Shown here: positions 1-64,000 of the stretch, piece after piece | Position numbering within the stretch: position 1 is the stretch's first letter | Layout of the letters: the number at the start of each line of letters is the position of its first letter | Origin: Taeniopygia guttata | Lineage: Eukaryota > Chordata > Aves > Passeriformes > Estrildidae | Reading direction: 5' to 3' | DNA: 64,000 bases | NCBI RefSeq assembly: GCF_048771995.1 | Contig: NC_133063.1 | Coordinates: 16,100,063-16,164,062 of the forward strand | Notes under the pieces: generated by a model | The model's database searches: none | What the model was told of the DNA's origin: nothing | What the model saw: the letters and a program-made list of their open reading frames with translations, nothing else | Program-made: the position numbers and the translations under genes

Positions 1-2049
1 CAGACACATAGGCATTATGTGGCCTAAGAGGCAGTCGACATTATGAAATAGAGACTGATGGGGCTTGATATGAAAAGTGATAGAATATTTATCAATTATC
101 AATTGAAGTTCACAAGCCAGTAAAAATACAGCAATAGTTGTAGCAATTTCAAAAATACAAGCTGAAAGCAATATGGACTCTAGCTTACCCAAAAGCCATG
201 GATGAGCCAGAAAAATAGTGTCTGTAATCATACAGAAAAAGTGTTCAGGATTATAACTGATAGCAGTCAAAATCTCTTTTTGAAATGGGAAGATTTGCAC
301 AGTGCCCATGGAAGTGTTTGAGGAGGTGTTTTAGGGGTCAGAAAGTTTCTCAGCTGAGGACAGCATGGCAGTGAAAGCATGGTAGCTGAAAAATTCTTCC
401 CATTTCAAAAAGGGGAAAGCTTCCTCTTCTTTAAAGGAGTCCCATAAACAGTATTTGAGTAAGTACAGTGTTCTGACAATTGGGCATTTGCATTAAAGTT
501 ACTGCTGAAGAAATTTTTCCAGTGTGGTTGAGCAGTGTGAAGAGCTCAACCTGAAAGTTTTGTTTCCAAAGCAAAAGTCATTGAGAAAGTTCAGAGCTCT
601 GATGCATAAATAAAACCTCACAGACTTTTTAGCCCTGGAAGAGTGAGTGCTGAACAATGTTGTTGTAGACTCCTATGGAGATCAAAATTATCCAGGTCAC
701 CCAGCAGGCAGATACAGAAAGCCAGCCTTCCTTGTATGCAGCTCTCTGAACCACTCTGCAGGCATTTAACTAGACTGTTAAGACATTTTGGGGCATTATT
801 TCCTTTCTTTTGTCCTTGACAGAGAGGAAAAATGAAAATGCAGGATACCCTTCCAACCTTGTAGGAACAGTGTGCTCAGAATCAGCAGGTCTGTGTTCAG
901 GGTCACACTCCCCCATGCCAACTGCCAATGCCTCTGTGGTGCACCCAAGACTTTGCATGACATACCCATTCCTAGTCAAAATTTATATCATCCTAGTGAG
1001 ACCCCTCTGTACAATGTACTACATCTCACTGGCTGGAAACATCCTTCTAAGGCCTCCTCTACACTAGGCAGATTTTGGTAGCTATTCAAATTACAGCACT
1101 AAAACCAAATATTAAAAGGTTTAAGGTGAAGAAGGTTAAATTTGTGGAAAGTTTTTTACTATGAAGTCACAAGCGAGTGAGGCCAGTGCCACAGCCCTCT
1201 GTCCCTTAGTCATAAAATCAATGACAAGCTGAAAAAAGAAAACATTATGCTGTGTTTTTTTTTTTATCTGTCCTTTAGCCATCCAACACAAGAAGAGAAA
1301 ACTCCAACTCAGCATTGAGTAAAATCTGGAAGCTACTTAAAAGTTTTGTTCCAGCTGCAGATGGCAATATTCCACCCATTTGTCCCTGCCTGCACTGCTA
1401 GAAGGTTACATGTTCCCTCAGGTCCAGGGCTCATCTGGTAGTCATATCTGAGCCCTGTGCCCATGTACCTGGTTAAATTCCTGTAAGTGGTTGCTTTCAG
1501 TAACTGTGATTTCCATGACCATGACCGTGCATGTCAGGGAGATTTTTGGCACAGGGTACCTTGCCTTTCCCTTTCAGAGGCCAAGCAGATGCTTTATATC
1601 TCCATACAGCAGTGAACCCTCCAAAGCCATGGAAAGCTCAAGGCAGTAGTGTGGCTGCACAGCCCACTGTGTGGCTGAAGTATCACTTGCTCACTAAGCA
1701 GCTGCACAAGGTGAGGGAGAGCACCACTGAGCTCAAAAGCCATGGAGCAGTGGGTGACAGACTTCTTGGGAACTGGAGCATGCAAGTGATGGGACACTTT
1801 TTCCTGCGTACAAGTTTTGTCTCTGTCTCCCTGCTATATTAGAAGGAATGCCTGAGAGAACACCCTGGAAAAGTAGAGAAAGACAACCCAATCTAAATGA
1901 TGACTAGCAACATTAAGACCTTTGAAGCTGGTTCACACACTGCTCAAACTATGGATTTCATAATGTGCAGTTTTTTCTGGTTTTTTGGGTTTTTTTGTGG
2001 CCATTCAGGCTGGTGTACATGACCACTGCTTGACTCCAGTCATTCAAGA
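1..2049. other. non-coding flank beyond the KLF9 3' end
   Basis: No coding exon, RNA gene or repeat family is recognised here. The open frames are short (103 codons or fewer) and have no domain signature. In mammals the neighbour on this side of KLF9 is SMC5, but no SMC5-like coding sequence is visible, so this is probably intergenic DNA. The stretch is moderately AT-rich with short homopolymer runs, such as the T-run near 1254-1264. Confidence 0.5.
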
Positions 2050-5000
2050 CCATGTTTGGGTTTTTTATTCCATTTTTCTTTATTTGGACAATATATATAT
2101 ACATATGTACAAAACCACCTATGCCTACTTTTTTTTTCTTTTCCTTTTTTTACAATTTCATGTGATTTACAAAACAGGACAGCAAAATAACTTATAAAGA
2201 ATACGAATACTGTACAAAAATAAAACTGATTAAACTATTGGGAGTTGGTATTTTACAGTGTTACAGATCACTGGTTTGTAGAACATTTTGAAGCATATGT
2301 GTCCAGTCTGGTGTATGCTGGCCTAAGTCCATCTGCAAGCTGAAAACAGATCTGTAATGTCGGTCATGAAAAAAGTTCAAGAATAAGTATGTTATACAGT
2401 TATACCTTTAAATCCATAATTTCTCTATACTAATGGACTTTCTAAATCAAAGAGAGGAGCTGTCCTAACTTCAACGCTATTAAGTACTTCCAAAATAGTA
2501 TAACAAGTACATAACAGTATTAGAGAACCTGATTTTCCTTTTCCAACGCTTGCAACACTATTCAAAACTTAATTTCAAGATGCAGGGATCTAACCTGCAG
2601 TTTGTTTTAGGTGTTAAAGCTATTGTTTGCTTTTACTGAAAGAAAAAAATAAAACAAAAAACCAAATTAACAAAACAGTACAATGATATCCCCAAACGTG
2701 GTAATTCCCAATGCGTTCTCTTAGAGATTAATGAATCACATTAATCCTCTCTGTCCAGTGCTGAAATACAGCATACACTACCATTTAGGAAGGGTTTTTT
2801 TCAGAAACAGGATCTTGTCACTGGCAGTGGTGACACATGCCTTGCATGCCCCATTGTCCCATGGATTGAAGTACCTCCTGCCTATTTCAGACTTTGCAGG
2901 AACGTTTCTTTAAGTGTGCATTCTACCCCAAATACACAACATGGATACTATAAAGCTGGCCATTTACTTCCATATATCAGTTAATCCTGGTAGTTAAGTG
3001 AACAAAATGTTTACATACTGTTTAGGAGCTGCTTATCAGCTGTGGCTTCTAGTTGTGGTTGATTAGATGTGAGGATCTCTTGTATTTCACAGAATCAGGC
3101 TTTAATTTTCCAGGTGCTGCATATGTCCCACAAAATGGCAACAATCCAGACTGCAGGACGGAGACTTGAAATCTAGCTTGATCTTCAGAGAGAAGAACAA
3201 AGATGAACAAAGATGCACCTTTGAATCTCATCAGGCTGTTTATGGCCCTGACCCTACTCCACAAGGCAGCATTAACAGTTACTGGTAAGCAGAATACTTT
3301 CTGTATTTCTTGATTAATAAAAACACCAACACTACCAGTTTTTATTACAAAGAACCTATGTCCCTATGACTCAATCTGAATACGAGAAATTAAAGTTTGG
3401 TTTCTAAAATAAATGTTTCAAAAAGCTGAAACGGAGGTAGAAAGTGTGCTTGTTTTCCTGATGTCTTCACTGAAGAAAACACATCCCTTTTTATTCCATA
3501 GACTGTTCAATATCCCCAATGCTTTAAAAGAAGTTCTCTTCACATAGACAAAATCTATTATGAACTACACAGGTAAAAACACAGTACGCAAACTGATTTC
3601 TAATGCTGAAAGCCATATACAACTGTAGAGGAAAACACTCTACTCTCCGAGTTCATTTTTTTGTTTCTAGGAAGCAAGCTTTTTATCAGATAAAACAATA
3701 CGATACTGTAATTGCAAGTGTGCTAACAAGATCTTTTATGTACAGAATTTTACAAGATGACCTAAATTCATCTGCAGTGGAGACACTTTGGGTTTCAGTG
3801 TAAATAATCGCAAAATTAATTTAGCCCTAAGTCTGTAGTAGGGCTGCACCTCCCCTTCCTCTTCTGGAGGAAGAGGTAAAAACCAAACAGAAGAACATTT
3901 CTGGAAAAAAATAATGTGTAAACAGAATTCTCCCCCATTATGCAGTTAGGGAGGGGGAAAAAATATCACTGATAACCTCTTAAATTTCATTATTTTAACA
4001 TAAAAAAATTGAAGTCTTCACTAATGATCACATCTAACAATTTTCATTCAGTGGTCTTTCTGCTCCTTTTAAAGATCAAAAATAGCTTTAAAATAAAAGT
4101 TAACATTACTTTTATCACCATTTGACATGCCATGCATGACACAGGTACTAAGTACTAAGAGAAGCTTATGCCATAAAGGAATATTGCAAGATACCTTCTG
4201 TATTTCAAATTAGCTTGTGGTATTCCCCCATACTCCAGAGCAAGAGCAAACAAGAGATTCGGGAGCCCTTCCAAAGTGCTTCTTACAGTAATTTTAGGTG
4301 TTTCCATTATCAGAGTGCTCTTAAGAAAAGGTCTACTCTCTCCATAAACACACACAATTCCCATAGGACTCCAAGGGAGTTAGGCCATGGTATGAAGAGA
4401 ATAAATCTTTAAGGCAAGTGTAGGAAGCGAAAAAACCTTTAAAAAAGCAGCAGTTTGTAAAGATGGTAGCTGCTTTGTGCACCCATTCAAACAAACCACA
4501 GCAGAATAAAGCACTGTTAGTGGTATTTCTGTAGTACAGTACTATATTACTGACAAGTATGGGATCATATGAGAGACATATGCTTCAGCTCCCACATGCC
4601 CACCACATTATCTAGGCTGAGCTGTATTTTTCCAGGTAAGTGAGTAACAGAACTAAATACACACAGAGTCAGAAAATTACTGAGCTCTTTATGGGAATTT
4701 TTTTTCTTTAAGTATCTTCTTCAGTCATACATGTTTTTTCTGGAAAAGTCCAGCTGATATTCAAAAGTATAGTTAATACAAAGAAAAATTAAAAATACCT
4801 GTTTACTCTAATGGGCCTCATTGAGTATAAATTCAGCTTATCTCAGTATATCAATCAGATACTATTGGTAACACACATAATGTTTCTCTTAATAGTCTCT
4901 TTAAGTGCAGGATCGCAGAAGATACACAGAAGTAAACCTACTTCTACAATGTGCTATGGAGTTTTTATCTGAGTTATTTAAGTGACTCGGAAAGTGTTTT

Positions 5001-5426
5001 TACTCGATGGACTCTAAATACAAGCAGCATTACACTGTTCAACAAAACATGTTCATGACACAGCAATCACAAAGACTCTGGGGTCATGCTACTGTAGTGG
5101 CACAGGCCAGACCGCCCAGTCATATGTATGTACACCAGTATCAACGCATTACACTGGAAGAGGTGCTCGCCTCCTCCCTGGCTGCCCCTTCCCTCTTCTC
5201 ACCCCACAGTCCACTTGTTCCAGACTGTTGTTTTCAGGGCAGAGCCAGGAAGATGGCAGGAAGATGGGGAGGCGGATACTGAGTACCCTTTTTTTTTAAT
5301 GCCGGCTACATGTGCTTTTGGACAGCAAGGGTGACCGGCATCGCAGTCAATGCTCGTGTTCTGGCACCACTGCCTGCACCCTCGCCACAGCCTGCTTCTT
5401 CTCCTCCCCCAGGGCCAGCCCTGCCT
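2050..5426 (-). other. KLF9: KLF9 3' untranslated region
   Basis: This stretch runs from the KLF9 stop codon to two closely spaced AATAAA hexamers on the minus strand (plus-strand TTTATT at 2064-2069 and 2079-2084), giving a 3' UTR of about 3.4 kb. From memory, the mammalian KLF9 mRNA also has a 3' UTR of several kilobases, so the length fits. The sequence is AT-rich with no long open frame. Further TTTATT motifs, for example near 3488, could be earlier polyadenylation sites. The exact 3' end is inferred from the hexamers, not from transcript data. Confidence 0.7.
2064..2084 (-). terminator. KLF9: paired AATAAA polyadenylation signals, probable KLF9 transcript end
   Basis: Two canonical AATAAA hexamers on the minus strand lie 15 bp apart (plus-strand 2064-2069 and 2079-2084), just downstream of a TA-dinucleotide stretch at about 2090-2106. 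Cleavage would be expected some 10-30 nt further on, around 2035-2055. They are the most distal good signals that give a 3' UTR of the expected size. Use in vivo is inferred. Confidence 0.55.
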
Positions 5427-5659
5427 TCACAAGGAGCTGCTGGAGCTGGACTTTTTGGATCTCTTGATCATGCTGGGGTGGAATTCGGTGTGGCGGCGGG
5501 CATGCTTGGTCAGGTGGTCGCTTCGCATGAAGCGCTTCTCGCAGAGGGGGCAGCGGAACTGCTTCTCACCGGTGTGGGTTCGGTAGTGCCGCGTCAGCTC
5601 GTCCGAGCGGGAGAACTTCTTAAGGCAGTCGGGCCACGTGCAGGGGAATGGTCGCTCAC
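5427..5659 (-). other. KLF9: KLF9 coding exon 2 (zinc fingers 2 and 3, C-terminus)
   Basis: This 233-nt coding segment starts after the acceptor CCCCACAG (minus strand, 5667-5660). It begins with GT, which completes the glycine codon split from exon 1 (phase 1). It encodes the ERPFPC linker, finger 2 (CTWPDC...H...H), the TGEKQ linker, finger 3 (CPLC...H...H) and the tail [13 protein letters not shown] followed by six serines and leucine. The stop codon TGA is the plus-strand TCA at 5427-5429. Every zinc-coordinating residue is intact. Confidence 0.96.
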
Positions 5660-8600
5660 CTGTGGGGAAGAAAGGATTACGAGAGATTTAGGGGGGCAGG
5701 GGTAATGCAGATCAGCACATGCCAGCTTTGTTGAGGAGCCAGAGAACATACTGCTGAGGGAAAAAAGCTGTTTTTGTTTCCTGCCAGGGTGCCAACGCCT
5801 GTGGAGCTGCTGATAACTCACTTCATCAGGTTTCACTCTCACCTCCAGTAGAAGCCAAAAACTGCTCCAAACACATGAAACTCACATTCTAGTGTAGAAC
5901 CTTACATGACCTGAAGACTGTCAAAACAAGAGATGAGCTCTGCCTTTGCTTGTGTGTTTTTCATACTGTTCTCACTACAGTAGCTTGGGAAAGGTGTGCC
6001 AGAATTATTCTTCTGACACTTCCATTCTACTGAACTATTTGCAGCAGTTAGAACATTATGCAAAAAAAACCATCCTTTAGCTAGGACAAGTCTTTCCAGC
6101 CCAGGAAGAACTGAGTGAGGAGGCACTGGGGAGAACAGTAAAGCCTCAGGGCTGCAAACATGTAGGGTAAAACTGCTGCACCTGCAGAGTAGAGTCCCAT
6201 GCTCCCCTTTCAGCCCTTCCTCTGGAAATCCAAGGTGTTCCAGCAAGTATCAATCTCAGACAGCTGGTCTGAAGACAGGAAAAACACCTAATTATTCACA
6301 CTCTATCAGAATAAGTGTTTGCTATAATGATGAAAAACAAACCCAAACACCTTAACCTAAATGACACCGCAACTTTGCTTTTACAAAACAAGGGTGCAAG
6401 GATTGAAGAGCACTCCACATTATTTTCCTGGCACTCCACATACCTACAGTTCCTCTGTGAGTTCCACAGGCTTTGCCTTCAGGCACAAACACAGTGCCTC
6501 CAAAGCAGCAAGGCTGACCCTAGTACACAGCACAGATGGAAACTAAAGGTGTTTAAGTTCACACAAAAGCTTTCCACTATGCACTGGTGCAGGTTTGATC
6601 CCTTAATTTTCTTTCTTCAGAGCCTCCTGAAGGCAATATAAATGGCAGCTCTGTGACAGCTATTTATAGTCAACCACAAAATACAAAAACTGTTCCGGGG
6701 GTTTTCCAGCTTGGAAGAGCTGGAAAGAAACTCAGGAACTCCAGTATTTCTTAGTACTGTGAGGTTTGGCACAACAGGTGAGCTCACTTTACATTCAAAG
6801 ATAACAAAAAAGGAGTGATTTACAAAGGTGGTCCTGGAGTTCTCCTCAGATACACCAGCAGAGACAAAAAACTACAGACTTGAATGAACAGCCCTGAATC
6901 CAGGAGGACAACAGTCAGTACAAAGTATGGTAGAGTTGCAGGGAAGGACTCACTGATGGCATGCAAAAGGCCAAAGAAGTATAAGGACAGACCAGATAAG
7001 GTGTAGCTACACCAAGGGCCCTGAAAGCCCTAGTAACCTTCCCTGAATAATGCTTCACTGTTTGGGCTCCTAATTATTTGTGCTCCTTAACAAGCAGCTG
7101 CCCTATTCCAGACCAACCAGCGTGCCATGGAGCTGAGCTGGATGAGTAGGACTGTAAGTCACAGAAGAGCACTGGCTGCTGCCGCTGTGCTGCCTCCTTT
7201 GCCTCATGGCCATGCTGGTTCTCAGTCATGGGGGAAGGATGGAGCAGAGGAAGTCAAGCCAGCTGCCTGCCCAAGCCTGGTAGAGGAACAGCTGCCAGCC
7301 ATCGTGAACCAGGCTATTTTGTTTGTTATAAATGCATTTCTTGTCTCCCCGATGTATGCTTTTAGATACGATTGGAAGACCTTCTGAACAACCACCGTAT
7401 AAAAGAAATAAATTAAAACTATGTAGGGTCATGTGTGCATGAACACCATGGCTGCAGCTACACTGTAGAGCAGCATCAGGAGCTGTACAGAGGCCTCACA
7501 ACACCACCCTCGCCCAGTGCCAGCCCTTAGCATCTGAGGCAAGTGTTTCACTTGTGCTGCTCTTTTGCAATCTATCTCATGGTTTCTGTCACAGCTCCTG
7601 GAAGCAGGTGGCAGTAGGAGGTGCAGAACAGCTTTCTTGCCCCCCTGGGAGCATGGGAGGAGTGGTATACATCTTGCACGCGTGGAGCCGTCTAGTATAT
7701 GTCTCTGTGTCAGGCACTTACACCCCAGAGCAGTGGGAGCAGCTGAGGCATCCTGCCTCATCCATCGAAACCACATTTCCAACCATCTACCTTAGGACAG
7801 CTCTTCAGTCTGCAGAAGTGCAGAAGTGCAACTGTAAACAGGGAGATTAGGTGCCTAGGCTGGATAACAAACATCAGCCTCTGGGGAGCAGCACCTGTAT
7901 TTTAGGCATGGTAGTATCTAACCTGAGTGTCTAAAAGTAGTGTTTAATATCTGGCCTCAAGCACCCCTTAGGAGACTGAACTCCTCCCTCATGCCCTCCT
8001 GGAGTTTCACCTGGGAATATAAAATGAGGCCTTGCTTCAGGAATTCCCTCTAACACATGACAGGAGAAGCATGACCTCCACCACTGCTACCCCACAAATC
8101 CATTGGAGATGCCACCAGGGGACAGCACGCTAAGGTTACAGAGCGTAACCACAAAGCTTCAGGGAAAAGCAGGGCTTGCTCAGGACCGCATGAGGATTAC
8201 CTCACCTGCTGTGCCTTTGGTACTGTACTCTGCAGAGAATCAACCCTGGGCCCGGCTGGGGGAGGACACAAAGGCTGCGGGAGCCAGGCATGGTGCAGAG
8301 ACACCTTGCTACAAACAGGAAAGCTGCTGTGCATGAGGACGGGGACAAAGCAGGGATTGCAGCCAGAGATAGATGGCCACACTCCCTTGGAGGCACCTGG
8401 ATGCCACCAGCACAGCCCCCCCAGCCACTGCAGACCTCCCAAGTACAGTAGTAAAGAATGACTTCACCACCTCAGCAATACAAATACAAACCTGCAGAAG
8501 CTGTCACAACCACTTTGGGAGTGCTATAGGAAAGTGGGTACAATCCCTGACACCTAGATGCATTAAACTCCATGTTTCTCAGAGCAGAGACAAGGGGCAG

Positions 8601-11600
8601 GGAGGCTTTTCCAGGCTCTCAGGGGTCATCTCCAAGCCTGAGAATTCACCGCTCTCCTTGGTCACAAAGCTATAAACTTTGAGATGGTACCTCAGTGAGA
8701 GTCTCAGTGTGCAAGACAGGCGTGGAGTGCGTCTCCAGGAAGCACTTAAAGCAAGGTGGAGATGGCTGATGGCATGTGATAACTGTCCACTCTACAAAGA
8801 TAGTGGCTGCATCTGCTATATTTGACATGCTTTCTTTTTGTAGCAGCAGAGATGCCTGTGGAAGAGCCCTCTGAGAAAACAAGTCTTGCAGCTCATATGC
8901 TTGCTGGGCAGGCAGTGGCCTACAGAGCTGCAGTACAAGCTAGTGCTGCCTCCATCTGGAGATACGAACTTCTGTGTCAGCTCAGGCAAGGCAGGTATTT
9001 TCCTCATGATTCTTCTCCCTTGGTTTTGGGGTAGTAATGCTAAAGCTTGAAACAGCAGAATGAAACATCAACACACAGTGCTGTTTTACACTGTTTCCCT
9101 TAGTGGCTGGCTGTATGTTACTGACTTTTAAAGTTATGCCTCCAGTGGGATTTTCCATCAAGAGACGAAGGAAAGGTCAATGGTACATCATGATAATTTG
9201 AAACTATGTGTGATTGGATCCCAGCATAACAGACGAAAGGGGCAAATAATTTTCTTGAAAAAATAAGATGAATATGTATATGCACATATATCCAGAGCAG
9301 CTTACAGAAGGAAAAAATGAATGAAAAACTGATTTCTAGGTAATAGCAACAGGTGCATCTGCAGACTCCCATTCTTTGTGCTGTGTGGCACCAGGAATAG
9401 AGTGAGAGACAGTTTATTCTCAGTATAAGTTAAGAGTGGTTCTTCACTAGTCTTCTCTGCAGTCTGAAGAACTCCTGCAACCCTGGTTTACTTTAAATAC
9501 CATATGGATGTAAAGGTCTTTGCAGATCCTTCGAATCTTAAGCACTCTTGCTACACCTGCCATTTTTTGTTTGTTCCTTTTCCCAACCCTCTACAACAAA
9601 TGTTTCATTTGTTCTTTCTGGGCAAGTATAAACTTTACATCCAAGCTACTGTATATGACCTGAGTCAGGTCCACTTTATTTTAGCTTGAATAGATTAAAA
9701 AAATAATTTTTTTTTTCCCTAGCCTGGAATATTTCAGATTTTTCCACACTGCAGTCTTACACAGAAAGAGTTTCTGAGAAAAGAATACAGAATTGGCATT
9801 AGTAGGCTCATTAACATAAGTACAGGTAGTAGTGGTATCCTGATTAGTCATCTGCCTCCCCAGCACAAAATGCTGCTTTGTGTGTGGATGACTGAGGTTA
9901 GGAGCTGCAGTTCACGGTGGCTTTAGTACACAGAATATCTGCTATCTGTCTCGGGTATCTCTCACTTTTCCCCCCCAGTTATTTGCCCCACACACTCTGA
10001 ACAAGCAATTCCCTGTGGGACACTGGACTTTGACCAAGTGTCCACATGCCAGATATTTTGGTGAAGATAGATGTTCAGGGCAGACAGACTGGAGGCCTTC
10101 CAAGCAGGCTTTTCCTCTTCTGAGATATTCCAACATCAGATCATTAAAACACATGGCAACCAGGTACAAACAGAGAGATCAGCAGCGGTGGATGTTCGGG
10201 ACCACATGCCTGAACCAACGCTTTCTGGAACACCTGAACCACAGTCATTCAACCAGACAACAGACCAAAAAGATGGGATAGGTGACAGATGGATGGGTTC
10301 CAGATTAAACACAACAGGTTGGTTCAAGTATTAAAATGCTGCTTTCAGCAAGTATTTAGGGTGTTCTGACACTCTTAAAACTACCACTCAGCAGCTGCTT
10401 GGACATACAGGTGTTTTGAGTCTCTTTCAAAAGTCCAGATGCAAAACCACCTGCTACAACCTGCTACTGCTGAGTCTAAACTCCAGGAAAATTGTCTTGC
10501 TGTTATCCCACTGTGATACAGTATCAGGTGCAAAGGACGTCCTTTCAGCTTCTCTGCCAGAGCACAAACCTCCTTGATTGTGTTACAGAAGGCTTTCTTT
10601 GGGGGACTGTGCCTCCATACACACAAATGTACACAGAGAGAGAGAGATCAGTCAGGTAAACTACTTGGGAGAAGAAAGATCTTTCCAAATCTCACCAGAG
10701 AGTTAAATCCATGCTTCTGTACCTAAGACAAGAACCTTCAGTAGTATGTTCATGGTTATGTGAGACAAGTTCCTAGCTCTTCTCCTTTCCCAGCTTATCT
10801 TCATATGAATTTCCTCCATTTTGCAGTAATACTTGAATAATAACAACAGTGGAAAGAGACCAACTCCTAGCCTGGTGCTTAGTGCACTTACCTGGGAACA
10901 AGGAAATTGGGTTTAAGCTCCTGTCCTGTATGAATAATCTAATTTCCTTACTAAGATAAAACAGCTTTGACAGGGAAAGGAGGAATGCAATTTCACAAGC
11001 ATTCAGAAAGATAATGTAGCTTTTGATATTTTACTCTGAAATTAGCCAGTGTTTCAACAGACTTTTCTCTCAAGTTTAAGGTATTTATAGAGTACTCTCA
11101 GGCTGCGTACATTCATCATAACCTGAATACAGATGGTGAACCGTACTATCACAAGTAAACAGTGTCTGAAGTATTCTTTCCCATCACTCCCTCAGACCCT
11201 GTTTTTTAAATCTTAAATTGGCCCTTCCTTGCTCTTCCAGCTGCAGGCTTGGAAGCCAGAAGCACAGGAGCAGCAGCCTGGTGCACAACAACACAGCAGC
11301 CAACAGAGAGGAACAAAGGAGTTCCTACAACAATCCTAACAGCTGGCGCTGCAAGAAACACAGGCTAACAAGAGCAGCGACACCCACCACATCGCCTTCA
11401 GTGCCACAGCACAAACACTGTGCAGAACTCGATAAAGCTGCAATTTCAATACATCCATCTGGAAGAAGGAGTTGTGCTCTTATGGATAATGCCTGCTCAC
11501 TGCTTCTGTCCTACATGTGAACTTTGTCATGCTGACTCAACTGATAAACTTTTCTGGAGCACTTTCCCGCAAGTGACAAATACACTTGCTTAAAATCTTA

Positions 11601-14600
11601 ATTTTTTATCAGAAAACAAGACAACTGGGAATTGGACAACTTTGAACTGAATCTTAAGGATTTCTGCCTACCTTACTCAGCTGGCAAGGCTCCCAGTCAG
11701 GATCATCATGTTTCTCCAAGACCTGGAAATATGCTCATTAGAACTCCCGCATTTTGCGCATTTTCATTAACCATGGTATTTCACATGGTAATCTGAGTTT
11801 AACAAAAAAATGTGTTGTTGGCTCCACTTTTTGCTCTTGGGTCCTATTTGCAAGGATCTGGGTAAGTGACATGGCATGAACTGGATAGGAGGGTCTTAAA
11901 ACACTAAATTTCAGGTTATGCTCAAACAAAATTACTGAGAAAGATCTCAGCGAGCAGAGAACTGTCAACATACTAGCATCTGTTTAGTATGTTGAGTGAG
12001 ATAACCTAGAACACAAATAACAAAGCAATACAAGGGCTGGTCCAACACCATGATATCTGGATAGCGGCAATAGGCAGCTGCAGTGCCTGTTCTTATTCTC
12101 TACTGGAAATGCTCCTCTACTTTCCTGTGCAGACTGTCAACCTATGGGTTCATACCTCTTCTGAACCCCTGCTTCCGAGCACTGGTCAGAGCCAAGTGCA
12201 TCAGCTACCTGGTGTAACAAAACTCTTGGCATTGTTTGGATCCAGTTTACATGATGATACAGTTGGCTAAAAAGCCTATCTGAAGAGGGAGAACTTTTCC
12301 CATATCTGGGTTTTGAGCATCTAAACTCTTAATTAAGGGCCTCTGATGTGTATGTGAAATTCCCACCAATCCTCAGCCTCCCCAGGCAAGTAAACACCTA
12401 CAAGTCCAGTAGGAGGAAGCATCTCACAAGCTCCTTTTATGGTGCCTTCCTGGTCGGGAAGGAGGGACAGAGAAGATCTGGTCTCAGTGATCATATGCCC
12501 TTTAACTGGATTATATTCACATTATTATAAGCTTTTGAGGCTAATAATAACACTACACACCTACACCTGTAACCCTACACCTGTCATAACCAAACCTCAA
12601 AACCTACCTATTTAGAGAATTTGTTTCTTCTTAATTTTGAAGGCAACTCTCTGCTTACCTGCTGTTGCTTGTCTTTTTCTTGTTCAGATGGGTCCTTCAC
12701 CTTTTCCCAACCTCTGTACCATTTCCAGGGCTTGAGTCTCACCTAGGCATAGCAGCACAAGCAAGGGGACTGTTTGCACAAGCAGGAAGTGCAGTGGCAT
12801 CTGCTGATCTTTTTCGGTAAGGATCAACTCAAAAGACCATTTCTGATGGATAGCTAATTTGGGCCTTCTGGAAATTGAGCTAGCATTAATCATCAAAGGC
12901 CCAAACTTTAAGCGAACAGTTATACTGACATTTTTATTATCTGAAATACAGAACCTTTGAAACAACAAGTTTAAAGAATGGTTAATAAGATACAGACCTC
13001 TAACCATCAAGTTTTTGCCTTCTACCCTTCTACCTTGATTTGGTATTTTGTTTCTTGCTTTGCATTAGGCTCCCAAAGATGAACTAGTGATTTTTCAGAT
13101 TCCCAGTCACCACACAGAAAGAGAAGTATCCAGAGTTTCCCAACTTGCTTGGTTAGGATTTATGAATAAAGAGAACTGTGAGTATGCACAAGTGCATGGG
13201 TGTGAACAGACCTTTAAGCCATTCTCCAAGATAGAAATACTGGGATTAAATATAAAAAATTAAGAGCAGGAAGCTTCTACTGGTGGCTGCGCACCTATTT
13301 CCATTAAAGGCTACACTGCAGCAAGAAAATTAGTTGGTGGCCTGGTGAAAAATGGCAGAGAGATGAGAGAGACATTATTTGAAAGAAAGGAAATAAAATG
13401 GTACTAAGGAAGGCCCATTAATGCTCTGCAATATACACTTATGAATAACTCCAGAGGTCCCATTGAATCCCACTGTTGCTAAGGAATTGTTGTAATCTAT
13501 AAAAATAATTAACATTATCAGTATCATTTAGCATTTCAGTTAGCTACAATTAACTTCACATTAGGAAGCTCTGAAAGTTCATTACTCCTGGATGTCTGCA
13601 GTGATTTTAATCACACAGAACTACCATGACAGTACATCAATGTTTCTGAGTCAAATGCCTCGTACTTGGAGCTAAGGCCACCCACTTGGGAGCAGCTCAT
13701 ACCACTTCACCAGTACTTATTATAACACTACTGCTTACAGCAGGCTGTGTGGGTTGTACAGTACATGATTTACATGTCACCACACAGAATGCTATCTCAA
13801 CCAACATCTATTCTGGTTCTATTATCAGGGTGGATATTTGAGCGTGGGGTAGTAAATGGAAATGATACTAACGTTTTCTTTGTCACTTATGAGACAACAT
13901 TTTGAAGAGCACCTGTTACACTCAGCCTCCAAAGAGTATCTGAGCTGCAGTCTCTGAGCTGGTAACACAACAACCCTTGGCACTGGTTATGAGGTCAGCG
14001 TATGGTCACCACTGAGCATCCTCTTTCCCAGCTCAGAGAGAAAAGTCTAACTGCAGAGCTCATCACTGAGCCACATTCAGTAATCCTACCCTGCTCTCTC
14101 CAGCCTCTCGAGGTAAGCACCCAGCAGATTTGCCAGCAGGGCACCGGTTGGCAACAATCACCTGAGCCTCTTCCTCTGCAATGCACGCACATCTAGGCAC
14201 ATCAGCGATCTGGAGCAATGGAAGCTGAGCTGGAGCTCAGATGTGGCCATATCCTACCCAACCCATATTAAATTCTACATAAAAGCCTGATGGTACGTTC
14301 CTTGGATGATCAACTCATTTTGTATTACACCATTAACCATCACCACCAACACACAAACCCCAAAAGGTACCATCATTGACAGAACTGATGTAAAGCACAT
14401 GAAATGTCTTGGCAGTGTTTGTCTCCTTTTATTCACTTCTTTCTGTTTCTGAACACAATCCTTTAATTCAGAACATTTTTAAAGCAGCCTTTTGTACTCC
14501 ACTATGAACCCAAGAGCAATTCAGAGCCATAAAGGTTTTTATTCAATCACTTGCACCGAAGGTCTAAAACCAAACAAATAAACAAACAAAAACCACCAAA

Positions 14601-16092
14601 ACGAAAACCAACAAACTGAACTGAGAAGTCCGCAGCTGCTGTCCCCTTGGGGCTAGGCTGCCGCAGATATGTTTTATCTCCAGGTTTCCATGTTGCCACA
14701 CCCTCCGAGGCACCCGGGCGAGGGCCGGGAATGGGAGCACACAGCTTGATGAATGAAGCCCTTGTGGAACGCGTCAAAGCTGGATCGCGGTAACCGATAG
14801 TGCGAGGCGCTGCCGCCGGGCAGAGCGGGGTCGGGGAGCAGCCAGCGGCGCTCTCCTCCACCCGCGCTCACCTGAGCGCCCGAGCCCCCGGCCCGGCTCT
14901 GGCTGACGCGCCCGCCGAGCTCCGCTCCCAGCCCGCCGGAGGGGGTGTGTCCGCCCGGCCCAGCGGCGCACCTCACCCCGGCCCAGGAAGACGCCGCCGC
15001 CGCCCCCTCCCGAGCCGAGCCGCCAGCCCCCGCATCCCGTCCCCGCAGCCAAGCAGAGCTCTCCGCCAACTCCGCGTTCCAGGCCGCGGGTTCCGACGGC
15101 AGGAGCGGCGAGAGCGGCACGGACGCGGACTGCGCTGCCCTCGCCGAGTTCTCACACGGCGCAGCCGGGTCCGCCTACAGCGGCAGGAAACCCGAATCTC
15201 GCCGCCCTTGTGCTTCCCTCGCCGACGCGCCGAGCGAACTCGGTGACTCCTGCCGCCATCCTCCCCTCCCAGCCGCGCCGGACACGCCAAGTTCGCTCCG
15301 CTCCCCGGCATCTACCCCGGCCCTCGCTGCCCGCCGGGGCCGGGCCGGTTCCCGGCCGGCGCAGGTGGGCGGCGGGCAGGGCGCGGCGGGAGGCGCTGCC
15401 GCAGCCCCGCCCGGGGCGGCCGGCAGCTCCCGCCGGACAAGGGTCACCGCTGAGAGCAGGGGGAAAGAAAGGGGGGCGTGAAGGAGGGAAAGCTGTGAGC
15501 CAGCCCCGAAGCCAGAGCGGCGCGGCAGGCGGGGGGGCGCGCGGGGATGCTGGGCGCGCCGCTGGCCGGGTTCATCCGAGGACAAGCGCTCGCTCCCGCC
15601 CCCTTCCCTCCGCCACCGCTGACCTGTGTGCACCCTGTAGTGCGCCTTGAGGTGGGAAGACTTGCCGTAGACCTTGCCGCAGCCGCTGTAGGGGCACTTG
15701 TGCCGCTTCTCGGCCGCCAGCTTCCCCTTAGGGGCGGCCCCGGCGGCGCGCAGGCGGGGGGGCGGCCCCGGCGGGGGGCTGCGGGGAGGGCTGGAACCCT
15801 GCTCGGTGGCCGCGTCGCTGTCGGAACCCGCGTCCTCGTCGGGGCTCTCCACGCTGTCGCTGCAGACGGAGGGGGCGGGCAGCGGCCGGTACTTGTTCAG
15901 CTCCAGCAGGCTCTTGGCGATGGCCAGCAGGGCGCAGTAGTCCTTCCAGGCGTCGCGGGGGTCGCGCAGCTCCCGGGCCGCCTCCCCCTCGCCCGGCACC
16001 TTCAGCCGCGCCGCCTCGGGCACGGCGGAGCGGTTGGAGATGGAGACGAGGCACTGCGCCGCTACGAAGTCCACGTACGCGACGGCCGACAT
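5427..16092 (-). CDS. KLF9: Krueppel-like factor 9 (BTEB1), two coding exons: join of 16092-15624 and 5659-5427
   Basis: KLF9 is a nuclear GC-box/CACCC-binding zinc-finger transcription factor, induced by thyroid hormone and glucocorticoids. It often represses by recruiting SIN3. Joining the exons gives 702 nt, encoding 233 residues plus stop; human KLF9 is 244. Residues 1-15 ([15 protein letters not shown]) match the family start and hold the AAxxL-type SIN3-interaction helix. Further family landmarks are the [22 protein letters not shown] block and the acidic, serine-rich [14 protein letters not shown] segment, followed by a Pro/Ala-rich linker. Three C2H2 fingers follow at residues 133-155 (C133, C138, H151, H155), 163-185 and 193-213, with TGERP/TGEKQ linkers. 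The start ATG at 16092 is the first that gives the conserved MSA...[13 protein letters not shown] terminus. The C-terminus is a serine run ([12 protein letters not shown]), unlike the mammalian tail as I recall it. KLF13, KLF14 and KLF16 are close relatives but lack this N-terminus. Confidence 0.97.
5660..15623 (-). other. KLF9: KLF9 intron (phase 1, about 10 kb)
   Basis: The donor reads ACAG|GTCAGC on the minus strand at 15623 and the acceptor CCCCACAG ends at 5660, so both obey the GT-AG rule. The intron interrupts the glycine codon just after finger 1, the expected KLF9 position. Apart from the CpG-rich promoter-proximal 900 bp and one MIR-like SINE trace at 10868-10930, I see no repeat family, exon or RNA gene in it. 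The frames annotated by length alone (up to 117 codons) are unremarkable. Intronic enhancers are plausible but no convincing full GRE or TRE was found by eye. Confidence 0.9.
10868..10930 (+). repeat. MIR-like ancient tRNA-derived SINE, head portion
   Basis: The segment can be aligned by eye with the tRNA-related head of amniote MIR-type CORE-SINEs. It has an A-box-like stretch (AGCCTGGTGCTTAGTGCAC), then CCTGGGA, AAGGAAATTGGGTTTAAGCTCC as a decayed B box, and CTG. The GGGTT...TCC spacing and CCTGGGA core match the recalled consensus, but divergence is high and the CORE and tail are not clearly recognisable downstream. It would be a very old insertion fixed in the KLF9 intron. Confidence 0.45.
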
Positions 16093-16130
16093 GGTGCGGC
16101 CGCGCCCCGACGACAAGGGGGGGGGGGGGC

Positions 16131-16172
16131 TCACTGCTCGTCCGCCGGGCCGACCGCACCGCCGCCAGCCAT
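16131..16172 (-). promoter_or_regulatory. KLF9: upstream ORF of 13 codons in the KLF9 leader
   Basis: The minus strand reads ATG in a strong start context (G at -3, G at +4) and encodes MAGGGAVGPADEQ before TGA. It ends 38 nt before the KLF9 start codon, close enough to affect reinitiation. Translational control of rat BTEB by an upstream AUG in its leader has been reported, so this is a plausible avian counterpart, provided transcription starts upstream of it. Peptide function is not implied. Confidence 0.6.
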
Positions 16173-16212
16173 GGCCCGCCCGCGGCGCGGGAAAGAGCGG
16201 GGCGGAGGAGGA

Positions 16213-16240
16213 AGGGGGCGTGGGGGGCGAATAAATAGCG
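16213..16240 (-). promoter_or_regulatory. GC/CACCC box next to a TATA-like sequence upstream of KLF9
   Basis: The minus strand reads CGCTATTTATTCG (plus 16229-16241), an AT-rich island in otherwise CpG-rich DNA. Directly after it comes a C-rich box containing CCCACGCCCCC (plus 16213-16229), which resembles the BTE/GC box that KLF9 itself binds. If the AT-rich element acts as a TATA box, transcription would start near 16205, only about 110 nt from the ATG, yet still upstream of the 13-codon uORF. Autoregulation is an inference. Confidence 0.4.
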
Positions 16241-16258
16241 GGGCGCCGGGCAGGTCCT

Positions 16259-16411
16259 TCACCGCCGCCTCCCGGAGGCGGCGCGCAGTGGGCGAGGGGG
16301 GAGCGCCGCCCGCGCGGCCGGCCCGAGTCCGGCGCAGGGGCCGGGGGAGAGGATGGCGCTCGCCCCGCGCCCCGCGTGCTCCTGCCCGGGGGCGGCCGCG
16401 CCGGGGCCCAT
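16259..16411 (-). promoter_or_regulatory. candidate second upstream ORF (50 codons) with overlapping CRE-like site
   Basis: An ATG at 16411 on the minus strand opens a 50-residue Ala/Pro/Arg-rich frame that stops at 16259, well before KLF9. Its start overlaps TGACGTGA (plus-strand TCACGTCA, 16411-16418), one base from the palindromic CRE. Which role applies depends on where transcription begins: if the start lies downstream of this point, the CRE is promoter and the ORF is irrelevant. The amino-acid content reflects GC-rich DNA. Confidence 0.35.
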
Positions 16412-16545
16412 CACGTCAGGCGCGGAGCCCCTCCCGCCCCGGCCGGTCCGCGGGCAGGGCTGGCTGGCTGTGTTTACTTTCTCCCCCCCGCCACTCACGG
16501 CGCCCCTTTTCTCGAGGGGGGCGTGTCCGCCGGGCGGCCTCCCCG

Positions 16546-16867
16546 CCAATCGCCGCGCTCCCTCCCCAGGCCGCGTGCTACTCGGGGCGCCCCGCCGCGA
16601 CCGCTTAAAGCAGCGATGCCGGGGCACCGCCGAGGGCGCGATGGCGGGGGCGCCGCGGCTCCGCTCCCCGCCGCGGGGTTGGCGCCGCCGGTCCGGCCGC
16701 GGCCCGGAGGTGGGCGGCGGCGGCCTCGGGCGGGGGCCCGTGGTGGGGGCGGCGTGGGGCGGCGGCGCCGAGCGGGTTAAATGGCTCCGTGGAAGTCCTA
16801 CGGTCCCAGCAACGGGCCGGCCAATGGGAAGTGAGCCGGCTGATGTCACTGGCAGCACCCCGCCAAT
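16546..16867 (+). promoter_or_regulatory. three CCAAT boxes in the KLF9 upstream region
   Basis: CCAAT pentamers lie on the plus strand at 16546-16550, 16821-16825 and 16863-16867, all in the same orientation. They appear as ATTGG relative to KLF9. The last two are 42 bp apart. Each sits in a context close to the NF-Y preference (for example GCCAATCAGCG). Clustered, CpG-island CCAAT boxes are typical of NF-Y-dependent promoters. Confidence 0.5.
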
Positions 16868-17015
16868 CAGCGCGCGGTCCCGAAAGGTGCGCAACGCTTG
16901 GAGGCGCGGGGAGCGGCGGGCGCGCGCTCCGGCCGCGGCCCCCCCCCCCCCCACCCGCCTCCGGGGCTGCCCCGCCCGGTGCTTGTCCGTGACCCCGGCG
17001 CGACCCGAGCTGGCT

Positions 17016-17064
17016 GTCCCTTCCTTCCCTGCCCGTCCCTTCCCTGCCCGTCCCTTCCCTGCCC
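17016..17064 (-). repeat. G-rich 15-bp tandem repeat with G-quadruplex potential
   Basis: On the plus strand the unit GTCCCTTCCCTGCCC occurs at 17035-17049 and 17050-17064, with a variant copy carrying four extra bases at 17016-17034. The minus strand, the KLF9 sense strand, therefore has at least eight GGG runs with loops of 1-4 nt, which meets the usual G-quadruplex pattern. It sits about 930 bp upstream of the KLF9 ATG, in the promoter or the far 5' leader. Confidence 0.75.
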
Positions 17065-17390
17065 GCGGCACCGGCAGCCGCGAGATGGGGCTGCCCGTAC
17101 TGCCTCGGGACGGGGTCCCCGGTCCACGCGGGCAGGAGACGGGAGGACGAGCGCTGTGGAGGACTCGGGACCCCGCGAAGCCCCCCCGGAGAAACCCGGT
17201 GGCGGCGCTACGCGCTCCATCGCTACGGCGTCATCGTCGAGACAGGCGGCTCTGTAAGGTGGGGCAGAGGGGAACCCTCCGTGCCCCCAGTACCTCGGCG
17301 GGAGTCACCGAGCGGCACCACCAGGGAAGAGTTTTAGAGCCACCTGTTAGTGTCTGCCCTTGGCAAAAATAAAGGTCAGGTTGACGCTTA

Positions 17391-20300
17391 CCCCGTCGCC
17401 AACTAAGTGCCATCCAGCCTAATCGAATCCCAAAAATCTGTATGTCTACCCAAATAACACGCCCCCACCTCTGCCTCGTCGAACGCGCAAAGCTCATGGA
17501 GTGTTGTGAAAGCTAGCTGACCTGTGCTCAGCCAGAGGAGAGTCAAAAGTTTGCTTCTGGATCAAGCGTTATGTAAAAAGAGAAAAAGAAGTTACCATTA
17601 TCCCTAAGCCACCGGCACTGAGGTGTGAAGTGTGTCAGTGTGTTTTGCTGATTTGCAAGCATCAGGAGAGAGGGTAACGAAAAGACTCTGAAGTAATGCC
17701 CGTGAGCCTCTCTACAGCATTACCCAGAGTAACACGGGCGCCTCTGAAATCACCGTCTAGATGGAGAAGCACTCCTGTCGGGCAGAGGAGCTTTGGCTGG
17801 CTTTTGTGAGCTGCATCCCAAGGAGACTGGGTCCTGGCAGGCCAGGGTTCCTAACTGAATCTTGCTGTCCTCAGCCACAGCCCACCCTTCCTGACGAAAA
17901 CAGACAGGCCTTGAATAGTGAAGAGCTTTATGGGTTGCTATTAGTCTCATTAACTGAATGTGGAAATTATGAGGAAGTGGCTACTGAAATGAGGCAGTGT
18001 TGTTTTTTTCCTGCAGGAGATAAAAATTAGTAATGTCAGCCATTTTGTATGCTAGCACACTAGACCACTGCATGTAACCTTGAGCAGTAATAATCCTTTG
18101 CTGTGGATAATTGGCATCAGCCATGGATAATTTTATGTGTCATAACTCAGAAGAAAAAAAATCAAAATGCACAAACAAAACAAAAGAGCTAGAGGCTAGG
18201 TCTGTAAGTGGATGATGTAGGCTGATGAAGACCAAAGAGAGAACGTGAATATAGCAATGTACCTAACGAGGTGGTCTTCAGGTCTCAGTCATCAGTCAGC
18301 AGGTCACTCTTAACCCTGTTTTCACAGCATTTTTCACAGCTAATCTAGTATCCCTGGCCTCTGGTGCTTAAGAGACACCAGGCATAATAAGAGGTGTGAT
18401 ATCCAGGTCTGATGGGAAGGAGAAACAGAAGGTATTGTTGTTTCTTTACCACTAAAGCTGTTGATATATGTCTGGTTTCTGTATAGTACTGGTGCCTACA
18501 ACCTTCTGTTTCTTTCAGAGGAGCAACAGCATTTTACACAGAAAACTGCATCCCTGGTTTGTTAATCTGAATATCCAGGATGTAACTTCCCAAGCTAGAT
18601 GCTTTCTGTAATCTTTTTTCACTGCACTTTCAGAGCTTCTTTGGCTGACAGTGTCCAAAAGTTCCTGCTAGGAGATGTCTTAATCCACATTTCAGTAACA
18701 TGCAAATAGCTTTCCAGCGGGTGATTTGCTTATTTCATGTCAGATACTCACATTAGTAAATACCTCTGACATGAATTTGTACAGTTCAGAGAGGACAGTG
18801 TTAATAGCAAATTAAAATTAAAGAGACAAACCTTATCTGTTTGCAAGCTTGTTTTGTTTTAAAGTAACTTTTGGCTAATTTAAAGATTAGAGCATAATCT
18901 GTACCCAGTTCCACAACGAGGAAGCATACCAAGGTTTTAAAGTAATTCCAATATTCTTCCAAGAATATACTGCCTATTAAAGACAATATATTGCCTTTTC
19001 TTTAATGTATCTAGTAGTCCTAAACCCCAAGACTCCACGTGAATTATGTCCAAACAATACTTAAAAAGCAGTGCCAATTTTATTCTTGGAGAGATTGTCA
19101 AAATGACCATGTCCTGGAAGTAGGATTGTGCTAACAAACCTGTTTATCTCCAGATGATACAGGCCAGCACTCACATTAGACTGTGCTGATGGTAATACTT
19201 GGATACTTTTTTTAGAGCATGCTTTTAATCCATAGCTTGGTTTATAATTCACACTAATTTTTTGCAATAATTAGGCTAAACAAGCATGATCCCTTAGACT
19301 GTACAAACAAGGTGTGAAACTTGACAGAGGGGTAGGACCTAGGTAATCTTTAAGGTCCCTCTCAACTGAAACCACTCTATGGCTCTGAACCCACAACAGC
19401 ACTTGGATATAACTCGATAACACACCCCTTGACACCCGAGGGCACTCACTTGTGAAAGCCTGAAGTCCAAATTCAGCCCACTGTTACGGCTTCAAACCAG
19501 CTTCTGGTGGACAGATGTTTGTCGTCCGTGCAGTGCCTGGGTACAGGAATGTAGCACGTCCAGGCGGAGTCAGGGTGGAAGTTGTCAGTGGCTGCTTTTA
19601 AGGCAGCTGCTGTTTCTCTGGTCCAGAGGGATAGTGCATGGACAGGAACTGTGATGGGGAGTTGTGAGCAATGAAAACTGTGACTTCGAGGTGACTGAGA
19701 AAGGCAGGGGTAGGGGCTCAGGTAACAGCCATGTCAACCATCCTTTGCTCCATGCCCCCGAGTCTTGTGCACCCTGACCCCATGCCTAAAACATTGCACC
19801 TTCTTTTTGGCAGATGACGATGACACACACCTGGCAGGCACTCTTGGAGAAACCCAGACTGTGGGAACCCTCAAGTGTTTTGCTCCAAAAGCCAATTTAT
19901 GTAATGACCTTTAGTGCCACTATGGCCAAAAAAATTCCCTTTTCAGGACTACATGGTTTTGTAAAGATAGTTTGAATCAGGTGTTCTGTTGCTTTTTGTG
20001 GGTTGTTTTATGGAGCACAGAGGTTTCCTCTCCGATGGTATCTTTCTTCCAAGACAAAATGAAGAAATCTATCTTTTTTTCTGTATTAATATTTTCTAAT
20101 ATTTTGAAGGTCACAGGCTCCAAACATTATTCCAGATTCTGTTTTCACTTTTTTCATTCTCCAAGGCTCATGGCATAAGCTCCAAATGATTTGACAAGAT
20201 GCTGAGGGATTAATCAATTGTTAGTAATGGCTGAAATTATATATCAAGATAAATGGCCTGTTTGCTGACATGTGTTCTTAAAGCCTGTGACCACGCTGAA

Positions 20301-21640
20301 AATTCATGACTGATATTCTGGCAACGTGACAGAATGGTAATTCAGCTGTCATATAAATATGCACACATTATATTTTACATGTGTGTGGTATCTTTCATAC
20401 CAATGCATTGCCCAGATTGTCTGCATGTATTGTCAGGGAAATACAGCAACCTCTTCCACCAGACAACTGCCACAACTCCCATTGTGAAGACTAGTGTGGT
20501 AGGAAGTGCTTTAACCTTTTGAAGGAATGACTCTCAGCCACTGAACACGCAGAGCAGACAAAAGGTTGCTTTGTGTGATGCAACATAAACCTTCAAATTC
20601 AATTTTTATAGATCAGAAGGATTCAGCAGAGTTGCTTGCTATGTAAAGTCTTGCAAGACACATTAAGTGTCTGCTAACAAACTGTCCTTCCATTTTAAAA
20701 GCAGCTGTACAGTAGAAGGCTGCTGACAGAAGATGCTTCTGGCCTGAAAATCCAGGAGTATGAGGATTATCAGTCTCAAACGTCCTTTAGAAACAAGCAC
20801 TGTGGATACAGAGCTGTGTTCTTTTCCTATTTACTACTAAACATACTATTTACTACTTGGAGACTATGTTTCTCTTTTCTTACCTTTAACTTCTTCTGGT
20901 CTAATTCTGCCCTTATTCTGCATGACAGGATTGATTGTGATCTTGGTCTTGAGGTCCTTCTAATACCTCTTGAACTGCAGCGTAACTATGAGCAATTCAG
21001 CTGATCTTGAACCTCTGTAATAAGGATGGCTCCTCCTTCCTGGATCTTATCTCTGCAGGTGGTAAGCATGCAGGAGATGTGCCTCAATGACATTACAGCC
21101 CACTTGGGCACCAGGGATCTGCATTTCAACTTGGTTTAGGTGCCTATAGTGGTGTAGCCATGGCAGCATTGAACTCAGCGTGGGCTAGCTGCTTGAGTAT
21201 GCACTCAGGAACCCAGATGGGTTTTACAACCTGCATCAGACACCATCCTTCAGTGTACATATGGGTGTGTGAATCTCAAGTTCTCAAGAAAGGTAGACTA
21301 GAGTTAATTTGGGAACATCTACCTTTGACTGTAGCGAGGACATCCAGTGAAAAATGAGCTGGCAGCAGAACAGCCATAACATATGTGAGGAATGTGGACT
21401 GGAGACCAGCCTCCGTTGGCAGCACTTGGTCAGAGCTCACCAGGTCAGTTTGTTGAGTGCTGTTGAATGCAAGGCCTTCAAAACTTCCTGATTAACATTG
21501 GCACAGGAGTTGGTGGCAGCTCTGCTGTTTCACCCTGTAAGGCTGTCATAGTGATACAGGTGATAAGCACCGTCGGGCAGCTCACTCCTTGGATGAGATA
21601 TTGCAAAAGAAGAGAAAAAAGGCAGAAAAAGGAGAGGGGT
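17391..21640. other. intergenic upstream flank of KLF9, no gene recognised
   Basis: No coding exon or RNA gene is recognised. One plus-strand open frame at 17761-18030 (89 codons, starting MEKHSCRAEELW) lacks any domain signature. It could at most lie in a divergent non-coding transcript from the KLF9 island. An exact octamer ATGCAAAT (18700-18707) lies in a homeobox-type AT-rich stretch. A CR1 tail fragment occurs at 19325-19392. Confidence 0.5.
19325..19392 (+). repeat. CR1 LINE 3'-end fragment
   Basis: The motif series GACCTAGGTAATCTTTAAGG, TCCCTCTCAACTGAAACCA and CTCTATGGCTCTG matches the 3' terminus of CR1 elements (TTGGACTAGATGATCTTTAAGGTCCCTTCCAACCCAAACCATTCTATGATTCTATG type) with considerable decay. 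Only the last 70 bp or so remain. CR1 copies are usually 5'-truncated and lack target duplications. Confidence 0.6.
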
Positions 21641-21654
21641 GGAAAAGCAGTGCG

Positions 21655-22095
21655 CTGAAGTGCTTTGAGGGTAGTGTGAGGTCCTCGAGGGCGGAGAGGC
21701 GGTCAGTGCAGGCAGGGGCTCCTGCCGGGTGCCGTCGCAGCCCCTCGGGCTCCGGCAGCGCTGCCCGCAGCCCCGCTCCGCACTGCGGGCTGCGGGCATA
21801 CGTGCGGCGCCGGCGCGGTGGGGCCCGCCGCGGCCATCGCCGCTTTAAGGCGGCGCGTCGGTGCGAGGGCCGCGGCGGCGGGTTCAGCTGAGGACACAGC
21901 CCCAGTTCTCAGAAATCCCCGCGCTGCGGGAACATCGCGCTCCGGCACGGAACGCGCTGCCCTAGATCGGGGGTGCCGGGCCCGCCCCCCGCCCGCCGCC
22001 CGCCCCCGTGAGAGCCGCCCCACGCACACCCCACCCGCGGCCCCCGCCACGCCGCGGCTCTGCGGCTGTTCTCCGCGCCGAGATCTGCCGCTGCT
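21655..22095. promoter_or_regulatory. orphan CpG-rich block, left half of a pair 5-6 kb upstream of KLF9
   Basis: A sharp CpG-rich block begins in AT-rich flank and ends abruptly at about 22095. It contains many CG dinucleotides and GC boxes. It also contains a minus-strand ATG at about 21836 in strong context (GCGGCGATGGCC), opening a 44-codon Ala/Pro-rich frame that ends at 21703. No known protein is recognised. Such islands normally mark promoters, so this may drive a non-coding RNA, an alternative KLF9 first exon or an enhancer RNA. The function is unresolved. Confidence 0.55.
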
Positions 22096-22589
22096 TTTAA
22101 TGTTATTGTTTTGTTTGTTCGTTGGGTTTTGTTGCATTTTCTTCTTCTAATTTTTTTTTTCCTAATCAGTATTATTTTATTTTAAATTCACCGCGGAGAC
22201 GCGCCTGCAAGAAAACGGCGTCATCTACTTCAACCCTCTGTCTCCAAAAAACCCCCAACCCAAATAAAAAAAACATTAGGTTATTTTATACATAGGTATA
22301 CTTTAGATTACATATAGAAAAATGTTTAAAAGCATATAGAACATTATTTACATATATAAAATTGAGATCATAGTATATCTACAACATAATAATACCTACC
22401 GATATTTTTGTTTTATATTTAATATCTAATAAATGCATACTTATTGTATATATTATTACATATACACATGCATACCTACATCGTATTCATATATAATAAA
22501 TACAGTATGTGAGTATTTAAATAATAAACAAGCAAAATGTATGTTGCATTTGAATTTTTTTTATTGTTTTCGTTTGTTTGTTTGTTGGT
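22096..22589. other. AT-rich core between two CpG-rich blocks, with a possible small terminal exon
   Basis: About 490 bp of very AT-rich DNA (many ATATA and TAATA runs) separates the two CpG-rich blocks. At its left edge is a long pyrimidine tract ending in CTAATCAG (22162-22169), a good splice-acceptor pattern. An open stretch of 32 codons follows, including LQENGVIYFNPLSPK, then a TAA at 22265-22267 overlapping AATAAA at 22263-22268. This fits a small plus-strand terminal exon but could be coincidence. Confidence 0.3.
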
Positions 22590-23060
22590 CTGTCTCGGTG
22601 GGGAGGTGTCCGAGCGAACCATCAGTCAGTCGGCAGGCGGGCTGGGCAATCGAGGAGCCGGCGGCGGACCGGGAGCGACAGGGCCGGCAGTCCGCGGGAG
22701 CACACTCTTCCTGGGAGCTTGGGGGGCGGAATTACAGCCGCCCGCGGTTTATTAATAGCGCCGCGCCCGCGCCAGTACGTGTGTGGCAGAGATACCCCTG
22801 TCCCAGCACCTACCCCCCCACTTTACAGCCACAGCTCATTCTCCTCCTTCTCCTTCTTCCCGGGAAGAGGACGGGCGTCCCCGGCACTGGCTCCGCCCCG
22901 CCTCACCTCGGATGCCCTCCGCCGCCTCCGCCTTCCTCCCTCCCGCTCCGCCTCCTCCGTGCCCGCCGCCCGTGCCCTGCCCCGCCGGGTCCCGCTGCCA
23001 GTGCTCCCCGCCGTCCTCAGGGTCCCCTTTTATCCACTTCCAAAGTCTCCCGGACTCCTG
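22590..23060. promoter_or_regulatory. orphan CpG-rich block, right half of the pair
   Basis: This second GC-rich block includes many CG dinucleotides up to about 22770, then a long C/T-rich stretch with poly-C runs to 23060. At about 22748-22757 the AT-rich TTTATTAATA lies among CpG-rich sequence and reads TATTAATAAA on the minus strand, a possible TATA-like element. The plus-strand open frames that cross it (up to 237 codons) are rich in Pro, Ser and Arg and match no recognised family. Confidence 0.5.
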
Positions 23061-24214
23061 TGGGCTTATGGCTTCCCTTGCTGCGTGCTGCTGATTTATT
23101 TTTGAGAAAGGTGGCATTTCTCTGCAGAGGCACCCGAAGGGGTTAAATCCAGCCTAGTTGACCCACCACTGAAGGACCTTCAAGCTGAGACGGTGTCACA
23201 TTGACTCCTCAACAGCCCATTGCCAAACTGAGATGTCACATTAACCCAGAAAAAAATAGAGACCGTGCCACATTAACCCACAGCCAAAACTTGAGATGCT
23301 GCCAAGACATGAGGCGTCACCTTCCTGCTGCAGTAGAGCTGCAGCGCCCTTCTACCACAGCACCAACACCTCTCGTGTTACTGTGACCCTGACCTCTGTG
23401 TATGCACAGTTCCTGAAATTTTTCTTTTTCTGCAGAACCATGATAGCAGGTTATTCTCCTTTAACTTAATCATCCAGGATTTTTTGCACAAAAGACAGAA
23501 AGGTTTTAGAGAGGGTGAGAGGCAGGGAAAAAGAGAATGTTTGTCTAGTACATCCTGAAAATCATATGCATTTTAAAAAATGTTTTACAATACAGTATTT
23601 AATTTATTTATCTAATTCCCTTCCCCTTTGCTGCTTTTTTTCATCAAAAACAAAAGCTTCAGGGAGAGGGTGCAAGGGGGCAGAAGAGGGGTAAGGAGGG
23701 TTGGTGAGTGTTGTCTGACTTTACATTAGACTTTCCTGAAGTGCTAGCTGAAATTGAAGATGCTTGTATTTTTCTCCCTGGAGGATTCACCCGACAAAGT
23801 GAAGATCTTTTGCAACCAATCTCTCACCACTGTGAGAGAATTTGCTACTGCAAATTCTCCAGCAGTGGGAATCCTGAAGCATTAGCACAGACTGGCTTTA
23901 GAGCTTTCTCAGCTATAGCACATGGGAGACCTGCTGGATTGCTGTAATTGTAAGAGTACTGGCAACTAACTTTACAGTAATGTGGCAATTGCCACTGCTG
24001 GTGGTGTTACACTCGTGAGAGTTTTCCTTAGGAGGTTTGGTTCTTCATAAGAAGAAATTCTTTCCAGACAAAGTGTCTGGAAGCAGCTTTGCAGTAAGAG
24101 GCCGGGTGTCCTAGCAGACACCCTGCAACAAGTGGAAGAGGCGCCGGCTGTTTGCTTTTGTAAAAAAGAAGGTAAGTGGTGTCCTGAGCTGCATTAGCAG
24201 CAGTGCTGCCAGCG
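23061..24214. other. intergenic, no gene recognised
   Basis: Nothing coding is recognised. Near 23381-23394 the plus strand carries TGACCC and TGACCT directly abutting, two nuclear-receptor half-sites with zero spacing. This arrangement is not the DR4 expected of a thyroid-hormone element. Confidence 0.4.
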
Positions 24215-24675
24215 GTCATTGATGATGTCTCGCCTGGAGTGCTGGGTCCTGCTGCAGAGTCCCAGGTACAGAAGGGACATGGCCATACTGCAGCAAGTCC
24301 AGCAAAGGGCTGCAGAGATGTTTAGGGGACTTTTCCTGTGAGAAAATACAGGGAATTGTGACTCGAGCCTGGAGAAAAGAAGGCTCGGGAGGGGTGGAAT
24401 CTTAAAAGTGTATACAAATATCTGAAGGGAGGTCACACAGAACAACTGGTGGTGGGCACAAATTAAAAGCACAGGTGGCTCCCTCTGAACATCAAAAGAC
24501 ACAGTAAGGCTGACAGCAATGGCACTGGCTGCACGGGGAAGACTCCATTCATCATAAGCAGCTGGAACACAGCCCTGGGCAACAGGCTGTAGGAGGGCCT
24601 GCCTGGCCAGGGACTACACGACCTCCACTCCAGATGACCTTTCCAACTGCAACCAGTCTGGTTCTGTGACCTGAT
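24215..24675 (+). repeat. CR1 LINE fragment (end of ORF2 and 3' UTR)
   Basis: Successive stretches follow the CR1 order. They include TCTCGCCTGGAGTGCTGGGT, AGTCCAGCAAAGGGCTGCAG, GAGCCTGGAGAAAAGAAGGC, ATATCTGAAGGGAGGTCACA and CAGCTGGAACACAGCCCTGG. The terminal block is GATGACCTTTCCAACTGCAA. It is a decayed, 5'-truncated copy in plus orientation, with its terminal octamer repeats eroded. Confidence 0.85.
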
Positions 24676-26218
24676 AGCTGGACAGGTTCAGTCAATGCAG
24701 GCTCAGAGTCAATATTTGGGAATATGTGACAGAAAAAGCAAAGTGTTCAAACCTATGCCCTGGGTATCGCAAAAGGTCATTGTATTGCATATCTCTCTCT
24801 GCCCAAATTTGCTACTGTCCCTTTCAGATTCTGCAGCCACAAAACGGAAGGGTAGGGCAAGGGCTGGGCATGCTGTGGTCTCTGTAGAAGTCGAAGCACT
24901 GAGGTGGAGGCTCTCTCCTACTGCTTCCTTTGCCTCTTGGCTTTTTCCTGCCCTACTCGCAACATTACCAACTCTAGAAGCTGCATTTCTCAATCAAAAA
25001 CTGTTTCAAGTGGGAATTTTGCAACATCTGTGTGCAGCTGCAGCACCGTGCTGGGACAAGCAGCGCAGCCCCACTCTGTGCGGTCACTGCAGCCACCCGC
25101 ATTTGCTTGTTAATAAACTGTTATTTTTGTCAGTTGTATTAACTCATATTTGCTTCTCCTTAATGGTGGAAAGGGATGGGTTAAAACTAAGGAGTGGTAA
25201 CTCATTTGAAAGTGTCCCTCTCAAATGTATTAAACCAAGACAATATATTAACTTCCTTTCATAATTTCAGGCACTGTGGAGCAAGTAATATGCTCATGTT
25301 AATACTTCTGTGCTTATGGGTGCTGGTGAAGGGGTCTTGTGAACTCTACAGCTCATATCCCTCATGCTATTTCACCTTTTAGGATTTGCTTACTACACAG
25401 CCTTTGCGCATGTAGTACAACATGAATTGAATGGTTCTTGACTATGTGTGTGCTTGTATATTTGCACCATATTGTCATAAATCATCTCTAGCGACAATAG
25501 TGAGACTAGAAAGATGTCTCTGGTCTTAACGCATTCTCCTAGTTGCATTTTATTTTCTAAAATAAGATATCCCTGTTAAAGAAAGTTTTATCTTGGAGAG
25601 CTGTACTTAAGTTTTATGATAGTAGGTCCTATCTTGAGGTTTGTCTGTACCAGCACAAGCTTTGTTTAGGAATCAGTTAAGAATGGTAACTTGCTCTTTA
25701 ACATTATCTTAATTGTTACATTAACCCCGGACATGAAAAATGTTGTTATAGCCCTAGACTGAAGAAAATTAGAAAATACTGTATTGTTTTCTTACACTTA
25801 CAAAATGCTTTTCTGTATAAAAATCAACTACTGATTTTCACTGCCACTCCTTTTCTGTGCTCCTGTTATAACGTTTTTATCCTGTACTGGGTTTAGGTAA
25901 AATCTCTTCTTGTCAGCCTTGCACTGAAATCAGCTTAAGCTAAAGTCTGTGGCAAAGGAGCTTTAGTTAACTTGATTTTGCCTGTTTTGTGAGAGTGAAA
26001 GAGGACATTTTAGATAGATTGCACACCATATGGGCACAATAAATACTGCACAAATTCAAAATCAAAAAGACCTGCTATGGGAGGCAGCCCTGGGGAGGAT
26101 TCTCCAGGAATGCCATGGGAAACCACAGTGGTATAAGGAAAAGTGTTGCCCCTGGATTCCTGCCTTCCCCATGCGATGAATGTATGTCTGTCATACACTG
26201 TACATTCCCCAGTTAATG

Positions 26219-26675
26219 TCTGTCATGGGTTGTACTATCCCCCTGTTCTAGCAAGTTCTCTGTTCTCGTTATTCCCAATGGTTCTTTCTGTAAATCACTC
26301 CTTCCCTTTTTCCCTCATTGGTCCAATTTATGCCACTCCATCCCTGCTCTCGCCTTACACCCCTTCCATTGGACTGTTTATACCCCAGCCCCCCCTTGCC
26401 TTTCCCAGTTATAAACTCTGGCCCCTCCTGCCCCGCTCACCCCTGCAGCTCCCGCTGCGTGCAGGTGTGTCCTTGTGTCCCTGCTCCCGCTCCCATCTCC
26501 TTCGTCCTCATTCTATCCTCAACAAACCCACGTGGATTGCAGCAGCTCAAGAGTCCTCCTATCTTTGGTGGAGACTTTATTATTACGCTATCCAGGCACC
26601 TGTGGTCTAGCCAGCAGCGGGCTGCCCTGCCGGACTCGGTCCGGGGTCGCCTGTTGCCTGCTCCATACCTGATTC
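26219..26675 (+). mobile_element. probable solo LTR of an endogenous retrovirus
   Basis: The block differs in composition from its AT-rich surroundings and has LTR-like order. It starts with a U3-like pyrimidine-rich section containing two ATTGG boxes, then a TATA-like TATAAA at 26410-26415, a C-rich leader and a U5-like end. A 6-bp direct repeat TTAATG at 26213-26218 and 26676-26681 could be the target duplication, but the ends then do not read TG...CA, so the exact limits are uncertain. No internal retroviral genes lie next to it. It is a fossil of unknown family. Confidence 0.45.
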
Positions 26676-27815
26676 TTAATGCTGAAAGAGCATGAACTCT
26701 GTCTTTAATTTCTCTGAGCTTCTGCATGCTCCCTTGAACAGTTAGGTCTTCATATCAATAAACATTTGGTTTGCAACTTTGCGTAGATTTCAGCCCGTGC
26801 TAAGAACAAAGCAGCAAATCTGTAGCAAATCTGCCAGGCCCATTTTGCCATCTGTAGCAGTAGCCTAGGGAAGAGTTTAAGAAACTCCTTTAAACAAGCT
26901 TCAAAGCAGCCCAGAGGTTTTGTGACATCTTTATGTTTGCTGGAGAACACTAAGGAGCCCTTAGAGTGAAGCCTGGGGTTCAGAACTTACCTTGTTCCAC
27001 CTAATCATCCTAAGAAAGAGGTTAATTCTCTCATTCAGAGTTAATGGTTTTAAAAAAAAGGATGGATAGCATCATCTTCAGAATAGCCCATCAGCCTGTG
27101 TCCCTGGTTTCAAGGGGAGGGCTGTGGGTGTCTGTCCTCAGGAAACAGAAAATTACAGTTTTCTCTAAGGACTTATGTCCTAGAAAGAACCACATCTTCA
27201 GAACACACCAGGGCTGTGGTACAGGTGGCAGACTGGGAGCTGGGCAAAGCCTTCCACTGACTTGACTAAGACTCCTAATTTCCAGAGAGGAATGTGGCTA
27301 AAGGTAATTGTGTAATCCCTAGTATTTTCTTGAGTGCTTAAAATGTCATGCTACATGCTTGCTCTTAAAGCCTTTCCAAGGCTGCCATTGTAGGGCAGAC
27401 AGAAAAAGGCTCTGCTCTGGCTTCCAAGATAGTCAATTAGATGTGAGCTCCAGTGTGGGTAGTTAACACAGTGCTAAATTAAAACCAATCAGTACTGCTG
27501 GTGTGAACAGGATATTAGGTTGGGATCGCTGTGCTGATTGCTTGCATAACCTTTAGTTTGGAGCACAGGCAGGACTGGACATGGTTGTGCAGCATAGGCT
27601 AATTTACCAAGTCCTTCTCTCCACTGAGTATGGAACCTCAAGTGCACCTTGGAGCTCTGCCCTGCCACAGGTCTGTAAGAAGCACACAAATCTTGTTGCA
27701 CACATAGCATGAGATGCCTTGCTCAGTTGTCTCAGTAACTGGCAGAACAGGTTCCTGTCAATATGAAAGAATTGAGACACTTGTCACTGCAGTTGCATCG
27801 CTATTTGCACCAGAG

Positions 27816-27902
27816 TTCCCTTTCCTTTCCCCCTTTCCCTTTTCCCTTTCCCGTTTCCCTTTTTTCCTTCCTTTTCCCCTTTTCCTCTCCCTTTCCTTTC
27901 TT
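27816..27902. repeat. pyrimidine tract, (CCCTTT)n-type low-complexity repeat
   Basis: About 87 bp consist almost entirely of C and T on the plus strand, built from imperfect CCCTTT/CCTTTT units, with only one interrupting G. The homopurine-homopyrimidine nature gives it potential for H-DNA. The open frames across it are low-complexity artefacts. Confidence 0.85.
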
Positions 27903-28093
27903 AAAGCCACCAAATAATTTCAATCTATTCTTCCCAAATACTAGTGCCTGTAACTGTGGAGGATCTCTGCAATCATAAATGCAATGCAGACTTCAGGTCC
28001 AAATGATAGATTTGTGTGCGACTTCCCCGTGGTGGATCATTGTGCACGTAGGCATTGCAGACTTGCCTGGTTCTGTAAGCAGAGGAAAAGAAG

Positions 28094-28178
28094 TGTGCAG
28101 AAAATGACAAAAATGTTAACCGAGATGTCAGTCAAAATGTGCAGAGAATGACAAAAATGTTAACCAAGATGTCAGTTA
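28094..28178 (+). repeat. tandem duplication of a 44-bp unit (two copies)
   Basis: TGTGCAGAAAATGACAAAAA at 28094 recurs at 28138 as TGTGCAGAGAATGACAAAAA, and the similarity continues through TGTTAACC(G/A)AGATGTCAGT. The period is 44 bp and only a few bases differ, so the duplication is fairly young. Confidence 0.85.
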
Positions 28179-29928
28179 GCTGAATTTAATTATGTGTTCA
28201 AGGGCTTGGGCAACCAGATGGCATAAAAGACAATTGATTTCCACAGCATGACCTCTGAAAGGACATGATTTCCTTATGGATGTGTGTTCTTTCTTTCTAA
28301 TGCATCTATTACATATCTGTGCAAATAGGTTTATATATTTCACTTGTATTAAACCTAGGAAGAATAGTATTTGGTACTCATAGCATTTATTTTAGTGCTA
28401 CCTATTCTTGTGTTACAAGTTCAACACTGAATCAGACAAATGGCACATCTTGCTCTGGGTTCAGAGCTCTGTGACAAGGTCAGAATATTGGACTTGACAA
28501 TTAGCAATGTGCTGTTCAGTATTTCAGGTAAACCTTATTGTTCAGATCAGTAGCCAGGCCTTGGCTGGGTAGGTCTAGCTGACTGTGAGACAATTTGTTT
28601 ACTTCAGCATATGCAGAGAACAAATCTTTTAAAGACAGAATCAGTGAAAACACTGAGTTACTGATGGCCTTATACTGTACAAATAATGGTGCTGATATTC
28701 AAAACCAAGTAATTTAACTCTGTATAACAGCTGTAGAGGTTCAGTTTTTGAGTGAAGCCACGAGACAGCTACAAGGGAACTTTGCAGGATAAGTCAAGCA
28801 GTCTTTCTAATACTATGCCTAGCTTTGTCTTCTACACCAACTTTGTTAAAAAGTTAGTTTTTTCTCCCTAATACTATTCAAGGAGCAACTAATGCTGTTA
28901 GAAGCACAAAACTAGTATGAAATATTTATTCTTATTCTTTGAAGGGGTTGGGAAGAGAGAAAAAATAAGTTTATTATTTAGTCTTTCTCAATTTTGTCTA
29001 CTGCCATGAAGCTCCCTTTTCTTAATGTGTCAGAACATGGAAAATTCTCCTTGTATGTTCCAAGTTTACTCTGGCTGAGAACCTCTCCTCACAAATGCAT
29101 GTGTATCAGAAGTCCAGTTATGTGTAGCATGTTTCTGGTCAAGTCACACCAGCCAGAAGCAGAATAGAAAATATAAAATGTTTTCTAATGGCCTGTTATG
29201 CAAACATATATTTTGCCTGTCTGGTTTGGATTTAGCATTGTAAAGTCCAAAGACATTTAAGTATGCTTCTACTGGTTGCAATAAAATTAGCAATTGCTTG
29301 CTGCCAGTATTGCACTTGAAGTCCCTTATAAATATTCATTTAAATTACCTAGCTTGCTAGTTAAGTAATTATCTGTATACAGCGCGTAGTACTTCACATT
29401 TATAGTGGTTGTTTAGCCTCACCTAGTATTTACACCTGCAAGGGCTTTATTGCCCATGATACTGAATCTGCCAAGAGCTGTTCAGATACATTTGTCCCAC
29501 TTAAAAATCAGCATAAGATCAGATAATAAAAGTCTATTTTAGCAAACATCTGCCCAAAGAGAAAACATTAAATGACTGTGCTGTCCCCAGTGCTGTCCCC
29601 CACTTAATATCCATAGTGCTTTATTTTGTGTGAGATAGTGAATGGAAATTCAATTTACCTGTTGATTTGTACCCCAGCAGATGTGTTGAGGATTTCAGTA
29701 TTCATTGCATCAAGTAAGTAAATATTCGTTATTCTATTTTTCCTAAAGCAGCATTGGCTGATACTGAATGATAGCAAAATAAATTTTACTATTTCTGCAG
29801 AAATTAATGCATATTTCCTCCCAGGAGGCCTCCCCTGACTGTGAAAGGCAGGAACAATGTTTAAATGTGCACCTAGGTATATTTACATGTACATAAGAGT
29901 TTGAGAAGCCTATTTCAACATCAGCACA

Positions 29929-29990
29929 TTGGGTTGGACTCAATGATCTGGAAGGTCTCTTCCAACCTAGTCACTCTGTGAATCCTGTGA
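29929..29990 (+). repeat. CR1 LINE 3'-end fragment
   Basis: The segment reads GGGTTGGACTCAATGATCTG, GAAGGTCTCTTCCAACCTAG and TCACTCTGTGAATCCTGTGA. It is a recognisable CR1 3' terminus in plus orientation with a decayed octamer tail. Only about 60 bp are preserved. Confidence 0.8.
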
Positions 29991-32623
29991 ACACAAATAG
30001 TATTCTTCCCATTTTACACGTAAGCATTTGCTGACTTTCAGTCTGCTATACCAGAGGAGGTCTACAGAGAACAATACTACTCAGCAGGTGCCAATGAGGA
30101 CACAATCTGGGGGCTAATTTTATCTTCTTCTTGGGTTTCTGAAGGTATGAGTAGGAATTTCCCTAATTATCTTCTTCCCCTGTTAGCTTATAAAATAAAT
30201 GTGATGTATGGAATACATATTGATTCTGGAGTGAATACAGAGTTTGTTCTTTGCAACAGATGCAAATTTCATTTTATTTTGATCAGTTGTTACAGACCTT
30301 GCAAATGCTCACAGGTGCCATTGGGAAGTTTGTGTATAGAAGATCATGTAGTATCTTTACATTCTTACTCTGTTGAGATACAAACATTGGGCTTTTTGGG
30401 ATTGCAATCCACTGTTCCTATAAAGCTGCTCTAAAATCCTGACTTTTAGTTGTCATTGCAACCTTCGTTCTCAAACAAACAGCTTCAAAGTGATTGCTGC
30501 CTATCTTAGATAACATTATTTCATTGTGGAGTAGTCTGCCTCCAAGAATGTAAAAGTTGTGGAAGCACTCTGATAAAGCATCATACCAGTTAAGAAGAAT
30601 TCTTCTCTTCAAATTAGATGAATATATACTGGAACACTACCTGCCTTATGTGGATTATGGTAGTGGAGCTCTAAATTACACATACAGTGCTCTCCAGCTT
30701 CTCCTGGCATGCAGGGATGCACAGCCTTAGCAGTGGTTAATGTCTCCCCTTTGGGAACAACTCACTCAAGAATTCTCTTAAAAGCTGGCATATCACATCC
30801 CTAAGCAGCTTTTTTGTAGTCACAATGTCTGTTGATTACTTGGTATCTTTCCATGAATTTTAGTTGTTATTTCTATTAAGTACTGTGTGTTGCTGATGTC
30901 ACTGATGTTTAGAATGATTTGTACTTTTGCACAAACACAGTACTGTACTTAGAATAAACAGCATTTAAATTTTTTTCAGTGTTGCACAACAAGTATGGAA
31001 TAGGATTTCTTTTTAGGTGATACAAACAATAAATATTGCTCTTGAGTTTGGTGGTGTTGTTTTTCACAAACAGCATATAGTGAAAAATTCTTCCAGGACA
31101 AATATAAATCAGGTTCTGATTCTCTAAATTAATCTCTTGAGCTATTCAGTTACTCACTAAGGAAAATGACTGCTATCAGTAAGAAAGATATAACTTTACA
31201 GTTTTTGAAAGAGGTTGGATAGATATACAATGACCATAAATCACTGTATTTTTAAACAACATTTTGTTTCAGTGAATATTGCTAACTGACTTATCAAAAT
31301 AAGCAATGAATGTAACCTTAAAATTTAATATGACAATTTATTATGAGCTATCCTTTTTTTTTGCTTTTTGAAAAGATGCAGTATCTCAGGATGGCAGCAA
31401 TTGGTGAAGTTCTTTGGTTTTTAAAGCATTACTTACTCTAGAAGTAAACTTGCTCCTTGAAAGTGAAGTAAACCTCTAGATGGACAATATTGTTTCTGGT
31501 AAGTGGATTTTTAATGGAATTATTGACAGAGTTTGTCTTTTGCATGCTGCTTCATGCAGTTTTTTTTGTTTTTTTGTTTTTTTTTAACAAAATGTAATAA
31601 AGAAAAGAACTATGAGAAATCATGAGGAATAGGGCATGGGTATGCACTGCCAATTTATATTTTACAGATAATATAAAAAAATCCTGCAAATGTGTGTTGT
31701 ATCCCTGACCCAAACATATTTGCAATTGGCCTTTGGAAAATAAAGATCCTTACAGACCAGCACCCTTGGATCTCTGACAGCCAGCCTTGGTAAATTGAGA
31801 GTTAGCAAAGATCATGATACTCATCCTGTATTGTGCCTTCCAGAGGAATCTCCAAAAGCTTGAGAAGGCTTGGGAATTGTCATTTCATCCTGTGCTGAAA
31901 GGAACTACTTGTTCACAGGAATTAAGTCAATTCTCAAACAGCATAAAAGAGTAGAGGAAGAACTGAGGAATGCTTTTAATTCAGCTGCAGAAATATATCC
32001 AGAGTGTAAGTATTTATGTTGGAATTTGATCAGGAGGTTTCAACTTCCAATCTTCCATGCTGAGAACTACAATGGCAGCTTCCTAGCTACCTCATATGGA
32101 CACAGGTTTCTCTGCACTGACAGCTTGAAGAGCATTTCCTAACTGTGATTTCTAGCTCCTCGTCATTTCTAATTCTAATTTAATTCTAATTTCATTCGGA
32201 TCAATGTGGAACAATTCTACCTTTTGAATTATTGAAAGTTTTTTTTTTTTAAACTATCTCCTTTACTCTCTAGAATTTTTGGTCCAGCCATGGGCTAGAG
32301 CCATCATTACTCAGCTGATGAGATGTTGTCAAACAAGCATTGCTAGACAGGGTTTTTCATTAAAAACACCTATGTGCTTTTGATGCTCAAGTAGTTAGAG
32401 CACTTCTCTTTTGTGATTTGTATGTAGAGGTGGTTCTGCAGCACTGCAGGGCTCTCTTTGGGTAGTTTTAACCCCCAAATTTCTTACACTCCCCTCCACC
32501 ACATTTTCTGTGCCTATTATGTGTATATCCATCCCTCTTCATTCCACCATCCACTCCATTCTAAACCAGTAAGCTACTAATAAAGCTCTTGATGAGACAG
32601 TGAAACCAGTACCAACAGTGCAT

Positions 32624-32680
32624 CTTCCTTCCTACTGGAGAAGGAAGGCGTGCTTATCAAACTGGTGTTTGATAAGCACG
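32624..32680. repeat. two adjacent hairpins, one with a perfect 14-bp stem
   Basis: CGTGCTTATCAAAC (32649-32662) is followed after a 4-nt loop by its exact reverse complement GTTTGATAAGCACG (32667-32680). Immediately upstream, CTTCCTTC (32624-32631) pairs with GAAGGAAG (32640-32647) across an 8-nt loop. The perfect short stem and tiny loop resemble the product of a template-switch mutation. It is shorter than a normal microRNA precursor. Confidence 0.8.
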
Positions 32681-33107
32681 AAGCTTTACGCAGGCAGCTA
32701 CAACTATAAACTGCAATTGATTACTGTGGAACAAATAAGTGTTGCAACTGTTTAAATGCTTTGCTCCTCTATAGCAAAGGATTTATATTTCACAAAGAAA
32801 GTAAAACCTGGTAAGTACTTTGTTTCACCCACACTTATGTGTGGATGCTGGCTGAATAATAGATAGGCTTGATTATAATATAAATAATTGAGGTAAAATG
32901 GTTGCGACCTAACCCACTAAACGTTTGGGCTATTCTATAAGCATACTGTGTCTGTAAAATACATAAACTTCTCACATAAATATATGTTTGTAGAGTTTGC
33001 TTTTAATATGTAACAGAGTCCTTTAAAATCTCACATACTCTTAACCAGTTTTGCTTACGGCTGTGCAGGGAGTGCCGTGTCTGACATACATGTTGTGGAA
33101 ATGTAAG

Positions 33108-33214
33108 AACAAAAAAAAAAAAAAAAAAAACCCAAACAGAAAAGCCCCAAACTAAAACAACAACAACAACAACAAAACCCAAAAACCCCCAAAAAACCAA
33201 AAACCACCCCAAAA
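33108..33214. repeat. A-rich tract with (CAA)n microsatellite
   Basis: A run of more than 20 A is followed by C/A-only sequence including five CAA units (about 33157-33173) and further A/C runs. It could be a decayed poly(A) tail of a retroposed sequence or a simple repeat. The minus-strand frame across it (Phe/Val-rich) is an artefact. Confidence 0.8.
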
Positions 33215-35124
33215 CTTTCTTGCAAAATACTCCATAGCAAGGGTAGTTTGTAGCTGTTGTGGCAGCATTCATATGCTCATTTTTATTCCTGCCGCTACGA
33301 ATTAATATTCATGATAAGAGTGAATTTCCCTAAAACAGAAGAAAATAAATGGAAGCTTTTAGTATTTGGCTGAACAAACTCCTACAGCTTTTAATAATCA
33401 AGGCAATTGCTGAGCAAGAGTATTTACTAGGCCAGGGTACCTCACTGTGCACAAAAATACATAAACGTGGAGAAGGTAAACTGAAATGTGTCTCTGAGCA
33501 TGCATTATAATCTATGTAATGTTTCTTTGGGATAACTGTCTGTTTGTAATTTCTTACTGAGTTATAAGAAATGCAAATTGCAGTGAATATAATTTTATGT
33601 GGGTGGTTAAACTATGGTCTAAATATGAATTGACACTAAGATGGACCTTTTATTTCCCCATGCTTTCCTATTAAGAGTTTTAATTCATGGTTCTGGGAGA
33701 ATAAAGCCTACTAACCCCATTCTGATTTAGAACAAAAATATAGATCAGTTGAGACTGTTCAACCCCTCACAGAAAAATCCAGACAAACTTTCCTTTGTAA
33801 TTTAGTACCATCAAGAGCTGCAGCTTTGCTGAGAGGCAGTAGTCTCACCCTTGTGATAGGTTGTTGCCCTTGACAGTGTCAGAGTGGATTAGTATTTTGA
33901 TATGCTTACAGACACTAGAGTGGGAGGTTTGTAAGATATTTGTTTCCTGTCTGTAGCTTGAACATTAAAGTAAAAAAAATTACAGTCCTATTAACTTACA
34001 TAAACTTCCTCAGTATTTGTATACCAAGAGGAAGGAGAGTGCCCTCAGAGTGCGAAAACAAGAGGCAGAGAAGTAGTTGACCTGACAGAGCATTAGTTAA
34101 TAGCAGGGAAAAAACTGAATAGTGGATGAGAGGGCAGATTTACTGATTGGGCTACAGGATCACAGCCAACTGCTTGTTAAGACCTTACAGCTCAGCACAG
34201 ATGTCATGAGATAAATAATCAGCCAAGCTATGGTTTTAAGGGGACTGCAAACCTAACTCTACCACCCTTATTAGCACTGAGTAGTATAGTGCATGTTCTT
34301 GTACTACCTGACAGTACTTGTTCATCTCTTGACTCCTTCCCCCCATTTAGATAGACAGATATCCACCTTAAAAGGCTCTACCTCTGCACAACCTCCCACT
34401 TCACTGCTGTGGCTGCATCTAGTCCCATGAGAAAATGCAGATTGATAAAAGATGTTCTTGTTTTGGAGTACCTGCTATAACCATGTACATATATCTCCGC
34501 TGGGAAGAGCAACAGCTCTATCTTTCCTTTGTTCCGCTGTTGCCACCAGGTGTTCTCTAGTACTGTGACATGGTAGATTTATATATTTCTTACATTGTCT
34601 CTATAGTAACAGACTGCCAAAAGAAGTCTGGGAGCTCAGCCATAGGAAAAATGCCGAAGTATACCCCACCATCAGAAAAGCAAACTCTTTAGATAGTGTT
34701 ATGAATGGAAGACTGAAAATGACACTTAAGTTTAGATGATCTTAAAAGCTATTCTTCCCATTCTATTTTGTTGCTTGAAAGGCAATTTAAATGTTTGGCC
34801 TCACCTCTTGGAGGAAAAGAATGGGCATTTCAGTCTCAATGTTTGCTTTTATTCTTAATGCTTTCCCACAACCTGTAGTGTTGCTTTGTGGGTGACCAGC
34901 ATATGTTTTTCCTTTTCTTCACCCTTCATCTCCATCCCCAATATACTTGGTGCAATTACAGTTCTGAAGAATTCAGTTAATTCCTCAAATTTCTCAACCA
35001 GTTTGCTGATTTAAGCCACACATGTTCAAACACCCTTGCTTTACATTCACCATTCTCTGTGATCAAACCTCTTACATTCACTTTCATTTACTATGAGGTG
35101 CTATTATCACCTCCCCACATATCA

Positions 35125-35640
35125 TCAGATCCAGCTTAATCCAGCATCACCATGTTCACTAAACCCTATCCCCAACTGCTGCATCCACACATCTTCTAAA
35201 TACCTCCAAGAATGGTCATCAACCACTTCCCTGGGAAGCCTGTTACAATGCCTGACCACCCTCTCAGTGAAAAAAATATTTCCTAATATCCAGTCTAAAC
35301 CTCTCCTCGCACAACTTGAGGCTATTTCCTCCTGTCCTGTCACTTTTTTAACTGTGAGAAAAGACCAACCCTGCACCTTGCTACAGCCTATTCTCAGAAT
35401 AGGCTACAGCCTGTTTCTCTGTAGAAAGATGAGCTTCCCTTTCTCCAGGCTGAACGTCTCCAGCACCATCAACTGCTTCTCGCAGTATCTGTGCTCCAGA
35501 TCCTTCACCAGCTCTGTTACTATTCTACTCGCTCTAGTCCTCAATGTCTTTCTTGTAATGAAGGGCCCAGAACTGAAGACAGGACTCGAGGTACGGCTTC
35601 ACCAGTGCCCAGTACAGGGGAGCTGTGCTTTGTATTAGCA
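35125..35640 (-). repeat. CR1 LINE fragment, minus orientation
   Basis: Read on the plus strand, the blocks are the reverse complement of the CR1 3' region. They include CTTCCCTGGGAAGCCTGTTA, CCACCCTCTCAGTGAAAAAA, TTTCCTAATATCCAGTCTAA, CTATTTCCTCCTGTCCTGTC, TTTCTCCAGGCTGAACGTCT and TTCACCAGTGCCCAGTACAG. The extreme 3' end is missing. A local inverted repeat at 35385-35405 is not part of the usual element. Confidence 0.9.
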
Positions 35641-37995
35641 TTTTTTAGATACACACATGTGTTACCATTGTGGTTTCTGGGCTTGCAAAGTGTTTCTACC
35701 ACATTTCAGAGTGAGAGCCAAGTATTCTATTGCTTTGTCTTGCCTTCAAAGTTCAGCATTAGGATTTAAGTATATAACAACAGAGTATGTAGCATATAAA
35801 ATGTTTTGGTAGCTATTGAAACTAAAGCAAGAATTAGAAAATTAAAGTGATGAAATGCAAAGAATCCAAAGATTCACCAAATCCTCGCTGAGAGGTAAAA
35901 GCTGCTTCCACTTGGGTTTTTAGATAGTTGTATGCTTGGCTGAAAAATGGATGTGAATAATGAGACCTTGTTTATCTTCCGTAGGCCATAGGGGTCTTTC
36001 CTGTTAGCAGCAGTGCAGAAGTTGTTCCAGCCACTGTGCAGGTTTGTGGAAAGTGCGTGCACCCATACATGTTGATATAGGTTTGCTGTAGTATGGTAGG
36101 TATTAGTCTTTGAATTTATATTATGTGAAGGCAACAATTGTCTTTTGTGTTCACTGCAATTTTTTGCCAGTATAAAAAATTTAGAAAGCCCTTGCATTTC
36201 ACCACTGTCTGTAGAATTGGGGCAGCATATTAGCTATGAAAAATAAAAGACACAGAAAAAATCTTGTGAAATCACTCCTTTGAAGCTGAAATAAAAACAT
36301 TGTTATGCCCAAAGATTAATTATGAATAATCGGATTCTGACTTTAATCTGTTCAGTTAAGGGGGGAAGCATAGATGAGTTGAGGAGGAATATTTTTCCAT
36401 CTTAAAATGATCAAAGTATTTTTGTATATTTGCAGTTATTGGTGGAGACATGACAGTCAGAGATAGGGGAAAATAATACCAATTCAGAATAATTAATGGC
36501 ATCAGATGAAACATGGAACAAATAGGGAAAGCAATAGAAGGAAAGAACTGGAAGTTATGCAAACTCCTGTATGGTTTTGTAGAAAATGCTAAACTCTCAG
36601 TTCCCCATAGTGACTCAGCTAACTCTGTAGGAAGCCAGTTGTTTTCAGTTTTCATCTTTGCAGATATACAAATATCCCAATGTAAAAATAATACATGTAC
36701 AAAAAAATTGTAACAATGGCCAAGGGCTGTTTGCTAATGTGAAAGCAATTAAACTTTATATATTATTTTTGGTTGTAGATTTCATTATGAATTTCAAAGC
36801 TTCTCTCTATCCTTTTTGAAACTCATTCAGCAATGAAGCAGAAGTTCAGTCTAGAGGAGAGAAATGAAGGAACAATGTGTTCAGGCCAGAGATATATTTT
36901 TGTCAGAGAAGGCAATACTGGGAATTAGTAATGTTTGTTTATTTTTTAAACGTGCTGATGGATCCTGTAAATTTAAGGCAAAGCTGCAGATAACTTTGTC
37001 TCCAGCATGCTTCATTTACTAGCCAACAAAGTAACTGCTTACATGAAGGCATTGTAAGATTGAAAAGAGAACAAGCACCACAAACCTTTCAATACACGCT
37101 TTGAAAAGTGTCCCTGTGTATAGAGCTGTCATCCTGCAGCCCAGAACCAGAGCCTAAGCCTCTTCCTTATAGTAATCCACATGGCACATTGGCCTGAGCT
37201 GCATCTCTCCACAGCCTTGTGATTCCTGCCGGCCTTCCCTATCAAGCACCTTTAGCCTGCAATTATTACTTAGATTGTTCTTCCTTCTTCATGGCTTTTT
37301 CTCCCTCTCAGCCTTCACTGTGGTGACCTCTGGTTTAATTTTTTTGGTGTAACCTTGCACTAGGAACAAACTGCCAGAAAAGTATAGATGAGTTTCAGAG
37401 TCAGTTTGGTTTCTTGTGTTTGTAAAAATTCATACTTTTTTCATACACAGGTTTCAATTAGAAGTTATCATGCAACAACAAACCTCAGTGCTCTTATGTA
37501 TATGGAATGCTTGTGGCTTTTTCAGTTCTCTGCATTTCTTCAGATACAGGGAAAAAAAGCCAGATTAAATTATGAGAGTGCAGTACAAGTCTCACTTTCC
37601 TACACTTAAAATGTAACAAGACCCAGTGACTGCTGAAGCAATGAATCACCAAAATTTCCATATAGAGGTCAGCAGGGAATATTCTCTCGCAGCTGAGAGT
37701 ATTCCTGCAGTCAACACTTTGCTACTCCCATGGCAGCCACATCTTGGCAAATCCAGCACAATACATATGCATTCCTATTAGTGGTCCCTTGACTAGCACA
37801 CAGGCAGTGTGATGATAAGGCCACACTTTCCATTGCTGGGAGGAGACCTGACCCCTGCAGGGACCCTTCCCTCTTGAGAGATGTAGCGGGGCTTGGCTGA
37901 CTGCAGCCCTGCAGAGGAAAGAGGTGCTGTCGGTTCTCTTGGAGGCCAGTCAGAAGTCAGCGGTGGAGCCAGGGTGCGGTCCTGGAGTTCAGACA

Positions 37996-38043
37996 CTGGT
38001 GACAAGCAAGGACAATTTCAGGTGCTGGTGACAAGCAAGGACA
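37996..38043 (+). repeat. short partial tandem duplication
   Basis: CTGGTGACAAGCAAGGACA occurs at 37996-38014 and again, unchanged, at 38025-38043 (period 29 bp). The intervening 10 bp is not repeated. Confidence 0.85.
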
Positions 38044-38291
38044 CCGTATCTAGTAAGTACTTAAGGTGGGGTGTTGATTTGGTGGTTCGCTTTTTTGTTT
38101 TTTGCTTTTGTTTGTTTTGGGATGGTTTTTGTTGTTGTTGTTTTTTATTTCTCTATATGTGTTTTCTTTTTAAGTTAAAAAAAAAAGCAAACAAAAAAAA
38201 AATGCAAGGCAATCAGCATCCCTAAGCAAACATACTTTCAGAAAAGAGGTAGATGAGAAAAAGACATTGCTTTTACAGAAATAGATTTATG

Positions 38292-38404
38292 GCACTTTTG
38301 GTTTCTTGCCTTCCTGCCATTGTTAAACAAGTACTTTTCCTTTACTCTTCTCCCTGACCCGAACATTATAATTAAGTTTCCTTCCCGAAGGAAACCAAAA
38401 GTGC
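38292..38404. repeat. 113-bp segment bounded by perfect 14-bp inverted repeats
   Basis: GCACTTTTGGTTTC at 38292-38305 is exactly reverse-complemented by GAAACCAAAAGTGC at 38391-38404. The layout resembles a MITE with terminal inverted repeats, but I see no target-site duplication at the flanks. No transposase-related sequence is present between them. It could also be a chance or template-switch inverted repeat. Confidence 0.6.
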
Positions 38405-40094
38405 TGTGACCCCACACAAGAAAGACCAACAGTTTGACAAAGACCTCATCCCCACAAGTTGCTTTATTTTTATAAGGATGCCTTTAAAGCACCCTTATAA
38501 GGGTGAAGTTCTCACAGAGGTTTTGTGCCATTGTGGTGCCAGCCTCGGGCAAAGCTTTGTGCCCGTGAGAGGTGCAGAGGAGCAAATCAAGCAGTTTCAG
38601 CCTGCAGTAGGTCAACGGGGCTCATCAGGCTCAGTAGGTCATCAGGCTCAGAAGCATGGACGTTTTCCTTGGGACTGCATTACTAGGGCTGTCTCTGTGA
38701 AAGCTTTGTTAGAAAGGATTAGCAGCACACTTGGGTGTTTTCCTTGTTTAGTGAAATCAGGTTTGTGCCAATCTTGGATCAAAATGAATAATAAATCTTG
38801 AGAGATTTTGGTAGCTATTTTGTATAAGTGCCTATATTTCATGGAAGTATCACCGCATTTGGAAGTCTCTTTGCCTTTCTCTGATTTGGTTTCATTATGG
38901 AGAATACAGAGGTAACCCACTTGTCACAGTTGTGCGGTATTTTTCACAGTAGCTAAAGTCACCACCTAGTCCAGTTTAATTCTACTCAGAGCTGTCTGGA
39001 CACCATCTGCAGATTTTGGGTTTGTTGTTTTGGTGTTTTTTTGTAGTAAATTTGTATTCATATTACTGATCTGTTATATCCTTAGTGTGTTCCTGTCTGT
39101 TAACCACCTCATAAAATCCTTTACAAATATTGGTTTTAGCCTGTTCAATAGCTAAATGATGCAGCCTCTTGCAGTCCACAGCTCAACCTGACGTTGCAAG
39201 AGCCTTTTTTCTCGTTTTACTACTGAACTGAACATAAAATAAGCCTCTCACCTGTCAAATGCAAAAACCTGCAAAAAAACCCTACTTTGGAGTTCTTTGG
39301 AATTTTTCCTCTTGCTTTGGAATTCTTTCCCTGTGAGATGGGTTATGCTCTTTAAAGTCTGTGTGTCCTGGAAGATGCCTTCAGCAAGTGCAAAGACAAC
39401 TTCTCAGGTGGCAATTCCTCCAAGCCTTGGTCCAGTAGGGGATGGACACATAGAAGAACCTTTTGGACCTGATCTGCACCCTTTGACAGCTGATCCCAAA
39501 CAGTGCACTGGAGCTGAGGTGACCAATGCAGCCTTGTTGCAGGCTTAAGGCCATGCATGGGTGTGGCCAGCATGCTGGCCCTGCCTGATGAATTCCTTGC
39601 CTGCCAGAGAAGGAGACTCCCACTCTGGTTCCTTGTTGGAACACATCTGTCTTCCTCATTCTCTTTCAAAAACAGGAACTGCTTGCCCATGTCCTTGTCC
39701 CACAGATATTCTTCCGCCTCTGCTTTTTATCCTTTATCTTCCAGCTGCAATGCTTTTTGGCTTTTCTCAGATATTAGTGCCTAGCACTACACTGGCAGTC
39801 ACTTATCAATTCATGCGTCGGTTTCATCAATCTTGTGATTTTATATTATCCACAGCCTTTGAAAACTACCTTAGACCTGTTTCCTCACATTTGCAAGGCT
39901 GCTGTGCCATAACTAGGCCAAAAGTACTATCAGGCTCCTTCCTTTATGAGAAGCAGCAATATTTTATGGGCTGTGGCCCAGGACTTATGATCAGAAAAGA
40001 CCAGGGTGGGGAAACAAATGTGCCCAACAGAGCTGGAGTATTGCAGAGACTAGCAATAGACCTTTCAAAGGAAATAGGCGGAAGGAGACGTGGT

Positions 40095-40540
40095 GGGGCC
40101 GCACTCGGCGCTCAGCGCTCTGCCGCAGCCGCGCCGCTCCGCGCTGCCCCGCACGCTCCGGCTGTCCCCTGCACATCCTCACACCGCTCTGCTGACACGG
40201 CTTCGCCACTTTTAGCAAAGGGAGTGGCCGCTGGATGTCACTGTTTGGTCTGCGAGAGACAGACACGCGGACATTTTTCTCTGCCCCGAAATACAGGAGC
40301 TGGCGTCCTTACGGACAAAACCGGAGAAGCAAGCCCGATGAATCCAGCAGGAAGCCCGAGCTCCCCGGCGCGCCCCGGGACAGCCGTTCCTGGCGGTCCC
40401 TCCCGGCAGCGCAGGGGATCCCGGAGCGCCGGGGACAAGCGGGGCCCCTGCTAAAGGAGAAGGGACACTGCAAGGCTGGGACTGCTGGCTGAACCGCGGG
40501 GAACCTCGGCCGAGGTACTCGGTCCGGTTCAGCTCTGTGA
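40095..40540. promoter_or_regulatory. CpG-rich end of the left arm with nested palindrome
   Basis: CpG density rises abruptly in otherwise AT-rich intergenic DNA, giving a short CpG-island-like block. It holds the perfect 14-bp palindrome ACCTCGGCCGAGGT (40503-40516), itself enclosed by GCTGAACCG (40488-40496) and its reverse complement CGGTTCAGC (40525-40533). An identical block lies in the other arm at about 57093-57538. Promoter activity is possible but unproven. Confidence 0.5.
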
Positions 40541-41229
40541 ACTTTGTACGCTTCGCACACTTCGAGAAGCAAAGAGGACTTTTTCACATATGCAGCACTG
40601 GGAGATGGGAGGTCATTCTGGCACCGGCCGTGCAAGGTAGAAGCACAACATTGCTCCCTTCCAGTCCTTTCTCAATTATCTCCTCTAACAGAAGTCTGTG
40701 CTGCAGATACTCAGGTTTCCAAGTCATTCTGCTGCTTGAAAGCTGCAGTTGCAGAGCGCTCAAAGTCTGCAAGTGCCGGATTGAAGCAGGTCCTGCAGCC
40801 TGGATTTGTTGCTCTGGCCTGTGAGGTGTACAAATTTCACACAATCCTACACTACTCAAGCCACAGTGCCTTCCTTCCCCTGCAAAGGCCTGCCCTGGCT
40901 TTAAAGCAGGCCTGGACACAGAAAGTGAAAGCTTGTCTCTATGAAAACCTTTTTCCCTCAAGGGACTTCCAGACATCTGTTGAGACAGGGAGCCACAGAA
41001 AAGGCTGTACTGACCATGTGCTGAGCACCTGGCATCTCTCCTGCACTGGGGACTGCTGAGGAACCCTGTCTCTGGGAGTCGTTATTCAGAAGAAAACATC
41101 CTTGAAAGACAAGGAGATACGATAACTGTGTCCTTCTCACTTTCGGAACTTCTGACACCATTTTCTTGTGTGCCATAAGGCTGAGCACTCGACATGGATG
41201 GAAGTCAGTGGGAGTTGCCTTCTGAGCCA

Positions 41230-42937
41230 CTCAGCAGGACTACAAAGATCTCATGAGCTCATGCAAAGAGAACATTAGAAGAGACAAATCCCAACTAGAA
41301 CTGGATGTGCGGGGAAAAGTGGGGACACAGGATGAGGAAAAGGCTGAAGTATGTAATTCCTTCTTTGCCTCAGCCTTGAAACGCAACCAAGTTGTTCTCT
41401 GGGTAGCCAGGACCCAGTGCTGGAAGGCAGGGACCGGGAGCAGGACAAAGCTCCCAAACTCCAAGGGGAAATGATTAGAGCCACACCACTTAGACCCCCA
41501 CAAGCCTGTGGGGCCAGAGGGCATTCACACAAAGGTGCTGTGGGAAATGGCAGAAGTGTTCACCAAGTCACTTGCCGTCATTCCCCAGCAGTCCTGGCTA
41601 ACTGCAGATGTGCCAGGCAAGTGGACCTTGGCAAAAGCAATGCCCACGCATAAGGCTGACTTGGGCACTGGGGAGGTCAAGGAGCAGATTCTTTTCAGAG
41701 CCATGGCACAGCACACGCAGAACAAGCAGGGGATCGGGGCCAGCCTGCACGGCTTCCTGAAGGGCAGGTGCCGCTTGACCAGCCTGATCTCCTTTTAGGA
41801 GCAGGTGACCTCATCCAGTGGATGAGGAGCAGACTGTGCGTGCTGACCACCCAGATTTTAGTAAAATCTCTGACACTGTTTCTTACAGGATACTCTAGGA
41901 GAAAGTGGCTGGTGTGGCTTGGAGGAGTGCACTGCTCACTGAGTTAAAAGCTGGTTGGTTGGCCAGGAGCTGCATCCAGCTGGCAGCCAGTCTCCGGTGG
42001 TGTTCCCAGGGCTCAGTCCTGGGGCCAGCCCTGCCTAACAGCTGTGTCGATGGTCTGGACAAGGGGATGGAGTGGCCCTCAGTGAGTTTGCAGTGACACC
42101 AAGCTGAAGGTGTCAGAAAGGATCTACAGAAGTCCCCGGACAAGCTGGATTGATGGGAGGAGGTTGGTGGTGTGAGGTTCAGCAAGGCCAGGTGCTGTGT
42201 CCCGCCCTTGGTCACAACAGTCTGCTGCAGCATTCCATGGGCTGGGGCAGAGTGGCTGGAAAGCTGCCCGGTAGGAAAGGGCCTGGGGGTGCTGGCCCAC
42301 AAGTGTCTGGACGTGAGCCAGTGTGTGTCCAGGAGGGCAAAAAGGCTACTGGCATCCTCCTTGGGTCAGCAGTGGTGTGGCCAGCAGGTCCATGACAGGG
42401 ACTTGTCCCCCTGTACCCGGCACTGGTGAGGCAGCGCCAGGAATCCTGCCTTTGGCTTTGGGGCCCTCAGCACAAGACATTGGGGGTGGGAGCAAGTCCA
42501 GAGAGGGGCAAAGCTGGGGAAGGGTCTGGAGCACAGGATTTATGAGGAATGGCTGAGGGAGCTGTGGGTATTTAGCCTGGAGCAAAGGAGGCTCAGAGGG
42601 GCCTTCTCACTCTCTAGAGCTGCCTTGGGGGAGGTTGTAGTGAGGTGGTCTCTTCCTCCAGGGAAGTGGTGAGAGGACAAGAGCAAAAGGCCTCAGGTTG
42701 TGCTGGGGGAGCTTCATTTTGTCTGTGAAGAAAGGGTTTTCACTGAGTGGTTTGTCAAGCCTTGGAACAGGCTGTGCATGGAACACCGGAGTCACCATGC
42801 CTGGAAGCCCAGTACACAAAAGCTGTTTGAATGTGGCATTTGGGGACATGTTTACTGATGCACTTGGGAGAGCTAGTTCATGGTTGGACTCCATGGTCTT
42901 TGTGGTTGTTTCCAACCAAAACAATTCCATGATTCTA
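41230..42937 (+). repeat. CR1 LINE, degraded ORF2 and 3' tail, inside left arm
   Basis: The order and wording follow CR1 ORF2. CTCATGAGCTCATGCAAAGA is followed by GATGAGGAAAAGGCTGAAGT and TTCTTTGCCTCAGCCTTGAA. A frame MGPEGIHTKVLWEMAEVFTK comes next, matching the CR1 reverse-transcriptase motif MGPDGIHPRVL. Then LHGFLKGRCRLTSLISF, and finally the CR1 3' end TTTCCAACCAAAACAATTCC plus GATTCTA. Segments of the RT domain are missing and many stops are present, so the copy is inactive. It predates the duplication because both arms share its decay. Confidence 0.9.
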
Positions 42938-43278
42938 AAGCAGTATTCAGAAGCACACTACTTCAGGAAGCTACTTGGGCTTTTGTGCCTCTTGTCCCTT
43001 GAACCTGGCCAGCATCTTGGACATCCTGAGTAAGCAAGAGCTTTGTTCTCCATCCTCTGAACCTGCAGCCAGTTCTGATCAAGCATCTGTGCAGCTGATT
43101 TGGATGAGGGAGTTGATCTTCCCAAAAATGGTGTTTTCTGGGTGCTGTTCTACTGGATGGGGCAGTGATGTGACTGAACTCAGAGACCACTGGGTGTGGG
43201 GTAGTGAGGAACAGGATGTTAGGTGAACAGACTTTTAATAATAAAACTTTTATTTACTATCTGTTGCACTCATTCCAA

Positions 43279-43400
43279 CTTGGAAGCGGCTGCCCACATA
43301 AGTAGGCTGGCTTAAAATGAGTAACCCTGGAGGTATTTAGGCGACATGATGCTGTGATTTTTAGGAACAGGATTTAGTGTTGATATTGGTTTATATATCA
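43279..43400 (+). repeat. second CR1 LINE 3' fragment just outside the left arm
   Basis: GGAAGCGGCTGCCCACATAA, CCCTGGAGGTATTTAGGCGA and TTTTTAGGAACAGGATTTAG follow the CR1 3'-region order (GGAACAGGCTGCCC..., CCCTGGAGGTATTTAA..., GCTTAGGGACATGG...). The piece is in plus orientation, decayed and lacks its tail. It starts some 48 bp beyond the arm boundary and is not present beside the other arm. Confidence 0.7.
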
Positions 43401-46400
43401 ACGTAAGGATTTTAAATATCTTTTACAACTGAAGCAATGCTATGACTTTCCATGCACTGCCATAATGCTAAAACTCCATCTGTCCTCCTGCTCCCATATA
43501 CAAGAGCTAAGGACCTTTTCACAACATTCATCCAGGACATAGAAAAGTGGAGTATGATCCCCCCCTCTACATCTTAGATTTGTCTAAGAACATCCCCCTC
43601 TCACATCTCCCCAGAAAGCATCTCTTCAGTTTCCCATCTGTGAGGGTTCTCGGGCAAAGCATTTTCAGTCAGCAAACTATTAGAAACTATTCCTTGAGGC
43701 AGACTTACCTTAAGTTATCTTAAGGATTTCTCAGAGTGCAGTTTGAAGGGTCTCAGGCAGAGATGATATTGCAATACATTGGAAATCTTTCAAAGTTCAG
43801 AGTGCATTTTATATGATGCATAAAAAAGGAACACCAATGATATACCAGCTGCTTTTCCTGCTCCCTGTTTTATGGCATATGTTTTGACCCTCCTAATCTT
43901 GGAAATCAAAATAAAAAATAGAGGGGGAAAAAAGCTGTTTAATGATTCCTTAAAGGACTCATATATTAGCCAAGCTCCTGGTTACTTGAGAAAATAATAT
44001 GTAAAAGGTAATGGGTATGTCTTGCACAAAAAATTTTGGGAATACAAAGGCAGTTATGAACTAATGCATTAGGCAACTACTAGGCAGATTTACCAGTCTA
44101 ACTTTTGTAACATAGTTGTTTCAGACAGCCATTATGATAAGTTCTTATGGAGGTCCAGCGCTAAATCACACTCTCCTTCAGTTTCATGTTTGCCACATGA
44201 ACCATTGTAAAAGTAAAAGGACTGATGATGGTCGAAGCTGGTATCAACAGCATCTCTTCAATCAGTCTAACAGTCTGGAATTTGGGTGGGGTATTACTAC
44301 TGGCTGTTTAATGCAGGGCAAAAGCTTAACTTCAAGGGAACTTGACTACTGCATCCACCCAAGCAGCTGAGTAATGACAAGATTCACAGGTTTATTTCTC
44401 TCTCTGAGCCACATAGGACCAACTGTAATATATCCACTTCTGTATATAAATAATAAATAAAAATAATAATAAAAAGGGAGACTATCCAGGATTGTAAAGG
44501 AATGCAGAGAATCCCTGCTTGCTAGTCTATCTGTCTGAAACCCCAATACTCAAGTCTAAGCAAACTTCATCTAATTTTACAAGAGGAAGTTGGGTAGTCT
44601 CAAAGTTATAAGTTCCTCTGCTTTGCACTTCCAGCTGTTCTCAAATATAAATTAGTTAAAGCAGGAAGCCAAGTGACAAAACTCTATCACTGAATACTCT
44701 TCACACCTCATGTCTTCCTCCTTTTGCTATCAAAATATCAAAAATAGTACTAAATTAACATTCTGAAACATTAAGTAAGCAACACCTCTTATGCTCCTGT
44801 GTACCAGTTTATGTTTCCACTGTGACCACTAGAATGGGCACAGATTAATTGAAATGGGATCCAAAGGTACATGTCCAGGCTAGGAGCCAAATAGCACTGT
44901 GGCTATACAAAGATCAAGTAAATCTTGATGAAAGAGAACACCTGATAGGAACACAGAGATCAAAATCAATATTTTATTATCTAAATAAAACAAAACTTTC
45001 AAAACCAAACTCTACACTAAAAACTGTCTTCCCCTAGAGAAAGAAACAACAATATTTACAATTTCTGAACAGTGTATCAAAAATGCAAATAGAAGGATAA
45101 AGGTAATTTGAAGACCAAAGTCTCACCTTGTTCAAGCCCATATTGCTCAACTGATGCAACAAAGTTTCTTAAATTGGGCATTTAAATAACTAATAGAGCT
45201 TGGCACAAAAAATTAAATGGCAATGAAGTGGGATCAGTGAAGTTGGCTATTTGTTCTGAAGAGACAACCATCTAAACTCACATGACTAAGAGCTACCTCA
45301 GATTTCTCTTAAAAAAGATGTATCCATCTTACTTTTCTTATGGCTTTCTACCAGAAAATACAAAACAAAACCAAACAAAAAAGAAACACTACAGCCCACT
45401 TCTGATATAAACTAGTGAAACTAGTGAAGCATAAACCATGTGGGCCACAGTGATTCACCAGAATTTACATATTAGGTGTATGCAAAGTTTCATCTCCTGT
45501 CAACAGGCAACCTAGCTTAATATCCTTGATCTGCTCTGTGAAAGCTATTGTTAAGAATATCAAGGAAAAACATTGCTCCAGCTACCAGTACAAGAGTTGC
45601 AGTGATCAGGGCTGAAAGGAGTGATAATTATCTTCTACTCCAGGCATAGCAGCATACTGCAGGCATATACTTCTATTACTGTCATCATTGATGGCCACAT
45701 TTCTAAATTTAACATCAGACTCCTAGAACCTGCTTATGCCCACAAATATTATAATTCATAGCAGATGATTAGCCAGGGCTGTAATGCATGAAAAGGTAAG
45801 GGTAAAAATATCTTTTGCTTCACCTTTAAGAGAAGCAAACTTTGAGCATTTTTGAGCAACTTCCTGAGCATAATCTTGGAAAGAAAAGAAATAGAGCATT
45901 TACCTGTTGACACACATACACAGATGGTACCTTGAGCCCAAAAGAAACTCCTGAGGCCAACATGGATGCAAAAGGTGAGCTCTGCTATCCAGCTGTCACC
46001 TTTCCTCCTGGCAAAATTAGTTGGCATGGGAGATGGGGGGCAGAGAGTGTCTGATTAGGCAGCATTTAGATAAAATTGCACCTGTATCAAAGCACTGTAC
46101 ATATCCCAGCCATTCACCTCCCTGCAAGAAAAAATGAGATCATCCCAGAGTAATGGGAGCAGTGCATGGCACAAATTGACTGTAGGGTGCTATGGAGACC
46201 AGAAGATTTCACCACAATCCCCTGGGACTGTTGGCCTCCTGAGTATGCAGAGTCCCAGGCACACCTGTCTCCTTGTCACAGCAACCTGGGTTACCTCACT
46301 TCCCATTTCCCACTCCATCTGCATGTTACCCTGTGGGGTGGCCAGCTGCAGGGCTCAGAGTTCAGACCATGGCACCGATTTTCATCTGCAGAATCACCAA

Positions 46401-49400
46401 CAAGCAGAGCAGAACACGGCATGAATGGGGTTCATTCATCAGCATGAGTCTCATCACCCACCCCTGTGCTGCCTTCCCTTGAGCCTCGCTCCAAGCAGGG
46501 CTCCCTGCTGCCAGGTCCCCATCTGATTAGCACCAGTGTCCCAGAGCTCCATGGTGGTAATGCTAGGCTCCCATAAAGCCAGAGTTTTCACTTGCTGAGT
46601 GCTCTGCCTCACCCCTGAGGGATCTGCACTGCCTTGCATTCATTCATAACATGTGCAATTAAGCAAACTAAGAGGCTTCATTCAACGGATGAGGCTCTGG
46701 GGAGATCACAGGTTGCTTGCTGTTAGTTGCATGGTCACCTCTGTCCTAAATGGAGGCATAAAATAAACCACCAATCCCTTCCAGTGAGGAAGTGTCTCCA
46801 AGGAGAAAAGAGCAGCTGCCAACCAAAGGCCAGAGGTAGAGATGGACAGCTGCAACAGAAATGTTGAGCATTAGTTAAGGAGGGTGCTTTAATGAGCTTG
46901 TAGCTCATAGGTACAGAGTGAGGTTAGAGGGTTAAACTGTGATTAGAGTCACACTTCTTTCATTGCCAGTCTTTGGGTCACAAGTGATCTTTACATGCTG
47001 TTGCCTCAGGTGCATTCATTTGCTCCACTGGCGCTACAATGAACCATCACAGGACCTTAGTAAGCAGACTGTTGATAACCATTATTGGCACGGATCTGCT
47101 TGAATTTTGATGCACAGAAGGAGCACCATTTTGTTGAGCACTTTACAGAATACTAAGAATGTTATAATAGTTGCCACCTGCACTAGTATCTGGTACTGGC
47201 GGGGTCATTTATGTTTCTTGAGTTTTGTACCTGTTTCTGTTGAGATGGTGGATTCCAAACACCAGCTGAAAGGGTCATACCACTATCAGATCTTGCAATT
47301 TGCAATTTAGAAAAGCATTCTCCAGAGTACTTAATTCAGACTTCTTCCCATCCTCTAAAACCATAGACATGCTCATGCATTTCTATGGGCTTCTTACCTG
47401 CATTTGTTCAACATGCAGCAACTGCCACCAAAAAAACCACAAAAAATTTCAGGATACAATGATAGCATTTATCCTACTGCTTGAAAATATTCACTTTATT
47501 TTTGTAAAAAAGCACTGGAAAATATACAGCTAGATAAAAGCCAGAAAGAAATATCATACAACTAAATAGAAGTTCTAGGGTAAGCTTTGAATTGTTACAA
47601 TTTTTAAGGTAATGTTTTGACCAATTTTTTTATTGATACAGTAGTTCATTGAGTTCACCTCTCTTAGCATACAGTACATGGACTTTTGGGGCAGATATTG
47701 AGAATCTTTTGAGAATCATTCTCTGCTTGAATGATCCGTGAAATACCTGAAAAATGCTTTCTTAGCTTTTGACTAGTTGCAAGCAGCTCATTCTCTCTGA
47801 CCAGATAGTAAGAGAACAGGACATTTTAAATTGTTTGACAAACTGGAGTATATCCAAATCCTTCTCTGGGAAATTAATTTTTGTACATATGAATCTGAGG
47901 TGTGTTTTTTAAAAGATTATGCAACTAGCAATTGAAACTTCTTCTTCAGTTAAGACTTCAAGGAAAAGCCATGCCTTACAAAATCCCCAGTCAGGTTGAG
48001 GAAATCAGAAGCTAAAATTTCTATCATAATGTAATTAAATGATGAGTTGGGATTGTATATTTGAAAGTGTTTAGTACCTAATCCTTCCTGGGTAGTTGAA
48101 AATGCAAATACCAAAGAAGTTGATTTTCTCTCCTTCAGCCAAATAGACCTTTTACAACTGAGTTATTGATAAGGTTATTCAAAAGGGTCACAGACTTAGC
48201 CATAGTAGGTTAATTAGACTGTATGAGAGAGATACAATAATATTTTAATACAAGCAGTTCAGTGGTCCTACAGGCTTGCAGGTCCTTCAAAATTGTAACG
48301 TCTAAAATAAACACTAGAATGTCTTTTATTGTAGTAGGGGAGATCTAATTACCAACTATCATTTTCCTATCTCCCACATTAAAAATCATTATTAAAGTTG
48401 CAAAGCCCTGAAAAGGTCCTCCATGCATTCCCTTTCTGCACAATAGATTTGTTCAAGCACTTTTCCTCCCTTGCCCCAATCTACCCATAGTGCTGATTTA
48501 AAGTATGAGCAGTTATGCTGTTTTTTCATCAATGCCTGCACAGCTTTCTCAGTCTGTTCTCAAAGTTCAACTTGTTATTAGTCATTATGACTTTTTCTGT
48601 GATAGTAATTTTAAATTATCAATTTTATTAATGAATTTATTTCCACAACAGCTTTGATATGAATAAATATTGATAATCTCAGATTACCAAAGGGCTTGTA
48701 TTTGTAAAAAAAAACCCAATTTGAAAAACTTGTCATCAAGACTTCTAGATCTCTAGAGTGTTTTAAACTGAATTTAGGTGGTGTTTTCTACATCTTTAAA
48801 CACATGTTGCCTTTACAAATGGCCTCAATGTAGCTGTCTGGAAAACAGGGAAGATTTGATGACTGTGAAAAGTTAATGTACAACAACTTAACAAAAATCA
48901 ACACAGGTTTGTGACAGAAACATGGACTGACCTATGTCTTCTCCATCAGATTTCATTTTTTTGCGCTGGAATCTCCTGTGTCAATCAGAATCCCTGACTG
49001 GAAGTAAGTATTTTGTGACAGAAAATGTCCCTTTAGGAAAACTGTATACTATTTAGGATGTAGAAAAACTGCAGAAGCATAAACAGTCCTTCTTCAACAG
49101 CTGACCCCAAATCAAACCATTTTCCTCCCTGTCTGTGCATGCCACCATCTGCCTCCCCTCTAGCCTTCTCCATCTCCTTGTGAGCCAGGCCAGGGAAGGG
49201 AGGCTTCCCTTAACAGCACAGGATTGATTGGTAGGGTCTTGTCATAATTGGTTTATGCATCAGGCATCAAGGAAGCAAAACAAACTCCACAATTCTAATA
49301 CCAATTCAAGATGAGAATTTTTAAAAGCCAGATGAAAACCCAACTGCATTTTTCCCTGCATAAGGTGTTGTTAGATACCAATCAGCTTTTTCAGACTCCA

Positions 49401-52400
49401 GAAAGAAATGAAATCTGACTCCCGCAGACAAACGCTTCTATTGCTGTACACCTCTTATTCATCCCCAGAGCAATTCCATCTTGTGCACAGTCTGAGGCAA
49501 AATCCTGTGGACAAAATGGTAAATAATCATATAATTAAATTTGCTGAACACAGACCTCAGGGTTGTAACTGAGGCTATATGGGTACCTCAAAGTGTAGCC
49601 AATTCATATGTAGGATATAGAATTACAGCATAGATGGAGCTTGCAGTATTAGAGCTTTATGCCTGACCTGATGCAGTGACTGCTAGAAGCTGGTGTCACC
49701 TTCAGGTCAGCAGTCAGGGTGGGTTGGCAGGCCTTCTCCTTTCACAATTAACACTCAGCCTAACAGCTCCCCACCACCAGTTCCCCCACGGCTGCCCCTG
49801 CCCAGCTCCCAGCCCCACCTGTCTCTTCCATCCATCTGTCCATCCTTGTCCCTACGTCCTACTCTCAGACATCAAAGAAGGCTGAGGAGATGAAAAAATG
49901 GTTCTATGAGCAATAGTTCTGTTGCTGAGCCTCAAGCAGATGACTTCAATTGCAAGAAATTGAATTGCTAGAAAGTGAAGACTCTCTATGTTGCTAAAAT
50001 TCTGAGAGGGAATATGCATGAAAGGATGCCTTCTTACTTTTAAGTTCACATCAATTATATTCCTCTTCAGCACTGCTAATCCTGGCTTACCTTCAGATAA
50101 ATAGAGAAAAAAATTTAGGTCAGTTTGACTTTGTGTGATACACAAACTCTAAAAGGAGATAGACAACTTGAAAGGATTTCACAAGATTCTGAGTGCCCTT
50201 AACTCCTGCACTGTTATGAGAGACCTATATAAAAGCCAACACAATATCCTGAGGAAAAAAAAAAAGGTAATTTAATCTAGGAGATACACCTAACATGGAA
50301 ATGTTAACTAAACAGTACAGCTGGTGATGCAACTGAAATAATCTTGTCTTTTAGCAGCAGCAATATGGAAAATTATGTCAGAAAGAAAAAAGCATTTTCA
50401 AATTGATTGTGAGCTCTTGAATTTATTACCTGGTTTTAATATTATAGCCCATACTGCAAGCATCTGATCTTGTCCATCAACAGAACTGGGGGCTGTCTTC
50501 TCCTCTGTTTACTGCTGTACAAAATTATAAACTAAAATAGGAAACTCCAGAGTGGCTAGGGAGAGAGTTTAACTCCAAACTTGTTAATGAAACCATAACC
50601 TCATAAATTCTAACATCCAAACTGCTGCAGTAGACAGTTTCCTGCTGGTCTGAAGCACATTTGTCTCAATGCCATTGCAGACTCTCAATAGTGACCAACA
50701 ATCACAGGAGAGGAACATGTGTTGTGGCTATGACTGCACAAACATAACTACCATTCTCACCTCTAGATCTTGTATTTATTGCCCATTTCATGCTCCTGCC
50801 TGTTCTCTATTTCTCCAGTCAGTCATGATTCCAGCCTCCCTCATAGGCTGCTTTCCATGTCTGGGAAGGACTTCTGAGGGATCTCATTACTCTACCAGCA
50901 GTCCTTCAAGGTTATTTGCAAGTCTCAATGCCTACAGAAAACTCATCTAGCCAGGTTGTTGATGGAGTGGCGTGGTGCTGTCAAATTACTTCCTTCTACT
51001 TGTCTGTTTCCTACACTCCCTTATCACATTGTCCTGTTACGTCCATGTCTGTTTTCTTAGCTGATACCCATACAGATGCTGCACAGAGAGGTCCTCCTCC
51101 CCAGCCTGGGCTACTCACCTCTGTGAAAACACAAGCACAGAGCAAGAACAGTGGCTCTGCTTCACCCAGAGAGGTGACTCGAGCAGCAGCAGCTTGGGAC
51201 GCAGCTGTGTCTCTCCCTGAGAGGATCCTGCAAGAAGCGCAAGCCCCAGCAGTGGGGCAGTGGTATAACCCATGGTTTGGGTAAATGACCTGGTATCTTG
51301 TTTTTATCTGCACGTAGTATTTGAAATAGACGGGGGTCCTATTCTCCTGTTTGTCAGCTCTCAGAGGGGTTTAAGCACAAAGTGTTCAGTTCAAGTGGTA
51401 CTAGAGAAACCTGGGAGCCTGAAATAGCATCTTTGGCGGCAACACAAAGAGAGAATATCCAAATGTAACAAAGCTAGGCATAAATCTATTAAGCATCCTG
51501 TTCTCTTTCAAGCACATTCTGTGAGTACACCTGCTCTATATACAGGCTGTATCTGATCCATGAAAGAGCTTTGTCTATTGTAGAGCACGACAGTTATAGA
51601 GGTCCTAATGACTCCTTTTTGTTCTTGGAAAAAAATACAAAATTACTTTAATTTTCAGAAAAAAACCAGCCTTTTATCTGCAGCTGCAAATTATTTAAAA
51701 GTTATTGGACTGTACTACATAGCAGGAGAAAGAAGGCAAATGGCCAGAGTTACTCTTCTGCCTTTTATCCACAACTTCCTTATGGCTGCCATAAAAATGT
51801 TCTCAAAAAAGTTCTTTACAATGACTCTAAGTGGAAGGCACCTTCCACATACTCTCACTGTAAAAGTGTGATACAAATCTCATAGCTAGACTTGTAAACT
51901 AATATGACTTTAACTTCTGCTTGGCCAAACTAATTCTAAAAATATTAAAACTTCTTCTGTCTTATCTTTAGCTGAAAGATTAATTATTTGGTGGGGGAGG
52001 AAGCAGTTCCAGATAATTGGAACAAGACGTTTTACATATATGGTTTAGCTAAGCAAGTCAAAGATTATAATCACCATAGCCGAATGTCTTTAGTTCAAAG
52101 CTCACAACATGATACAGATATAGAGTGCTGCTTGTAAAAGTTCCTGAGTTCACTCTATCATGGCTAAAGATTTCAAACCTAGGCATCCATATTCATATTC
52201 AAACATTTGAGTATGTTCCCTGATTTTCAACACTTGCTGCACCACTGTAAGCAATTCCTACGGGTTCTTTTGCAGCTTCTTCTCAGGACAAAGAACACTT
52301 TGCAAGAAAATTCTGCCTTGCCAGACCTGTTAAGTCTGGTTTCACATAGATTCCATGGAATGTACATTATATATTCAAAAAACTTGGCAGAGATGAAAAG

Positions 52401-54638
52401 CATTCCTATATCCATATTTAGGAGTTTAAAAAAAATATGGCCCACTTTAACACTACTCAGCCTTCTGATGCAGGTTTGCATGATTTTCCAATGACTGATC
52501 ACAAAAGAAGTTTGTCTGTCTTCTGGAAGATGAAGAAGAGTTCAGCCAGACCTACATGCTGTCATTAAGGCTAAAGATCTCATGCTAAAGCTAAAACCTA
52601 GAGATGACTATAGGGAATGGATGCAAGAACTGGAACTGTTCTGAATAAGGAATAGAAATGAGGATTAGTGAGCCATTCTGATGGGCTAATTACATCAGAA
52701 ACTTTCATAAAGTTATCAAGTATTGTCTCTCAAAAAGCACTTAGAGAGAAAGGCAAAGCTGTGCTACAGCCATATATGAAATATGTACGCACACTTATTT
52801 GTGTGTGCACATATACATTTAACATGCATATTCATACATATTTAACATCTAAATTACACTTTTGGTGTTCCAGTGCAAACAATCCCTATTACAAAAATCA
52901 AATATCTTATGTCAGGTCTCATTGCTCATTTGGTTCCTTCTAACAAAACACAAAGTGGAGGGAAAAGAGCTGTAGATAGCTATCAGTTCACTTGCTCCTA
53001 CAGCAGACAAGGATTCAACATTTGAAAAAGCCTACGAAAAGGATAGAAAATGCGACTACTGATGAAGCACTGGACCCTTACAAGACGGCAGCCAGACAAC
53101 AGAGCGGAGCTAGTCTGGGAGGGGAAGGACACAGCACCCCCATTTTCAAGAGGCATCAAAAGAGACTGCACTGTGTACTCCCCCAGGATTCTATGCACCT
53201 GCGCTCACCCTGACCACAATGCCTCATGCTGATAGCATACAGCTGCTTCCTTCACAGACACAGACTATAGCCTCACTTCAGAAAAAGAAAAGAATTATGA
53301 CATTTACATTCATTTACATCTGTGGACCTGCAAAGAGAAACAAGGGGCACTAGAAAGCATTGATTATCTATCCCTTTCTGCAATTCTCACTTCTGTCTGT
53401 TTTATTTTTTACTGATGCTGTAATACGTGGAAGGCACTGTTGTCCTCTCTCTCTCATCAATGTAGAGTTCATCAGTTGTCATCACAACAGAGATTACTAA
53501 CTCCAAGTGGCTGTCTACCCTGCTAGCTCTACCTCCAACAAGGCAGAGAGCAACAGAGCACAGAGGAGGTAGTTGGCCCACCCAGCTGGAGGCCCTGACA
53601 TTGGGAAAAATAACAGCTTGATGTAAGCAATTAACTGAGCTAATAACTCCCTCCACCTTGAACAGTCTTACTTCATGTCACAGAGTGGGACCATTCTAGT
53701 TTTTTGCCAAATTAATAATGCAAACACAACTGGAAATGGGGAAAATATATTATTTTGCCTGCAACTTCCCAAGTGGGAGGAAACTTGACAAGATTGTGAT
53801 AAATGGTTGCAACCCTTCCATTATTTCAAATAAGGCGAAACTGAAGGAAGATAATTAACGAGGAGAACTTCCACACTGCTACATACAGCAAGCCCTGATC
53901 TGTTGGAGACTTATGTCTATTTCCATGGATGCAAAATTTGAGACTTGCTGCCCTTTTGAAAGAATTCCCTTGGAAAAGAAATAATTTCCTTATAAGATTC
54001 AGGTGCCACAACACCCTAATGAATAAGACAAAGTCCTCTGAATTTAAAGAGCTATCACGTGGAGTAATTAGGGATTAAATTAGTTTGTGTCATAGCCAGT
54101 AGTCAGGACAAGCAAAGTTATTATGACAAATAGTCTTATCCATCTGAAGAATACAAGATCTCTGCAGCATTTGTGGAAATTGGGAATGTAAGGGTGAGAC
54201 ATTACTAAGTGTTGGAAAACTGAGCCCAGGCAATATTGTGTACAGAGAAGGACATGAAGGCAAAGCAGAGATGCAATGAAACGTGCCAACTCCTACTGCA
54301 GATGTAAAAACAACCTATTTGATGAAAAAACAAACAACCATCAGAAAACGCCCTTGTTGCAATTAGCAGGATAACAACAAAACATAACAAAACAACAGTT
54401 CCATGAGAGCATAAACCTGTTTTTACAAACTGTCAAGAAGCACACTAAATATATAAATCCATAAATATTTACCAAATACATATATTATATACCAGAAAGA
54501 CAGCTATGCCTTAAAGCCTGACTATTTGACCACAGCTTAAGTTCAATATTACCTGGCACAAGTAACCCAAATCCAAATCCTGGAGACCCAGGTGCCTAAT
54601 CAGAGACCCTTATCCAGCCCATTGATTAATACCAGACC
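43401..54638. other. spacer between the inverted arms, no gene recognised
   Basis: About 11.2 kb of mostly AT-rich sequence with no recognised coding exon, RNA gene or transposon. The longest frame (122 codons, about 50916-51284) lacks a domain signature. An A/T-only microsatellite built on AATAA units occurs at about 44443-44476. Confidence 0.45.
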
Positions 54639-54737
54639 TCTGTTCACCTAACATCCTGTTCCTCACTATCCTACACCCAGTGGTCTCTGAGCTCAGTCAC
54701 ATCACTGCCCCATCCAGTAGAACAGCAGCCCAGAAAA

Positions 54738-56403
54738 CATGGAGTCCAACCATGAACTAACTCTCCCAAGTGCATCAGTAAACATGTCCCCAAATGCCAC
54801 ATTCAAACAGCTTTTGTGTACTGGGCTTCCAGGCATGGTGACTCCGGTGTTCCATGCACAGCCTGTTCCAAGGCTTGACAAACCACTCAGTGAAAACCCT
54901 TTCTTCACAGACAAAATGAAGCTCCCCCAGCACAACCTGAGGCCTTTTGCTCTTGTCCTCTCACCACTTCCCTGGAGGAAGAGACCACCTCACTACAACC
55001 TCCCCCAAGGCAGCTCTAGAGAGTGAGAAGGCCCCTCTGAGCCTCCTTTGCTCCAGGCTAAATACCCACAGCTCCCTCAGCCATTCCTCATAAATCCTGT
55101 GCTCCAGACCCTTCCCCAGCTTTGCCCCTCTCTGGACTTGCTCCCACCCCCAATGTCTTGTGCTGAGGGCCCCAAAGCCAAAGGCAGGATTCCTGGCGCT
55201 GCCTCACCAGTGCCGGGTACAGGGGGACAAGTCCCTGTCATGGACCTGCTGGCCACACCACTGCTGACCCAAGGAGGATGCCAGTAGCCTTTTTGCCCTC
55301 CTGGACACACACTGGCTCACGTCCAGACACTTGTGGGCCAGCACCCCCAGGCCCTTTCCTACCGGGCAGCTTTCCAGCCACTCTGCCCCAGCCCATGGAA
55401 TGCTGCAGCAGACTGTTGTGACCAAGGGCGGGACACAGCACCTGGCCTTGCTGAACCTCACACCACCAACCTCCTCCCATCAATCCAGCTTGTCCGGGGA
55501 CTTCTGTAGATCCTTTCTGACACCTTCAGCTTGGTGTCACTGCAAACTCACTGAGGGCCACTCCATCCCCTTGTCCAGACCATCGACACAGCTGTTAGGC
55601 AGGGCTGGCCCCAGGACTGAGCCCTGGGAACACCACCGGAGACTGGCTGCCAGCTGGATGCAGCTCCTGGCCAACCAACCAGCTTTTAACTCAGTGAGCA
55701 GTGCACTCCTCCAAGCCACACCAGCCACTTTCTCCTAGAGTATCCTGTAAGAAACAGTGTCAGAGATTTTACTAAAATCTGGGTGGTCAGCACGCACAGT
55801 CTGCTCCTCATCCACTGGATGAGGTCACCTGCTCCTAAAAGGAGATCAGGCTGGTCAAGCGGCACCTGCCCTTCAGGAAGCCGTGCAGGCTGGCCCCGAT
55901 CCCCTGCTTGTTCTGCGTGTGCTGTGCCATGGCTCTGAAAAGAATCTGCTCCCTGACCTCCCCAGTGCCCAGGTCAGCCTTATGCGTGGGCATTGCTTTT
56001 GCCAAGGTCCACTTGCCTGGCACCTCTGCAGTTAGCCAGGACTGCTGGGGAATGACGGCAGGTGACTTGGTGAACACTTCTGCCATTTCCCACAGCACCT
56101 TTGTGTGAATGCCCTCTGGCCCCACAGGCTTGTGGGGGTCTAAGTGGTGTGGCTCTAATCATTTCCCCTTGGAGTTTGGGAGCTTTGTCCTGCTCCCGGT
56201 CCCTGCCTTCCAGCACTGGGTCCTGGCTACCCAGAGAACAACTTGGTTGCGTTTCAAGGCTGAGGCAAAGAAGGAATTACATACTTCAGCCTTTTCCTCA
56301 TCCTGTGTCCCCACTTTTCCCCGCACATCCAGTTCTAGTTGGGATTTGTCTCTTCTAATGTTCTCTTTGCATGAGCTCATGAGATCTTTGTAGTCCTGCT
56401 GAG
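54738..56403 (-). repeat. CR1 LINE, degraded ORF2, inside right arm, 3' tail deleted
   Basis: This is the same CR1 copy as in the left arm, in minus orientation, with the frame MGPEGIHTKVLWEMAEVFTK at 56125 downward. It stops at 54738, exactly at the junction of the 238-bp absence, so its 3' terminus is missing here while the left arm retains it. Shared decay shows a single insertion later copied by duplication. Confidence 0.88.
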
Positions 56404-57092
56404 TGGCTCAGAAGGCAACTCCCACTGACTTCCATCCATGTCGAGTGCTCAGCCTTATGGCACACAAGAAAATGGTGTCAGAAGTTCCGAAAGTGAGAAG
56501 GACACAGTTATCGTATCTCCTTGTCTTTCAAGGATGTTTTCTTCTGAATAACGACTCACAGAGACAGGGTTCCTCAGCAGTCCCCAGTGCAGGAGAGATG
56601 CCAGGTGCTCAGCACATGGTCAGTACAGCCTTTTCTGTGGCTCCCTGTCTCAACAGATGTCTGGAAGTCCCTTGAGGGAAAAAGGTTTTCATAGAGACAA
56701 GCTTTCACTTTCTGTGTCCAGGCCTGCTTTAAGGCCAGGGCAGGCCTTTGCAGGGGAAGGAAGGCACTGTGGCTTGAGTAGTGTAGGATTGTGTGAAATT
56801 TGTACACCTCACAGGCCAGAGCAACAAATCCAGGCTGCAGGACCTGCTTCAATCCGGCACTTGCAGACTTTGAGCGCTCTGCAACTGCAGCTTTCAAGCA
56901 GCAGAATGACTTGGAAACCTGAGTATCTGCAGCACAGACTTCTGTTAGAGGAGATAATTGAGAAAGGACTGGAAGGGAGCAATGTTGTGCTTCTACCTTG
57001 CACGGCCGGTGCCAGAATGACCTCCCATCTCCCAGTGCTGCATATGTGAAAAAGTCCTCTTTGCTTCTCGAAGTGTGCGAAGCGTACAAAGT

Positions 57093-57538
57093 TCACAGAG
57101 CTGAACCGGACCGAGTACCTCGGCCGAGGTTCCCCGCGGTTCAGCCAGCAGTCCCAGCCTTGCAGTGTCCCTTCTCCTTTAGCAGGGGCCCCGCTTGTCC
57201 CCGGCGCTCCGGGATCCCCTGCGCTGCCGGGAGGGACCGCCAGGAACGGCTGTCCCGGGGCGCGCCGGGGAGCTCGGGCTTCCTGCTGGATTCATCGGGC
57301 TTGCTTCTCCGGTTTTGTCCGTAAGGACGCCAGCTCCTGTATTTCGGGGCAGAGAAAAATGTCCGCGTGTCTGTCTCTCGCAGACCAAACAGTGACATCC
57401 AGCGGCCACTCCCTTTGCTAAAAGTGGCGAAGCCGTGTCAGCAGAGCGGTGTGAGGATGTGCAGGGGACAGCCGGAGCGTGCGGGGCAGCGCGGAGCGGC
57501 GCGGCTGCGGCAGAGCGCTGAGCGCCGAGTGCGGCCCC
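57093..57538. promoter_or_regulatory. CpG-rich end of the right arm with nested palindrome
   Basis: This is the mirror copy of 40095-40540. It carries the same ACCTCGGCCGAGGT palindrome (57117-57130) inside GCTGAACCG/CGGTTCAGC arms. The CpG-rich block stops at the arm boundary, 57538, and the flank beyond shares nothing with the left flank. Confidence 0.5.
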
Positions 57539-60404
57539 TGCACTACTGCCGGAGGGGCTGAGCCTCTCCCTTGCCTCTGAGGGAAGTCAGATAACTGTGG
57601 AAATGCGTTTGAAATCAAGTGTTTCTTTACTATATCTACGACACATTTTCCAGTATTAGTCCAACCAGCTTTCGTCAGGCTCTGTCTTTCTTCTTTAATA
57701 TCTTTGAGTTTGGCTACTGCTCACTGACACACCCCTGTCAAGTCTGGCAGGTACTGAAATTCAGAGATGGAAGTCTTTAATGTGCCACCCTACAAAAATA
57801 GAACTGGGACCCTATGATCTAGTCAGTATGATAGAAACATTCTGGTTCCTGTGCACTATGCTGTCAGGTTTGGAGGCACAGCAATCAGCTCTGAATATTC
57901 CCTTAGGGGAGGGGAGCCCCAAAGACATAGCGGTGTGTGAACCAGAGCGTATATGGCACCATATTTGGCCAAACTTCCCTGGGTGAAGTACATTGCTACT
58001 TCCTGTACTCAGCATCCAGGGCAAAGAATGAGTGGTTTCTCCCACATACCTTGGATCATAACTTCTATTAAAACATGTTAGCATTTTACAACTATTTATT
58101 GTATTAAAACATTTTAAAATATTTTTATCTGATCTGTTCGGAACAGAATAGAACAATTTTTAAATGCTTCTCTCTTAGTAGAGGCAAGATGAAATTCTTG
58201 ACCTTTTCTTGTACATTTCAGAGCAGTTTTAACAAATAATGCACAGTGTGCATTATTTTGTATTTCATTGTTGTATACAATTTGGAAAATGCTGAATTGA
58301 ATTCCAGTGTTAAACTTCCACAGAATAGCAACTTGTGTTAGGATTCATACTTTCTTGATTAACATATTTTAATATATATTTATTTTGTGCACCTTCTTCT
58401 GAAGCTAAAAAATTATTGATCTGCTGTGACATTTTCTCCTGGGAACACCATGCTGAAGCTAATAGACCTAGTGGATCCACCCATGCCCCAGGGGGATGGC
58501 TTGCACCCATCCCTGATGCTGGTGCAGGGAAACAGAAGCATACATGATACAGTTACATAAAACAGCTTAATTTATGCTATGACTAGGACTGCACTCTGAG
58601 ACTTTGGAGTTGCTGTAAGATGAGTAGGATCAGCTACTGTTAAGGGAACTTGTTTTGCTATAAATATCTATGGTGCTGTATTGTCTGAAAATAGTCAGAC
58701 CTTTTAGAAGAGATGAACTATGACTCACCTAACATAATCCTAAGGTAGGGCTAGTTTATTTTATAGGCTTAAGAATCTAAATAAGTACACAAAATTTCAG
58801 ATAAATATTTAAATTACTGCAGTAATGTAGTCCCTAGGTGTGACTGCACAGGGATGAGAGTGAATGTCCCTGCATCGCTGTGTACTTCCCCCTGTGGCTG
58901 CAGTTCCTCTCTGACATAGCTGAACTGGGGTGGGAATGCAGGCAATCTGCTCTGGTTAGAAAGCCAAAATGTTTCAGGGAGAAAACAATCCATGGGGAGC
59001 TGAGGACCAGGCTATGTTTTCTGGAACTTTGGTCCTTGCTTGTAACAGGGCACCCCTCAGATAAGACTGGAGCAAAGACACAGAATATTCTTTTAGACAC
59101 TTACCAAAAACTACTCATCAGAGCCTTTGAGATGTGGACTATTTATTCTACATGAAGCACAGATTAGCCTTTGTTGCTGCAAGTTGTTTGTCTGATTCTC
59201 TGAGAGAATGCTACAGTCTTAGGAAAATAAATAGCATGGTTGAAACGGATTAATTGTAAACTTACACTATTGACAATTGACAAGTTTGCTTCACAAATGT
59301 CCACTCAGGGAAAAGAAAGGTGGGACTTGGACATATAGTGTGAGAGTGATGTGGATTTTAGAGTTCATTGTCTCTATATTCCTTTGAGACTAACTTTTTT
59401 TCCTGTTCATTTTGTGCACACGCTCCTCATCTGCTCCCCTCCTCCACAAATTACAGTGCAGTTACTGTGGTTCAGCACTTGTGGGTTATAATTCAGATTT
59501 GTGACTAATATTTCTAAGGAGTTTTGCAGAATGTAATTCTTCAATCAGATTTAGTATTTTTACTGTTACTTTCAGAAGATTTATTAATAGCTAAAGATGT
59601 GTTTTTAGTTTCAAGATTTTAATTAGTGAGTAGCAAAATGCTGCATTGATAGTTGATTTTTTTGTTGTCTTTCAAATAAAGAAAAACTTTGTGTGTTAAC
59701 ATTTTCTATAATGTTCTTAAAACTTTGATATGTTATTTTCCCAGGCTTCTTAAGAAAATTCTCATCTTGTATTCTATGAACAAAAAAATCACTGGAATAT
59801 TTTGTGAGGGCAACTATCACCCCCAGAGACTGATTCTGTGGCATTCATGTGGCTGTTGAACCTTTGGCTATATGTTTGACTGGGGAAAGGTACAGCTTTT
59901 AAGTTTTAGAAGGTAGTAGAAGCAGAGCAGTCTTGCCACAGCTGTCAAACTTCTTGGTTTGGAATTCAGACTAGCAAAGGCAAAGGCAGTTTCACCCACA
60001 GTTCTCTGCAAGAGCAGCTTGTATCATCTGAGTTGTGATGTCTGTAACTGTTCATGGACTGCTATTGTTATTTCACATAACCCTCTCTGAGATAATGCTT
60101 GTCATTACTCCTCTCAAAAGAAAAATCCAAATATACTGTATTTATGACAGCAATCAGTTATTTGAAAATTTCAAAATGGAATCACATGAGCTTACTTTTT
60201 TTGTTGTTCCAGAAGTGTAACAGGGTAAATTTGAGCTCTCTATGCAAAACCAGTGAGGGCTGATGTAAGCTTGTGCTGCACAATGGTGTAAGTTAATGGA
60301 GTTCTTCTCCATTGTGTAATTAATGACATTAAGAGACTAGATCTCTGTCCTAAAGTCTACAAGATAACAGCTCATGGGAATATTACTTTTTTGTTGTTGT
60401 TGTT
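57539..60404. other. intergenic, no gene recognised
   Basis: AT-rich sequence without recognised exons, RNA genes or transposons. The plus-strand frame at 58880-59155 (91 codons) has no domain signature. Confidence 0.45.
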
Positions 60405-61013
60405 TGTGGTGGTGTGTTTTTTATTTAATTTTATTTAATTTGATATTTGTTTAGTGCCTGTTTAGACCGACCCCCCCCCCCCCCCCAGTCTCTTCCTCTC
60501 CCCAGCTGTCAATCTTCCCTAGATCATCCCTAACCCCCTCCTCTCCAAGATGTCAATTCTCCCTTTCCCTGCCCCTTTCCCTGGAACCTTCCCTGTCATT
60601 CTCCTTAACCTCCTCCCCTGCTTCCAGAGCATTCCCTGTCTATTTAGTGAGGCTCAACACCCTATTGGTTACGTTGTATTACTCCACTCCCCTGTTTTCC
60701 CTGATAGGTCTGTGATATGTTAGTCCTGCCCTAAACTCCTCCCCTGCAATTCCCTTATTGGTTGCTGTTCCTACACCCCTCCTCCTGAGTTCTTGTATAA
60801 AACCTTTGTTCGCCCTCCCCGGAGGGTCTTGGGGCTCACTGAATGAATCCATGCTGTTCAGCCCCAAGTCCCGTGTCGCCTCCATCTGTCCCCATGCCAA
60901 TAACTGGGACTGCAGAGCTTCACAGGGGGAGTAGCCACCTGTTCTCTTCCCTCGCTGCCCAGCACTCCACCGCTCAAGGTATCGCAGCGAGAGGAGCTGA
61001 CTGTGATACAACA
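60405..61013 (+). mobile_element. solo LTR of an endogenous retrovirus inserted in a GTT repeat
   Basis: This 609-bp block begins TGTGGTGG and ends GATACAACA, with the TG...CA ends expected of an LTR. It is flanked by GTTGTT on both sides (60399-60404 and 61014-61019), a possible 6-bp target duplication within a pre-existing GTT repeat. Inside are a 16-base C run (60471-60486), C/T-rich U3-like sequence, several ATTGG boxes, a TATA box TATAAAA (60796-60802) and a GC-rich R/U5-like end. No internal viral genes lie beside it, so it is a solitary LTR fossil. The clean ends suggest moderate age; the family is not identified. Confidence 0.7.
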
Positions 61014-64000
61014 GTTGTTGTTGTTGTTTCTTACTGATTGGCTGACTTTAGGTGAAGTGTGTTGATGTGAAAAATGCCAGGGAGACTAGAGATGTAGTAT
61101 TACCTGGAGAGAAGCATAATGATAACTCTTTGGTATAGGTTTAGTTTTTGTTTTGGAAAACTTCAAAGCTCCCAGTCTTCATTGAATGGCAGTCCCTGAG
61201 AAAGGATGAAATTAAATCTGATTAAAAAGTTTAGCATTTCCTTCTTAGATACCTGAAATAAAGAGCAGTTCTCCAAACCATTCCTCTCTGGAAGTGCAAC
61301 TGATATATGCAGAACTGTTTTGAGTATCTGATATCTTTCTGATTCAATTGAATGATCTTCTTCCTGTGCTTCTTTTTCCTTTGGCTAAAACATGTTACTA
61401 TCTCAGTGAAGGCTTATTTGTGGAGGCAGAAGATTCTGACCTTGGCAGATTTTGTGCCAGTAGAGTTTTTCAGAATTTTTGTGAGGAAGTATCAGAGCTG
61501 GCTGTAGCTGCATGAAGAGGTAGACAATGACTTCTTTTGTGAGCAAGGTGAGATGCCAGTTCAAAGTCAGCCATAGGTGCTAATGGATTAGTTGGTGTAC
61601 TTTGTTTTTCATGGAGCTTCTCTGGCTACAAAAGCAAGCAATACCACCAAGTTGCCATACAAAGGAGCATGCTTCCTCCAGGCTATGTGGATGCAATGTA
61701 GAGAGGCTCTGCAATTTGCTCCCCCTTTGCTGGAATGGTAGCGACAAAGCAAAGAAATTATTCCCTTCTTTTAAATAAACCCACTGAGAAATACTTCTTT
61801 CCTGTTTCTGATATTGGGCAGAATAAGGGACCCCAAATGAAATCTGGTCTCAGAGGCAGAAATAAACTGCAACATTCAAAAGGCCTATGTGTAACATAGT
61901 AAATGTTTTGGTTGCCTTTAAATCTGTAAAGTTAGAACAGTGAGAGATCTCAGAGAAGAGCAGCTAGAATTGCATCACTGCTTTACTTCCTTGAAAGCGA
62001 ATGAATATGAGTAAATGCTCCAGCAAGAACAGATGTTTTGATCTACATATCTTTTTTTCTTTTTTTCTTTTTTTTTTTATTGCAAAACAATTGTTACAGA
62101 AATTTCAGAAAGTTCTACTGTAGTAATTGCCAACTTCTGCTTTTTATTACGCATCTAAACACAGTCTAAAAGTGCATTGTGAATCCAGTAGACCTTTGGA
62201 AAGGACCATTTTCCCTAGTTATGTACATTTAGACAAATCATATTTGAAAAGCTTTGTACTAGTAGGAATTTGTTTAAAATAACATTTTAGTAATTTTTAT
62301 CCCTTTATAAATGATTGTTATACACTTACAAATGATAGCCCAAATAATAAATGATTAAATAGCTATTAGTACAGAATATTGAAAACACTGTTCCAGACAG
62401 CAGTAGCAGCAAATAGACTCTCATCATGTACAACAACTGCAGTGGTGGAAAACAGAAATAACTTTAATACCATTTACTCTTGTGCAGGCATAGAACTGTA
62501 TTTCACATCCAATTCCCTCTTCTGTCCCTTCCCCCTCCCTCCCAGATATTAAAATAAACAAGAGTTATCACTTCCCTGGAGCAGAAACAGCAGCTATTTA
62601 ATAATCAAATGTTTTTCCCTAACAGTCTTTTGAAATAAATATTGTGTGGCTCTATGAATGATCTGAAAGCATACTGCAAAATTAAAAAATCAGAGGCTGT
62701 TTCACAACCAGACTGTCTCAATGGCTCCATCATTTGACCTCCAAATTGAAGATAATATAGTGTAATCCATGCCATGACTCAAACTAATATTGAGTTAGAA
62801 ATGCAGAATAAATCAATTTCCTGACAGAAGTCAGAGTATGCCACTGAAATCAGTGGATTTTCTGCAGATTTGCACCAGCATCAGTAAGACTGTAATTGTA
62901 GTCAGTCATGGAGAAGAAAAGCCTGTGTGACCTGTAGTGTTCTGTGTGAGCTGTATGACTGGCTATAAAGCAGGGTGCAGAAACAAAGTTCCTCTGCATC
63001 CAGTACTACTGCTCCTATGCCAGTGTGTGGCAAGGACAGTGAATTCCATCTAGAGTAGTGAAGGGTTTCACCTTCACTACTCTAGACACCCCCACTGTTT
63101 CACTTCTCATCCCAGTTTGGACTGTGATTTTATCTAAGATGGTTGAAGGGAAAATTCATGCTAGGAATCTTACCCTTTTTTTTTTTTTGAAGAAGATGCT
63201 CTATACCTGGTGTCTCTCAACAGAACTGAAAATGTGGCCTTTATTTAACCAAAGACGCATATTTGTGCAAAAAATGCAAATCTATTATCATTTTAAAGCA
63301 GGGGAAGACATCAAAACTACTTCCAAGGGAAAGGGTTCCAAGGGAAATCCAGGGAAAAACATCTCACACTTTCCCTTTGGGTGACTATCAGTGTTTAACC
63401 TGAGCAATATAATAAGACATTTATGCTTGTTTTAAAACCTGCACCACACATTTTCAGGGAATTTTGTTTCACTGGCTCGCTCTAATACCTTTGATGACTT
63501 CTGCTCTCAGGACAGATACTGGCTTGCACCCACTGCAGTCATTGGACTAAGGCCGTGTGCTGCTACCAGCACTTTTTTTTGAGCAGTTATTCATGTAGTT
63601 GCATTTTCCATGCACTGACAGTTCCTAAGAAACAAATAGTTTTCTTCTCATACAAAAAATATACCTAAGATATTTATCCCCTGACAAAAGGCTATCCCTT
63701 CCACAAAAGGTACAAATCAGTTCTGTTGTTTTTTTTTTTTACCAAGAAATCTATAAATGGAAAATTAAAAAAAAAAAAAAAGAAATCTATGTCTGGAACC
63801 CAGAGGGATTTCCATATGCAGATGAATGGATGTTTTGGTTTTTCATTATATTTTCAAATTATCCCCTCACTGCCATTTGTTAACTGGCACTTGTGCTAAG
63901 AAAATAGTGTAGCACCTGATCTCTTCCAAAAAAAAGAGAGAGCCAAATGTCTGAGCACTGCTGTAGGTTCGCATTTTGTGTTGAGTATTCAAATTTCATA
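61014..64000. other. intergenic, no gene recognised
   Basis: AT-rich DNA with T-rich low-complexity runs (about 62050-62080, 63178-63188) and T and A runs near 63728-63781. Nothing coding is recognised. The 108-codon frame at 63058-63384 starts inside a perfect hairpin and has no domain signature. Confidence 0.45.
63049..63086. repeat. perfect hairpin, 16-bp stem and 6-nt loop
   Basis: TCTAGAGTAGTGAAGG (63049-63064) is followed after GTTTCA by its exact reverse complement (63071-63086). No mismatch occurs in the stem, and complementarity stops at both outer ends. It is too short for a typical microRNA precursor and has no transposon context. A template-switch mutation is the simplest origin. 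Confidence 0.85.

What the first reader, a model, noticed from the sequence alone, without database searches (positions are those of the whole stretch)
40095..57538. Large, nearly identical inverted duplication with an 11.4-kb spacer
Two 3-kb arms in opposite orientation are about 99.5% identical although they contain an old, decayed CR1. The copy event, or a recent gene-conversion event, is therefore young relative to the repeat inside it. Such paired arms can be kept similar by arm-to-arm conversion, mediate inversion of the spacer, and are notable on sex chromosomes; avian KLF9 synteny suggests Z linkage. The ends are sharp and no target duplication is seen, so this is a segmental duplication and not two transposon insertions.
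Basis: partly seen in the sequence, partly recalled or inferred. Interest (0 to 1): 0.75.

Follow-up and report, generated by a model that had tools for sequence, protein, structure and literature searches.

The report
Near-identical inverted duplication on bird Z
A roughly 3-kb piece of a bird's Z chromosome near the KLF9 gene is present twice in opposite directions 11 kb apart, and the pattern of the few differences suggests that the two copies have been partly kept alike by copying from one to the other, a known kind of structure.

The parts
40095..42895 (+). left arm, main homology block (2,801 bp)
   Evidence: 99.75% to 54738-57538 reversed
42896..43133 (+). 238-bp block present only in the left arm; holds the 3' tail of the CR1; right arm lacks it, TG microhomology
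   Evidence: CR1 match runs to 42,936
43134..43231 (+). left arm, inner homology block (98 bp)
   Evidence: 3 substitutions and 1 single-base indel against 54639-54737
43232..54638 (.). spacer, 11,407 bp, no close copy found elsewhere in the genome
   Evidence: two halves searched: own place plus two weak partial matches (C41 76%, C12 75%) for the first half, own place only for the second
54639..54737 (-). right arm, inner homology block (99 bp)
54738..57538 (-). right arm, main homology block (2,801 bp)
40095..40670 (.). CpG island at the outer end of the left arm; GC in 50-bp bins goes from 0.46 to 0.84 at the boundary
   Evidence: the 200-bp scan gives 39941-40670, clipped here to the arm
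56961..57538 (.). the same CpG island, mirrored, at the outer end of the right arm; GC 0.64 to 0.84 at the boundary
   Evidence: the scan gives 56961-57690, clipped here to the arm
41231..42936 (+). old CR1 LINE fragment in the left arm
   Evidence: relatives over 0.4-1.5 kb are 66-78% identical
54738..56402 (-). the same CR1 in the right arm, without its 3' tail
5460..16092 (-). KLF9 coding exons (15616-16092 and 5460-5663), neighbour gene, 24 kb from the left arm

Best explanation
A piece of about 3.1 kb of the Z chromosome, carrying a CpG island with no known gene and an old CR1, was copied in inverted orientation about 11 kb away (inferred; most likely by template switching during replication repair, since no target duplication or flanking homology is seen). 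Later the right arm lost 238 bp (inferred from the CR1 tail kept in the left arm). The main 2.8-kb blocks have since been partly homogenised by arm-to-arm gene conversion (inferred), while the ~99-bp piece isolated behind the 238-bp heterology escaped and kept older differences. Bird recombination favours CpG islands, so the island at each outer end is a plausible place for the initiating breaks (inferred). No coding function was found; the likely consequence is conversion, and occasional inversion of the 11.4-kb spacer upstream of KLF9.
For: Two places only found for the arm. Seven differences in 2,801 bp against 3 in 98 aligned bp beyond the heterology, Fisher P 0.004 (0.037 if two neighbouring changes are one event). 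Four of seven main-block differences lie within 109 bp, P 0.007. The arm CR1 has the largest GC excess of 20 aligned copies; its private changes are 91 AT-to-GC and 67 GC-to-AT against 563 and 863 pooled in 19 others, P 1.8e-5, and against 16 and 37 in the CR1 5 kb to the left, P 0.0008. GC-rich arms are reported for primate X palindromes (PMC8981503, abstract and passages); recombination at CpG islands and GC-biased conversion in zebra finch (PMC12047795, abstract and passages).
Against: Only 10 substitutions in all, and the cluster tests were chosen after seeing the data. Differences lie further from the CpG island than chance (P 0.035) only when the inner block is counted; among the 7 of the main block there is no such lean (P 0.34). 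Two of 19 other CR1 copies, both on the Z, have an AT-to-GC ratio above that of the arm, and against the spread between copies the arm is only 1.6 standard deviations out. GC richness could predate the duplication. No second species or individual was available. The zebra finch mean conversion tract of about 32 bp is short for homogenising 2.8 kb.
Confidence: 0.58

Rival explanations
1. A simple young inverted duplication with no conversion: the 0.25% divergence is its age, roughly 250,000 generations at the zebra finch rate, and the clustered differences are multi-base mutations or chance.
For: 7 of 2,801 differences is compatible with one recent event (rate); no outgroup shows greater age.
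Against: Uneven divergence between the main block and the isolated end (P 0.004), clustering (P 0.007), GC-directed change in the arm CR1.
Confidence: 0.33
2. An assembly artefact: one arm is a misplaced haplotype or comes from a chimeric read.
For: No reads were available; the arms are nearly identical.
Confidence: 0.06
3. Two insertions of one mobile element in opposite orientation.
For: A CR1 lies inside both copies.
Against: The non-CR1 1.1 kb of the arm matches only these two places (2 of 2 candidates scored); no target-site duplication seen; CR1 covers only part of the arm.
Confidence: 0.02

Closest known systems
Mammalian X-chromosome palindromes (e.g. 12 conserved primate ones, PMC8981503, abstract and passages)
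   Same: Inverted arms over 99% identical on a sex chromosome that recombines in one sex; arms GC-richer than flanks (here 0.56 against 0.39).
   Different: Much shorter arms (about 3 kb); no gene recognised in the arms; the GC excess here is partly a CpG island and a CR1; age unknown.
W-linked bird palindromes (white-throated sparrow, as cited in a passage of PMC3403216; 38 duck W palindromes of 15-346 kb, passage of PMC7787181; the sparrow paper itself was not held)
   Same: Bird sex chromosome, inverted repeat, conversion proposed.
   Different: This one is on the Z, which recombines in males; it is smaller, and only about half of each arm is recognised repeat.
Human Y palindrome P6 (PMC3723533, abstract and passages)
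   Same: Conversion commoner than inversion, and GC-biased: the behaviour proposed here.
   Different: P6 was measured in 378 chromosomes; here one haplotype is seen.

Membership tests
Sex-chromosome palindrome maintained by arm-to-arm conversion | Inverted arms over 99% identical | tested here: met
   99.75% over 2,801 bp; the inner 98/99 bp is about 97%
Sex-chromosome palindrome maintained by arm-to-arm conversion | On a sex chromosome | tested here: met
   ATP5F1A exons, 10 on C40 and 10 on C41; KLF9 exon 1 at full identity only on C40
Sex-chromosome palindrome maintained by arm-to-arm conversion | Arms more alike than their age predicts (concerted evolution between species) | not testable with these tools
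   No other bird genome held; only indirect evidence within one haplotype
Sex-chromosome palindrome maintained by arm-to-arm conversion | GC-biased change in the arms | tested here: inconclusive
   Pooled P 1.8e-5, but 2 of 19 control copies exceed the arm
Sex-chromosome palindrome maintained by arm-to-arm conversion | Arms often hold genes (10 of 12 conserved primate X palindromes, passage); common, not defining | tested here: not met
   No Pfam match at E 0.1 in 10 open frames, 7 of them wholly or partly in the arms; spliced or untranslated transcripts not excluded; no Rfam match
Segmental duplication, inverted, intrachromosomal | Two copies of at least 1 kb and 90% identity that are not a common repeat (definition recalled) | tested here: met
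Segmental duplication, inverted, intrachromosomal | No target-site duplication at the copy | tested here: met
   Junction sequences read by eye

The most novel reading that the evidence does not exclude
Probability: 0.22. Interest if true: 0.55.

Novelty: new member of a known kind. Interest (0 to 1): 0.35.

Why it matters

Tried and rejected
W gametolog as an outgroup: a C41 stretch held the best non-self match to the arm CR1 and also matched a 0.4-kb spacer element, in the same order, but 60 kb of it compared with 204 kb of Z gave otherwise scattered matches in no common order, so I reject it as a gametolog. An older, longer palindrome: no inverted homology between outer flanks or spacer halves. 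Deciding the original arm from the CpG-island shoulder: 50-bp bins are alike on both sides apart from one GC-richer bin (0.64) beside the right arm; undecided. Polarising five main-block differences with CR1 relatives: mixed, no clear donor. Genes or RNAs: no Pfam match in the 10 frames given, no Rfam match and no tRNA in the window. (queries of 11-12 kb) did not list the query's own place, so I did not rest on them for absence and repeated the spacer in two halves and the nearest 4.4 kb of left flank; these list their own place at 100% and no close copy. Slips mended: the distance test subtracted 235 for the left-only block, in fact 238, and the Fisher test used 101 columns; rerun with 238 and 98 columns, results unchanged. 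Note 1 still bears the old figures.

Full report

Where it is. The tools place the window on contig C40 (82.2 Mb) of a 1.14-Gb, 41-contig assembly. KLF9 exons lie at 15,616-16,092 and 5,460-5,663 on the minus strand (query recalled). Exon 1 has one full-identity match, on C40; the other 20 matches are weaker (150 of 1,807 candidates scored). ATP5F1A, which I recall as a gene with copies on both sex chromosomes of most birds, gives 20 exon matches, 10 on C40 and 10 on C41 (33.8 Mb), one gene on each. I take C40 as the Z and C41 as the W. A passage of PMC11394431 places chicken KLF9 on the Z. With both Z and W in the assembly the bird was most likely female and its Z hemizygous, so allelic merging is an unlikely source of the second arm; this assumes one individual.

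What the arms contain. The outer ~0.6 kb is a CpG island; GC in 50-bp bins goes from 0.46 (left) or 0.64 (right) outside to 0.84 inside the boundary. From 41,231 to 42,936 runs an old CR1. With the whole main block as query, 40 of 4,930 candidate places were scored, giving 46 matches; apart from the two arms these are 65-83% identical, the longer ones 66-78%. The first 1,136 bp of the arm matches only the two arms, 2 of 2 candidates. The spacer, searched in two halves, gives its own place and two weak partial matches (4 of 4 candidates scored over the two calls, 46, 47); the nearest 4.4 kb of left flank gives its own place and 14 short repeat matches; the right flank gives its own place and 40 matches, all to one 0.6-kb repeat (40 of 489 candidates scored). 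The tool skips simple repeats and very common words, so absence is limited to that. Ten open frames from arms and surroundings have no Pfam match at E 0.1, and the window has no Rfam match or tRNA. Spliced or untranslated transcripts are not excluded.

Age and conversion. At the zebra finch rate of 5.0e-9 per generation (PMC12047795 abstract), 0.25% is about 250,000 generations and the inner end about 3 million, with wide limits (0.6-8.4% for the inner end). The two rates differ (Fisher P 0.004; 0.037 if two close changes are one event). Four of the seven main-block differences lie within 109 bp (P 0.007), and the 805 bp next to the outer end, including the CpG island, are identical (P 0.09). 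Over all 10 differences there is a lean away from the island (P 0.035), but it rests on the inner block: among the seven of the main block P is 0.34. The patchiness is what incomplete conversion leaves, but the tests were chosen after looking and rest on 10 substitutions.

GC bias. The main block is 0.56 GC, at the 98th percentile of equal windows in the surrounding 204 kb; the stretch between CpG island and CR1 (40,501-41,230) is 0.505, 93rd percentile. In an alignment of the arm CR1 with 19 other stretches (BLAST matches of at least 350 columns in the held loci; shorter ones were left out; most loci were held because they match the arm best, five came from a search with a neighbouring CR1) the arm has the greatest GC excess, +0.050 (the next two are +0.039 and +0.033). 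Counting private changes where at least 70% of the others agree, the arm has 91 AT-to-GC and 67 GC-to-AT, the others 563 and 863 (P 1.8e-5; at 85% agreement 60 and 42 against 327 and 402, P 0.011). Against 7 Z copies P is 0.006, against 6 autosomal ones 0.001 and against the CR1 5 kb to the left 0.0008. Against this, two of 19 copies have a greater ratio, and the arm is 1.6 standard deviations from the mean of copies, so the result is suggestive only. Primate X palindrome arms show the same direction (PMC8981503 passages).

Mechanism. Most likely a 3.1-kb segment was copied in inverted orientation (route inferred), one arm later lost 238 bp, and the long blocks have exchanged sequence since. 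Recombination in zebra finch is enriched at CpG islands whether or not a start site is near, with a GC bias of 59% (PMC12047795 passages), which makes the islands at the arm ends candidate initiation sites. In human Y palindrome P6 conversion outnumbers inversion, 56 events to 3 in the phased set (PMC3723533 passages), so spacer flips are expected to be rarer than conversion. Neither was observed here.

Verdict. A real inverted segmental duplication on a bird Z, probably with arm-to-arm conversion, of a known kind.

Noticed in passing
window 60394-61015: A ~0.6-kb repeat with relatives at 85-90% identity (40 of 489 candidates scored); several relatives come in pairs about 2.7 kb apart, as the two ends of an LTR element would, so this may be a lone LTR.
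   Followed up: partly
window 46239-46635: A 0.4-kb element in the spacer with two detectable relatives, on C41 (68% over 416 columns) and C12 (75% over 89 bp); an old low-copy repeat or a conserved element.
   Followed up: partly
window 21561-22180 and 22531-23140: Two CpG islands about 4-6 kb upstream of the KLF9 promoter island (14591-17430), not tied to any gene identified here.
   Followed up: no
G000:C41:23547424-23549301 and 23562640-23563871: Two long CR1 copies related to the arm's lie about 13 kb apart on the W in opposite orientation; the same 60 kb also holds two ~360-bp inverted pairs at 94-97%.
   Followed up: no
window 35121-35620: A second CR1 fragment about 4.5 kb left of the left arm, with AT-directed change, unlike the arm copy.
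   Followed up: yes
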